This document shows positions 1-64,000 of a DNA stretch of 64,000 nt, one piece after another. Both the position numbers and the translations under genes were made by a program. The stretch is taken from assembly GCA_017506865.1 (NCBI GenBank), contig JAFCMP010000445.1, positions 868,001-932,000 of the forward strand, in the 5' to 3' direction. This DNA is from Tribonema minus (Eukaryota > Sar > Xanthophyceae > Tribonematales > Tribonemataceae). The stretch's first letter is position 1; each line of letters opens with the position of its first letter. Below the pieces are notes generated by a model, which was not told the DNA's origin, ran no database searches, and saw nothing but the letters and a program-made list of their open reading frames with translations.

Positions 1-2673
1 TGGGCCGCCGTACTGCGCAAAGCAGCGCATCGCGCATTCCTGCGCGTGGCAGCGGCGGCAGCGGCGGCGGCGGCAGCGGTGGCGCAGGGGCGCGTGAGAG
101 AGCGCACATGCGCGCAGCGATGCAGTTGTCAGTCTACCATGTCTGCGCTGCGGGCTTGTGTTCATGGCGTTGCGCGCAAAGCTCAGGGCCGCCGTACTGC
201 GCAGAGCAGCGCGCCGCGCACTCCTGCATGTAGCGGCGGCGGCGGCGGCGGCACCAGCGGCGGCGGCGCCGGCGGCGGCGGCGGTGCAGGGGCACGTGAG
301 AGAGCGCAAACGCACGCAGTCTGCGGTTTCCAGAATAATCATGTCTGCGTTGCACGGTGCCTTTGTTAAAGGCGTTGCGCGTTCAGCTTGGGGGGCGCCG
401 CGCTGCGCAGAGCAGCGCCTGGCCCGCTCCTGCGCGCGGTGCGGCGTCGGCGCGTCAGCTCCTTCAGCGTCAGCAATTGTACGTCTGCGCGGTTTGACTT
501 CCAGCCCGAGTGACACGGCACAAACGGACTGCATCCCTTGTGCACCCCCACTCCAACCTGGGCCCTGCGCTCTGGCGCCACCAGCCGTGCCTGGAATTGA
601 ACTTTAACCACAAGTTGAACTTTGAAGGGAGCGTCACCGCACCTGCTCCCCCTTGCACCGCCCGAGGCACGTCACCCCCTTGAGGCAGCTCCCGTCCGTG
701 AAGCAGTCGCGCGTCTGCTTGCCGCACTCGTTCGCAAAGCACCCCACGTCGCTCTCGTCCATCTTCTTGCCCTTGGCGGCGTAGTCCGCAAAGCCGTCGT
801 ACGTCACGTCCACGCCTGTGGGAGCTGCACACAAAAGCGTTTGTGGAGAGCAGTAGCCTCGTTTCAGTTTGCTCAGCGGTGATGCAGTCAGCGCATTTGC
901 TCAGCGGTGATGCAGTCAGTGCGTTTGATGACTACTGTGCATCCATGCTCTTGCTGTTTGTGGCTCAGTTCGCAAACGCTGCATCACTTTGTTGGCCACC
1001 GATGCAGCGTGTGTGCCTTGGTGAATGCCTACAGCACTCGCTGTCATCCATGCTCTTGTCATTAACTGCGCAGCTGATGAACGCATCATATACACAAAGT
1101 CAGCATCTGTCGGGGCATTAGTGGTGCTGGCGCGTAGAGGCGAGACCGAGTGACATATACACAGGTGCTCAAACTTCAACTTCAAGGAGACGTGCCCGAT
1201 GTTGCGCCGCGCGGTCGGCAACGCGGACAGGATTCGCGCCGGCGCCCTTGCTGGTAAAGCAGGTAGATGCGCACAGCGGCGCAGCAGCCCATTAAATGAG
1301 CATCGCTTCCGACAGCACAAATCTTTGGAGACACACACGCGCGTCAACGTCGTATTGATACAGGCAGCGACGATCTGACAGTACCTATACATTGGTGTCA
1401 CTTATTGTGTCAGTCTACACCAAGTGGCCACGTACACGCAGGCATACATAATAGGCGGGCAAAGCCTGTTAAATTAGGTGTTAATGTCGTTTGCGGCTGG
1501 CCGCGCTGTGACATGCCTGTACATCCCGCAGGGGCGACGTGAATGGTAGGAGGCAGCCAACTTGGCTGTACTGTAACCATTTTCCTGGATGACATCTTGA
1601 CACCATTCCAATCAGTAATACAATGAGCGGCCAGCCCCGCTACACAACCTGGCCGCATTTGCCACGGGTGTGAGCCAGGTCACAGCCAACGAGCTCAGTT
1701 GCCCGGGAGGGCACAGCAGCTTACATTCCTGCAAGATTCGGTCCAAGATGGTCGGCTCCTAAGGTGACCTGATACTTCAACTGCAGGGCATGCAGTGGTA
1801 CACACACAACCACTTTGCTGTTTTGCACCGCACCAGCAGAGCAGCTGCTGCAGCTGACCATCAGGGGGCTGCACTCAAAACGATAGCATCGACTCAATCA
1901 ATGCGTCCACTTGAGGACATGGTTGCAGGTGCTTGCTGTTACGCTTGCTGCACATTGTGAGGCGTCTACACCAGCTGCGACTGTTGAAGTCATAGTTTGA
2001 AGCTCGGGCGTTGCTGAGAGAGTGCTAGGGGTAAAGTGGCCGATGTTACTGGTGCAGCATGAGGAATGAAAGTCAAGCACCTGAGGAATCACCAACGGTG
2101 GTGAAGGCTTGAGGGCCGGCATGCGTACTTCAAGTGCAAAGTGCCTTTTATGCAAACCTGATGTCCAGAATAAGCTGCTGCTTTTGACAACAGCGCAGAA
2201 GCTTCAGGATTGCGCTATCCCATCGACCATCAACGCTGGTTTTTGCGAGAGTTGCAGATCCGTAACGATCCGTGAACTGCTCTTCGGACGCTTGATGTCA
2301 AACTCTGTCTGCAGATCACATCACTGCGTACTGATGGCACTCATCAGTCAAGCTCCAGTATAGGGGCAGCTGTGATTTCATCGCACGTCAAAAAAAACAT
2401 GATCATACCTGGCGCAGCAGCGATTGCCTGCTCCGCGATGGCAGGGCTGACCATGGCGGAGGCACACAGCATCACCCCTCCCAGCAGCGCGGCTGTCGCA
2501 CGCCTCCACCTTTCTGCCTGCGTTGTCTCTCCGTCTGCCATCCGCATTATGCTGCTGCAGGCTCTGCTGCTGCATGCACGCGTGCCTCGCGGGACCGCAC
2601 GAGCTAGCAGTGCATGTGCGGAGGGCTGCAGCAGCAGGGAGCCCGCCGCCAGCGCCAGGCATGGTTGCCGCAT
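1..2673 (-). CDS. Violaxanthin de-epoxidase-like cysteine-rich thylakoid-lumen protein (5' part; runs off left edge)
   Basis: Three exons on the minus strand: 2673-2409, 824-643 and 39-1 (continuing outside). Donors are CAG|GTATG and CAG|GTGCG, acceptors GTGCAG|C and GCGCAG|G, and the phases agree. Exon 1 shows a hydrophobic signal peptide (about residues 5-20), a basic Ser/Arg-rich transit-like stretch, then RR followed by ATAALLGGVMLCASAMVSPA and an AIA cleavage site. That order of targeting signals is what a lumen protein of a secondary plastid needs. Exon 2 carries the spaced cysteines of the VDE N-terminal domain (VGCFANECGKQTRDC, GSCLKGVTCLGRC) and exon 3 continues with ECAMRCFAQYGG. 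VDE enzymes de-epoxidise xanthophylls in the lumen during photoprotection. The lipocalin catalytic domain lies outside, so VDE cannot be told from a VDE-related or VDE-like paralogue. The 1.6 kb first intron may hide another exon, although the frame closes without one. Confidence 0.75.
40..432 (-). repeat. Shadow copies of VDE-like exon 3 with acceptor
   Basis: Two imperfect tandem copies, about 185-200 bp apart, of the true exon-3 start at 39. One lies near 183-224 (minus: acceptor TGCAG then GAGTGCGCGGCGCGCTGC) and one near 375-432, more decayed. Each unit also carries a GCG/GGC-rich stretch and the phrase GCGCGTGAGAGAGCGC. The copies sit in the intron between exons 2 and 3. They keep a splice acceptor but diverge from the cysteine pattern, so I read them as duplicated, non-functional exon starts. 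Confidence 0.7.
825..2408. other. Long intron 1 of the VDE-like gene
   Basis: 1.58 kb with no recognisable coding segment. It contains a 29-bp unit repeated twice (about 867-925, core GCTCAGCGGTGATGCAGTCA) and a CTTCAACTTCAAG motif near 1165. Otherwise I see nothing in it. Confidence 0.5.
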
Positions 2674-2889
2674 CGTTGCAGGCAGGATGCCTGCACGCGC
2701 CAGCTCCTCGCACTCGGTTTAGTCCTGGTTTTGGGCAAACTTCAAAGGCCTGTTCAACTTGAACTTGAGCTTCCGAATCCTGACCTCTACGTACACAAGG
2801 TGCGCACGCAAGGTGTGCCGTTTGTGCCTGTTATCTTTGCTGTGCCACTCCTGGACTGGCCACACTGGTGTGTGCTTTGCCTCCCTTTC

Positions 2890-4347
2890 ATGTGGGCTTT
2901 CTGGAGCCCGAAGCGAGCAACCTCTGCCGAGCCGTGTCGACCAGAAGCGACACGCTCCCAGACGGGCAGAGTCATTAAATCCCCGATCAAAACCGCTGGC
3001 GCCTTACGCCTTACCACCGTGTACCTGGTCGACTTTGAAAATGGCTGCCAGAAGTTCGTGCCGGCGGAGTGCTTCATCCTCGGCTCGCCCACCTGCGAGG
3101 ACCCAGCGGCAGTCACATCGGCGGTGATCTTGTTCAAGGCGCCGTTCGGGAGGGACGCCGATGCCGCCGGAACCATCTCCGACTACTGGCGGTCTGACAC
3201 TCTGGTGCGCGTGGCGACGTGCTTCACGACGAACCCCGAGGCGGCGGACACTCACCTCGTCCTCGCCGCCTCCTCGCTCATGAGCCGGCCCCCCGGCCCG
3301 CACCCGGCGCTGCAGGGACTGCTGCTGGCGCCGCCTGAGGAGCTGAACGTGAGGCTCGTGCACGGTGGGGACAGGCGCTACGGCGAGCTGGGCGCGTCGC
3401 TGCTCAAGCACGGCAACTTCAAGAGCTTCGGTGTCATGAACGGCACCAGGCAGCGGCTCGGGGATCCGCTTGCTGCGCCAACGGCGGGCGCGCGGCCGGC
3501 CGCCGCAGCGGTGGCGCGAAATGGTGGCGCTGGCGCAGCAGCACCTAGCGGCAAGCGAAGGATGAGGGTGCAAGCCAGCGGCCCCAGCGATCCGCGCGAG
3601 GCCTTCGCGCAGAAGATGCGCAAGCTGCAGCAGCGCAGGAGCAAGCGCGAGCGCAAGAGGGCGGCCGTCCTTGCCGCGCAGCAGAGCTTCCTGCACTGCC
3701 GCGAGTGCAGCCTCATGTGCGCGAGCGTGTGGGCGCTGCGCGCGCACATGCACGAGGAGCACCGCGACCAGCTGTGCGCGTGCGCCCGGTGCGCCGCCGC
3801 CGCCGCGCCCGCCGCCGCCTCCGCCGCCGCCGCAGCCGCGGCCGAGGGTGCGCCGCCGCCGCAGCCGCCGCCGCCGCTGCTGTTCACTGCGGAGGAGCTG
3901 ACGGCGCACATGGCGCAGCGGCACCGCGAGTACGTGTGCTTCACGTGCGCGCGCGTGCCGTCGTTCGCGATGCCCTTCGGCCTGCATGCGCACCAGCGCG
4001 CGCTGCACGGGTACACGTGCCCGGTGTGCGGGGAGCGCTGCCTCACGCTGCTCGCCGCCGCCGCGCACCTGCGCCAGACGCACAGCCACGACGCGCTCGG
4101 CGTGTGGGCGCCGCCGCGCGGCGTCGCCGCCGCCGCCGACAAATCAAAGCTCATGAGCACCGCGCGTGACGTGCTTTCGGTGGCGCCGCCGCAGCGTCGA
4201 CTCCAATCAGCGGCTGAAGTGCTGCGGGCACATATATTGAGTCTGTGCGCAGTGCGCGTGGCGCGGGAGTACCGCAGCTTATGTTCGACAGTGATGACCC
4301 CCCAGGTGACAACATTGAAGGGGGGGAGGGGCGGGGGCTTCGATTGA
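2890..4347 (+). CDS. PIN/NYN-like nuclease domain fused to C2H2 zinc fingers, copy 1
   Basis: A single open exon, about 485 aa from the in-frame ATG at 2890. The true start is uncertain because the frame is open to 2614, and where the paralogue has Met (KAMRLTT) this copy has Leu (GALRLTT). Residues about 40-175 match a PIN/NYN-like fold: VYLVDFEN (first acidic site), an alternating strand/helix layout, AADTHLVLAAS (about 118) and HGGDRRYGELG (about 159). A basic linker (KMRKLQQRRSKRERKRAAVL) follows. Then comes one block of four zinc fingers: CREC...HMHEEH, CARC...HMAQRH, CFTCA...HQRALH and CPVC...HLRQTH, broken by poly-Ala and poly-Pro runs. PIN-like domains usually cleave RNA, and the fingers would supply nucleic-acid binding; substrate and catalytic competence are inference. 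It converges on its paralogue at 7723-5462. Confidence 0.65.
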   Translation: MWAFWSPKRATSAEPCRPEATRSQTGRVIKSPIKTAGALRLTTVYLVDFENGCQKFVPAECFILGSPTCEDPAAVTSAVILFKAPFGRDADAAGTISDYWRSDTLVRVATCFTTNPEAADTHLVLAASSLMSRPPGPHPALQGLLLAPPEELNVRLVHGGDRRYGELGASLLKHGNFKSFGVMNGTRQRLGDPLAAPTAGARPAAAAVARNGGAGAAAPSGKRRMRVQASGPSDPREAFAQKMRKLQQRRSKRERKRAAVLAAQQSFLHCRECSLMCASVWALRAHMHEEHRDQLCACARCAAAAAPAAASAAAAAAAEGAPPPQPPPPLLFTAEELTAHMAQRHREYVCFTCARVPSFAMPFGLHAHQRALHGYTCPVCGERCLTLLAAAAHLRQTHSHDALGVWAPPRGVAAAADKSKLMSTARDVLSVAPPQRRLQSAAEVLRAHILSLCAVRVAREYRSLCSTVMTPQVTTLKGGRGGGFD

Positions 4348-5461
4348 GCTCCATTCCGTTGCACAGCATCAGGCAGCACTGAGCATCGGGCTAGGAGCAA
4401 GTGTAGTTGCCGCAACAAACCTGCAAGAAGACAATATACTTCACCAACACATCACAAGCAAATCTGAAATACACCTACTGCCGCCTTTTTCTGCAACCAC
4501 CTTTTTTGCGGGGGTTCTTGTGCCTTTCTTCACCGACCATTGCACCTGCCGTATACATTCTGCGTCCGCCACATCCACCATGGGACGTGATGCAGATGAA
4601 GCAGTTCTGCTGCTGCTGCACATTTGCATGGAGAAATGGCATGCCTGCATCAATTCGCGCTGCGTGACGTGTTCGTCTGTGCTCACTGGCGCATATGGTT
4701 GAGGCATGCTGCTGACTCGTTGAGCAGTGCTGCTGCATGAAAAACATATCTGGCATGCACAGTCCCGTCTTGCAATGACAAAGATGACACGTGTATGGAC
4801 GCTCACGCGGCCAATAAACAAACGCGGGTACAAAGACGAGGAAGAATGCGGGCTGCTGCTGCTGCTGATGGAAGCAAGCAACCAAGAAGCACATCGCAGC
4901 ACCCCTCGCACGAGCATCCAGTATGAGTATAATTAGAATTGATGTGGAGAGTATGGCAGCGGGCTACTGATGCCACCGTACCATGCATGGTTGCCTACGC
5001 ACTGAGCCGACCAGGCGGGTATGATTCGCGCTGTACTGTAATGACTGACGCCGCGTGGCCTTGCACCAGGTAAAGACCGATCCTGCAGAAGTAGCAATAG
5101 CACATGCCGGGCTGCCAACTATTTGCGCACACCCTCGCAAAAGTGATGTGGTACATGTCCTCAGTGCCACGTAATGTAATGGCTGGAAAGCGCCTGGCAA
5201 AACTGCAGCAGCCAGTACAATACCTGTAAAACTCTGACCGACAGCAGTGACTTCAATAAGTGTGAAAGTAAACGTGACGCCGCGCCGCGTGCGCCCTCCT
5301 CCATCCCGCCACACCTTCCTAGTGCATGGAAGCACGCCCGTCTGCGCCATCCCTGCAGCGCGCTGCGGCAGCGCGCGGCGGTCATCAGCGGCGCGGCAGC
5401 AGCAACAGCGGCCGCGACAGCCAGCGCCAGCTTCGGCACTTCCTCACGCAGCTCGCCCACT
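4348..5461. other. Convergent intergenic region between the two PIN-zinc-finger genes
   Basis: About 1.1 kb, noticeably less GC-rich than the flanking genes. Both 3' UTRs must lie here. No gene, RNA or clear repeat family was recognised. An AATAAA-like string (caataaac) lies near 4810. Confidence 0.5.
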
Positions 5462-7723
5462 TCATTCCACGGCCGCGCCCGGCGGCGGCGGCGGCGGCGC
5501 GCGCGGCGCGCCGCGCACGTCGAGGCGGTGCGCGCGCAGCAGGTGCGCCGCGGCGTCGTGCAGCGTGCAGAAGCGCTTGGCGCAGAGCGGGCACGTGTGC
5601 CCGTGCGCGGCGCGCTGGTGCCGGCGCAGCGCCGCGGCGTCCTCAAACACGCACGCGTCCGCGCACGCGAAGCACACGTGCGCGCCGTGGCGGCTCCGCC
5701 AGTGCGCGGACATGTCCTCCGCCATGAGCGGCGGCGGGCGGCGCGTGGCGTCGCACGTCGCGCACTCGTGCAGCGCGCCGCGGTGCGCCGCGCGCGCGTG
5801 CGCGCGCAGCGCCTCCACGTCCGCCTCGAGGTGGTGGCACTCGCGGCAGCGCACGAAGCCGCCGCCGCTGCCGTCGTGCTCCCCAGCGGGGGCGAGCGCC
5901 GTAGCGCTGACGGCCGCTGCCGCCGCCGCATCTGCAGCCATGTGCTCCCGCGTGCGCTGCCTGCGCTCCGCGCGCTTGCGCTGGTGGAACTCCTTCAACC
6001 GTTGCAAGCTGCGGCACTGCCGCGCGCTGTAGCGCTTCAAGCAGAGGTTCTTGACGCGCTTGACCTTTGCCGCTGCCGCCACTACGGTGCCGCCCCCTCG
6101 CAACTTGTTTTTCAGCGCTGCCTTCGGTACGGTGACAGCTTTGCCCAGCTCCTGCATCGTGTGCTGTGCCGAGGAAAGCGGCGGCGGCGGCGGCGGCGGC
6201 ATCGCGCCTCGCTGACGCGGCGGCGGCAGCAGCGCACGCCCCTCCAGGCCGCCCTCGCACTCACAGCCCCAAAGCTGCTTGAAGCAGTGCTCAGCGTGCA
6301 CATGGGCGCGCAGAGCCTTGCCGTCCGCGCACGGGCAACTGCAGTAGGGGCATTGCCACCTTTCGACTGCCTCCGCCGCTGCCGTCGTCGCCGCCGCCGT
6401 CGCTGCCGCCGCCGCCGCCGTTGTAGCTGCGGCCCACGCCCCGCGCACGCCGAATGCGTCGAGGCAGTGCACCTGCTGCAGATGCATGGCCACGCCCATC
6501 ACCATGCAGCAGCGCTTCGAACACAGCGGGCACAGGTGCACATGCGCCATGCGCTGGTGGCCGCGCAGCTGCGCCGCCGTCGCGAATGCGGCCGCGGGCG
6601 CGCACGCGAAGCACACGTACGCGCCGTGCCGGTGCTGCGTGTGCGCCGTCAGCTCGCCCGCCATGAAGAGCAGTGGCGGCTTCTTCGTCGCGCCCTGGTC
6701 AGCGGCGGCGCACGCGGCGCACGAGAGCAGCTTGTCGCGGTGCTCGGCGCACATGTGCGCGCGCAGCGCTGCCAGATTCGGGCACAGGTGGTTGCACTCT
6801 TGGCACTGCAGGATGCCCTCTGCGGGGGCTGCCTCCACTGCGGGCACTGCAGCGGCCACCGATACGAGTGGCGCGCCAGCCGCTGTTGCTGCCTCCGCCG
6901 CTGCTGCTGCCACAGCTTTCACAATGGCTGCTGCCAGCACAGAAACTGCCGTCGCAGGAGCTGCAGGAGCTGCCGCCACAGGAGACGTCGCGGGAGCTGT
7001 CGGTGCAGCCGCCGCCGCAGCAGCGGCAGCCTCTGCTTTCCGCTGCTGGGCACGTATGCGTTTCAGCTTTCTGCGCAGCTTCCGCTCGAGGGCGCTCCGC
7101 CGCTCAGTTGCGGCCTACTTCTTACAGAGCGCGCTCGACTTGCTGGCTTTCGCTTTAGCCGTTTTCTTGCGCTTGACTGCCGCCACGCCGGCGCCGCCGC
7201 GCGCCTCCTCCGCTGCAGCATCGGCCGCTGTCGGTGCGACCTCCAGCCGCTGCGCGGTGCCGTTCACGACGCTGAAGCTCTTGAAGCCGCCGTGACCGCG
7301 CAGCGCCGCGCCCAGCTCGCCGTAGCGCCTGTCCCCGCCGTGAACGAGCCTCACATTCAGCTCCTCGGGGGGCGCCAGCGCCAGGCCTTGCAGCCCCGGG
7401 TGCGAGGTGGGGGACCGAAACATGAGCGAGGAAGCAGCCAAGACTAGGTGAGTGTCTGCCGCCTCGGGGTTCGTCGTCAGGCATGTCGCCACTCGTACCA
7501 GAGTGTCATACCGCCAGTAGTCGGAGATGGTTCCAGCGGCATCGGCGTCCTCCCCAGACGGCGCCTTGAACAGGATCACCGCCGATGTGACTGCCGCTGG
7601 GTCCTCGCAGGTGGGGGAGCCGAGGATGAAGCAGTCCGCCGGCACGAAGCTCTGACAGCTGTTCTCATAGTCTACCAGGTACACGGTGGTGAGGCGCATG
7701 GCTTTCACGCTGCTGATCGACAT
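5462..7723 (-). CDS. PIN/NYN-like nuclease plus C2H2 zinc-finger protein, copy 2, interrupted by one in-frame TAG
   Basis: The minus frame is open from ATG 7723 to 5462 except for one TAG at 7117-7115. The 202-aa first part starts MSISSVKAMRLTTVYLVDYE and is a close paralogue of copy 1 throughout the PIN-like domain (AADTHLVLAAS, HGGDRRYGELG). The 550-aa part after the stop, in the same frame, begins with a basic linker equivalent to that of copy 1. It then has a four-finger block (CQEC, CAAC, CFAC, CPLC each with paired His), an isolated finger (CPYCSCPC...HVHAEH) with degenerate partners, and a second full block (CREC, CATC, CFAC, CPLC). Because the linker just after the TAG is conserved, an intron there is unlikely. 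A nonsense mutation, stop readthrough or a sequencing error are the alternatives. If the TAG is real, the gene yields a PIN-only protein or is a recent pseudogene. Confidence 0.65.
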
Positions 7724-9867
7724 GATCTGTTTGCTCGCTCACTAACAGGGCGATAAGCAGCCCACGTTGACAAGAGCGCAGGCCCCAGATTTGTCCAGCA
7801 TCTGCTTGACCTCGTGCCCAGGACTGAACTGCCGAGGTATCACCAAGTTCTGCGTCGACGTCCGAGCATGCGCACACAGTCCCAGAAAATAGTTCAACTG
7901 TGGGAAATCAAAGGTGAAGTTGGATGTGAACGGTCCAAGTTGAGTGCATGTGCATGCAGTGCCATGATACGGCAATCCTGACTGGCGCTTTCCTAGAGCT
8001 TCCTGCTGCTGCGCCCAGACACTCGTGCACTGCTTGCACCTCTGTCCATCCAGCCCACGCAACGGGGAGGCGGCTGCACTGCAAGCATAGCGCCATTGTG
8101 TGCTGCGCGTTGGGGGGGGTCAAGCGCGTGCTGCAGCAACAGCAGCTGGTACTGGATGCCTGATGGCTGTGAGGGGCGCGAGAACGGCTGCTAGATGCGT
8201 TGGATGAGACCAAGAGCGATTGGTGAACTTCAAGCTTTTTTCTGAGGGGCTGCGTCGCGCTGGCCACGTGCCTTGCTTGCTGACGGTGCCACTTCCTGGG
8301 AAAAGAACACTCTTGAAAGTCACGAATCGCTCTCGCTTTTGTCCAGCACATCAGCAGCGACTCTGAGGCTCCCACCGAGCACGACTCGCGCTTGCGCGAG
8401 GCATCCGACACGCCACTCGTTAATGTGGTTTTCTCGGAGCTGTCTCCGCTCCCAGCGACCGTTCACAGGAAGACATCCGTTGTATCATTGGCAGCGTAGC
8501 TGCCGCCACCCGGCTAGCAGCTGATGCCATCGTTCCTTGTGACTTTGCAGTTTCAAGTACTGGGCAGGAGCACTTAGGTTTTTCTGTAGACATTGCGGTA
8601 CGTGTAGATCTGAATGGTGACTTGCAGCCACCGGGCGTACTGGGCAACTTGGCCAAAATCAAACATCATGATGACACTGTTTTTTTGGATAAAGTGTGGA
8701 GATGCTTTCAGCAGATTGAGCATTGGTGACTGCTGCCAAAAAAGAGCAACGCAACGAGCACCATGACGATCTCGTTTACACTTAGATTGACTCCACACTG
8801 ATGTTGCGAGCAATTTTGCATCATTGATGCGGAGATGAAGCTTGCACTACAACAGATGCGCCCGCACGCGTCCATCGCAACCCTTTCACGGCAGGCCGCG
8901 AAAAACATTGTCACGCATGCTGTTGAAGTTGAAGTTGCCTTTGCGAGGACCCGCGGCGTTCGGCGCTTGAAGAGCAGCCATGGCACACCTACAGGCCCCT
9001 AAACTGGTACCCATTATGTGGCCCGGCACATGAGACACCAGTTCTTCAACAGTCGAGGCAGCTCAGCTCAGCTCCTGCCGCTCGCACACAATCATGATGC
9101 AACATAAATGATGCGCTCGGCGAGGGCTCTGCAATACGACTGGTTATTGCCAATAACCAGTCGTCACATCGGCGATCGCCGCATATCAAAGCGTTCGCCG
9201 ATGCTCTGGGTGTTCTGGCCGCATGTGTGCGCCACATAGCCGGCCCCTCTGAAACAGCCTTTTGGGTGTAAACGGCGGTTGAGAGCTGCTGCAGATGCCT
9301 GCGTCATTTCCTGTCGCTGGCCTGCGCCCTGGCCGCTTCGCGCATCATCTGCGGCGCGCAGTGTGCAGGGGGGCAGCATGCGGAGGCGTCGACACAGCGC
9401 TTCCGCGAGGCAGCACAAAACGCACTATCGCAAACGCCTATCGCAGCGTGCCAAGAATGCGGCATGTGCATGTGAGACATCGTGGACATGTCAGAATCTG
9501 CGACGCAGCTGAGCGCTGCTGCGCGTGTGCTCCACGTGTTCTTGCGGCAGGATATGCCTTGAGGCGTGCGCCAAGAGAGAGATGGCTGGGGCAGCTCTGA
9601 GACATTTGAGCCAGCCTGGCATAAATATGGGTTCCATAGGGCTGCAGCCTACTGCACGCCGCTTGATTGAGGCCTGCTGCTGCGGCAACAGCAGAGGCGG
9701 CTGTGACCTCCAGAAGCAACGTTGTGAGTGGAGCGCAAAGATCTTGGCGCTCACGTCGCGTGTACTTTATGTCAATTCACAAGTGCTGCTCTGCGGAAAC
9801 AGCTGACCTTGTGCATGTAAATTTTGTAACATGTCGAATGTTTGTCATGTATCAGAGTGTGACTTGC
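7724..9867. other. Region between PIN-zinc-finger copy 2 and the last recognised BART exon
   Basis: About 2.1 kb. It should contain the promoter of copy 2 (minus, starting at 7723) and the missing 3' exon(s) of the BART gene. No segment could be assigned with confidence. Two acceptor-like minus sites follow the BART GC donor (one near 9797, one near 9690), but neither opens a family-like sequence. It contains GTTGAAGTTGAAGTTG (about 8921-8936) and a perfect hairpin at 9136-9164. Confidence 0.5.
9136..9164. repeat. Perfect 13-bp hairpin
   Basis: ACGACTGGTTATT and its exact reverse complement AATAACCAGTCGT are separated by GCC. No U-run follows, and the site is in a non-coding stretch without a recognised gene. 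Confidence 0.9.
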
Positions 9868-12698
9868 CTGCATAAACACGTCAAAGTCCGCGGTGGCGGC
9901 GACGATCTGCCCAAAGATGGCCTCGGAGCTGAGCGGATCCCTGTCGTTGGCCGCGCGCAGCAGCTCGCAGAAGGCGGCGACGCTCCACCCGCGATCTCGG
10001 ATGAACCCTTCTAGCTCTGTGCAGTAGCAAACAGAGTCGGCAGCAGTGATCAACGCGTTGGCATTGTCATATGTTTTGCATGGCGCGCGTGAAATTAACG
10101 CGTTCGCGCAGCTCGCAGAAGGCGGCGACGCTCCACCCGCGATCTCGGATGAACCCCTCTAGCTCTGCGCAGCAGCGAGCAGAGTCGGCAGCAGTGATCA
10201 GCGCATTGGCATTGTCATATGTTTTGCATGGCGCGCGTGAAATAAACGCGTCCGCGCAGGTCGCAGAAGGCGGCGACGCTCCACCCGCGAACTCGGATGA
10301 ACCCTTCTAGCTCTGCGCAGCAACAAACAGAGTTGGCAGCAGTGACCAGCGTCAGGATGGTTTGTGGTGTGTGCGTGAGTGCAGGCATTCATGCACTTGA
10401 CAGTGGCCGTTATGATGATTGAGCCTACTTGAGAGTAACAATGGCGTGAGAGGGGGGGGGCCTGTTGAGGAGGCAGGTTCAGGTTTGTTGACTAGAAGTA
10501 TGCAGTTGCTGCACCCCCTGTATCTGGTACCATGTCTTCACCCCCCTGTGTTACCATGTCTTGACTGGCTATTGCAGAAAGGCCAAAACACTCCTCCAAT
10601 TAGCGCTAGCAGTTGCTAAGGCTCAACAGCTGGCCTCTCGGCAGGTGTTGCAGCCCATTGAAGTTGGCACTAGAGTCAAAAAATTACAGCCAAAGCCAGG
10701 TAGGGTCAGGGTATGAACAAACAGTCCATGTCCAGCGGCTTGATCAAATATGGTCAACTTCTGTTTTGTCTGCACAAATCACACTTCAACTCAAAGGCAG
10801 AAACAGGATCATACAACCTCGTCTGCTCCATGTGCTCGTGTCCACACTATGAGAAGGCCTGTGGTATTGAGTCGCGGCCTTGAGCCCTACTGTCTATCTT
10901 TCGGTCTCGTAAGCTTTAGCTGGGGCAGGCTGCACATTTTCGAAGTGTTGCCAGGCCAAGACAGCTGCTTCCACTAGAAGTGGCAGTTACGTCTGCGAAG
11001 TCTCAAGTCTGAGTCGAGACCTCTCCAAACCTCGAGGTGCTGCCAGGCCAAGACAGCCTGCTTCAACCAAGCAGTGGCGATTACTTTTGAGACCTCTCAA
11101 GTCTGAGTCCAAACATGAAGGTGACTCGGTGCGCGTACGCACCTGCCTCAAACAGATCTTGGAACTTGTTGTAGACCCTTGTGTACTCCAGCTTGTTTTC
11201 CTCCGAGCTGAGATCAACTGCACACCGCAACACAGGCAAGCAGTAAGGTTAGCACCCGCGAATGCACCCGCAACAACCTGGCAGGAAGTCAGCATAAGGT
11301 CAGCACTTGAAAATACACTTGGGCTATGTTTCACACAGAGGATCGACCGAGGTGTTGAATCATATGATTGTTGTCAGCCTCGCATGGCTGCTACACATGA
11401 GGAAACCACCAATCACATATCATTGAGCAGCAAACGTTATGATGAGCACCGTTGCCTAATGGTGCAGGGCTACGGCAATCCAAATGACGCTCCAGAATAG
11501 GCTTGCGCACTGGCCACACTGAGGCAGCTGCAGTTCTGCAGATGCATGCAGCGCGCCGCGTTGCCCCGCAGAATGGCTTCATGCACAAATTGAGTGCACA
11601 CAACATGCATGGCGCATCCGTGTAATTCGCGCCATGCGCGCTGTGATGTCGCGCCCACTATCTGTGCTCACTTGCATAAACCTTCAGTCAAAAAAACAGC
11701 ATCAAAGCTCAAGTGCTGCCATGTGCCCCGCAAATTTGCACATACTTGCGACTTTGGTGGCAGCTTCAACAAATTCCATTCAGGGCGCCTCACCGATGTG
11801 CGAGTTGTCCGCCACGAATGCCTCAAACTTGTTGGCAAAGTCGTCGTTCTCGTAGAAGAACTGCTGCACCTGCTCGCACCGGGCACCAGCAGCGCTCAGC
11901 AGATCAGCGGTGAAGGTGAACCCCGTCGTGACAGGTCACAATCGCTAACCTTGCAAGTGAGGGCGGACAATGTACAGCATAATTGATGCTGCAAGCAGTT
12001 CCCAATAGCATGCAACTGTGACATGAGCAGCTACGCGCCTCCACTCACGACAGGCTGAACCTTATGAGCAGGGGCGTAAGAAACTGATCGCAGAAGAGCC
12101 ACGCTGGACGTAAACGTAGGCCAGCTCTGTGTCCGGTGATGCTGGCGGAGTGTTTAGCAAGTACTTGCACAGGCGAAAGCATTGTGACACGCCGTATTAC
12201 ATCGCATCAGCCAAGAGACCGGGGTTGACTGGAGTTGATCAGTACTCGGCAGAGAGCCTGTCTGCATGAAATGTGCGCTGTGTGTACAAGCTCGTTGCCG
12301 TATAGTTATGTGGATGTAGTGCTCCAGTTGTGCTGAGTGATGGGCCACTCTACTGAAAATGATGTCTGAACGATGACTGAGAAGAGTATATTCCTGCTGG
12401 AATGCAGCAGTGCTGGAGCGATGTGGCCGGTAATGGCGTAAAGTGGAAGCTCGGCCACCATCAGCTCTGAATTTAACAGCAGCAGAAGCAGCAGCAGCAG
12501 CCATATGGCCATCTGATTTTCGTGTGTACAACAAGGGTGCAATTCAATTGTCTGCACCTGTGTAACAATGTCTTGGCTGGAGGCTTTCGCTCCCTGCGGA
12601 TCATCTTTGCTTTCGCCCCTCAGCCCTAGTGCGCATGCGTCATCCGCCACCTCTCCGTCCTTTCCCTCCCACTTACAGTCCATATCCTGACAGTCCAT
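9868..12698 (-). CDS. BART-domain protein (ARL2BP/CFAP36 type), 3' end not resolved
   Basis: Five minus exons fit: 12698-12677, 12103-12061, 11894-11794, 11217-11143 and 10016-9868. Phases agree at every junction. The strongest run is exons 3-5: VQQFFYENDDFANKFEAF, then LSSEENKLEYTRVYNKFQDL, then ELEGFIRDRGWSVAAFCELL and IFGQIVAATADFDVFMQ. This is the BART fold in order (F..N...F, EENKL.YT....F...FE, ...F......IF.....TDF..F). BART proteins bind ARL2/ARL3-type GTPases; the CFAP36 branch is ciliary. Exons 1-2 (MDCQDMD, WLFCDQFLTPLL) are less certain. Exon 5 ends in a GC donor, CAG|GCAAGT. The C-terminus after FMQ was not found. Tandem shadow copies of the exon-5 start lie just upstream in intron 4. 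Confidence 0.78.
10055..10320 (-). repeat. Two shadow copies of the BART exon-5 acceptor and start
   Basis: Intron 4 holds two near-tandem units of about 145 bp that repeat the exon-5 start and its acceptor (minus: CAGAGCTAGAAGGGTTCATC-like), with the real copy at 10016. Both copies diverge after the codons for GWSVAAFCEL and run into GCGCGAACGCG or CTGCGCGGACGCG, so they are not complete exons. The intervening sequence (gcattggcattgtcatatg) is duplicated as well, which makes this a true tandem duplication. Confidence 0.85.
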
Positions 12699-14596
12699 AT
12701 CCTGGCCGAAGTCAGCTCGAGCGGTTGTCGAAATTCACGCGGAGTTGAAGTTGATTCGTGAAAAAGTAACTGTGGGGGTGCACAGAGCACACACACACAC
12801 AGCTACCGCAGCAAACGCTAGCAGAGCCAGTCTTCGAGCTGGATTTGTATCGAATTGTTCATAGCTGCGGTCAACTCGGCGGAAGGTGCTGCACCGACCC
12901 CCCACAATTTCCTGAGATGGATTGAGGGAAGCAACACTGGAGCTACACCGTGAGAGAGCACCAACAGCCAGAGCGTTTGTGATTCAGAAAGAATCGGCGA
13001 AACTAGAAGAGAAGCAGCTGCTGGTGTGCTGGCGGGAGTGTTAGCAGGTGAGGGAGTTTGCTGGATGGGTCGGCCACACTGCTCTATTTGTCGTACAGAA
13101 GTATCGACGTGAACGGCGCCACCAACGTGAACGGCGCCACCAACGGATGTTAAGCATAGCTGACATGGCGTTTAGCCCAGCTTCTTCCCGCTACATCTAG
13201 CATAGGCCTTCCCTTTCAGTTTTCACATCTTCATGTGGCCTGATGCCCTAAACATGATCGGCAAAGTGATTTTAGCAAAGCTTTCAGTCAGCATCAATCA
13301 AGCTTAGGCCACTTGCGGGCTGATCCCTGTTATCTGGACTTGCTGATTCACTCATATGATGTGCCTGCAGTTGTCAACAGCAACACCCCTGTTGGTGGCC
13401 CGTTGACATCAAACTTAGCTCAAGAAAGCTTTTCTTTGCGCGCTGTTCGATTTGGCATCTCAGCTTATATAGAGGAGTGAGCCGCAGGTTTGGTGCCGGC
13501 CTGCGAAGGTGTAGGAAGGCTAGGCTCAAAGTGACAGTCAATACCTTAATCGTAGCGCGTCCTGCCTTTTACCAGACAGAGCGGGACAGGGTCATCACAA
13601 ATGGCCTTACTCTTAGATTCCTGTTTCATTAGGGAAGCACGCTGTCACGCGTCCCTCAACTCGTATGTACTTCAAATATGATTTAATCAATGTGTTCACT
13701 TCACATTCTACTATATCTCAAAGTACGCACTTCAAGTATGTAACTGCAGAAACCAACAATGCAGACCACAACAGAGGACTGCATCAGACAATGTCCAACG
13801 CTCTCAAGGACCCTCGACCTGTTTTGAACAGTAGAGGGCTTTGAAGCTGGCTTGCATTCGGTCGTTGTAGTGCGCAGAAGCGTACTTTTGCACTTGACTG
13901 CCTTGCATTAGCAGCAATCTTCTCTGTGCTGAAGCTGTCAGCATCGTCAGTGTCCGCGGACCAGGGCTTTGGTGCGCTGCCCACATGAGCCATCAAGTGA
14001 TGGCTCAAAATCGTCGGATGGAGCGACATTGTGGCACCAGGCTCGTTGTGCGCGATACCGCCGCGCAAACGCTGCACGTGACGCGCAAACGCTGCGCGGG
14101 ACCTGCCCCCGCAGGGTCACGGGCGGTCGTGCAGCGTTCATCTCATCCTGTACGCCACATACTGCCATCGCCAACAGCATTAGCAGCGGCAGCGATCGGC
14201 GCTGGCTACCTCATGACAAAAAAGTGAAGTTTACTGGTGTCTTCATGGTTTTCAGATATAACCAGCACAAACCTCACCAATCATTATATTGTCTTCTTAG
14301 TTTCAAGATGGGTTCAGTCACATTACACGCTTCCCCCTTCTTGTGTCATACCGTACAATCGATAAACGTGCGCATGCGCACACCGCTGCTCAAGCTGCGA
14401 CAGCCCTGTACTTATTACCCCACTACCTCCAGGGGTGAGGGAGATTAACTCGCCATTCCAATCTGGCACAGTAGCGCTCAACACAAGGACAGCAGCAGTG
14501 CTTAACACAAGTCATCACACGCGGCACGTGGCTCTGCCACGCGCCCCCCCCCCCTCCCCCCCCCTCAGTCGCCCCGCCGCCCCCGCCGCCGCTGCC
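12699..14596. other. Divergent intergenic region, BART gene and CDC50 gene
   Basis: About 1.9 kb and AT-richer than the flanks. It must carry both promoters because the two genes are transcribed away from each other. It holds a small direct repeat (gtgaacggcgccaccaac twice, about 13110-13146) and a duplicated phrase near 13664 and 13727 (acttcaa(a/g)tatg). No gene was recognised. Confidence 0.5.
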
Positions 14597-17500
14597 ATGC
14601 GGCGGAAGGCCAGGCCCAACGCCGCGGACAATGTCGCGGGGGAGACGTGGGAGGGGCAGGGGCTGGACGCAGGCGTCGCCGCAGCAGCGGGTGCGCCGTC
14701 CGCCATGAGCAGCTCTGGACACAATGAGGAGCCGCCACCGGAGAAGAAAAACAGGCCAAAAGGTGAAGAATCATGCACCGCGCCCGCCATCAGGGTGCAG
14801 AGTTAGGTTACGGTCACGCGGCAGATTTAGGGTTAGTATTAACCCTACATAAATGGTCAATGGTGTCGCGGCGGCTGGCGCGCCCTCTGCTATGAGCAGC
14901 TCTGGACACAATGAGGAGCCTCCGCCAGAGAAAAAGAACAGGCCAAAAGGTGAAGGATCAGGCACTACAGTACAAGTATAGAGCTAGGACTAGGGTGAGG
15001 TCACGTGGTAAGGTTAGGGTTAGGGTTGGGGTTAACCCTACACAAATGGTCAATGGTGTCGCCGCGGCTGGCGCGCCTTCCGCCATGAGCAGCTCCGGAC
15101 ACAGTGAGGAGCTGCCGTCGGAGAATATCAACAGGCCAAAACGTGAGGGATTGTGCAGTACAAGTGTAGGGTTCCGAGTTGGGTTAAGGTCACGCGGCAA
15201 GGTCAGTGCTCAGCGGTTTGGCAAATGCCGGTCTGCACCCCCGCCATGAGCCGCTTTGAACATAATGAGGCGCCGGTACCGGAGAAAAAGAACAGGCCAA
15301 AGGTGCAGGGTCAGGCACTGCAAGTGTGTCAACTTGGGGTAGGGTCGCGCGGTAAGGTTAGGGCTAGGGACAGGGTTAGGGTTGGGGGAGGAGCAACCGG
15401 GCAAAAAGCAACAGGCCAAAGGTGAAGGAATGGCACGACAGGGTGCAGGGTTAGGGTAAGGTCACACTGAAGGGGTAGGCAAGGCAAGGTTAGGGTTAGG
15501 TTGGTTTAACGTAGTGGTCAATGGTGTTGCCGCGGCCGGCGCCACCCTCCGCCTTGAGCAGCTCCAGGCAACGAGGAGCCGCTTCGGGAGAAAAACAGGC
15601 CAAAAGGTAAGGTGAAGGATCAGCCTGGCAGAGGATGGCAAAAAGTTGAGACTGTGGCAGCAAGAAATGGGCGGGAGGGGGGGGGGAGGGGGGGCGCGGC
15701 TGTCAGCGCAAGTAACTAGCTTTTGAAACAGGCTTACGACTGTCGCAATGATGACTTGGCGGGCGGAATGAGGCAGGCATTGACAAGTCATCGTTGACTT
15801 AACTGAACGCTAACGAGGTCCTGCCAACTTTAACTTCATGCCCGGTTGCGCTTCCGCTCCAGCGGCAGCGCCCTTGTCCCACTCTGAGCCCTAGTTATCC
15901 TTGCCCCTTCACCAAGGGATACTCGACCCCCCTTTTCAAACATTTCTTTTGTCTCCGACAGCGGCGGCCCGCCATTGTGTCCGTAGCTGCGCATAGCGGA
16001 GCGTGCACCGGCGGTCGCGAAACCGCTGAGCACTACCCTTGCCCAACTACCTTGCCCTAGCTCTAATCAGGCCCAAACCCACCCCCCCCCCCCCATTGCT
16101 TTTGCAGACAGCGTTTTTTGGCAGCAGAACATGGACACACGCACACACACCCTTGCCATGGTCACAGTCTCGATCCCTGCCCCTGTCTGCCAGGCTGAAC
16201 CCCCCCCCCCCCCCCCCTTCCCCCCTTGTCTTTGCAGACAGCGCATTTCGGCAGCAGAACATGGACATGTGGGTGCCGATCCTCACGCCGCGCTGCGTGG
16301 TGCTCATGTTTGCGGCGGTGGCGGCGGCGTTCATACCCGCGGGCGTGTACCTCTACACGCAGTCCAAGGCCGTCGTCGAGTACCGGATACAGTGAGTTGT
16401 TGAAGTTGGGGATTGCGCTGTTCATCTGTTAAAGATTGCAGTCAAGCATCACCATACCCGGATACAGTGAGTTGTTGAAGATGAAAAATGAACTTGAAGT
16501 TTTGTTATGTTGAAGAAGTCGGCGAGCAGCACCGCGACCACTACGTGAAGCACGTCTCACGCGCGTAATTCTCCGGACAGAGCAGGGCGGTCGTGAAAGT
16601 ACCGGATGCAGCGTGTGTGTTGAAGTCATGGCGTGTGGTAATTGAGGCTAGTTCTGCTGAAGACGTCTGGCGAGCTTCTTGCTGCAGCCAGCGCATCAGA
16701 GATGGACGAAGCATTTTGACACAGATCAAAACAGCTGAAGTTGAAGAAACGGTTCTGTTGACCCAGCGGACGAGCGGCACTGCAGCCTGTTCGCTATCAA
16801 AGTAGCATCGACATGCACGGTGTAATCAGCGCACCTAACAAGTTGCCTTGCAGCACACACAGGGGGTGCCTGGTTACGGCGTGTGTGCTCAACTTCAACT
16901 TGAACTCCCGCCGCAGGTATGACGGCGACGGCAACGCCTCTCACCCAAAGATACCTACCTACCTCAACACCTACCCTCATCTACCACTAGTATGCTCGGG
17001 TCAGACTTCAATCGCCACAACTGCAACTTGAATTGCTGCTGCAGGTACGACGGCGACGGCGCCGCGGCGGGCCTCGCGGCCTGCGCCGTGACGGGCTTCA
17101 ACCAGAGCGCCGCGTGCACGGTGCGCTTCGACGTGGATGCGACCATGGAGCCACCCATCTATGTGTACTACGAGGTCGGCAAGCTGCTGCAGAACCACAG
17201 GTGCGGCGTCAGGGTTGAAGTTTGCTGGTTGAAGTTTGTGGGTGGGTGAGGGGGGGTTGTGTGGGTGGCTGATCGCGTAGGGGTACTACGAGGTTGGGAA
17301 GCTGCTGCAGAACCAAAGGTGCGGCGGCAGGATTGAAGTTTGTGGGTTTAAGTTTGTGGATGGGTGGGGGGGGCGGTCGCGGGGCGGCTGATCGTGCAGG
17401 GGCACCACGAGCACGGAAAGTTGAAGCTGGTGGGTTGAGGTTTGTGGGCGGGTGGGGGGTCGCGGGGTGGCGGATCGTGTAGGGGTACCACGAGCTTAGC

Positions 17501-19523
17501 AGGCTGCTGCAGAACGAAAGCACGCGGCAGGCAGGCGGCGGTTGACAGTGCGCATCACGCTTTGTATATGCTTGGGTTGCAGCGACGGCTTACTAGCGGG
17601 CAGGGGGTAGGGTTCGGGGAGTGCGTGTGCTTCAGTTGGGAGGGCGGCGGACCGGAGCGAGCGCAAGTGCCGCTTGTTTTAGGGTTAGGGTTTGGTGTAC
17701 GTGTGTGTGCCGAGGTCGTGGGGTAGCTGAGGGAGTCCGTTTGTGTGCTGCGGTTTGCGGTCAATGTCTGTACGTGCGTCGAAAGACCCCGCGATTACTC
17801 TCCGTTTGAAGGTGCTCTCCATTTGAAATTACGCTCCTTGTGAAGTGACTCGCCGTGCTCAGGGCGCTGACATCAGGATCTCTCGCTGTACTACCTCACC
17901 ACGCAGACGACATGACGGTGTACGGAGAGTAGTGGCAATACCCGTACACAACCACTTGCAGAGCACTGGCTTTTAAAGTTCTACCATAACGAACAAAACT
18001 ACTGTCTTGTGCTTGATATTGCTGAAGTCGAGGTTTGCGGAGTACCCACCTGGTACCCAAACGCTCCCCCTAACCCCTCCCGCTCCCGCAATTTAACCAC
18101 GTGGCATTCGACGGAAACACACAAGCACACCCCTGTTCGCCGCCAGCCGTGGCCCCCCCCAGACACACACACACACCCCACGCCCAACCACCCCCCTTCG
18201 CTCCCCCCCCTCGCCCCCCAACAGGAAGTACTCAAGAGCCGCAGCGCGCCTCAGCTGACCGGCAACGACAGCGCGCTGCTGGGCGATGACAACTGCGAGC
18301 CCCCCCGACATGACATTGAAAGAAAATACACGCACCCCTTGTCGCCGGCAGCCCCCCCCCCCCCCTTCTCCAACCCCATGCCCTTCCCCTCGCTCCCCCC
18401 CCCCCCCCCCCCCCCCCCCGCGTCTCCCCGGACAGGAAGTACGTTAAGAGCCGCAGCGCGCCTCAGCTGACCGGCGACGACAGCGCGCTGCTGGGCGACG
18501 ACAACTGCGACATCACATTGAAATAAAACACACGCACCCCTTGTCGCCGCCGGCTGTGGCAGCCCCCCCCCAACCTCACAAAGACACACACACACACCAC
18601 ACACCACGCCCTCCCCCCTTCCCCCCCCCCCCTCCGAGACAGGAAGCACGTCAAGAGCCGCAGCACATCTCAGCTGACCCCCCTGTCCCCACCCACCCAC
18701 CCACACACATGCCCTTCCCCTCCCCCCCAACAGGAAGTACGTCAAGAGCCGCAGCGCGCCTCAGCTGACCGGCGATGAGAGCGCTCTGCTGGGCGACGAC
18801 AACTGCGAGCCGCTGCGCAAGGACGCCGCCTCTGGCCAGTGGCTCAACCCCTGCGGCCTCATCGCCAACAGCATGTTCACGGACGTGCTGAGCGTTGCTG
18901 ACGCGCCCGCGCCGTTCGACGGCGCGAGCAGCGGCAGCTTCATGTCGGAGACGGGCATCGCGTGGCCCGTAGATAGGTGAGATATCCCAACTAAGTGCTA
19001 GCTAAAATGTAATTGAGGTACAGGTGACACTTCGGCTGCGTATCTCAGTGCGGTTGTCGCCAACAGCAAGTTCACAGTGTGCTGACGATTGTGGCGGCGC
19101 CCGCGCCGCTTGACGGCGTGAGTAGCGCCAGCTTCATGTCCGAGACGGGCATCACGTGGCCTGTAGATGAGTGAGTGGAGAGGCTGTGGCGGACGGGCAG
19201 CGGTATGCATCACTGGTAGAGTGGCACATGCCGATCGCACTAAGTACGTAGCTGCAGCAGAGCCCTGGCTGGTAGGCAACACAGGCAAGACGGCAACCGC
19301 TTCACGTTTGTGACAATGTTCAAAGGGGGCACCTGCGTGCTGTTCGCAACGCGCTGTTTCATGGCTGACACAGCACCACGTGGCCCCCCCATCGGTGAGG
19401 CTGTTGCGCCAGAACATCTCTGTGGTGCGTGCCACGCAGCTGATCGACACGCCCAAAGGCTGTGAGGCCTCAGCGCTTGCTCTCAAATTACTGAGCTGCT
19501 GCTGCTGCTGAGTCGCGATAAGC

Positions 19524-19575
<52 letters not shown>

Positions 19576-19600
19576 GCGCTGCTGCTGCCGCTGCTGCTGC

Positions 19601-19663
<63 letters not shown>

Positions 19664-22600
19664 CGCTGAACACTGCTGCTGCTGCGACGCGCTCTCGCTC
19701 GCGCAGCGAGGATCGGTTCAAGCAGCCGGACGGATTCGTGTTTGGCAAGTGCCCCTCCGGCCCCTGCACGGACTGCCTGAGCAGCGCTGCCTTCACCGCC
19801 GCCAATCCCTGCAAGGTATTTACATTTGTGTACTTATTGAATAGGATAAAAGTCGAGCTATACGCAACAACACCTTGACATATGTATCAGAAACACCTTC
19901 GGGCGTGCGCAGCATGACCTCAAGATACGACGTGCAGCATGAGCCGCGCACCCTCCGCCGCTGCTGACCCATGCAAGGTGTTTATTTGCGCTTGTATACT
20001 TTGGGGATACTTACGTTTTGAGAGTCCAGCGACAAGCAGCGGAATCTGGACATGCGTACCAGAACGCACTTCAAAAGCACTTGGGCGTGCATGTGCGGCG
20101 TAACCTCGACATGCGACGTGCAGCGTGGGCTGCGCGCCCCTCGCCGCTTCTAGCCTGCCCGAGTTGCGCGAACAGGGCGACCGGAGTGCCCGAGCGCTGC
20201 CGCATTTGAGGCGTGCAAGGCAAACTCGGTACTTAGGTATTGAAGACCTGAACGTACGGCGCGCACACTGTCAGAGCAGCGCCGCCTCCACCGCCGCCGG
20301 CCCCTGCAAGGCACTGCTTCTGCGCTGCCGGCCCCTGCAAGGCATGCATGAGAGCGTCCATGCGCAGTGCGCCCTGCAATATACCGCTGTGCCCATAGAG
20401 GCCGAGCGCTGCTGCTCTCGCCGCACGCGCTTGTGTGCAGGCGAGACGTCAGTGTACCCTGCGCCGACTGCCTGAGCGGTGCTGCATTTGCCCCCACCGC
20501 CACACGCATGGCAGTGTTATTTTGTGCTCGACCGTGCGTGCGTGCGTGCGGCCAACTTTGCGATCGCTTGTGTGCGCTGTCAGAGCGTTGCATCCACCGC
20601 CGGCACCTCGTTCATGGCAGTGCGCAAGCACTTGCGGAATTGTCTGTCTCGGGCGTATGGTGTCTTTGTCGTGCTAAGTGTGGCTGGACTCACGCTGCGT
20701 GGCCTGTAACGGTATTGCCGCATGAAGTGCACGAGGCATCACCTTGTCGCACTCGGTAGTTCAGACCTGATTCTACCTTTGTAGACTACCAAATGCGTAA
20801 GGTTGTGTGTGCGGTGTCAGTGCCTCTCGCAGGTCGATGCTTGCATTTGATAGGGTCGTACTCACTGTTATGGTTGGGGTTAGGGTTAGCAGCATCGTGG
20901 ACACCGTCTCAATTCATCAGTCTGGGCGTGCAAACGCCCTCTGAACTCGCACGCGCGCACTGCCGGAGCAACCACCTCCCCCCCCCCCCCCCCCCCCGCC
21001 CCTGCTGCACGATTGTGAATGTTTCCGACCTCTCCCCCATCTCCCCCCCCCCCCCCCCCCCTCAACGTTCTTGCAGCTGACCCAGTATCGAGGCCAGCGG
21101 TGGGCGTACTGGTACCCAAGCGACGACACGATACGGTACCTGTACGAGACGTACCCCGCCATTGTGAACCCTATCGAGGGCGTGCTCAACGAGCACTTCA
21201 TGGTGTGGATGAGGTGAGGCGGCTGCGCGGGCGGTTACGGCGATTGAAACCGCTTTTCAGAAAGGAGGCTCATCGAGAATGGATTGCGTGTTTGCCTCTT
21301 GTTGGTCACACCGTGCAGCAATTTGTGCTTGTGTTGTTTGATGGATGCTGATGGGCAGGACGGTGAAATCCAGCTGATGTTTGCTTAGTATGCCCGTGCA
21401 TTGTCACGAGCCCACTCCTTCGATGGTAGCTGGAGTGGATCACAGCATATTGAGCGGTTGTTGTGTGTACGCCAGCGCATTGCTGGCCTGAGTACCTACA
21501 TACCTGCATGACAGCGCACGAGGTGACGTCGCCATGGACAGGCGCTCTGTGCCGCACGCGCTGTCTGCTGCGAAATGTTTGAAACGCCCAGAGTTTCACC
21601 GCCAGATACATGTACCTTGTTATTCTGGAATTTCATTGACGCATGGCGCCGCGTGCGCTGTGGTCTGCTGCAGACAACATTGAAGTTGATTACAACTTCA
21701 CTAACGTCCGCAGCTTACTTTGGAGCATTAGCCTAGACTCGGTTTAGCCACATGGCGCTGTGCCTGCAGCGCTGCAGAGCAGCCCGTGTGCTGACACCGC
21801 ATGAAGTCGCTCGCAACTTCACTATCATGTCTTGAAAGCTTAGTAGTCTAGATGTTTCATATCAACCACAAGAAGCCGCGCCCGCCACCGCGCGCTACCA
21901 GTATGCCAACAGCAATGAAGTTGCTCGCAACTTCACTATCATGACCCGCTCATTACTCTAGATGTATCTTATCAAACAACATACTGCCCCCCCCCGCTGA
22001 GCGCTGCTGCAGGGCAGCTGGCATGCCGACATTCCGCAAGGTGTATGGGCGCATCGACACGAAGCTGGAGCCCGGCGACCACGTCACGTTTGACGTTCAA
22101 GCCAGGTGAGCACTGCTGCAAAATGGACGGCATGTTGAAGTTGAAGCTGCTCACTACCTCACCAGCATCCGAACCGTACTAGTCTGTGCAATGTAAAGCT
22201 ATGTACCTGCACGTAGAATGTATCGAAGGCAAGGTGTACGGGCGCATTGACACGAGGTTGGAGCCCGGCGAGCACGTCACATTTAACGTTCAAGCCAGGT
22301 GAGCACTGTTTATTGTATTGCTGTCCATATGGTGCTAGCAGCCGGCCATAACGGCGCAAACCAAGGCCATCATACATCGAAGGACCATCTACCATCTACT
22401 GTAATCTAGCATAATTTTTTAACAAAGCATACATTTATAAATATATATCCTTATTTTGGAGTATTACGTTGCGTGTTATTGTATGTTTTGCTTCCAACAC
22501 GTGCGCGGCAGCTACGACCTGTCTGGCGTCGACGGCCTCTGAAGGTTTCGCAGATGATGCCATCGCGCACTGCCACCCCCTTGGGGTGATGTTTTTGTGA

Positions 22601-24267
22601 CGTGTTCGTCGTGTCCTATGCGCGCTTTTGCGGTGGGCGCGCGCAACTACATGGATGCATTGCCACACACATACAGTACTGATTACATTCAATACTTTTG
22701 TGTGTTTCATGCGCATGCGGCAGTTACTATGCGTCTGGCTTTTGACGGCACCAAGGCCATCGTCCTGTCCACGCTGTTCAACGTAGGCGCGCACAACTTG
22801 ATTCATTGTCACTTACATACAGTACTGATTATATTCAGTACTCCGCTGTTCCTGCGTGAGCGGCCCAGCATGGGACCATGCAGCCCAATATGGTGTCCCA
22901 TATTTACTGATACTTCTGTTCAATACTTTGTTTTTGCATACGCCTGCGGCAGTTACTACGTGTCTGGCTTTGACGGCACCAAGGCCATTGTGCTGTCGAC
23001 GCTGTCCAGCGTGGGCGCGCACAACTTGATACATCGTCACACAAATACAATGCTCTCAAACATACAGTACTGATATTCAATGCTTTTGATTTTGTCATGC
23101 GCCTTGATACATCGTCACACAAATACAATGCTCTCAAACACACAGTACTGATTATAGTCAATACTTTTGATTTTTGTCATGCGCATGCGGCAGCTACTAC
23201 GTGTCCGGCTTCGACGGCACCAAGGCCATCGTCCTGTCGACGCTATCCAACGTGGGCGCGCACAACACCTTTGCCGGGCCCGCATATATGGCCATGGGGA
23301 TCCTCGCCTTCCTCATCGGTGAGCGCTGCTGCCGCTGCTGTGTTGAGCGTTGCAACGCTGTGCGTCGCCCCGCGTGTGCATGCATGATGCATGCATCTGT
23401 GTGCATGACTGTCATCAACCCACGTCGTTCTGACTTCCAAACTTGAAAGTTTTTGAAATGTAGTTTGAATACACTATCAGCAGCACTTTGAGAAGCAGCC
23501 CAGCTGAGCACATACTTGGGGTGCAGCGGATCGTACTTCAAGTTCAAGTGGTGCTGCCTGAGCGCTGTCGTGTGCCTTTGTTCAGTCTGCGCGATAGTCA
23601 ATGTCAAGCTTGCCATGAGAGTCAGGCACCTTGTGACAGCTTGAAGTGTCTCAACGCGCATTGACGATCACTGGAAGTGCACTCCAGCGCCGGCGTTTGC
23701 TTCTCCTGCCATGACAGGCGTGGGCTTCTGAGTCGATGCTTGCCTCATTGCCGCCATGTGGTTCCGTGCCGCTCGCGGCAATGAACGCATGCACTTTTTT
23801 CGCCACTGGCACGTGCAAACGCCCTTTCTCACCCCCTCCCGGATCCCCCCTAATTCATGAAATTGCTGCGCCCTTGCACATTCACGTTAAAGTTTGATCC
23901 CCTGCACGTTCCCGCCTCTCTGCCGCGCGCAGCCGTCGGCTTTGAAATCAACGCGCCCTTGAACATGCACTTGCATGCGTTCGCCCCATGCGCTGTGCCT
24001 CTCAGCCGCGCGCAGCCGTGGGCTTCATAGTCAAGCACCTGCTCAACTTGGCGTTCACCTCATGCGTCGCTGGCATGTAAAGCCCTTGCTCCCTCCCTCC
24101 CGGATACATGCTGTTCCACGCGATTGCTGCGCCCTTGCACATTCACGTTGAAGAAATGCGCTCTCGCCTCTCTGCCACGCGCAGCCGTGGGTTTCACGAT
24201 CAAGCATCTGCTCAATCCGCGTGGCCTCGGCGACGCGCGCTTTCTCAACATGCGGGACGTGCAGTGA
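14597..24267 (+). CDS. CDC50: CDC50/LEM3 family protein (P4-ATPase flippase beta subunit)
   Basis: Complete. Nine exons: 14597-14762, 16238-16391, 17045-17200, 18734-18976, 19707-19815, 21077-21213, 22013-22105, 23194-23318, 24185-24267. All junctions are GT-AG and phase-consistent, giving 421 aa ending at TGA. Diagnostic motifs in order: KKNRPKDSAFRQQNM and WVPILTP before the first membrane helix (VVLMFAAVAAAFIPAGVYLY, about residues 70-89); YYEVGKLLQNHRKYVKSR; NPCGLIANSMF (about 197-207); INPIEG-like VNPIEGV...HFMVWMR; MPTFRKVYGRI; a second helix around AYMAMGILAFLIG; and the tail KHLLNPRGLGDARFL. The family escorts P4-ATPases from the ER and is needed for their aminophospholipid flipping. 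A Cys-rich insertion (CPSGPCTDC) lies in the exoplasmic loop. Eight introns make the gene 9.7 kb, swollen by shadow-exon copies. Confidence 0.94.
14835..15615 (+). repeat. Five decayed tandem copies of CDC50 exon 1 with donor
   Basis: After the real exon 1 (ending 14762), intron 1 repeats the exon-1 end every 100-190 bp: about 14865-14952 (GAPSAMSSSGHNEEPPPEKK intact), 15060-15147 (EELPSENINRPK), 15238-15303, 15390-15424 and 15530-15609. Each keeps CAGGCCAAA(A)GGTGA-like sequence around the splice donor. Each unit also carries a TTAGGG-like stretch. The series grades from nearly identical to barely recognisable. Confidence 0.9.
14995..15035 (+). repeat. Interstitial telomere-like repeat inside CDC50 intron 1
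   Basis: GGTTAGGGTTAGGGTTGGGG at about 15010-15030. Related degenerate TTAGGG runs recur at about 14820-14840, 15355-15390, 15445-15460 and 15488-15510, one in or near each tandem shadow unit. Confidence 0.75.
16081..16130 (+). repeat. Shadow copy of the CDC50 exon-2 acceptor and start
   Basis: A poly-C tract, TTTTGCAG and then ACAGCGTTTTTTGGCAGCAG repeat the true acceptor and exon start at 16238 (ACAGCGCATTTCGGCAGCAG). The similarity stops after the ATGGACA codons, and the copy runs into an ACACAC stretch. Another donor-side copy of exon 2 (ACCGGATACAGTGAGTTGTT) is at about 16457-16480. Confidence 0.85.
16905..16945 (+). repeat. Shadow copy of the CDC50 exon-3 acceptor and start
   Basis: CGCCGCAG|GTATGACGGCGACGGC at about 16910-16931 duplicates the real exon-3 start at 17045 (GCTGCAG|GTACGACGGCGACGGC). 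The copy continues into unrelated sequence with no donor. Confidence 0.8.
17275..17530 (+). repeat. Three shadow copies of the CDC50 exon-3 end
   Basis: Downstream of the real exon-3 end (17200), the phrase encoding YYEVGKLLQN recurs at about 17283-17318 (nearly perfect, with donor GGTGCGG), 17401-17420 (remnant) and 17485-17523. Each unit carries TTGAAGTTTGTGGG-type sequence and a G-rich run. Confidence 0.85.
18225..18685 (+). repeat. Three shadow copies of the CDC50 exon-4 acceptor and start
   Basis: Before the real exon 4 (18734) the sequence ACAG|GAAGTAC...AAGAGCCGCAGC is found at 18225, 18436 and 18643. Copies 1 and 2 extend through TGACCGGC...GACAACTGCGA and copy 3 is short. Copy 1 lacks 2 bases in the KYVK codons, which breaks the frame. 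All copies follow poly-C/CT tracts that look like polypyrimidine tracts. None has a donor at the right place. Confidence 0.9.
19035..19180 (+). repeat. Shadow copy of the CDC50 exon-4 end
   Basis: About 130 bp matches the exon-4 3' part (GCCAACAGCAAGTTCACAG, GCGCCCGCGCCG, TTCATGTCCGAGACGGGCAT, GTAGATGAGTGAG). Small deletions break the reading frame. It follows the true exon end at 18976. Confidence 0.85.
19495..19680 (+). repeat. (CTG)n microsatellite directly before CDC50 exon 5
   Basis: About 180 bp of nearly pure CTG/GCT triplets, interrupted by TGGTGCTGGCG and CCG units. It lies in intron 4 and ends about 27 bases before exon 5 (19707). On the sense strand it could serve as an unusual pyrimidine-poor 3' intron end. 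Confidence 0.95.
19940..20620 (+). repeat. Shadow copies of the CDC50 exon-5 end
   Basis: Fragments resembling exon 5's last codons (CTGAGCAGCGCTGCCTTCAC then TGCAAG|GT) recur at about 19950-19985 (with GTGTTTATTTG after it, as in the real donor), 20270-20312, 20452-20510 and 20578-20600. They become progressively less similar. Confidence 0.75.
22224..22305 (+). repeat. Shadow copy of CDC50 exon 7 with donor
   Basis: It encodes VYGRIDTRLEPGEHVTFNVQ and then AG|GTGAGCACTG, like real exon 7 (ending 22105). The acceptor-side third of the exon is missing. The frame is open. Confidence 0.9.
22721..23180 (+). repeat. Two shadow copies of the CDC50 exon-8 start plus duplicated intron flank
   Basis: GCGGCAG|TTACTA... 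at 22724-22799 and 22953-23028 repeats the real exon-8 start at 23194. Copy 1 has an extra T that creates TGA in the GF(D) region; copy 2 is open. Both lose homology after the codons for GAHN and run into TTGAT(A/T)CATCGTCAC. That flank, with ACAGTACTGAT and ACTTTTG, is itself repeated, so the units are about 90-230 bp tandem duplications. Confidence 0.9.
23925..24062 (+). repeat. Two shadow copies of the CDC50 terminal exon start
   Basis: GCGCGCAG|CCGTCGGCTTTGAAATCA at 23933 and GCGCGCAG|CCGTGGGCTTCATAGTC at 24016 precede the real exon 9 (24185, GCGCAG|CCGTGGGTTTCACGATC). Copy 2 keeps AAGCACCTGCTCAA and then diverges. The lead-in text (GCGCCCTTGCACATTCACGTT) is duplicated too. Confidence 0.88.
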
Positions 24268-25785
24268 CGTCACGGCAGCGCTCAGCAGTGCCTGCGAAAT
24301 GCAAGATGAAGTGAACAGCAAAACACCTTCTGGTTTCACGCCTCTTGCTTGTGCTGTTGCTGTTTGCAGATCCCACTTGCTTGAATGCTGTTCCACAGCA
24401 TGAACATGGGGGGCGTGCAGTAGCGCCTAAGCAGTGCTCAGCATTGCCTGCAACATGCATGACGCCTGTTGCTCGTGCCGTCGCTGTTTGCGCATCTCGT
24501 CTGCTTCAAGGCTGCTTGCATGATTGTTGCTCGGGCTGCCGCTGGTCAGTGTCTGCGTTGTGATACTTCAGTATGGCTTTGCACAATACTCTAGACTAAA
24601 ATGTGCCTTCGAAATGGTTCTCTGTGGCAACAAGACTAGTGCATGCATCTGCACAGGCTCAGCTCCCTCGCCACAGTGCGCTGATAGCGGGTGTGTGCCA
24701 TGTAGTATATGTTCGCTGCGCGCTGCCGCTGCCGGACAGAGGTGTGCAGACCTTCGTATTGTTCATGGTCAGTCTCACAAGTACTGTTTGAGGGGGGGCA
24801 CATGGAGGAGGACGTAGGGGAGGATCCCGATATGCCATTTGGCGGCGGCGGCGTTTGAGTGGTTGTCGTTACGACACTTTCAGACGGTCATACGACATGT
24901 AGATTCCGTACAGCTAGATGCCAATCATCTGGGCTTTTTCGCGCCCTGAGCGAGAATGAATATAATTACTGTTTGGCGATGTCGTTTCTAAAGAAGTGAT
25001 TGGCGCATCGAGACACTTTCGAGGTGTTCACAAAGACACGTGTGGATTCTGGTTGCAAGTCCATGGACATCCACCATCTGGGCTTTTTTCACCCTGAGCG
25101 ATAATGAGTAAACAGTACTGCTCCATGTACACCATCTATGACAATGCAAGAGCAAAGAAGAACGAAATTCCGCACGGGAGTCGAGCAAAAAATGCCACTA
25201 TTGTTTTCTGTGTGTCATTTTGCCATGCTATGCTGCCGCAACACGCCCACACCAGGGGCGGCATGTCAGGTACATGGTGGCACAAGCGATAGACGTGGCA
25301 TGACTACGCATACATCCCTGGTGTGCTCATTGACACAGCTGTTTGCTGCCCCCACTTTGTCATATCAGGACAGCTCCAGCAGTGTCACAACGCTCAGGTG
25401 CTCCGCCGCAAGCGCCGCACTTCGGCAGGAGCAGCGGGGGGGCAGCAGCAGCAGCAGCAGCAGCGCAGATTCTACGCTGCTGCTGCGACTGTTCTGTTCT
25501 CCGGCGGCGGGCACCACTCTGACGCCGCCGCCACGTTCAGCTTCGTTTGCTGCAGCAGTGCTGCTGTGCGCACACCGTGCTTCCCCCTTGTGGCCTCGTG
25601 AATCTGACTGAAGTATTCGTGCAGCACACACAGGCAGCGCGCGACGTGTGCCGCGTGAACGACGGCTGCACCCTTGTGGCACCACTTCGCGCCCAGACCC
25701 ATTTTTTGGGGGACTTTCGCCGCCCAAGCATGTGTTCTGCTTCAGGCGCCTTTCAAGTGCTCCTGCGGATGTTGCCGCCCACAGT
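24268..25785. other. Convergent intergenic region, CDC50 and TTI2-like genes
   Basis: About 1.5 kb with both 3' UTRs. It holds a two-copy degenerate tandem of about 130-170 bp near 24875-24965 and 25005-25110 (shared CATCTGGGCTTTTT(C/T), CACCCTGAGCGA-like and ATAATGAGT). Duplicated GCTGTTTGC and TGCATG phrases are near 24350-24500. No gene was recognised. Confidence 0.5.
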
Positions 25786-28700
25786 CTACGAGCCCACTAC
25801 AGGAGCCGCCGCTGTTGCCGCCGCCGCCGCCGCAGCCACGCTGCGACACACGCCGCGTGCCGCCGCGATAGACCCGCCGATCTCCTCCAGCACAGCGTCA
25901 GCGCTCGCGCCGCTCAGCGCCACGACGAGCGCTGCCACGCGCGCAGCAGCGCTCTCCACCTCCGCCCACCCCCCCGCGTCCCCCTCACCCCCCTCCCCCT
26001 CTTCAGGGGGGGGCACGCCTTCCAAGGGTACGTCGGCGACAGGGGGGGGCGTTTGCATGCGCGCGGCGAAGGCGCGAGCGCCGACGAGGCAGCAGAGGAG
26101 GCGTGCGCGGTGCGCGCGGACGCGTGGCCAGCAGTGGATGAGCAGCCTCTGCAGCGTAGACAGCGCGGCGAGTTGGACGGGGGGGCCCCCCGGGGCCATC
26201 GCGGGCCCTATGAGGGGCAGCAGGCCCGCCAGGAGGGCGCGCAGGCGCAGGGTGAGCGCCGCCGCTGCGGTCACGGGGGGGGGGGGGGGGGTCGTGGGGG
26301 GAGGGGGGGTGAGGGGATGGAGAGGCGGGCTGGGATGCGCAGTGCGACACATTGGGGGTGGGCACGCGTGTGCTGTCAAGGCTGTCAAGCGCAACCCAGT
26401 GCGACGCGCAGAGGAGGGTCAGCAACGCGGCGGTTTGTGAGGTGACACGGCAGCTGGGCGTGACATGCTGGCAAGGCGGGTTGGGAGACGCGGTGCGCCG
26501 GGGGCGGAAGTGGTACCTCAGTACCTCATCTGCTATTGAGACTGTGTAGCAAAACTGTGTAGCAAGGCGGCGTGCGCGTTCAGAATGAGCGCTGCTGCTC
26601 TGGTCCCGGAGAAGCACGAGATGAAATCGCATTTTTCACCAACAACTCGCGCAGCAGCAGCCCGCGCATTTCGTAGGACGCGGCGGGCTGCTTGTGCATG
26701 GGCGGCGCGCGAATTGCGTGATATCAGGTCTCGACACCGCACATGGGACACAACGGCCTGTCAAACTTCAAGCTGAACCTCTAGCGCGTCGCGCACTCAC
26801 GGTGCATCAGCGCGTGCAAGCGACAGGACGTTCAGAGGCGCAGCCCAGACCCCCCATCTCTAGGCCAGAGGAGCGCTGCTGCAGAGCAAGGGGGGGTCCG
26901 CACCTCGCGTATACCTGCCGGTACAGTGCGTCTGCCGGTTGCTTTTGCTAATAATCATGAGCAATCACCAGAAATCTGTGCAGCGCTTGAAGTTTCAATA
27001 CTTCCAAATACTCAAGAAGAGGCGCCGTGTGCTCAGGTGCGGCTGACAGTGGGTTAGGGTTAGGGTTAGGGTTAGGGTTAGCCTAAGTGCACCGCGCGGT
27101 TCAGGTGCGCTCGAACTCCACACTGTCCCGCATAGGCAGTTTTCCAGCCCTCACCGTTTCAGCTTGGGTGCTTCAAGTGCATTTGCGCTGTTGTCGCGCG
27201 GCGGCGACGTGCCTGCGTCCTTAACATTGTAGAGTTTTCAGCACACACATCTACCTGTGGCAGGGCTGTCGCCGCCGCGCGATGTGCGCAGCGCGTGCAT
27301 CACCGCCGCGGCGCCGCCGACGCACGCGAGCCGCAGCGCCGCTCCGCGCATCGACGCCTGCACGTAGCAGCATCGATCAGCAAATGATCGGTTCAAGCTG
27401 CACGCAGCAATTGCGCCGCGTGTAATGCCTACTTGATAAGCCAAAGCGACGCTCCGCACATCGACAGTGCGCCGCAGCAACGATCAGCGAGCGGTCAGTA
27501 AATGATACCCGCTGCAGTGCGCTGTGCTCGATTCCTGCTTGCAAGCCGCACCGATGCCTTGCACATTCGCGTGTGCATTGCAGAGGCAGCAAGCACCATT
27601 CGGCAAGTGATCAGTTAAGTTTGTGGGGTTCGTGGTGCTCAATCCCCACTTGGCCATGGCGATGGTCCACACAGTGTGCTGCGTGGTAGTGCGGCATATA
27701 TGTATGTATATGCATATGTAGCCCGTGCTATGCAGGCCACAGCATGATCACAGCGAGCCACTCGCATGTCAATGGCGAGTGACTTGCCACAAAACCGCAA
27801 CAAGTGACTTGCGACAAAACCGCGCCGTTGCCGACGTGCAAGCAACCAACCAGCTGCACTGGAAGCAGGGGCGTTACACCTGAAGGCAGGCGCAGGCGCC
27901 GCATCGAGACAGAGCAGGCACAAATGGTGAAAGGTGATAGTGAAATGAAGTTGAAGTCTTGAACTTCAAATTGAAGTCTTGTGTGTAACTCCGTACCCAT
28001 GCACGGTATGTGAGTACGCTGCATCAAGTCAGAGACCCGCGTGTGAGCGGCGCATAAGGCAGCTACTATCAAAACGACAGCTTTGAGCGTTGTGCTCGCC
28101 AACGGCCTCATTGATCAAAGCGGGGAAGACTTGCCTGCTCCACGGCGAGTCTGACGAGCGCTGCTGCGACAGCCCCGGCCTGCGCGCACAAAACCGCAAC
28201 TGTAAGAGGTGACGCCAATCATGCACAAGTAATCATACATGCGGCAATGCACATCAGGCAATGGGACCGCGAGCGCAAACGATTGTCAGCACATGCTTTG
28301 AAGTATGTGCGGCAGACGTGTGTTGATCGGTGAGGACAGGGCGATGCGCGCTGCGCGCCCACGACCGTGCGTGGACAAATGTGTAACTTCAAGAAGTGAC
28401 GCCGGAGACGCACAGTGTGATTGTACACGCGGCAGAGGAGGCGGGACAGCGGCACCGCAAGCTGAAGAGACGCTTTACCTAGACTCTGAAGTACGCGTGT
28501 TGCTGCTTCTACCATACGTACAAAACCCACAAGTCCCGGCAACAGTCTGAAATATGCAAGCATCAGCTTCATGAAATGCGTGTGTCGAGTACCTCTGCAC
28601 CAGCCGCGCGCCCAGCACCAGCGCCGCGCTGATGACCGCGGCAGCATCTGTCATCAACGCAGTCTAGTGAGGTCTCGCCCTACCGCTCAGGTATCAGTAG

Positions 28701-31700
28701 CGCTTGGCTGTTGAGACCATTCCAACTGGGCCCAGTCTGAACTTCAAGTCTATCAATGGATCAGCATGCGCCCCCGTGCCTCGGTGGCCGTCGCGCACTG
28801 CACCAGGCGCGCCCCCAGCGCCCGACGATGTTGCGTCAAGACGTTATGACTATGATCCGAAGTACTACACATACCGTACGTATGCTGATCTGCCTCAGGC
28901 TCAAACTCAGGCTTGAAGATGACGCATGCTTTCTGTTACGTACCTCGGTGGCCGGAGCGCACTGCACCAGCCTCGCGCCAAGCACCAGCGCCAGACTGAT
29001 GACCGCAGCGTCGTCCGCCGTCTTGACGGCCTCTAGCGCCGCCTCATTTATGAGCGCCCTGTGCCAGTTGACCTCTGGCACAAGCGACAAGGTGCGGAAC
29101 AACATGACCGAAGAGCGTGTCAGTAACACGCCGCAACGCACTCAGCCACTTGCTTTAATTACAATTTAAAATTCTCAGAGGCCGGACCTCTGTGCGTGCC
29201 TGCGGGCCATACATCAATTCACAGTACAGCTGCTTGACCTGCGCTGCGCCCTACTGGCTTGGAGGCTGGTGCTGCTACGCAGCCCAGCACGTACTGTACT
29301 TCTGAATGAAGTTGCATCAGTAGCTTGTCAGTCAATGTTTCAGCCAGCTTTGACCGCGCACCACAGCCACATACATTTAGCAAGCACTCCTGGGTATGCA
29401 CGCCAGAGAAATTCGGGTGAGAGGGGGATAGCAAGTCAAATAGAATTGTGTTGTTCTGTAGAATGACTGTAGAACGACTACCCTGACACAAACGCGAGTT
29501 CAACGGGTACATCACAAGCGCAAGTTCAAGTGGCACGTCACCTGTTGGCGTGCCCCTGGCAGCGAGCAGCAGCAGCAGGTCCAGGCCGAGCGCGCGTCTG
29601 CGTGTCACCACAGTGGAAAAATTTAAGATTGTTGTTGCAATGGTGGTGTAGATCTTGAGTAATGAAAAAAATGAGCACCGTTTAGTGATGATGTAGCTAT
29701 GTGGTTTGGTGCACCATCAGCAATCTATTTGGCGGGGTACAGTACCATGAGCCGTTCAAACAGGGGGTTTTGAGCTTCAAGGCCAGCACCATGCGCGTGA
29801 CATCCGTTGAGAAAACATGACAAGGACAAGAAGATGCTGCCGCTGCTGCCGCTATGGCACGCAAGCAGAATGCCAGTGTGTTGAAGGTATTTCAGTATGC
29901 CTGCCGATTTGTGCACTGAAGGTACTTCTGCTCCAGCTTTCAGGTTAATATTGCAGACTCTACGCATACCACCCACGCTTTCCAGTGGCCAGTCACCAGC
30001 ACAATGTCGCTTCACTGGAACCCTGCCTGAAACTTCAAGGTGCACATAGGGAGGAGCAGCAAAACCGTGCTTCTGCACCTCCAAGTGCCACGCCAGCAGG
30101 CAGAGTTCATGCTACTTCATCTTCGATGTAAATGACGTGTACATACATGCAGAGCAAGAAGATATGCGAACCTCGACATCAAGATGGAACCCTGACTTCA
30201 ACTTCACCATGAATGAACTAGAGGGTGGACGTACCTCTCCATGTTCCGGCGCTGCGCCAGCACAAAGCTACCTATGCTCCTTCAACTTGAAAGTGAACTT
30301 TGGGTGCATACACAGCGAGCAGAGGAGCCGCACAACTCCACCTTCCAGTGGCGCGCCGGCGGCAGCAGCAGCGGCACCAGCGCTCAGCACATTTCCACGG
30401 CTTCATCATCATCATTGTGTAACATACAGCACGGCGCAGAGCAGCCGCACCTGTCCCCCTTCCAATGGCGCGCCAGTGCTACTTCAACCTGACTATGCTA
30501 CTTCAACTTGAAATGGAACATGGTGTGCATACAAAGCAAGCAGAGAGCCGCCCTCTCCACCTTCCTGCGGCGCGCCAGCGGCATCAGAGCAGCGACAGCG
30601 CACAGTCCTTCCTGCTTCAATTCTAACAGCAACATTGTGTGACATTACAGCGCGGTGCACAGCAGCCGCACCTGTCCACCTTAAATATGCTACTTCAACT
30701 TGAAGATGAACATTGTGATACACAGAGCACGAGCAGACAAGCCGCACCTCTCCACCTTCCAGTGGCGCGCCAGCGGCAGCAGCAGCGGCACCAGGTGGCC
30801 CATGGCTTCGCCGCCGCCACCGAGGCCGTGCGGAGCGCGCCTCACCACCGCAGCGATGAGCAGCAGGACCTGCGCCGCGGCGAATTCGGTCAGTGCATGA
30901 ATAAATGATTGCACAAATTCATGAATGAGTCATTGCTGGCCGCGCGGCGCGCGCCTCACCACCGCAGCGACGAGCAGCAGGACGTGCGCCGCAGCGATGT
31001 ATAATCGGTCAGTGCAAGAATGAATAAATTGGTTGTTCAAGGAGGGAATGACTGCTGGCCGTGAGGCGCGCGCCTCACCACCGCAGCGACGAGCAGCAGG
31101 ATTTGCGCCGCACAGAGGTAAAATCGGTTGATGAATGGTCAAATGGAATGAACGAGTGCATGAATGAACGAGGACTGCAAAGGGGTACGGCGCACGCCTC
31201 GCCCCCGCCGCGACCAGCAGCAGGACCTGCGCCACAGCAAGGTGAATTTGGACAGTGCATGAATGAGTCGAATGGACGAGGACTAGGACTGCGAGTGAGA
31301 AGGGCGCGCGCCTCACCACCGCAGCGACGAGTAGCAGGACCTGCGCCGCAGTGATGTGAATTCGGCCAGTGCATGAATGACCGATCAAGTCAGCTGACTG
31401 ACAATTCAAGCAGAGCAGTGACGGGCTGGGCGGCACGCGACTCCGCGCGATATGTCGATCGTGCAGCGCGCACCACTATTGACGCTCTGTCACGCACTCG
31501 GCGGCAACATCAAGCTTCGACAGCAACTTCAACAGCAACTCACCTCGGGGTGCCCCTCTCCGCCCGCGTCGTCGCCCCCCCCCTCCAGGAACAGGGGGCT
31601 GGCAAGGGGGCGCGGCCACCCGGTGAGCACTGCCGAGAAGTCGCGCGCAGCAGCGAGCGCGCCGCCGCCGCCGCCGCTGCCGCTGCTGCCGCGCTCTGCA

Positions 31701-34700
31701 GCCTGCAGCTGCGCGCGTAACCGCCTGCGAGACGCACGTGCCACAGGTTATCAGTCGAAGCGTGAACGCCTCAATGGCATTGCGGTGACATGACCGCATC
31801 TCCGCTTTGCGCGGATTTGCCGCACACGCATGTGATATGTACAGTGCCCTGCACACCAATTACTAAACCGCACCAATTTGTACACCTCCAGCAAGGCCGC
31901 AAGCGTTCTTGTGCATGCGGGGCAGCACAGGACCGAACGCCTCGTATGCCGCCTGCCACTTCAAGGGATCTTCGGGAACTCATCAGCCGAAGTCGCGGCT
32001 TCCACAACTTCAACAAATTTCTTTAACTTCAACACTTGGAAGCACCTCAGCGGCTCCGGCGCCTCGCGCGCGGTGGCCTCTCGGACGTGCGCTCTCAGCG
32101 CCGGCGCGGCGGCGGTGAAGTGCGCCTGCAGCAGCGCTTGGATGCAGTGCTCAGCGTCCACTTGTCCACTTGCTGTCTGTGGCGCGCCAGGTAGCCCCGA
32201 AGCCTGCAGCAGCGGCAGGGGGTGGGGGGGGGGGGGGAGCGAGGACAGGAGAAGGTCATTGAAGCATTCGCTGCTGTGCGTCGCTTGCACGCGGCAGTGG
32301 AAAATGTTTGCGTGAGCGCAGTGCGCTGCGGAGGTTCTTGAGTTTCGTAAAGCTATATCAGTCATTAGCCTGCACGGTCTGCGGCGCGGCAGGTAGACCC
32401 GCAGCCTGCAGCAGCATAAAGTGGGGAGGCCGGGTCAGGGGAAGTGAGGTTCAGAAAGCGGAACATGCATTGGAGCTGTACTTTCATGTTTGTCAGCTCC
32501 TGAGGGTCTGCCAACATGCACAGCACATAGTATGCAGCTGCTGTTGTCAGACTCGTCACTGCGCTGCGGCACTGTAGGCTGCCCTGAAGCCTTCAGCAGC
32601 ATCCATCTGGTAAGAGGGCAGTAACTGCAGGGGTGTGCTCGTCTTCCTCCCCCAGGTTGTGTTGTTGTGCGGGGTGTGGTGACTACCGCCGCTGGCGACG
32701 AGGTGCCGCAACAATCGCAGCTTCAATCACGGTAGCATCACGCTCACCTCGTGCAACGCGCGCGCGCGGCCGCCGCGGCCGCCTCCCGGACCGCCGGCGC
32801 CTGCGCCCGCGCCGCGCCGCACGCGTCGTATGCAACTTCACAAAACCTTCTAAACTTCAACTTCAACCATAATTATGGTATCAGCGCGCTCACCTCGTGC
32901 AGCGCGCGCGCGACCGCCGCGGCCGCCTCCCGCACCGCCGGCGCCTGCGCCCACGCCGCTCGCACCGCGTGCACTGCCGCCGCCGCCGCCGCCGCCACCT
33001 GAACGCCCTCGTCATCGGAACGACGCTGCGGCAGCGCTCCGGCAGTTCCTCCGTCGCGTTGTGGTGGCGGCGACGCTCCAACTTCCGCGTCGAGGCGCGC
33101 AAAGCTCGCCGCCCAGGGGACGGGCGCCAGCAGCGCGGGGGGTTGTTGTTCGGGGCGCGCGTTCGCAGCGGCGGCGGCGGCGGCGAGGGCCTGCAGGAGG
33201 CGCAAGCGAGCGCGACGCAGCAGCGGCGGCGGTTACGGCGGTCTCGCGGCCGTGCAGAGGGGGGCGCACGGGGGGCGCGTGTGCGGCCGAGCGGCACCAT
33301 AGTTATTGGAGACAAGGGGGGTCTCTCCCCTTGTCGCTGAGCGCTGGTTGTAGAGCGCAGTGAAGCCGGCCAGCACACCCGGAAGCGCCGCCGCATACGA
33401 CACAAGGTGCTGCATCATGTCTGCGTTGCGCTGTCGCAGGGCCCATGGCCACACTGGCGCACCGTTACCGAGTGCGCACATCTTCCGAGGCGCGCGGTTG
33501 TGGTAGGCGACGCTGGCAGAGCTCGACTTTGCGCTGTGCTGTACCAGATGGATGCGCAGCTTCCAAGGCGCGCCGCAACAATGTCATGCTAAAAGAAAAA
33601 ATATGCATGACCGCGCGCGGGCTGCAAATTGACTACATCTTCACTGCGCGCAACACATATCGACCACATGCTTAGCTGGTTGTATTGTTTGTGGTATCGG
33701 TTTGTTGTAAAGGACTGCGCGCAATGCATACCGACCACAAGCTTAACTTGTCATCTTTTGTTTGTTGCAACTGTACTTGCACTTCTCGAATGAGTTGGTG
33801 CAACCCTCGGCGCTCAGCAGCACGTGCGGTGGCGAGCGCAGTATGTACTTCTATACATGTAGATGAATTCTGCCATTAAGTATATAAGTTCTACATACGG
33901 AGAACATCGTTTGCGTTCAGTACTCACCAGAGCGTCAGCAAGCGCTGCGGACGGCGCACGCGCCGCCGCCGCAGCCTCCACGTACGGCAGAACGGCCAAG
34001 AGCACTGCCAATTGGGAGCGGCGCCCCAGCCGCGGCGCGCCCTGGCACAAGCAGCGGAGAGGGGTATGATGGTATGTTGAGCATGACAGGGATATGATGG
34101 ATTTGATAGGTATGGCCAGGGGTAGGGTGGATGGTAGGTATGACAGGGAAACAATGGGTATGTTTAGTACGACAGGGGTATGATGGTACGGGTAGGGTTT
34201 ACAAGAGGTATGACATAGGAAAGATATGCAGGGGGTATGACGGACGCAGGCCTGTAGACGTATATATGTGCGTGCACGAAAGCCTTCAGGACGCGTGCGC
34301 GCCGGCCTCCGGCGCCGGGCGCACACTGCAACGGGCGGCTGAACAGTAGGTAAATGGGTGCAAGCAAGAAGATGGCGTCACCCAACCTGGGCTGCCACCA
34401 CATCACCGGCAGGCATAAACGAAAACATAAACTTGCTGTACCGCGTGCACAGCGCTCAGGACTCGGCGGTGCCGGCGCGTCGCAAGCGCAACATCGTCGA
34501 CGCTCATCATCAGAGCTTCAGCTTGATCTCAGCCGATCCCTACTCCCGTCGCAGCAGCAATCAGATGCGTACTGCCGTCACCTTGCTGCCAAGCGTCGGC
34601 GCACGTGCAGCTGCCGCCGTAGCTGCCAGCAGCAGCACGGAGGTCTGCGCCATGGCGGCGGCGGCGCGCTGCGCTTCCGCTGCCGCCGCCGCCGCCGCTG

Positions 34701-34743
34701 CCGCTGCCTCCGCGTCCCCTGTCGCCGCTTGCTCGTCCGCCAC
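25786..34743 (-). CDS. TTI2: TTI2-like HEAT-repeat protein (TELO2-TTI1-TTI2 co-chaperone family)
   Basis: Complete. Ten minus exons: 34743-34582, 34041-33928, 33190-32894, 32203-32046, 31724-31544, 30869-30748, 29597-29542, 29074-28944, 27357-27255, 26264-25786. All are GT-AG and phase-consistent, giving 600 aa with TAG at the end. The N-terminus is Ala-rich. Helical repeats follow: RSQLAVLLAVLPYVEAAAAA, HCIQALLQAHF, VLLLIAAVVRRAP, then ARHWKVERRALGLDLLLLLA with VNWHRALINEAALEAVKTAD. The C-terminal helix pair QLAALSTLQRLLIHCWPRVR is typical of TTI2 (a 'LQ......WPR' signature). Family members help HSP90 mature PIK-related kinases such as TOR and ATM. The assignment rests on C-terminal motifs and the helical layout, so a different HEAT protein is possible. 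A hydrophobic open segment at about 33439-33333 is left out because it has no donor. Confidence 0.75.
27051..27080 (+). repeat. Interstitial telomere-like array, five TTAGGG units
   Basis: GGGTTA repeated five times on the plus strand, within intron 9 of the TTI2-like gene (so antisense to it). It is an exact array, unlike the decayed ones elsewhere. Confidence 0.95.
27420..27475 (-). repeat. Shadow remnant of the TTI2 exon-9 start
   Basis: GACGCTCCGCACATCGACAG and ATCAGCAAATGATCGGTTCA-like text around 27377-27500 repeat the exon-9 entry (GCGCCGCTCCGCGCATCGAC and ATCGATCAGCAAATGATCG). Short, decayed and without a usable acceptor. Confidence 0.6.
28575..28820 (-). repeat. Two shadow copies of the TTI2 exon-8 end
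   Basis: The minus frame encodes DAAAVISAALVLGARLVQ at about 28650-28585 and LGARLVQCATATE at about 28815-28770, repeating the exon-8 end (DDAAVISLALVLGARLVQCA, 28944). The order real, copy, copy downstream matches the pattern in CDC50. The first copy keeps the donor-like AGGTACTCG. Confidence 0.88.
30320..30690 (-). repeat. Shadow copies of the TTI2 exon-6 end
   Basis: CCACCTTCCAGTGGCGCGCC (minus: the codons for ARHWKVE), with the flanking GAGCAGACAAGCCGCACCTC donor text, recurs at about 30320-30385, 30436-30478, 30535-30600 and 30648-30685. The real boundary is at 30748. The variants show mismatches and small gaps. Confidence 0.85.
30925..31352 (-). repeat. Four tandem shadow copies of the TTI2 exon-6 acceptor and start
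   Basis: The phrase for VLLLVAAVVRRAP preceded by GCGCAG recurs at about 30995-30945, 31111-31060, 31235-31185 and 31350-31300, upstream of the real exon-6 start (30869). Units are about 115-125 bp and also repeat ATGAATGA/TGCATGAATG text. The copies end after the RRAP codons. They stay open in frame, so on the minus strand they would read as repeated short exons with an acceptor but no donor. Confidence 0.92.
32380..32605 (-). repeat. Shadow copies of the TTI2 exon-4 acceptor and start
   Basis: GCTGCTGCAG|GCTGCGGGTCTACCTG (about 32416-32395) and GCTGCTGAAG|GCTTCAGGGCAGCC (about 32605-32580) resemble the true GCTGCTGCAG|GCTTCGGGGCTACCTG at 32203. Homology ends within about 35 bases. Confidence 0.8.
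32740..32835 (-). repeat. Shadow copy of the TTI2 exon-3 end with donor
   Basis: On the minus strand, the codons for AQAPAVREAAAA followed by TTGCACGAG|GTGAGCGTG repeat the real exon-3 end (32894, CTGCACGAG|GTGAGCGCG). The copy carries small indels that shift the frame near its end. Confidence 0.88.
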
Positions 34744-35208
34744 CGCTGCTGCCGCCGCTGTGATGCAGTCGCCGCATCATGGCGGGTCAGAGCAACCCAA
34801 TACAAGCGAAAATTTGGCATGAAAGCGGTGGGGCGATGCGATATGGGACGTCTTGATATTCCACGGGCTTCAGAGAGCTTCGGAGGCTTCAAAAAGCATC
34901 GAGAGCTGTGATGAACTCAGCCTGTTCTGTGCCTCATGCAACAAGCAGACCTGCCTCGGGGGCAAGCCCCTTAGGGTTAGGGTTAGGGTTAGCCCTTTAA
35001 GGTCGTCCAGCGCACGCGCTTTGCTGCCTCCGCGCTTCAAGTGTGCCATGTGCTGCTGCGCTTGCGACACTGCAAGGTCAGGGTTAGGGTTTGGGTTAAC
35101 CCTAACCCTGATGTCCTGCGTGCAAGTGGCCATCTACTGAAAGACCATCTGTCACAAGTAGCTGCTAACGCGTTACGCCAGCATGCGTCGGCATATCATC
35201 ACTTCCTG
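34744..35208. other. Spacer between the HEAT-like gene and the TTI2-like gene
   Basis: It should hold the TTI2-like promoter (minus start at 34743) and the 3' end of the upstream HEAT-like gene. It contains TTAGGG units at about 34972-34992 and a telomere-like inverted repeat at 35079-35110. Confidence 0.5.
35079..35110. repeat. Head-to-head telomere-like inverted repeat
   Basis: CAGGGTTAGGGTT, spacer TGGGTT, then AACCCTAACCCTG, a perfect 13-bp-arm palindrome made of TTAGGG and CCCTAA units. The arrangement is that of a telomere fusion point in miniature. Confidence 0.9.
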
Positions 35209-37792
35209 TCATGTGCCGCCCTCGCAGCTGGCGTAGTGCTGCTGCCCGCTGCCACTGTCTTGTTTATTAGTTGAAAGCCTTCGAAGCCTGATCGACACAG
35301 AGCTTCCGAACGTCAGCCCAGGTCTGGCGTTTGCACTCTTCGCAGAGCAGCAGTCCGCTGCAAGAGAGCGTGTCGTCATTGCGGCGCACTGCTCCACACT
35401 GAGCGCTGCCACTGCCCCCTCAATAGCGCCTAGTGGCTCACGCGCTGCGCCCGAAGGAAGGCCGCCTGCGAAGCAGTCCGCGCTCTCAGCAAGCGCGTCT
35501 TCTGGCGTACAAACAGATAAAGTTGCCGTGACAACTACAATCCAGGTCTGGCCTTTGCGATGACCCTTGCAGAGCGACACGCTGCTGCGATGGAGAGTGT
35601 GCGCTGTCGTCACGGCGCAGTCATCAGTGCTGAGCGCTGCTGCCCTTGGACGACAGAGCAGAACCAACACGCACCTTGTTCGGCGTGCTGCGCCGCGCCG
35701 GGAACGACAGCGAGACAGAAGCACAGCGAGTCCAGAATAGCGGTGTGAACGTCTGGGGGGCACGCGCCTTCTTTGAGCGCTGCTTCCAGGAGCTCCTGCG
35801 CAGGCGTACATGTGTGTGAAGCATGAGACAGCGGGAAATGAGCTCGGGGTTCAGTGGGACTTCCGTGCATGAATGTGTGGAGCATGAGACAGCGGAAAAT
35901 CAGCTCGGGGCTGCATGGACTTTTTCAGTGCTGACCGTCAGCGCCTGAATCGGCGTCGTGACCCTCGCACAACTGGGCGGCAGTTGCTGGGGTAGGTACC
36001 ACATATACACACGCCTGATGCAGATTTGCACGAAAGTATGGGAATCCAGTATGCTTTGTGTACTTCTCTGTTTGCATGGGCTCTGTAGTCAGAAAGCAGC
36101 ATGTAAGCGTGATGAAACTTCAGTGTGCAGTGCTGGGCGTCATTTATTTCTCTAGCAAGAAGACGAGGGTGAGATGCATTACGCATGAACACGCCAACTT
36201 GTCGAAAAGCGCGTGCGCACCCACTCAAATGCATCACCACTGTTGCCCTCTAAGCCCGCGTCCGCTCTTCGCTGCGCTTCGCCGCCCCAAAGAGCACCAG
36301 CACGCATTTTCACAGGCATGCGCGGCACGCGGGCCCCCCTTGAGAGTTCAGCACGCGCACCCACGTCCACTTCAACTTCAACAGTCATACCACCGCGCGG
36401 TTTCACCTTGAGGAACTGCAGATCTGCAACCGCCAGCGCCCAGTCGCGCGCGTACCCGTCCCTGCACGCGTACCGCCCCTCGCGCCCCCGCCTCGCGCCC
36501 TCCTCGCACAGCGCCACCACGCTCAGCAGCGACGACACCACATGCCGCTCACGACGCGATAGCGCATCAGCTTCGCCGCCGCCGCTGCTGCCGCCGCCGC
36601 CGCCGTCGTGCCGCTCACGACTAGATAACGCATCAGCATCGCCGCCGCCGCTGCTGCTGCCGCTGCCGCCGCCGCCGCCATGCTGTTGCAAGGGGTCCAA
36701 TGGCTCTGCGTTGGCACTGCCTGATGCGTGACGGACGCCGTTCCTCAACGGCGTAGTCGCGAAGAGGTTTGCCCACAGGTCTGATCGCTGCTGAACGGAA
36801 CTGACAAGAGAGCTCAGCGCATGTTCCGCCGCATCAGTGCTGTTGTCGCACGCAGCACCGCTGTCGTCGGCCGCAGTGGCGGCGGCGGCGGCGGCGCGCC
36901 GAGATTGCAGTGCCGCAGACGCCGCACGCGCTGCGGAGTGCGCGAGGGGGAATGGCACAGCAGCGCTCCGCGCCATCGCTGCCGCCGCAGCGATGCTCAG
37001 AGCAAGCGGCACCTTCGCGTGTGCATCGTCAAAAGCACTTGAGTTGCCACCATGCGTGCCGTCTGATGCCGCTGGGAAGTCGCCGGCGGACCATGCCCGC
37101 ACGTTCGAAAGAGCGCAGTCGAGCGCGGCGATGACATGCGGCTCGGTGCTGTCGGGGGCGGCGCTCGTAGGCGGCTGCGGCAGGCCGATGAAGGCGCAAG
37201 CCAGTTGGCGAACGTCTGCGCTGTCGTCCAGAGTTAGCGCGGGCAGCCAGTGTCCGCTGGGACGCCCCGCCATTGCTGCCAGTTGGGCAGGGGACCTGAT
37301 GAGCGAGGAGCAGGCCCTCGCGGTCGAGAGCCGGATGTCAGCATCTGGGTGCTGTGCGAACTGTGAGAGTGCCAGTAACGTCCTGTCCAGTTGCTGCTGC
37401 TGTTGCTGCTGCTTTGAACCTACTGCGCTGCTGAAAGCTGCTGCTTGCGGTACCAGCACCAGCACCGCCGAGAGCGCCTGGAGAGCGGAAGAGGCGATCT
37501 GCAATTCCTCTTGCTGGTTCTGCTGCTCCAGCTTCTCTGAATGGTCCCGCTGCTGTTGAGGCAGCAGCTGCCATCCAATTTCAATGCATTCCGACACAAA
37601 GTTCAGAGTTGCGTCAACAAGCTCGAGCTCGGCAATATGGCCGCCGCAGTATGCATCAGCAGATATCCTGGCATGTTGTGCAGCCTGCGGCAATCGACCC
37701 TGGCACCTGACAGGAACTGCCTCAATACCTGCAACGGCAACAGCCACGGCTGCTGCGATCGCAGAGCGGTCGCGATCCGCCGCCGGCGTCAT
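35209..37792 (-). CDS. HEAT/ARM-like alpha-solenoid protein, family not identified
   Basis: Minus exons 37792-36407 (462 codons), 35795-35675 and 35501 onward, phase-consistent at both junctions. The ATG at 37792 is the first in a plausible context, though an acceptor-like TGTAG just before it leaves room for an upstream exon. Helical repeats are visible: IAELELVDATLNFVSECIEI, LQIASSALQALSAVLVLVPQ, LDRTLLALSQFAQHPDADIR and a following WLPALTLDDSADVRQLACAF. Between them are a Gln7 run, poly-Ala, and Gly/Ser/His-rich low-complexity stretches. Exon 2 gives ELLEAALKEGACPPDVHTAI. The end is ambiguous. The frame reads on to a stop at 35209. Alternatively, splicing at CTTGCAG (about 35361) would give CEECKRQTWADVRKLC and a stop near 35270. 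I do not recognise the family; transport-receptor or scaffold roles are only guesses from the fold. Confidence 0.55.
35535..35645 (-). repeat. Shadow copy of the HEAT-like gene's last boundary
   Basis: About 105 bp (minus: GCGCTCAG...GACTGCGCCG..ACGAC...CGCAGC...AAAGGCCAGACCTGG) repeats 35420-35310. It includes a GCAG acceptor at the same relative place as the CTTGCAG proposed for the alternative last exon, which mildly favours that splice. Confidence 0.7.
35810..35925. repeat. 58-60 bp imperfect tandem duplication
   Basis: GTGTGAAGCATGAGACAGCG...GAGCTCGGGG...TGGACTT occurs twice in a row, with substitutions, just upstream of exon 2 of the HEAT-like gene. It lacks exon sequence. Confidence 0.85.
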
Positions 37793-38745
37793 GTTTTTTC
37801 TACACAACTCAACTTCAAACATCACCTTCAAGACCCGTCTGGCTGGGGTCCTCAGAGCCAAGTTTTAAGGCTGAAGGGCTGCAAGAGCTTTGCTGGAGAT
37901 TGCTGCTGGAAACCGGATTGTTGACAAGCCTTATTACCCAAGCCTTAGTACCTGCATGGTGTTCTGGCGAGGCAACAGATAAGGCCAGCAGGCAGCGCTG
38001 CCTCTGCGGTTGCATCAACTGTTCAGGAGGCAGCTCCGGCGGCGCTATGATACGGTGAGGCCAAACGTACTTACAGATGTATCAAATACAGTAAAGATAA
38101 TGTCGCTTGCAGTTGAGGCACCGCCTGCTGTTGAGGCAGGTTTTCGCGCACCTGCAATCTGACAGAAGCTCTCCAGATGGATGCGCCCAGCCTGAAGGCT
38201 TGGCGGACTGCTCGCGTAGGCCGGCCGTTGTATGCCAAGGCCTAGATACTTTAGGCTCCCTTCAGCCTTGCTATGCGCCTTACCAGCCAGCTCCAATGCC
38301 GTACACGGCCTGACACCGCGCTTTACCCTTCAGTTACAGAATGTCAGACTTGGTGGTACTTGCTTTTGGTACTCACTTCTGTGGCCACGGCGCATGCAAA
38401 CTGGTCTGGTGCATTCGCTGTGGCTGACGTGCTGTACCTGCAAGTGACGCTGGCGGGACATGCCTGTGCCAGCAGGACCTACTGCCAATGGTAATGCCAG
38501 TTATGAACTGGTGCTGTGACTGCTGAAACTCGCTGATAATCGCTTGAGGCCTCCAACTATCAGCGCAGGTGGACAGTGATATACATCAAGTATCATGTAT
38601 CAACGTAGCTGCAAACTCAATGACTGTGAACGGCACTGACCAAGCTTTGGCGCTTTGGTATTGGGCACGCACTGCGATGATGAGTGATAACAGCGGCAGC
38701 CGCCTACAGTTGAAGCCTCAGCTCTCAGGCAGCGTTGTCAGTATA

Positions 38746-38915
38746 CCGCGCAGCACATGCTCACAGACAGAAATTCATATATGTAGCAAGCCACACCAGC
38801 ACTGCCGCTGGCAGTTGCGACAAGTCACTGCCGCGCAGCACATGCTCACAGACAGAAGTTCATATATGTAGCAAGCCACACCAGCACTGCCGCTGGCAGT
38901 TGCGACAAGTCACTG
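38746..38915. repeat. 85-bp direct repeat, two near-identical copies
   Basis: CCGCGCAGCACATGCTCACA...GTTGCGACAAGTCACTG is present at 38746 and again at 38831, with about one difference (AAATTC versus AAGTTC). A recent tandem duplication. Confidence 0.95.
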
Positions 38916-39539
38916 CTGCTGTGGCTCTTGGGCACTGCTGTCGTGCCGCCACCGCCGCTGCTGCAGCTGCCACGTGACGCTGACCGTCATGGACATGATA
39001 TGCTGCCTTGCGGAATCGTTACAGTCACCACATAGCAATCATTGCACGGGGGCCATACTGCATGCTTACGACATGTGTGTGCGTGGGGTAATGCGCTGTC
39101 GAGGCACCAGCTCGTGACTCATACCTCAGTAGGCAGCGCCGATTTTGCGAGGCTGTGCAGAATCACCAGGTGTTGGTGTTGGTGGCGCTCCTCAGAAATT
39201 ATCCGCTGTCACACCACGCCATTTGCATTCAGCACTGGGGATGACGTCGGCTGCCGCGCGCGGTGCAGCTGCTCAGCAGCAGTGCTCCTGCAGCTATATG
39301 TGACTTCGGAGTATAGTCGAAGTATTTGTGAAGTTCCAGCCCGCTATCACAATCGGCGTGCCATACAGGCGTTTCGTTCCCGCTGACGATGCTGATCGCA
39401 CCTATTTGCACATTCAGCACCTGTCTTCGACAGCCGCCGTAATCCCAACCCTAACACTAATCCTGGCAGCAGACGACAGGGCTGTTTCTAATCCTAGCTA
39501 GTGTGGTAACCTGTAACTCACAGATCACGGCTATCGTGG

Positions 39540-39790
39540 TGTGCAGGTACTTGATCCCCAGCGACGGGGACAATGCCGACCACGCTGATTGCATGTTGGA
39601 CAATCGCGATTCAGAATCGCGAATATTACCTTAACGCTCATTCTAACCTTCCTGTTGTGATCACCCCTCACCAAACATTGCAATCATCGCAATGTGCAGG
39701 TGCTTCATTCTCAGCGACGGGGATAATGTCGACCGCCCCAACGTCTTCCAGCTGCCGAGCAGCGCGGTCTCGGGGCTACTATTCTAACCC
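39540..39790 (+). repeat. Two shadow copies of the DIX-exon acceptor and start
   Basis: GTGCAG|GTACTTGATCCCCAGCGACG at about 39547 and GTGCAG|GTGCTTCATTCTCAGCGACG at about 39699 precede the real exon at 39899. The second copy runs on through AACGTCTTCCAGCTGCCGAG to the GTCTCGGGG codons before homology stops. The intron phrase GATCACGGCTATCG/GATCACGACTGTCA is duplicated with them. Confidence 0.9.
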
Positions 39791-39898
39791 TAGTCTGTTT
39801 CCACCCCTAGCGATTATGATACCAGGATAACCTCCACCTCCGTCTCACGATGTTATGACAAAGATCAACTCAAAGATCACGACTGTCATGCTGTGCAG

Positions 39899-42800
39899 GT
39901 ACTTCATTCCCAGCGACGGCGACGATGCCGACCACCCTAACGTCTTTCAGCTGCCGAGCAGCGCAGTCTCGGGGGGCAACGGCACGCTCCGGCTGGGGGA
40001 CGTGATGAGGCACTTCCCCCTACCGGGGACGTACCACTTCAGGTTCAAGAAGAAGTTCAGGGATGGCTTCGTGTGGGTGAGTGTGCGCTGACACGTCATG
40101 CACTCACTGCAGTAAAATTCAACTTCGAAGGTGGCTGGCCGCAGTGAAGCACTTCCCCCTGCCGGGGCCGTACCACTGCAGGTTCAAGAAGAAGTTCAGG
40201 AACGGCTTCGTGTGGGTGAGTGCGCTGATGTGGCGCGCACTCACTGCAGTAAACTTCAACTTTGAAGTTCAGCTTCATGCAATGAAATTCAGGCTTGGAG
40301 CTTGATTTGCCGCAGGGGATCTATTTAGGTGGAACTAGTTCGTGTACAGAGCACCCTGTTCGCTAACCCTAACTCTAACCCTAACCCTGCTGCGCTGCTG
40401 TGTCACACCCGATCGTGAAGGACTTGCATGCGCTTAAATAGTATTACTGCCATTGACTGATTCGGGGCACGTTCTACTAGTCGCACGGCGCCGCCATCAA
40501 CCTGTGTCCTCGAGGTTCTGCGCCACGCTCACTTCAACTACGCCAGCTACGCACTGGTGGTGCTCAGTGGCATCATTCTACGATGGCATGGCTCAGCTGC
40601 AATGCGCTGCATCATTCATGACACTTCGCAGTAGAAACGTGACGCGCTCGCCTCGCGTGCGTCTCAGGCGGGCGTCTCCGGGCCCACGCCCTCGGTGCGT
40701 AGCCATGACGTGCCAGTGCCCATCGCAAACACCCTCACTTCTAAAAGAACACTGTCATTCAGGACATTCCGCTCATACACGTGCGACGTGCTCGCTTCGC
40801 TCGCGTCTCGCGGCGCGCGCGCACAGGTGGACATCTCGGGCCCCTCGTCCTCTGTGCCCAGCCACGACATGCCAATTCTCATCGCAGACATCCTCGAAAA
40901 CTTTGTCGTTGACTGATGTAAGCACGGCGTGCTCGCTTCGCCTGCAAACGTCGTCGCGCGCGGCGTCCTCACTTTTTCAGGAACATTGTCATTGAGAACA
41001 TCTCACCTGATATCAGTACGATGCGCCCGCTTCGCGTCCTCCATCATAACGCGCGTACGTGCAGGTTGACGTCTCGGGCCCCGAGTCCTCGGTGCCCAGC
41101 CATGACGGCGTGTACACGGCCAAGGTCTCGCGCATCAGCGCTCCGGGCCTGGCGCTCGGCGGCACGCCTGGGGTGGCTGCAGGTACGCATTCATGTGATT
41201 GTCATTCATGAATGCGTTCACTTTATTGTGAACGAGGCGGATCAGCACTTTGTGGCCAAACGCAACAGTGCACCGCCTTGCGTAGGGCCTGCCCTCTCCG
41301 AGCCTTCCACACGCCCGCGCGCACACGCGGCTGGCTTCCTCCAAGTGCATCACCCGCGCGCTAAGCAAGAATGAACGAGAAGAAAGGACATTCCATAGCC
41401 GTGCCGCGCGCAGCGCCGGCCCCATGTGGACAGTGATCAACGCCTGCCTTCAACGTCGCTGTCTATGAGCGCTGCCGCCATCGCTGGCGCGCGCTGCGAC
41501 CGCTTCTCGACGCCGTCGAGCGCCGCTGCTGCTGCTGCTGCCGCCGCCGCTGCTGCTGCGCACGGCAGCAGCCGCTCCGGCGATGTAACCTGTCTACGCA
41601 AGCAATTTTTCGGAGCTCAGCTTGTTACTCTCTGCTGTACTGTATCTGCATTCCTCCCTCGTCACCAACGCACGCTGCCGCCGCTGCCGCCGCCTCCCCT
41701 CACCCGCAGCAACGGCGGCAGCGGTGGCGCCGCCGACAGCCATGCCAGCAGTAGCGCCGCCGCCACTAGGCGGCGACCTGCTAGGCATGTCCAGCATGCC
41801 GGCGGCGGATAGCGGCGCCGGCGCAGCGGCGGCGGCAGCGGCAGTTTCGTCGAGCGGCACGACCGCAGATCTGCTGAGCATGTTTGCGGGTTCGGACGGG
41901 GGGGCAGGGCTGCCGGTGGCGGCTGCAGCGGCAGCGGCGACGCCCAAGTGAGCGCGCATTTAATGCTGGTTGGAAGGAAGTGCAGGTGTAGGGTGGCTAG
42001 TACGTAGTGCAGGTAAGTGGCTGCGGCAGTTGCGGTGGCGGCGGCGGCGGCGTTGATGCGGTGGCGGCGGCGCTGCCCAAGCAAGTACGCACCGTAGATC
42101 GGGTAATCGAGCGTGCATTATAGGGGTCAGCAGGCAGTGCAGGCGCAGGGAGTTGTGGGTTCTGCTGGTTAGTGGCTGTGGAGGGGGCTGCCGCCGAGGT
42201 TAGTGCGCACTGCAGGGTAATCTGAACAACACCGCAGGCGTAGGGGTGCTCATGGGTAGTGCAGGGAAGCAACTGTGGCGACGCCCAAAGTGAGCGCACA
42301 CTTTCGTGTAGGGGTGGTTGGTGGGCGCTGCTACGGGGACCAAGCCGTGGCAGCGCTCAGCATGGCGCAAATGCGGGGGTATGTAGGTAGGGGGCTCATG
42401 TGCGGCAATGGACACAATCTTGAGGAAGTGGTACTGTTCGCGAGTTGAACTGCTGTGGCCCGTGGTGCTTACGCACTGACCCCCCCTTTCTCCGCCTGCA
42501 CACACATACGCCCCCCCCCCCCCCCCGCCCCCCCCTGCGTGTAGCCTCTCCGGCGCCCTGATTTCCTGCCACAATTTCGCTCTTGTGTGAGACAACGACA
42601 AAGCAGTACGACATTGCATTGCTGACGCTCGGTGTGCTAACGCGCTGATGCCCCCCCCCCCCTCTCACCCCCCCCTCTCTCCCCCCCCCCCCCCACCTCG
42701 CCCCTCCTCTCGCAGCCTCTCGGGGGCCCTGAGCCCCCCGCAACCACACCGCTCCCAGTCATCGGGGGCCAAGTCGCCGATTATGCCGGTGAGTGCCCCC

Positions 42801-44503
42801 CCCCCCCACACGACGCAGGTTTGTGATGCTCATTGTTTAAGCTTGTGGTTGGCGCAAAGCGATTTTTGCTCCCAGTGCGCTGAGCGTCAAAGTGAAGGAA
42901 TTCCACTTGGGCTTTGGTGAACAACAGGAGTAACCATGTTGTTTTTACTGGTGTGCTCTGTTGGTCGGATGCGCTTCAGAGCTGGGTGCTCCAGGCGCGT
43001 CGCATGTAGCGCGTGTAACTGGCAGGCTGACCTTCTGAAATACTTTTTAAGTTCCTTGAAGCACGGATGTTCACCTACTTCGAAGTACTTTAAGGCATGA
43101 CGGAACTCAACATGAGTAACGATTGCCTGTAAACGACAGATGTGCTGCGTGGTACTCGGTGTTCTTTGAAGCTCAATTTCACAAACTTCAAAGTAGTCGG
43201 TGAGTCAGACCCCAACACCAGCAACTGTTTGTTTGCTTGAATGCCACAGAGTCGGACGACAAGTGCGGGGCCGAGCTCGCCCCCGCCGCCATTCCCCAGC
43301 CACCTGTCTCAGCAACAGCAGCAGCAGCAGCATTCGCCGTTTCTGCAGGGGGGGCAGCAGCAGCAGCCGCCGCAGCAGTTCCAACAGCGTCCGATGGGCA
43401 TGGGCTCAGGCAAGTGCCAGTCAATGTCGATGCTGATTGGCTGGCCACGATGTCTTTTCTGATGTTGCGCTGTGTTGACGCTGTTCTCCGCAAGCTGTCA
43501 GTTCTTGAATGGAAGACATTGTATGTAACCTCCTTGATTCAGATGAGTCAGTGTCAAGATCCTAAAAACATCAAACTCGGTGAGTTCTAACTGTGAAGCC
43601 GCAGTGCGCAGCCACGAGCTGCGCCTGTGCGCTCGTGCCGCCTCGCAAGGTGGACCTACCCATGTCAGTGCTCACCGCTCAGAGGGGTCTATGTCGATGG
43701 AAGTAGTAACTCTGGGGCTTTTTCTGTCTGCGTGCTCTTGCTGCACAGGCACAGGCATGGCTTTTCGCACACTACCTTCGAACTATCAATCAGGTTTCAC
43801 GAGTGCGTTGATTGCACGGCATTGTAGTGGTGAAACTCGAGACGTTTCGAAGGCGCGAACGACAAATCCAACTCCATCAACACTGATCATATCCGTGTTG
43901 CCTACCAGGTAGGGCTCTGCTTCAGCTACGTGCTTTGTGTTGTTAGCGGCCTGTGCCAGACAACAAATGATGGCACTACGCTGCTGCTTCCCTGAGTCTC
44001 TCCGCAAGAACTTCACATTCCATTCTGTACGCCTGTTCCCCTTGTCATGTCCACGTGCTTTGTGCTGCGCTAGCAACCTAACCCTTCTCTGCACACCGTC
44101 ATCTCATGCACGTTGTTAGCGGCCTGTGCCAGACAACAAATGATGGCACTACGCTGCTGCTTCCCTGAGTCTCTCCGCAAGAACTTCACATTCCATTCTG
44201 TACGCCTGTTCCCCTTGTCATGTCCACGTGCTTTGTGCTGCGCTAGCAACCTAACCCTTCTCTGCACACCGTCATCTCAGGCACCGAAGAACCAGCATGT
44301 GTGCGTTCGTTGACAGGACCAAGCAATGTTGTAGAGTCAAGATTGCTGCGAAGGTCAAATCCTCCAGATGTGTGAAGGCTTCTCATGTCCCTCACGTTCG
44401 TTGCAGGGGCGGGCATGGGCGCCATGGGCGGGCCGCGCCCGATGATGCCCATGCAGCAGCAGCAGCAGCACGGCGGCATGGCGCAGCAGGGCGGCGGCAT
44501 GCC

Positions 44504-44541
<38 letters not shown>

Positions 44542-44609
44542 CCTCCGGCCCGCAGTCCACGCAGCACAAGTCGTGGCAGCAGCAGCAGTTTGAGCAGTTC
44601 CGCCTGTAG
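39899..44609 (+). CDS. DIX-like domain protein with glutamine-rich C-terminus (first exon not found)
   Basis: Plus exons 39899-40076, 41065-41182, 41710-41947, 42716-42788, 43250-43409 and 44407-44609 (stop TAG). Phases agree throughout. The first two exons form one domain: YFIPSDGDDADHPNVFQLPS, then RLGDVMRHFPLPGTYHFRFK, FVW|VDVSGPESSVPSHDG and YTAKVSRI. Order and signature (an aromatic-rich first strand, a PLPG.Y.FRFK strand, an acidic W-D turn, a final KV.RI strand) fit the DIX fold, which polymerises head to tail in Dishevelled and Axin. The rest is low complexity: poly-Ala with ADLLSMFAG, Pro/Ser/Gln, GMG, and runs of up to 12 Gln, ending SWQQQQFEQFRL. The role is probably a polymerising scaffold; partners are unknown. 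Exon 43409 uses a GC donor (CAG|GCAAGT). The 5' exon must end in phase 2. Confidence 0.62.
40146..40225 (+). repeat. Shadow copy of the DIX-exon end with donor
   Basis: GTGAAGCACTTCCCCCTGCC...TTCGTGTGG|GTGAGTG repeats the real exon end (40076) almost exactly, with a few substitutions (GGGGCCGTACCACTGCAGG). The frame is open. The downstream text (GCACTCACTGCAGTAAA(A)TTCAACTT) is copied too. Confidence 0.92.
40363..40388 (+). repeat. Interstitial CCCTAA run in the DIX-gene intron
   Basis: CTAACCCTAACTCTAACCCT, about four units with one variant. CCCTAA is on the sense strand here, the opposite of CDC50 intron 1. Confidence 0.85.
40665..40905 (+). repeat. Two shadow copies of the DIX second-exon acceptor and start
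   Basis: TCAG|GCGGGCGTCTCCGGGCCCAC at about 40669 and ACAG|GTGGACATCTCGGGCCCCTC at about 40827 precede the real GCAG|GTTGACGTCTCGGGCCCC at 41065. Each continues to CCCAGCCATGAC-like codons, then drops into a repeated TCATTCAGGACATTCCGCTC or TCGCAGACATCC flank. Confidence 0.9.
43938..44280 (+). repeat. 173-bp tandem duplication, two apparently identical copies
   Basis: TGTTAGCGGCCTGTGCCAGA...CACACCGTCATCTCA occurs at about 43938-44107 and 44112-44280, in the intron before the last DIX-gene exon. No exon sequence is included. The copies appear identical by eye, so the event is very recent or the assembly duplicated it. Confidence 0.95.
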
Positions 44610-45924
44610 CGCGCGATGCGCGCGCGCCCGTGCACGGTGGCAGCAGCGGCGGCGGTGGCGGCGGCGGTGGCAGCAGCCGCAGCAGCGGCAGCGGCGGCGG
44701 CAGCGGCAGCAGCGGCGGCGGCGACAGCGGCGGCGCGGCAGCGCGCAACCAGTCGCGCGGCGCCGCAAGAAACAGTGGCAGCGCGCTGCGTCGCGGCACG
44801 GACGACGTGCTGTCGTGTTGCATCGGCGCGCGGCGTTTTCGCGTGTCTGTTTGAAGCTCGCGACGGCAGCGCAGCGAGCCTCGCGCGCGCAGTTGCCGCA
44901 GCAGTGCTCAGTGCAGTGTGCGGCGCGCACCGGCCGCACAAACGTGCCTTCTGCAGCAGCTGTCGCGCAGTCATCAGAGTGCACGGTTGAGCTGCGGGCC
45001 CGCTGCCTCGACAGTGTCAGCGCGAGCGGCTTGAGCGTATGCGTCTTACGCGTTTGAAGTTTGCGAACGCCGCCTGCGTGCTCCTTGCTGTGGCCAGCTA
45101 TAGTGTGTCGTACTTCAAGTGCTGTAATGTGATTGCCCCAAAAGATGCCTGCTCTTGGGCTGTGTCAACGGCTGATGCAGGTGCACTGTGCTTGGGCATA
45201 CTATCCGTGAGCGCAGTAGCGCATGTGCCTGTCGACAATAATTAGCTTCAACAACGCGGCTCCTGTGCTGGTTGCTGCTGCCTTGTGTCGATCTTCAGGG
45301 TTGACAACTCACTTGTTTCTCGCCTTTGCATGAGCATTGTGCAGAACACAGACCTGAAGCCTGTTCAGCAAGCAGCCTGTAAAGCGTCAAGATACACGAG
45401 CACACAACGCTGTGTGACTTCCTTTCTTGCGAAGTTGCGGTTTGTGTGAACAGCATCTCCACAAAAAAAAGCTTGCCAAGTATGTCGCAAGCACCAGTGG
45501 GAGTCGTCATTGCGGTGAATTGAAAATTATCCTACAGATAGATATTGTGGCGCAAGAAGGTCTGCTGATGCCTCCTATTTGGAGCTGTGCACGGTCGTAT
45601 CTTGCAAGCTTGCAGGATACGCCGAACTTCAACCCCTTGCACTTGAGGTTTCATGTTCACTCGCCAACTTATGGTTCACTGCTGATGACATCGGCAACTG
45701 CATGGTGGGTAGTTGAAAAAAGAATGTCCACTGCAATGCCAAATGTTGCCGGTTCAAGCAACCAGCTGTATTTGCGTGAGCAAGCAGGGCAGCAAAGAAA
45801 AGAGCATCATCGAGATAAGCAAGGTTGCGGGGGAGCCACGACCTGCATTTACAAACAGATTTCCGCCGCGACACATCCACAGCCAACACGCAACATCCAT
45901 GCATCAACGCTCGCTCCGGCATCG
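44610..45924. other. Convergent intergenic region, DIX gene and VPS41
   Basis: About 1.3 kb. The first 250 bp are a GGC/GCA-rich tract just after the DIX-gene stop (3' UTR). The remainder is unremarkable. It contains a short CTTCAACAAC motif near 45247 and no recognised gene. Confidence 0.5.
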
Positions 45925-48900
45925 CTATCGCAGCGCCAGTGCCCCCGACAGCGCACCGCCAGACCCCGCGCAACCAGGGCACGACCCGCCTCTCTGGGGC
46001 CCCCCTCTCAGCCCTGCCTGCGGTTTCAAGCACGCCTCGTGGAAGCTGTGCCCGCATGCAAACACACGCAGACCGCCGCTGGCAGCGATACCCCGGCCTG
46101 GCGTGCATTGCGCATGCGCGCTGGCAGGGGGCGATGGTTCCACGCTGCAGCAGGCGCGCGCGCTGCAGCTGCTGCCGCCGCCGGCGCTGACGCGCAGCGC
46201 GCGCCGCCGCATCTGTGGGCGATGTTTGATAGCAGCATGCGCGGCGCAATGACAGCGGCTGGTGTGTGAGCTCACGCAGCACAGAAAACAAACCCAAGCA
46301 GCTGTTCTGGGTGACAGACATTGAAGCACAAACAGGCGCTGTGTTGTATGATGTCGCACTTGAGCTGTGCTCGACTGTACTTGACTTTGTCGCGCAGTGC
46401 TTGCAGGCGAACGTACTCCGAAGGGCAACAGTCTACGTGCACGCAGCAACTATTTTTCTGCAACTGCAGTTGCAAGCGATGCCGCTGCTGCGTGCCGCAG
46501 CACCCGTGATGCGCATGGCAACAGTGGCAAATTGCAGACTCTTGCAACTGAGCTCAGAAGTCGAAGAGACATGCGGCAACTCACGCGACACTAAAAAAAT
46601 GCTATTTCTACTAGGTAGGTCGCTTGTCAGAGTCGATCTGATAATACACAATACATCAGGCCCACCGTAATTATCACAGACGCACTTCATCTGAATTTTT
46701 GAGCTGGGCCCACATGTTTTGAGCTGGGCCAGGTGATGCATCACAATTTCCATGCACTAAATGCCCAGGCAAAGATCACCTTCTGCATGATTGCGTCTGG
46801 TCCTTGCCGTGAAGAACCCCAACAAAGTCGTGAGAACCTGGGTTGAGCCAGGTGAAAGCACGAGTTCACCATACTTCGACGTTCACTGGCTGCTGGCTGT
46901 CAAAGTGACATGAATTGGAACAAGACCGCTGCAGCCACCTCAACTGCGTATAACTTGGGGTTAGGGTCAGGGTTAGGGTTAGGATCATCACCGTGTACCT
47001 GGCGCAATCGCTGGAGATTTGCCTGGTAGATCACGCGCAGACTCGACCGGCACGTCTGCTCAAATTGATTCCATGACCTCACGTGCGTCTCATTGCGCCG
47101 GTCATGCAGTTGGCCCCGGAGCGAAGCGCATCCTCTATTGTGATGAGTTGCTGACATGCCAATGAACCTGGACTTGGGGAAATGTGACAGGTCGTGACGA
47201 GATACTGAGCAAATGCACTTCGATACCTGATTCAACCGCCGGAGCTTGGCCAGGTGATCCGAGCGCAGACTCGACAGGCAGGTCTCGTGCAGCGTGACCT
47301 GTAACAACAATCACGGGCGCGCACGATGAGGAGAGGGAGATGAAGTGGCAGCCACTACAGTAGTGACACTGCGAGAAAGAACATAGCCACACCGGGCAGT
47401 GGCGCTCGCCACAACATGGGGTGTGCCTGCCCTTTGGCCGCGTGCGTGTGTTCACAGAAGCAGCGTCATGCGGCAGGAGCGTCGCGCATCTGAACTGTCA
47501 CTTGGCTTCTGTTCAAGTAAAGGTGTGGGGGGGGAGTGCGCACCTGAAACCTGTAGTCCGAGGTGACCTTCTGTGGGCCAGGGGTAGGGTTAGGGTTAGG
47601 GCTAGCGTTAAAGTAGACCCGTCCCTCCTGACCCTTTCCGCAACTGCACCTACTTGGGTGGTTGCGTTCCGTTCGAGAGGACACGGCGAAGGGGCAGTGC
47701 GCACCTGAAACCTGTAGTCTGAGGTGATCTTCCCCAGCTTCTCACGCAGCCCCTGTATGCGCATGCCCTCGGGGACGCCCCTGATGAGCCCCGCAAGGTC
47801 CACGTCGTACACCTTCATAGTGGGGAAGTAGAGGCAACAAGCAAGCACGGATCATGAACTCACAGCGCGTGGATCATGGATTCACAGCGCGCATGCCCTC
47901 GGGGACGCCCCTGATGAGCCCCGCGAGGTCCACGTCGTACACCTTCACAGCGGGAAAGTGGAGGTGACAAGGGGGCGCGTATTCAGGATCGTGAATTCAC
48001 CGCACGCATGAACTATGTCGTACACCTAAATAGCAGGGAAGTGGAGTCGACAATGTCGCGCGTATTCAGGATCAGGTATTCACTGCACGCGTGATCTTCG
48101 CTGTACACCCAAGTAGCGGGGAAGTGGACGCGACAAAGACACGTAGGTGACAAGGTGTGGTTAGCCGTCAATTGAATGCCTCCAACAACACATGTTATGA
48201 GTACGTACCCCGGCGTGGTCCAGCAGCCCTTCTAGGAAGCGCTCGTTGTGCAGCGAGTAGTCAATGAGGCGGTACCACACGTATGTATCCCGCAGGACTA
48301 GCGTGTATACCTACGTGTCCCGGCGTGGTGCAGCAGGCCCCCTAGCAGGCGCTCGTTGCGCAGCGAGTAGTCGATGAGGCGGTAATACAGTCACAATGGC
48401 AGCTCGCATGTGTGGGCAGCGAGTGGCCGAAGAGGCGGTACCACAGGTATGCACGTATACATACGTGGACTAGCTTGCATACATACGTACCCCGGCGTGG
48501 TCCAGCAGGCCCCCCAGGAAGCGCTCGTTGCGCAGCGAGTAGTCGATGAGGCGGTACCAGAGGTCCTTGTCGTGCGCGCCCACAAACTCTATCGCGCGCC
48601 GCGCGCAGTCCACCTCTTCCAGCAGCACGGACAGCGCTCTGCGATGGGCGAGAGGCAGAAGGAGGGGGGGGGAGGGGGGGGGGGAAGGGCGCGCATGAAC
48701 GTTGCTGAGGGATAGAGCGCCTCTGTGAAGTAGGCATCAGCATTTGAAGCTGAGAATGAACATTTACAGTTGAGCATCAGCATTTGCAGTTGAGCATCAG
48801 CGCAGTCCACCTCATTCGAGCAGCACGGACAGCGCTCTGCGAGCGGCGAGGGGGCAGGAGGGGGGGGGCGAGGGAGGGCGCGCATGAGCGCTGCGGCGGC

Positions 48901-51900
48901 GGCAGCTGCTTGCGGTCATCGCTGGCGTGTGCGTGCTGTAGCGGCGGTAGCGATAACGGGGCCAGTCAGTGCTGTGCGCCTCTTCAAGTTGAGCATCAGC
49001 ACTTGAAGTTCTGATTCTGCGCAGTCGACCTCCTCCAGTAGTAGTCACAGCGCTCTGCGGTGCGTTGCGAGGGGAAGAGGGGGGGGGGGGGCGGATGACC
49101 GTGGTACCGTGGACGAGCAGCCGCGGCAGCGAGCTGCGGGTGCACGCAGGCAGACGGGGGGGGGGGGGGGGGGGAGCTGCGAGGGTGAGCATTGCTGAGC
49201 AGCAAGGACAGCGTCCTGAGCATGCTCGACAGGGGGGGAAGGAGGGAGGGGGGGGGCAGGTGGGGGGCAGCCACTGCACGCATGACAGATCGATGCGTCG
49301 TTAAGCTGAGGCCGGGTGGTGTCTCTCAAAGACGTCAGCGACACACGCCACTAGGCGGCGCAGGACGGCAGCTGCACCGTGCCCACGCGATGATGCTCAA
49401 ACACAGCGAAATCTCAGCAGACTCATATATCGTTGGAGCGTAGCCACGACAATCACTCGCCTTGGCGCTCCGCCTAGCCCATCACACGCCTGGCCGCGGC
49501 ACGAGACAGCAGCTGCTCCGCGCCGACATGGCGATGCTCACATACAGCAAACTTCAACACCTGTGCGGCTGCAGTACAACTTCAACAAGTGACTTGCCTT
49601 TGCGTTCTGCCCAGACGCCCAAGGACGAACACCATCTCGTCCCACAGCGGCGGCCGTCGCTTCTCGCACTCCGTCAGCGCGGCCTGGCAGTGTGCAGCAG
49701 CGCGCAGGCAGGCAGGCCCAGCGGCGTGATGTTACACAGTGCAACTGCCAGGGAGATGGGACCTACTTCTTTCAAGATACTCGAGTAGTCTTGTGGCAAG
49801 CATGGACACACTCCAGGTACTTATACTTCACTTCAAAAGCGCGTAGGCGGGCGCGCAGGCGCGCGTTACACCTTGTTATCGCGCCGGGGAGGCAGGCCAA
49901 CTTCAAAGTGAAGTGTGTGCGTGGCGAGGCAGCATTGATAAATAGCAACGGCACGACGCGAAATGCGTGCGTGCTGTTTGCCGCACTCCATCAGCGCGGC
50001 CGACGCAGTGCGCGGCGCAAGGTCGCGAGGGCGTTGATGTGGTTGTCACCGCCGAAAGGAAAATGCGCATGGAGTAGCGGTGGCAGTTACACGCGCATGG
50101 TGCGCACCAACGCTGGCGCCCGTTTGCATGGATTGAGGGCGCAAGTCCGAGGGGGCACCGGCAGCAAGACTGTGCGCTTTGTGCGTGTGCGCGAGCCTAC
50201 ACCTGTTCCCATTTTTTTCGCAGCGCATGCCATCCGCTCCGACACCATGTCACCGCTGAAGGTGTCCTTGAGCCACTGCACATGAAATCAATACTACCAA
50301 GCACGTCAGAGTTGCAGTACTGTACGCGGCAGTCGCTGAAACCCTGTGCGGCCTAACGCGCGCTGCTCTGCCTGGCTGTGACATCAACTACATTGCGATC
50401 CCCTGAACTGCTCTTTTTCCAATAAATGCCCATCTAATCTGTTCAGGCAACCAAACGGCGGTCTTGGTTGCAGCACTGCAATTGCAATTGTGGCTGCACT
50501 TCAATACTCCAAGTATGCATTTCAACGTCAATGCTCAAGCAGGCTCGAAATATGCATCCAATGCGGCGAAGCCGCACCTCGAGCGGCGCCGCGGCACGAT
50601 ACAAGATGAATGTACCTCATCACAGAATCGAACGTTGCGAGGCTGACGCACGACGTTGTCGGCGATGTGGTGGTGTGGTATACGTACCATAAGCACATAC
50701 CTCTAGCGGCGCAAAGGCGCTGCCGCGCAGGAAGCGCAGGAAGTCAGAGTCGTAAGTCAGAGTTGTAGGGCAGTGTGGTATACGTACATACCTCTAGCGG
50801 CGCAAAGGCGCTGCCGCGCAGGAACCGCAGGAAGTCGGAGTCGTACGGCGGCGGCCGCCGCGGCTGGAACGGCGGCGCAAACTGCGCATAGAGTGATACC
50901 TGCAGCGGCAGACGGCAGCGGCAGCGCAGCGACACTGTGAGGCCTCTGCATCGAAACGAGACGGTGGTACACAGCTGCGCAGAGAGACGCCTGCACCAGC
51001 AGATGGCAACGCACGCGGTCACGTAACCAGTTTGCTAGGCCAGATCGAGGTGATGACACGCAGCTGCGTACGGGGGCACCTGCGGCGGCAGACGGCAGCA
51101 GCGGCGCTGTGAAGCTGTAGTTGAGGTTGCCAGGTCAGGTCATTCAGAACTGCCTTGATAAGCATCCCTGCACGCGAGGCAGCGGAGCTGTGAAGCATCA
51201 CGTGTGACCAGACAGAATTGCACAATTGCGCGATCAAAGGGCGGCAGAGAAGCAGTGAGAGCCATGTACTCAAAATTTAAGTCCATTTGTGCGCGATAAC
51301 CCAGGGGATCTCAACCCGAATGTCTGCTGGTGCGTACTGCGCACCTGTAGGGCGTGAAACTGCGCGTGCTCGGGCGTGTTGTACAGCTCCGGCGCCTGGG
51401 TGAACAACAAGTGCAGGTACCAGTGCTGCGGCAGCACATAGAGGGGGGCGGGCGGGGGGGGGGGGGGGGGGAGGTAAGTCAATGAGTCGAGAGTGAGTCG
51501 TCGGCCGGACCATGGATGCGTACGTACGCGTTGCAGCAATTTGAGACAGGCATAGGCGCCCCTTGACGAGCGCTGCCGCGCCATGCCATGCCAATACCCA
51601 AAAATCACGTCAGCCGTGACACAACCCTAACTCACAGCTCAGCGCGCCCACATAACAAACACACTCTCTCTCTCTCTCTCTCTCTCACAGACACACAGAC
51701 ACAGACACAGACACACACACACCGCTAGGGTTGCCAAAACGGTATTATTGAAAAAATACGGTCAACGGTATTTGTAGCGTAAACCATGCTGATCTTGACC
51801 ACAGCTTCGAGTGCCCTGAGGTTTATCTTCGGGCTTACTGTGCCAGACGCAAAAATGGTATCGAAGTTCTCCAAAACCTCAATAGGCAGGAGTTTACGGT

Positions 51901-54900
51901 CAAATTACGGTACGATTTACGGAGTATATTTGTAGAAAAGGTACGGTTTTGGCAACCCTACACCGCACACTCTCTCTCTCTCTTTCTCTGTCTCTCTCTC
52001 TCACACACACAGACACACACGCACACACACACACACAGAGTGCTTCACACACACACACAGAGAGTACTTGACACACATACATGAAGCATGCACTTCAGAT
52101 GGGGCGTCACCTGCAAATCGTGGCGGCCGCGCAGCTGCGGCACAACCTTGACTCGCAGCACAACGCTTGACCTGCACAACGCTTGACCTGTGCTGCAGGT
52201 CGCGCGTCACCCGCAGATCGCATCAGCACAACGCTCAACATCGGTACTTCAAGTGGAGCGTCACCTGCAGATCGCGGCGGCCGCGCAGCTGCGGCACGAC
52301 CTGCGCGGCGGGCAGCTTGTCAACGTGGCGCACCAGCAGCGCTCCCGCGTCCGCCTGCGACAGCTGAATCAGCTCGAGCACCCTGCGGCGGCGCGGCGGA
52401 GGCGCGAGGGCGGGCGACGAGGTCAGGACTGACTAACCCTAACCCTAAATCTAACCCTAGCCCTAACCTGAAGTGCACGGCGGCGCGGAGAACGATGCGC
52501 AGGATGCTTGAGTATGCTGATGAGGTCAGGATCTTCGCATTTGCATGGCGGCGCGGGGATGATGACGGTATCTGTATGGCACCCTGCGGCAGCGCGCCGG
52601 GAGCACAGCATGTTGAGGCCAGTACTAACCCCAACCTTGATTCCGCCTTGGGCCTGAGCCTGGCCCTGGGACAAGGTGCATCCCAAGGTGCATGGTGTAC
52701 GTACTGGTGATACTTCAGTATACTGATGAGGTCAGGGTCTACGCATGAGCATGGCGGCGCGGAAAACAACCGCAGGGATACTTGAGTATACGGATGAGAG
52801 TATGGGTATGGCGTCTTGAGATGACGCATTCGACGACATGTTGAGCACCGCGCGGCAGCACGTGAAGGGCACACCATGTTGACGCCAGTGCTAACCCCAA
52901 CCCTAATTCCAACCCTGGCGCTTAGCCCGGCCCTGACCAAAGGTGCATATCAAGGTGTATACGTAATGTATGCACTGGTGGCGGCGGTTCGCTGATGCAG
53001 CTTCGTGCCAGTCAACGCCTCAAAATGTGCTTGGGAGAGTGTAGAATACAGCAGGGAAGCTGAGCTGCAGTGCAGTGATGAACGCACCGCCTGCGACAGC
53101 TGAACAAGCTCCCGCACCCTGCGGCGGCGTGCGCGCGGCGCACGCAGTTAACATGCGATTTACGTCGAGCTTTGAAGTTGTGCATACACGGAAGCTTTCA
53201 GCGCGCCGCTGCAGGCAGCGAGCGCTGCCCCACCCTCCCACACACCGGTTGGGCAGGTCAAAACGTACATGCATGCCCTCCGAACCATGCAGCAGTGCAC
53301 ATATGCATGGCCAGTCCGATAGAGGCCGAGTCAGTCCACGCAGGCCGGAAGATGCGCACTGCGCAGGAGGTGATGGCTGCTGCTGTCGCATCGTTGTGCG
53401 CGGGTGCCTCGGCTCCCGCAGAAGTGTGAAGGAAGCCCTACTTCTCGCAGTCGCTCTGGGCACGAGGTGTACTTTGGCGGGGCTGCGTACCTGCCCTGTA
53501 TCGCCCGGAAGAGGCTGTGCTGCTCAATGAGCTTGAACACGTGAGCAGCCGTGCGCGGCGCCACCTCGCTGCTGCCGCCGCCGCCGCCGCCGCCGCCGCT
53601 GCGTGCAGGCAAGAAGCGCAGTGGACGCACACACGCAGCGACTGAGCACATGCACGCAGCACAGCTCAGCACGTGTTGAGCGTGCGCAGCCGTGGCGCGC
53701 GCCGCACGGGCGCCGGCAGCGCTGAGCGCATGCGCATGTAGACGCTGGCTGCTGTACGTGCATTACGCGAGCGCCTACTGCGTTCGCGCCGCAGTACTAC
53801 TTCGAATTACAAGTATCCGACCTCGCCGCGCTGTGTCCCCCTGTGCTGTCCACAGAGTGGTGAGGGTGGGGGTTAGAGTTGGGGGTAGGGTTAAGGAGCA
53901 CAAGGCTTGTCAGCGGCAGGCGTCATCGCCCTCAGCAGTGCCGCACGCCGCCGGCGCGTCCAGCATTTATGCGTGTGTCACGCGCTTCCTGATGGGACAC
54001 TGTTGCGATAAGACTTGCAAGTCAATCAATGAACCTCGTATCTGCCCTTCTTCTGCAGCCAATGCAGTGCCGCGACCATTCAGTAGTGCAAAGTGCAAAG
54101 TGTACTGGGGCGTCGGTTGCCAGTCCCTGTCGCAGGGGGGGCGACTGCTGCCTGCACATGGAACTGTGACCACCACATCGCAGCAGCCCCTTCTTGTCTC
54201 TGCGCGCACATAGCATCAACGCACAGCAGCTGCCTCTCGTGACACGTGCCAAGCGCCATTCGTGCCTGCCATAAAACCTGGTCCCATTTGCCGCCGGTCG
54301 ATGGATGTGGCACTTCTGTGCGCTGCTTTGCCCTCGCGCGCGGCGGCAGAAGGCGGCAGCGCCACGTGCCGCAGCATCCACACTGCCGACACTACCGAGC
54401 AATGCTCTCACAGTCACAGCGGGTCGCACCTTATTAAGCCCAAATCCTGATTCTACCTGTACGCAGCGCTGTCACCAGGCGGCGCTCCGTCATCCTCCTC
54501 TGCAGCGGCCGCGCGCGCATGCGCAGCGGTTTTGTGAGCAGATGGCATGCTCAACATCATCTGCACCTTCCTGGCTTTTATCGGCCTAAACCAAAATAAC
54601 CAGTATACAACCTAACCCCAGCTGTACGCAGCGCCGTCGCCGGGTGGTGGCAGCGCGCCGTCCTCCTCCTCCGCGCGCGCGGCGGCGGCGGCAGCGCGCA
54701 CGCGCGCACGCTCGCAGGCACAGCACTTACGGTCTCGTGAGCAGATGGCATGCTCAACACCATCTGCGCCTTCCCTCAGTTCTGGTTGCTAACAATCCTT
54801 AACCCTAACCCTACCTGTACGCAGCGCCGTCGCCGGGTGGTGGCAGCGCTCCGTCGTCATCCTCCGCGCGCGCGGCGGCGGCGGCGGCGCGCACGCGTGC

Positions 54901-57900
54901 CATCGTGAGGTACGCGCCTACCGCGCGCTCGAACTGGCGGTCTAGCAGCAGCAGCTCCGCCTGCGCCTCCAGCACGTGCGCGCCAAGGCGCGCCCTGAGC
55001 GCTGACTCAATGGCCGCCATCAGTAGCGACAGGCTGTAGAGCTCCTTCGTGGCAGCGGCGCCCTGATGGCGGCAGCGGCAGCGGGAGCGACAGCAGGGAG
55101 CGCAAAATGACGCCTTGGTGAACTACGGTGGCACGCTTTGAATGTGTGTGTTCCTCCGCATGGGGGGGTATGTATGAGGCGCGCCCTGAGCGCTGACTCG
55201 ATGGCTGCCATCAGCAGCGACAGGCTGTAGAGCTCCTTTGCGCCCTGACACGTGGTGGCGACGGCGACGTGGGGCGAGCAGAGCGTGTGTGCGTGCGTGT
55301 GCGTGAGAGCGACATCGACGCTGCAAGTACAGCGCGTGTGTGTCTTGGAGGTATGTATGTTGCGTGACCTGAGCTCTGGCTGCACAGCCGCCATCAGCAG
55401 CTACAGGCTGTAGAGCTCATTTGCAGCGGCGCCCTGACGCGCAGCAGCGGCAGCAGCGATAGCGTAAAGCATTTTGTGACGATGACGTCTCGGTGGACTT
55501 AGGTTGGACGCGAATTTTCAGGCACGTTCCACTCTGTAGAGGGGCATGTATGTATGTTGCGTGACCTGAGCGCTGACTCTATGGCCGCCATCAGCAGCGA
55601 CAAGCTGTAGATCTCCTTTGTGGCGGCGGCGCCTTAATGGCGGGGGCGACGGCTGCGGGGGCGCACACGGTGTGAGAGCGACATCGGAGCCAAGCGTGTC
55701 TCGGTGGGGTATGTATAGTGCGCGTAAGCGCTGATTCCACGGCCATCATCAGCGGCGATAGGCTGTAGAGCGCCTTAGCGGCGGCGACGCCCTGATGGCG
55801 GCGGCGGCGGCGGGCGCGGTAGCGGGGAGCGCAACATGTTTTGTGGTGATGATGCCTCAGTGGACTTGGGCTGACCGTCACCATGTTTCTACTGTGTCGT
55901 GCAGGGCGGCGCAGTCCGTGTCGATATACAATCTTGACGCTCATGAGTACTGCTGCGAAGCGCCTCGGGACCTCCTCCGTGTAGGTTTAGGGCTGGGGTG
56001 AGACCCCCCGCGGGCACACCGCATGGGCCGCTTTGCCACGCTCTGCCAAAAAACGTGTTGAACTTGGTCATCGCCGCCTCCAATACATATAACAGTATGA
56101 TTTCAGCAGTGACTAGTGTTTTCAACAATCGCCTTCCTTCACCTGCGCCTGGCGAGAGGGTGCCGACGCGGCGGTGTCAGCGGTTGAAACCTCCGCTCTC
56201 CGTGCCGCCGCCGCGGCGTCGCGCGGGTGCCCCCACCGTCGCACCGTCTCCAGGAACAGCGGTGGCTGCAGTGACGGCCCAAGCACAGGGGGGCGCGCGT
56301 GAGCTGCGCCGTAGAGGGTCCAGAGGCGCTGGCGTGTACGCGTGCACAGCGCATGTGACAGCGTCTTTGCGCCTGAAAGGCATCGTCAATGTGACACAAG
56401 AGGCGTTCGCGTGCGCGCGAGAGCACGCGCGCGGCGCACGCGGCAGCCCTCGACGGGTGCTTGCCGACTCGATGCTGCTTGACAATGTGTGAGCAAGCAG
56501 CGCCGCGGTCTAATGTGTAAAGTGCAAATGATGACAATCGTGAGGTGAGTACTCCGGAATCGCCACCACTAGCGCTTCGTCTCAGAGAATGCGGCTGCGG
56601 CGACAGCGCGCGCGCACGGGCAAGGGGGGCGCATGAGGTAGCTGCACGCAGAGGGATCTGTGTGCGCTACACACCAAGAATTGCGCGGGCCGTAGCGTTG
56701 CGGGCCGCAATGGCGCGCACGCTGCAGACGGGAATCAGGTCGGGCGCGACCTGCTCTTCAACAGTCACTTCAACTTTAAAATGCTCACAACGCTCGCTGA
56801 GGCGCTCGCCGCGTGCAGCTCTGCCTGCAGACCTCGCACAAAAATCATCAGTGGCCGTGCAGACTGGTCACCATCGCCGGTACGCGTGATGCTTCTGTCA
56901 ACGAAGCTGTGTCACCACGCTGTAATCGTTAGAACAGCATGCAGAGCGTTTCTGATGTATGAGCCGCGCAACGCTCAGCAATAAAAGATCCTGTTTTGCT
57001 GACTTTACGCAACCCCCATCTGGAAGCGCTGTTTCCATGGACGTTGAGTGTATCGTGCCGCGCAATATCGATGGGCGGCGGCCGCACCTTGGCCGTGCGC
57101 AGTTGCTCCAGTATCAGTCCTCGAACGCCATGTTCAGCCGTGCAGTCCGGTCACGGACGCGGTAGGCGTGCACTGCTCAGCAACAAAGATCCCGTGCGCC
57201 GACCGCTTCGAGCGACTCTTGTTGCACGCAGAGACTCAATGAACGTTGAATATATTCCGCGCAATGTCACTTGGCGGCGGCCGCACCTTGGTGATGAGCA
57301 GGTGCTCCAGTATCAGCATGTACATGAAGCCCGCCAGGCATGTGCTTCGAGTTGTAATTGAGGTTGTATACTTCAAAGTACATGTGTTTTGTAAAAGGCG
57401 GCGGTCGTACCTTGGCAGTGAGCAGGTGCTCCAGTATGAGCATATACACGGAGCCCGCCAGGCGCAGCGACGCCGCAGGCAGCGCCTCCCCCCCGCCCTC
57501 TGGGGGTACGACAAAGGACAGAGAGAAAGGAGAGAGGGGGGGGGGGGGGGTTGAGCACAGAGAAGGACAGAGGGGAGGGGGGGGGGGGCACAACAGTCGC
57601 AGCGGCGGTGATTACCGGTGGGGCGCGTGAAACCAGCTTGCTGCAGTAAACAATACAAAAGGACAGGTGCTTGCAGCCACGGGTACAGCGGGGGTTGCGG
57701 CGGCAGCGGCTAACCCTAACCCTAACCCTAACCCTAACCCTAACCCTAACCCTAACCCTAACCCTAAGGTGCTGGTGCCGCGCGGCGCGTGCGATGACGA
57801 ATTACAGCAGAGCGCCACGATCAGGCAGTGGGAAAGGCCGGCATGTCGCAGCAACGCGCTATTCAGAAGCAACTAGCCATGACGGCATTTCGGTTGTTCC

Positions 57901-60900
57901 TCATCATCCTACCGCTGACTGCATCAGCGTATAAATTTCCAACCCTACTCGCGCACCTTGCTGCGGCATTACGGCAGTGCGCCACGATGAGGCAGTGAGA
58001 AAGGCGGGCATGTCGCAGCAGCGCAGCATTCAGGAGCGAGTGGCCACGACGACATGCGGTTGTTCTCAACACTGTGCCGCTGACCCTATCAGTTCGCGTC
58101 CTAGATCCAGGTCCACGAGGACATGATTTCGGAGGCAAAATGGTGTCAAGCGACCACATGGCTGACGTTCAACATCAGTCAGAACGCATTGTCAACCATT
58201 GAGCGATTTCGCGTACATGTCTGTGGCAAAATGCGTCAGAACTGCGGCTGCGGATATAGAACAAAGCGGGCCACAAACGCGCCGTAATTGCATTTGTCTC
58301 GCGCCCCATTCAGCGCCAAACTTGGCAGTCACGCCTACGCGTAATCCCAGCGTCAACGCACCTTGCTCCGGCAGCGGCGGCACATGCGGCGCGATGGCGT
58401 CTAGCCGCCCTCTGCGCGCGAACGCGTAGATCCACTGCTCCCACGCCGCGGCGTCCGAGCCCAGGAGCAGGGGGGTCTCGGCCGCCGCGGCTTCGTAGCG
58501 GCCTTCCCCCATGAGCTCCTCTAGCCTTCGCGCAACCTGGACGCAGAGTGCGGCGTCGCAGGCGGCAGATCACACCAGTTGTTAGTGAACAGAGGTATGT
58601 AGCGTGGCAAAGTGCTTAAAAGCGCTTGAAAGCGAGGCCTTTGTGGCCTGCGTGCCACATGCATATCTCAAGCGCCGTCACTTCGTAGCGGCCTTCCCCC
58701 ATGAGCTCCTCGAGCCTGCGCGCAACCTGGACTCGCAACGCGGCATCGAAGGGTGGTGTCAATCAGCTTGTGGTGGCGAGCGGTACTGTTGAAGCGGTGC
58801 GTCATGCGCGCTCGAAAGGATCAGCGCGCCACTTCACGGTGAAAAGCTTGAGGGTTGTCGAGCAAGTTCCTTGCTCAGGCCTTCCTCCAACACTACACTC
58901 CTTCCCCCATGACCTCCGCCAGCCTGCGTGCAACCTGGACACAGAATGCTGCGACAGAGCACATCAGCTGTCCCTGAGCAGAGCTTTGAAGCGTGGCGAA
59001 ATGCTTGTAAGTCAGGCCCATGTGGCCTGCGTAGCACGTGCAATATTTTGAGCGCCGTCACCGCGCACCAGTGCATGCGACGCGAAGTGGCGTCTCCACG
59101 CACCAGAGTGTGGCGCGAGTGCGTGCGCAGCAAGTGGCGATTTGCATAATGCGGCGCGCATGCATGCTTCCCATGTCACTACATGCATGCAGTTGTCACT
59201 CCTGTCATGTATGTTTATGCAGCGTGCCGGCAGAAGTACTTCAGGGCGTGAAGCTGGGGCCGCAGAGTGCCTGAAACGACGCCTGCAAGGCACAGTACGC
59301 GCGCAAAGTGCAAGCAGTGACACCCCAACGCACCAGGTTGTGGTATGAGTGCGTGCGCAGCGAGTGGCGGTTGCACAGCGAAAGGCATGTACTACATAAA
59401 CTAATACTTGAAGTAACCTCTACATTCAAAACATGTAATGGTCACAACGTAACCCGGCAATACCACAGTGGCTCACCAGATCGCGGTACGAGTGCGTGCG
59501 CAGCGAGTGGCGGTTGCGCAGCGCGACGCGCACGGCGGCGCCCGCGTCGCCGCGCTGCAGCGCCCACGCCACGCTGTCGTCGACGTCGCGCACGCGCGCC
59601 ACCACCAGGTCCTGCGCAGCGCACACGTGAGCACAGAACATCCGAGTTGAGTTAGCGCTCAGCCACTTGAGGATAAATTGGTACTTGAGGCCAATCAAAA
59701 GACGGCAGGTGGTGAGCATACGTAACCCTGACCCTGGCCAATGCTGGCGTGCAGCAGCAGCTTTGGTCGTGATAGCCACCACCAGGTCCTGCGCAGAGCA
59801 CGGGAGAAAAGTGCATTAGCGTGATGTCAGCGCTCAGCCACTTTGGGGTAAACTGGTCCTAGATGATAGTTTGGGATAAATTGGTACTAGAGGCCAATCA
59901 AAAGACGGCAGATCGTGAGCGTAAATAACCCGCGACGCTGTCGTCGACGTCGCGCACGCGCGCCACCACCAGGTCCTGCGCAGTGCACGCGCGAGCATCG
60001 ACGGGATGTCAGCGCTCAACCACTTTCAGGCCAGTTGAAGAAGGATTGGTACTACTCGGCGATGTGAACACGGCAGATACTGAGAGTAACCCTAACCCTA
60101 GCAAATGCTGTCATCGACGTTGCGCACTCGCGCCACCACCAGGTCCTGCGCAGCGCACGCGTGAGCATCAGCGTTGTGTCAGCGCTTCGCCACTTCACGC
60201 CAGTTGAATAATTGTTGGTACTAGGTCGCATGTGAACACGGCAGGCACTGAGCATATCCCTGACTGCAGCCAATGCTGGCATGCAGCGGCAGCACTGGCA
60301 ACGAGAGGAAAGAGCGCATCGAGCCCCGCGGACGCAGGAGAGAGCAGCGGCAGACTGCACACTCAGAGTGCAATCCTTCACTGCAGATGTACAAGCCAAG
60401 CTGACACACTTCGCATGTACGCCTACTAGCTATTCAGCTTTGACAACGACAGGTCCTGTGCGCACAATGGGGCAATGGCACAACGCTCAGCCGCTGCGGG
60501 CCACGCCAGCAGCCGATCACAGATCGAAAGAGTGAATGCCAGCTGCAGTGCGATGCGCAGACGCGACGGCGGAGTCGACGCGCGCACAGCGTCGCGCGCG
60601 CGCCGCATCGGGGGCCTGTGCACGCTAGCGCCAGCGAGGAATCAGCGCGCCGAGCGGGCCGGAAGCGAACGCGCGCGCCACGCCGGGCAGCGGCGCCGCG
60701 CACGCGGCATCACGCGCCTGGGGTGCGCTGAGGCGGTGGGGATCGCTAAAGGGCAGTCTCAGAAAGTCCCGCAGCAGATGCTGATGCGGCGCAGACTGCA
60801 CGCGATGAGAGGGCGCGCCCCTGCAGCTCGCCGTGATTGAGCGCTTGCCGCACGCGCTGATGAGCGCTGCTGCTGCGCGCAAACATACATACATACCTGG

Positions 60901-63417
60901 GGCGCGGCGATGAAGAGCGCAGGCGGCAGGCCGGCGGTCGTCGCTGCCGTGGCGACGGTGGCGGCGGCGGCGGCGGCCGTGTTGATGTGCATCGCCGACG
61001 CCGCCCCGGCCTGGGCCGCCTTGCCCCTGGGCCACCTGCGCAGGCCAGAGACGTGCACATGTGAAGGGTTAGGATTGTGCGCGATTTGTGCGCAAGGGTA
61101 CCAAGTTGAGAACCTCGACGTACGATATGCTCTCGCCGTCACGCCCACGCGCTGAAATGGCGTACTCCGCGTTATGGCTCGGTGACGGTCACCGCAGCAG
61201 TGTATCCAGTTCGGCCTGATCAAGGAGCTCCTTGCATCTGTCTGAGCAAGGTGACAAGCTGGCCAGCGCGCCAGGGCACTATAGCCAACATCTCTCGGGA
61301 CGCGCCCGGGTCCTCTGTAGACGGCGGAGAGATGCATGCGTACAGCGCGTGATGTTCAGGGTTTAGATTAGCCCTACCCCTAACCCTAGCCCTAAATCCC
61401 ATCATCTGTGGGTGTGGCCTGCACCCAGGATGAAGCTACATGCGCTTCAGCAACTGAATCGACACTTCTATGTAAACTGAGGCACTTCTACTTTGAAGTA
61501 TTGTCATGCGGCACCATACATTCCGAAGTCCTTTGAAGCATGTACGCTGCAAGGATACATACATACTTGCATACATACCGTATCGCGCCGGGGCTCCACG
61601 ACGTGCTGGCCATGCAGTAGTGCCCTGCCAGATTGTTCTGCCAGCCGTTGAGGGGCAGTGTGTCCGCCGCGAGCACCTGCGAGGGGCCATCGAACGCGAT
61701 TGATGAGCGCACCAATTCATTCATGAGTGAATTCATCCTTGAACAGGTGCAAGTTTTAGCGCGCCGACATGAGAAACGGGCGCTAACGTGGTGCCTGCAC
61801 AGCAGCGCTGAGCAGCGAGGTCAAGATGCCTCGGTTGGAGCTATAAGCATGGTGCCTTTGTGATAGTTCAAGTGTGATAATTAAGTTTAACCCCTGGGCA
61901 CAGCGCCGCCACCGTGCGGTACTTTAACCCTGATTGTGACCTTAGCGTAGCCCTCGCCCCCAGTCTTACTTCACACATGTGTAATCATGAAATGTGATTC
62001 TGGCGTGCAATCTGAGGAGCTGCCTTTTCAGGCACAGACAGCAGTGATAAATGAGTGTGCTCTTGCAAACTTGTGATGCACAGGCGGGGCGCATCTCCGC
62101 GCCTACTGCGGCAACAGGCTACGAGTGCGTGGCCATTTTCCATCATGTTCTGTTTTGATCTACATATCAGTCAAATGTCAAAGTATTACTCGGAAGTAAG
62201 TACTTTGAAGTAGTGCCTTAGAAATATTGCAATGTCAAATACTCAATGCGCACTCACAAGCACCTGAGGCGGGTGAGCAGCGACGCCCCCAACAAAGTGG
62301 GGGATGTGAAGCGGGGGGGGGGGGGGGGGGGGGCACCCGTGACCGTAACCCTAACCCCTGGGCATGCAGATCAATAGGGCTTGCGTCTATCACGCCGAAG
62401 CAGCCGACCCGGTGCTGCTCCGTCACGATTGCCTAGGGTTAGGGCTAGGGTTACGGTGAGGTCAAAAGCTCCAGACTCCGGGCGTGCACGCGAGACGCAG
62501 TGATTTTGCCGGTCTTCTGCCGGCTCATCACCGGTCTTGTGTGCAGCCAGCTCACGCAGCGCCGACACCGGCTCCCGCGTCTGTGCGACGTGTACCCTGC
62601 GGGCCTGCCGACGCCCGTCCACGCCGAATCCCTATACACTGCGCAGCTCTTCCAGCTGGTGCACCAGCTCAGCATGCCCCACGACGCGGCGGCCCGGGTT
62701 CTGCGCACGATGTTGGAGCGGTGCTCCGCACACCTGCGCATCGACCTCGAGCCCCTCACTCGGCTCTTGGAAAGCGATCCGGCGCCGGGCCTGCCACGGC
62801 GATGATGGCCAAACCCTAACCCTTACCCTAACCCGGGCCTGCCATCGAGGATGGCCTACCCCTAACCCTAACCCTAACCCTGGCCATGCCCGCGATGGCA
62901 GGCCCGGTGCCTGGTTCGTTGTTGAGCAGCCGAATGAGGGGCGCGAAGTCGACGCGTAGGTCTGCGGAGTCGTGCGCACAACCTGGGCCGCCATGTCGCG
63001 GGGCATGCCGACCAGCCGTAAGAGCTCCACAGTGTACATGTAGGTATTCGGTGCGGACGGTCGTCGGCAGGCCCGCGGGGAGCGTCGCATAGACGCGGGA
63101 ACTGGTGTGGGCGCTGTGTGAGCCGGCTGCACGCGGAGCGCGCAGCTCTGATGGCCTTGCGCACATGAGGACACGAGCGAGGAGTCAAAGTCGCGCAGGG
63201 TACATAGGCAGATACGCCCACGATTCACGCGCTCACGCACGCGCGGAGTGCTGCCACAACAACAAAAAACGCACCTCGCCGGTGGCCCTTTTCCAAAAGT
63301 AGGGTAGACAGGCAGGCTCGCAATGCACACACGCACATGCGCACGCGGAGCGCAGCGACAAAAAAAGAGAACGCACCTCGCCGGTGGCCCTTCGCACGAG
63401 CTGGACCTCGGGCTGCG
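45925..63417 (-). CDS. VPS41: VPS41, HOPS tethering-complex subunit (C-terminal ~705 aa; N-terminal propeller beyond right edge)
   Basis: Minus exons 63417-63377, 61676-61579, 61035-60897, 59611-59477, 58536-58362, 57499-57411, 56265-56191, 55062-54815, 53598-53491, 52382-52265, 51425-51345, 50899-50792, 49683-49598, 48638-48491, 47812-47705, 47298-47227 and 46212-45925 (TAG). All phases agree. In order: PEVQLVRRATGE, LPLNGW, FIAAPQ|DLVVARVRDVDD, the helical LLLGSDAAAWEQWIYAFARR, SVYMLILEHLLTAK, FLETVRRW, VLEAQAELLLLDRQFERAV, HVFKLIEQHSLF, VRHVDKLPAAQVV, HWYLHLLF, LYAQFAPPF, LWDEMVFVLGRLGRTQ, AIEFVGAHDKDLWYRLIDYS, VPEGMRIQGLREKLGKITSD. A terminal RING-like module follows (FACGHSFHEACL...CPGC). 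VPS41 bridges HOPS to Rab7-type GTPases and drives late-endosome/vacuole fusion. The 49598 donor is GC (AAAG|GCAAGT). The first Cys pair of the RING is not clear, and the start at 63417 could be 63412. Confidence 0.93.
46957..47070 (-). repeat. Shadow copy of VPS41 exon 16 plus TTAGGG run
   Basis: At about 47065-47010 (minus) CGTGCCGGTCGAGTCTGCGC...CGCCAG|GTACACG repeats the exon-16 end (47227, CTGCCTGTCGAGTCTGCGC...AATCAG|GTATCG). It is followed at 46957-46983 by TTAGGG-type units (GGGGTTAGGGTCAGGGTTAG). Confidence 0.8.
47525..47610 (-). repeat. Shadow copy of the VPS41 exon-15 end plus TTAGGG run
   Basis: Minus GGTCACCTCGGACTACAGGT, TTCAG|GTGCGCACTC at about 47570-47535 repeats the exon-15 end (47705, GATCACCTCAGACTACAGG and the same donor). 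A GGGTTAGGGTTAGGGCTAG run lies just upstream on the plus strand (47584-47604). Confidence 0.88.
47870..48150 (-). repeat. Shadow copies of the VPS41 exon-15 acceptor and start
   Basis: A near-perfect copy at about 47953-47885 (GTGTACGACGTGGACCTCGC...GGCATGCGCG) precedes two remnants near 48018 (GGTGTACGACATAG) and 48106 (GGGTGTACAGCGAAG), each led by TTCCC(G/C)CT-type text. The real start is 47812. Confidence 0.88.
48205..48385 (-). repeat. Two shadow copies of the VPS41 exon-14 end with donor
   Basis: Minus TGGTACCGCCTCATTGACTA...CTGGACCACGCCGGG|GTACG at about 48275-48212, and a variant at about 48383-48315 with CACCACGCCGGGACACG. Both follow the true exon end (48491). Copy 1 keeps a perfect donor. 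Confidence 0.92.
48780..49235 (-). repeat. Three shadow copies of the VPS41 exon-14 acceptor and start
   Basis: Minus CTCGCAG|AGCGCTGTCCGTGC at about 48842, CCGCAG|AGCGCTGTGACTAC at about 49059 and CTCAG|GACGCTGTCCTTGC at about 49222 echo the real start (48638). All are preceded by C-rich/poly-C tracts on the minus strand (G-runs on plus at 48660, 48860, 49079, 49157 and 49240). One has a CGAATGAGG insertion that breaks the frame. Confidence 0.9.
50690..50745 (-). repeat. Shadow copy of the VPS41 exon-12 end with donor
   Basis: GACTCTGACTTCCTGCGCTT...GCGCCGCTAGAG|GTATGT on the minus strand at about 50748-50698, almost identical to the real end at 50792. Codons for DSDFLRFLRGSAFAPLE are intact, so alternative use as a mini-exon is conceivable only if an acceptor existed. 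I see none. Confidence 0.92.
51660..51722 (+). repeat. (CT)n/(CA)n microsatellite, left of the MITE
   Basis: CTCTCT tract, then CACAGACACACAGACACAG and (AC)n up to the element's left flank. A second (TC)n/(AC)n block lies at 51964-52080. The element apparently landed in a pre-existing microsatellite, splitting it. Confidence 0.95.
51727..51959. mobile_element. hAT-like MITE (non-autonomous DNA transposon), about 233 bp
   Basis: Terminal inverted repeats AGGGTTGCCAAAAC and GTTTTGGCAACCCT are perfect over 14 bp and extend imperfectly through CGGTA/CCGTACC. The flanks are ACACCGCT and ACACCGCA (7 of 8 matching), fitting the 8-bp target duplication and AGGGTTGCCA-type ends of hAT elements. The interior is AT-rich compared with the neighbourhood and has no ORF of note. 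It contains several TACGGT/TTACGGTC sub-repeats in both orientations. It lies in VPS41 intron 10. Confidence 0.82.
52100..52240 (-). repeat. Shadow copies of the VPS41 exon-10 end
   Basis: Minus CAGCTGCGCGGCCGCCACGA, TTTGCAG|GTGACGCC at about 52140-52108, and GATCTGCGGGTGACGCG at about 52218-52203, repeat the exon-10 end (CAGCTGCGCGGCCGCCGCGA, CTGCAG|GTGACGC at 52265). Confidence 0.85.
52434..52468 (+). repeat. CCCTAA-type run in VPS41 intron 9
   Basis: TAACCCTAACCCTAAATCTA and further degenerate units. Shorter relatives sit at about 52628, 52890 and 53874. The intervening DNA (about 52470-52980) is itself a two- to three-fold decayed tandem sharing GCATGGCGGCGCGG and TGATGAGGTCAGGATCT. Confidence 0.8.
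54430..54700 (-). repeat. Two shadow copies of the VPS41 exon-8 end
   Basis: On the plus strand CTGTACGCAGCGCCGTCGCC...GCGCGCGCGGCGGCGGCGG is repeated at about 54622-54710, and a shorter GTACGCAGCGCTGTCACCAG at about 54460-54500. The true end is 54815. TAACCCTAACCCTACCTG lies right at the true donor (54800-54817), so the donor GTAGGG overlaps telomere-like sequence. Confidence 0.88.
55175..55805 (-). repeat. Four shadow copies of the VPS41 exon-8 acceptor and start
   Basis: Minus CAG|GGCGC...AAGGAGCTCTACAGCCTGTC...CTGATGGC(G/A)GCCAT recurs at about 55248-55180, 55432-55385, 55632-55580 and 55790-55735, before the real start at 55062. The spacers share GGTATGTATG, GTGAGAGCGACATCG and GATGATG phrases, so whole 180-200 bp units were duplicated. 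Stops or indels occur in at least two copies. Confidence 0.92.
57035..57345 (-). repeat. Shadow copies of the VPS41 exon-6 end with donor
   Basis: ATGCTCATACTGGAGCACCT...AAG|GT(A/G)CG on the minus strand recurs at about 57335-57285 and, more decayed, at about 57120-57080, with the same GCCGCCG flank. The true end is 57411. Confidence 0.88.
57711..57767 (+). repeat. Longest telomere-like array in the window, (TAACCC)9.5
   Basis: 57 bp of perfect TAACCC units in intron 5 of VPS41 (TTAGGG in the VPS41 sense direction), bounded by CGGC on the left and GGTGCTGG on the right. Confidence 0.97.
57790..58060. repeat. Degenerate tandem duplication beside the telomere-like array
   Basis: ATTACAGCAG(A)GCGCCACGAT, CAGGCAGTGGGAAAGGCCGG, CATGTCGCAGCA and CTAGCCATGACGGCATTTCG at 57790-57910 are echoed at 57970-58080 (ATTACGGCAGTGCGCCACGA, GAGTGGCCACGACGACATGC). 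Each unit has a CCCTAA or CCCTA start. Confidence 0.85.
58675..58950 (-). repeat. Two shadow copies of the VPS41 exon-5 acceptor and start
   Basis: Minus CCAG|GTTGCGCGCAGGCTCGAG, GAGCTCATGGGGGAAGGCCG at about 58726-58680 and CCAG|GTTGCACGCAGGCTGGCG at about 58937-58900. The real start is 58536. The phrase TTTGAAGCGTGGCGAAATGC/TAGCGTGGCAAAGTGC is duplicated with them. Confidence 0.9.
59060..59380 (-). repeat. Shadow copies of the VPS41 exon-4 end
   Basis: CGCCACTCGCTGCGCACGCA, CTCATACC (minus) recurs at about 59372-59340 and 59135-59100, repeating codons for RHSLRTHSY of the real exon 4 (end 59477). Confidence 0.88.
59770..60160 (-). repeat. Three shadow copies of the VPS41 exon-4 acceptor and start
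   Basis: Minus GCGCAG|GACCTGGTGGTGGC recurs at about 59792, 59973 and 60147. The middle copy extends through CGCGTGCGCGACGTCGACGA, CAGCGTCGCG and the last through GTGCGCAACGTCGATGACA. Flank text (GTGTCAGCGCT(C/T)..CCACTT, ATTGGTACTA) is duplicated too. The real start is 59611. Confidence 0.92.
62520..63125. repeat. Large inverted repeat with telomere-like spacer
   Basis: The arm 62535-62812 on plus matches the reverse complement of about 63125-62885 (shared GCAGCC(A/G)GCTCAC(G/A)CAGCG, CCGCGTCT(G/A)TGCGACG, GGGCCTGCCGACG, GCATGCCCC(A/G)CGAC). The spacer 62813-62881 is mostly CCCTAA units. The arms carry an acceptor-like GTGCAG at their outer ends. The arms differ by substitutions and indels, and only arm 1 keeps an open frame. 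Confidence 0.88.
62547..62807 (+). CDS. Unidentified exon-like open segment on plus strand, inside a VPS41 intron
   Basis: It follows GTGTGCAG on plus and stays open for about 85 codons: RLCDVYPAGLPTPVHAESLY, QLFQLVHQLSMPHDAAARVL, HLRIDLEPLTRLLES. The composition looks coding and helical. The inverted copy at 63125-62885 is frameshifted. No donor GT follows before the stop TGA at 62803-62805, so it could be a terminal exon of a nested plus gene or a displaced exon fragment. I do not recognise it. It is not needed for VPS41, because the flanking VPS41 exons join in phase without it. Confidence 0.35.
63255..63300 (-). repeat. Shadow copy of the end of the first VPS41 exon seen here
   Basis: Minus TGGAAAAGGGCCACCGGCGA, G|GTGCGTTTT repeats codons for RRATGE and the donor of the exon ending at 63377 (GCGAAGGGCCACCGGCGAG|GTGCGTTCT). 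Confidence 0.9.
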
Positions 63418-64000
63418 CTGCGAGGGGGGGCGTGAGTCTCCGATTGCCGCCCCTGTGACGGCAGCGCGGTCGCAGGCGCAGGTCAGAGCTGCAAATGCAC
63501 TTGCACATTTAGTAAGGTACCAGAGCGTGCACAGGTGAGGGCTCGACTTAGAGCGCGAGAGGCGCCTGTCGAAAAAGCTTCGAGGAGGAGTGGCCAGAAC
63601 CGGACGACATGCATGCGCGCATGTGTTCCTTCACAGCGCAGAACGTACCCCCTTGTCTGAATGGGGGAGGTGGCAGCAGTGCTCGAACTCGCGTGGAGAC
63701 AACAGTGCTGTGGCCACCGAGGAGCAGAGTGCTGGCAGGCTCAAGCGCCTTGCGTACGCACCATGAAACTTGGCGTATCAAACCGCCCACGGCAAGGTCT
63801 GCGTGGTACCACATGCAAGGCGCACAGTTTCTGTTGCGACATAGAGAGCTGCTGCTCACCAGCCTGTTGCGTCACACTGCCAGATGTAGACATTGAAGTG
63901 ATGCAACAGAAGACCGACGCCCGTCGCGTGCTGCTTCAATCGAATGTATCGTGGTCTGTGTACCGGCGATCGTAAGTACCGCAACCGTCCAGCGTGCAAA
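63418..64000. other. Right-edge region
   Basis: No further VPS41 exon could be identified on minus. On plus, ATGTAG|ACATTGAAGTGATGCAA... to CGGCGATC|GTAAGTACC (about 63891-63972) looks like a possible exon with a strong donor, open for about 27 codons (EVMQQKTDARRVLLQSNVSW). Its gene is unknown. Confidence 0.3.

Follow-up and report, generated by a model that had tools for sequence, protein, structure and literature searches.

Tandem duplication across splice junctions as a probable source of intron lengthening in genes of Tribonema minus

Introns in several genes of Tribonema minus contain partial, decaying copies of their own flanking exon-intron boundaries, and the best explanation, which we hold with a probability of roughly two in three, is that recurrent tandem duplication of segments straddling splice junctions, followed by near-neutral decay, lengthens these introns. 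Segments of mostly 75-257 bases would be tandemly duplicated over and over, and for those straddling a junction duplication or retention would be several times as frequent as for wholly intronic ones. When a duplication spans a donor, the first (outer) donor would stay in use and the second copy would turn into intron; when it spans an acceptor, the last acceptor would stay in use. The exon would act as a conserved template, its copies would drift almost neutrally, and repeated events would lengthen the intron. The outer junctions are taken as those used because they give an intact reading frame, and the copies probably stay silent for want of a complete exon in any of them, since a spliceosome recognising whole exons would pass over them. 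Local tandem duplication, placement on the near side of the exon, near-neutral decay, the lack of any whole-exon copy among those found and an excess at junctions in the recent families of five genes are demonstrated at the level of the DNA sequence.

The window analysed is a stretch of 64,000 nucleotides (contig JAFCMP010000445.1, positions 868,001 to 932,000, forward strand), in which the gene at 14597-24267 is CDC50. Its nine exons encode 421 amino acids with 0 internal stops, every intron is GT-AG, and the Pfam CDC50 profile is matched nearly in full by residues 95-407 (E 7.2e-70). When each exon was compared by BLAST with the sequence on either side, 22 copies were found (Table 1), 21 of them intronic and one downstream of the last exon; eight of the nine exons have at least one copy, and for exon 6 this search found none in either flank. 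Copies are present in the adjoining intron at 11 of the 16 internal junctions, that is at six of the eight donors (exons 1, 2, 3, 4, 5 and 7) and five of the eight acceptors (exons 2, 3, 4, 8 and 9). When the gene is compared with itself, 35 local direct pairs are found, 21 of which touch an exon and none of which contains a whole exon.

These results bear on an earlier sequence-only reading of the same DNA, which had described degenerate copies of the adjacent exon-intron boundary in the CDC50 introns, donor-side copies lying downstream and acceptor-side copies upstream. Both descriptions are confirmed, the second by all 21 intronic copies. The same reading held that most copies are frameshifted or truncated; they are truncated, but a gap column is present in 7 of the 22 CDC50 copies and the other 15 are gap-free, so that most are frameshifted is not confirmed. 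Its observation that copies keep the AG or GT of the junction agrees with a hand-listed CDC50 and Cpn60 set, where GT is kept in 14 of 20 copies and AG in 19 of 21. A control in which thirds of exons were compared with the flanks of other loci gave 6 matches in 384 tries.

Table 1. Positions in the window of the CDC50 exons and the copies of their boundaries, and of three minus-strand coding segments with Pfam Vps41 matches
Feature	Position	Strand	Basis	Remarks
CDC50 exon 1	14597..14762	+		in frame, GT donor
Exon 1, donor-side copy 1	14867..14949	+	exon-vs-flank BLAST	possible alternative first exon
Exon 1, donor-side copy 2	15060..15142	+	exon-vs-flank BLAST	
Exon 1, donor-side copy 3	15241..15301	+	exon-vs-flank BLAST	
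Exon 1, donor-side copy 4	15545..15606	+	exon-vs-flank BLAST	
Exon 2, acceptor-side copy	16108..16137	+	exon-vs-flank BLAST	
CDC50 exon 2	16238..16391	+	gene model	short donor-side copy 16458-16483
Exon 3, acceptor-side copy	16917..16932	+	exon-vs-flank BLAST	
CDC50 exon 3	17045..17200	+	gene model	
Exon 3, donor-side copies	17283..17318	+	exon-vs-flank BLAST	second copy 17485-17515
Exon 4, acceptor-side copies	18225..18301	+	exon-vs-flank BLAST	also 18436-18510, 18643-18679
CDC50 exon 4	18734..18976	+	gene model	
Exon 4, donor-side copy	19057..19168	+	exon-vs-flank BLAST	
CDC50 exon 5	19707..19815	+	gene model	
Exon 5, donor-side copy	20267..20310	+	exon-vs-flank BLAST	further matches 20294-20329, 20328-20356, 20457-20502
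CDC50 exon 6	21077..21213	+	gene model	no copy found by BLAST
CDC50 exon 7	22013..22105	+	gene model	
Exon 7, donor-side copy	22229..22298	+	exon-vs-flank BLAST	
Exon 8, acceptor-side copies	22725..22797	+	exon-vs-flank BLAST	also 22512-22536, 22954-23025
CDC50 exon 8	23194..23318	+	gene model	
Exon 9, acceptor-side copy	24016..24046	+	exon-vs-flank BLAST, self-comparison	weaker one from ~23933
CDC50 exon 9	24185..24267	+	gene model	includes stop codon
Vps41 coding segment	48488..48700	-		exon limits approximate; upstream copies 48800-48887, 49019-49094; downstream 48206-48277, 48319-48384
Vps41 coding segment	54826..55065	-		four upstream copies within 55177-55794; one downstream 54633-54707
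Vps41 coding segment	58414..58566	-		upstream copies 58673-58752, 58900-58953

The duplicated unit takes in intron as well as exon. The period of the copies is 75-257 bases at 32 of 34 junctions (323 and 495 at the remaining two) and the exon contributes 8-71% of it; at those 32 junctions the intron part of the unit, obtained from differences taken by hand, is at least 37 bases long, with a median of 82. Homology extends to the rest of the unit (z >3) in 15 of 20 tested copies, the other five having no clear homology there, and because the intron part is homologous too in these 15, the copies are tandem duplications and not pasted pieces of exon. The minimum length of the intron part perhaps reflects a need for each copy to bring along a branch point and a pyrimidine tract, or to stay at some distance from the true donor.

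The copies of CDC50 and Cpn60 differ from their own exons by 2-24% and vary also in extent. Both facts speak against an assembly artefact in which repeats were wrongly expanded, as does the recurrence of the pattern in genes on many contigs; some contigs of the assembly are indeed redundant (L013/L014 are identical, L026/L027 99.9%), but we consider such an artefact very improbable. Among eleven hand-chosen families, exon and copy differ by 9.7% in their exon parts and by 20.8% in their intron parts, and two copies differ by 9.8% and 19.4%, respectively; a twofold difference between exon and intron parts is to be expected if copies were shed at various times from an exon that itself stayed conserved.

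Changes found in one copy alone comprise 56 synonymous and 85 non-synonymous ones (a synonymous share of 0.40 vs a neutral 0.30 from the observed spectrum, p 0.012), while those private to the exons are 18 synonymous vs 3 non-synonymous. The copies thus decay nearly neutrally, with a mild synonymous excess left, and a general coding constraint on them, at first suggested by the pooled synonymous differences given below and by the better conservation of exon parts between copies, was dropped after this private-change analysis; copy 1 of CDC50 exon 1 alone remains an exception. Exon-derived parts have far fewer gaps than intron-derived ones, also when one copy is compared with another and beyond the calibrated effect of the aligner; a neutral model does not clearly account for this contrast, which could come from truncation of exon parts at indels or from context-dependent indel rates.

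It could also be supposed that selection keeps the junction copies because some of them are used, whether as splicing buffers or as alternatives to the first exon or to a splice site. The pooled differences between exons and copies, 168 of 311 being synonymous vs 0.46 in a neutral mixture (p 0.004), are in its favour, and so is copy 1 of CDC50 exon 1, whose 12 differences from the exon are all synonymous (p ~8e-5, uncorrected for the number of copies examined, 47 in all with 22 from CDC50 and 25 from Cpn60) and which has, as read by eye, an in-frame ATG just upstream. This copy may be an alternative first exon. As a general account selection for use is improbable, since the changes private to copies are mostly non-synonymous (85/141), near the neutral expectation, and since no copy in the wider sample described below covers a whole exon hit and so could be swapped in as an exon.

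Junction copying recurs beyond CDC50. The genome searched comprises 158 Mb in 554 contigs, from which we took the best 68 exon-hit loci of the CDC50, light-harvesting and Cpn60/CCT families with 1.5 kb flanks; 3 loci on redundant contigs were left out, and 2 of the resulting 65 belong to the window's own CDC50 gene. A nearby match to part of the exon is present at 34 of the 65 loci. Corrected for strand, copies of the 5' end are 30 upstream and 3 downstream, and copies of the 3' end are 36 downstream and 2 upstream, the near side holding 66 of the 71 exon-end copies. Copies of the exon middle number 5, there is one inverted copy vs 76 direct ones, and 0 of the 76 direct copies extends over >90% of the exon hit. 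Near-side placement is what tandem duplication gives when the outer junction is retained, so it supports duplication but does not, alone, support a process that seeks junctions.

We also modelled nine genes, whose 45 introns contain 113 pairs. Five of them hold 106 pairs in 27 introns, and recognisable duplicates make up 39-54% of their examined intron bases; the remaining four are almost free of copies (7 pairs in 18 introns). The five dense genes were chosen for being dense and CDC50 because the pattern was noticed there. The proposal in the sequence-only reading that introns of this genome grow mainly through such duplication, among other routes, is therefore upheld in part, by the share of intron bases in five of nine genes; the near absence of duplicates in the other four speaks against it. 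Among the loci searched, two more CDC50 paralogs (L069 and L070, contig C128) lie in opposite orientation ~25 kb apart and have 4 and 3 local direct pairs. The light-harvesting pairs L010/L011 and L016/L017 are mirrored on contigs C79 and C1 and are ~90% identical, and L017 (C1) has 7 local direct pairs vs 1 in L016 (C79). The best match of one light-harvesting exon is to fucoxanthin chlorophyll a/c proteins, the top entries being from a diatom, which probably indicates an alga with chlorophyll c.

Over the whole window, local pairs are 96 direct vs 2 inverted. Four minus-strand coding segments, picked by codon usage, show the junction-copy pattern too. Pfam Vps41 is matched by three of them, with E-values of 6.7e-07 (the one match to pass the curated cut-off), 1.9e-05 and 0.02, and the fourth, at 59474-59617, has no Pfam match; one GC-rich Vps41 segment has in addition several short inverted matches, an exception to the direct orientation. 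The most similar local tandem pairs of the window are at 43939-44284 (99%, unit of 173 bases) and 38746-38919 (98%, unit of 85 bases). Telomere-like (TTAGGG)n/(CCCTAA)n tracts occur at 27051-27081, 52433-52468, 57710-57767 and 62785-62895, the window being internal to a 1.97-Mb contig. Two inverted, clearly related coding regions, 3007-4176 (+) and 5507-7702 (-), contain RLTTVYLVDFENGCQ... and RLTTVYLVDYENSCQ..., respectively, and Cys/His-rich stretches; the one part of them that was searched has no confident Pfam match.

A comparison of two paralogous plastid-type Cpn60 genes, L074 and L075, gives the copies a relative age. Aligned DNA blocks of the two genes are 72-93% identical and exons 1-4 are equal in length, whereas the four introns used in L074 measure 357, 479, 772 and 524 bases vs 645-2382 in L075. 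In L075, copies are present at 9 of 12 junctions and number 25; in the four L074 introns there is one short pair. Each of the 25 copies resembles its own exon more closely than any L074 sequence, and 7 of them are without any L074 match; judged from these sequences, the L075 copies arose after the split of the two genes, in the paralog with the longer introns. One L075 intron, at 8203-8847, is absent from L074 and contains both donor- and acceptor-side copies, which may reflect an intron gain or a loss.

The main competing account dispenses with any preference for junctions: duplication would be even, exon-internal and whole-exon duplications would be purged, introns would initially have been short, and exon-anchored copies would stay recognisable about twice as long. 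The window, with its 96 local pairs, does have tandem duplications in many places, and the divergence of 9.7% vs 20.8% is the twofold effect expected. We simulated this null as even tandem duplication on the same exons with a purifying filter, decay, indels, optional deletions and varied starting lengths; its outcome depends on the chosen unit lengths and on the mutation and indel rates, and each setting had 4 replicates for the 27 introns and 10-12 for CDC50 and Cpn60. Even duplication with the purifying filter already gives partial exon copies on the near side. The share of pairs that touch an exon in CDC50 and Cpn60 is 0.60 and 0.81 (22/36 and 22/30 when the introns are searched singly) vs a simulated mean of 0.13-0.35 under even duplication, and a simulated fivefold junction preference gives 0.41-0.67.

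The 27 introns of the five genes give the same contrast at matched coverage, the observed coverage by duplicates being 0.47. An exon is touched by 69% of the pairs and by 32 of 40 families, and copies are present at 32 of 54 junctions. The even null gives 30-38% of pairs, 40-42% of families and 14-18 junctions without deletions (coverage 0.44-0.48), and 23-32%, 38-55% and 11-20 with deletions (coverage 0.41-0.45). A tenfold junction preference gives 63-68% of pairs, 76-79% of families and 25-29 junctions (coverage 0.40-0.45), and is the best fit among the settings tried. When even duplication starts from introns of 100 or 300 bases the family share does reach 0.74-0.94 in some settings, but coverage then rises to 0.80-0.94 and at most 47% of pairs touch an exon.

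A further test is independent of short ancestral introns, because families of at least 85% identity arose in introns near their present length. From start positions and a twofold detectability, 0.42 of such families are expected to touch an exon; in the five genes 20 of 21 do so (13 of 14 without CDC50), and 20 of 20 without low-complexity masking, low-complexity windows being 16 of 765 in these introns. At 90% identity or more the count is 9 of 12 (p 0.03), or 8 of 9 without the masking. Even duplication as the full account, which we initially favoured, was given up since it reproduced the data neither in the simulations nor for the recent families, and we now regard it as unlikely. The junction bias is real in these genes, partly chosen as dense, and the tandem duplication across splice junctions put forward by the sequence-only reading is supported, as is a junction bias beyond geometry, purifying filter and slow decay in the models.

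The preference for junctions probably lies in how duplications arise and not in selection, though either may be its cause. Breaks or slippage at exon edges would suit such a mutational route, and units near nucleosome size would fit it. It is conceivable, though on balance doubtful, that splice junctions are themselves targeted by tandem duplication in this lineage, with breaks during transcription or nucleosome-scale slippage at exon edges as possible routes, introns growing outward from their own boundaries; if this is true, transcription and splicing feed back on the DNA. The motif TTGAAGTT/AACTTCAA was considered as a cause of the donor duplications and rejected: it is ~30-67x over the expectation from base composition (37 occurrences in the window vs 0.8 expected), but in the sequences surveyed for it, the window and L069-L076, it is strongly enriched also where copies are few. 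Its core TTGAAG/CTTCAA occurs 2 times in 3.8 kb of exon vs 51 times in 16.8 kb of intron in three modelled genes.

Intron lengthening is usually ascribed to mobile elements and neutral insertions. A literature search covering titles and the opening of abstracts, with subscription journals mostly outside it, found no recurrent junction-centred duplication as a route of intron growth. If the junction-straddling duplication proposed here is correct, the growth of an intron can be read from the successive, decaying copies of a conserved exon edge that it contains, and the rate of the process, its position bias and its tolerance by splicing become measurable within one genome. Moreover, these genes would be a natural test of how splicing passes over as many as five similar sites close to the true one.

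Several known systems resemble this process in part. Whole exons are known to be duplicated in tandem and then spliced in a mutually exclusive manner; this likewise places duplicate exon sequence beside its source, but none of the copies found here spans a whole exon hit. Introners are, according to PMC9860276, a recurrent process shaping introns in algal genomes, reported in Chrysochromulina, Florenciella and Aureococcus, and introner-like mobile elements could in principle have made or enlarged the present introns. Introners are dispersed across many genes, whereas the copies here are local: among 35 introns of 7 genes no similarity was found between any two at E 1e-5, and what is repeated in each gene is a junction of that gene. 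Dispersed introners are excluded in this sample on the evidence of the sequences compared, and as an explanation of the pattern we give them hardly any weight.

Closer to the present case are introns born by duplication. PMC4974935 sets out a model by Rogers (1989) in which an intron is gained through duplication of an exon segment containing AGGT, and cases of duplication-born introns are described in Drosophila in PMC2891723. Local tandem duplication with splice-site sequence is common to that model and to the copies described here, but the model derives a new intron from exon sequence, whereas here the splice sites pre-existed. In the potato RdRp gene a single tandem duplication over an intron-exon boundary made a new intron (Ma et al. 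2016, PMC4974935). As in that gene, a duplicated segment can combine the 3' end of an intron with the beginning of the exon that follows; unlike the potato case, where one event produced a new intron and changed the exon structure, here there would have been many events, several per junction, that make existing introns longer while the coding sequence is kept and the copies decay.
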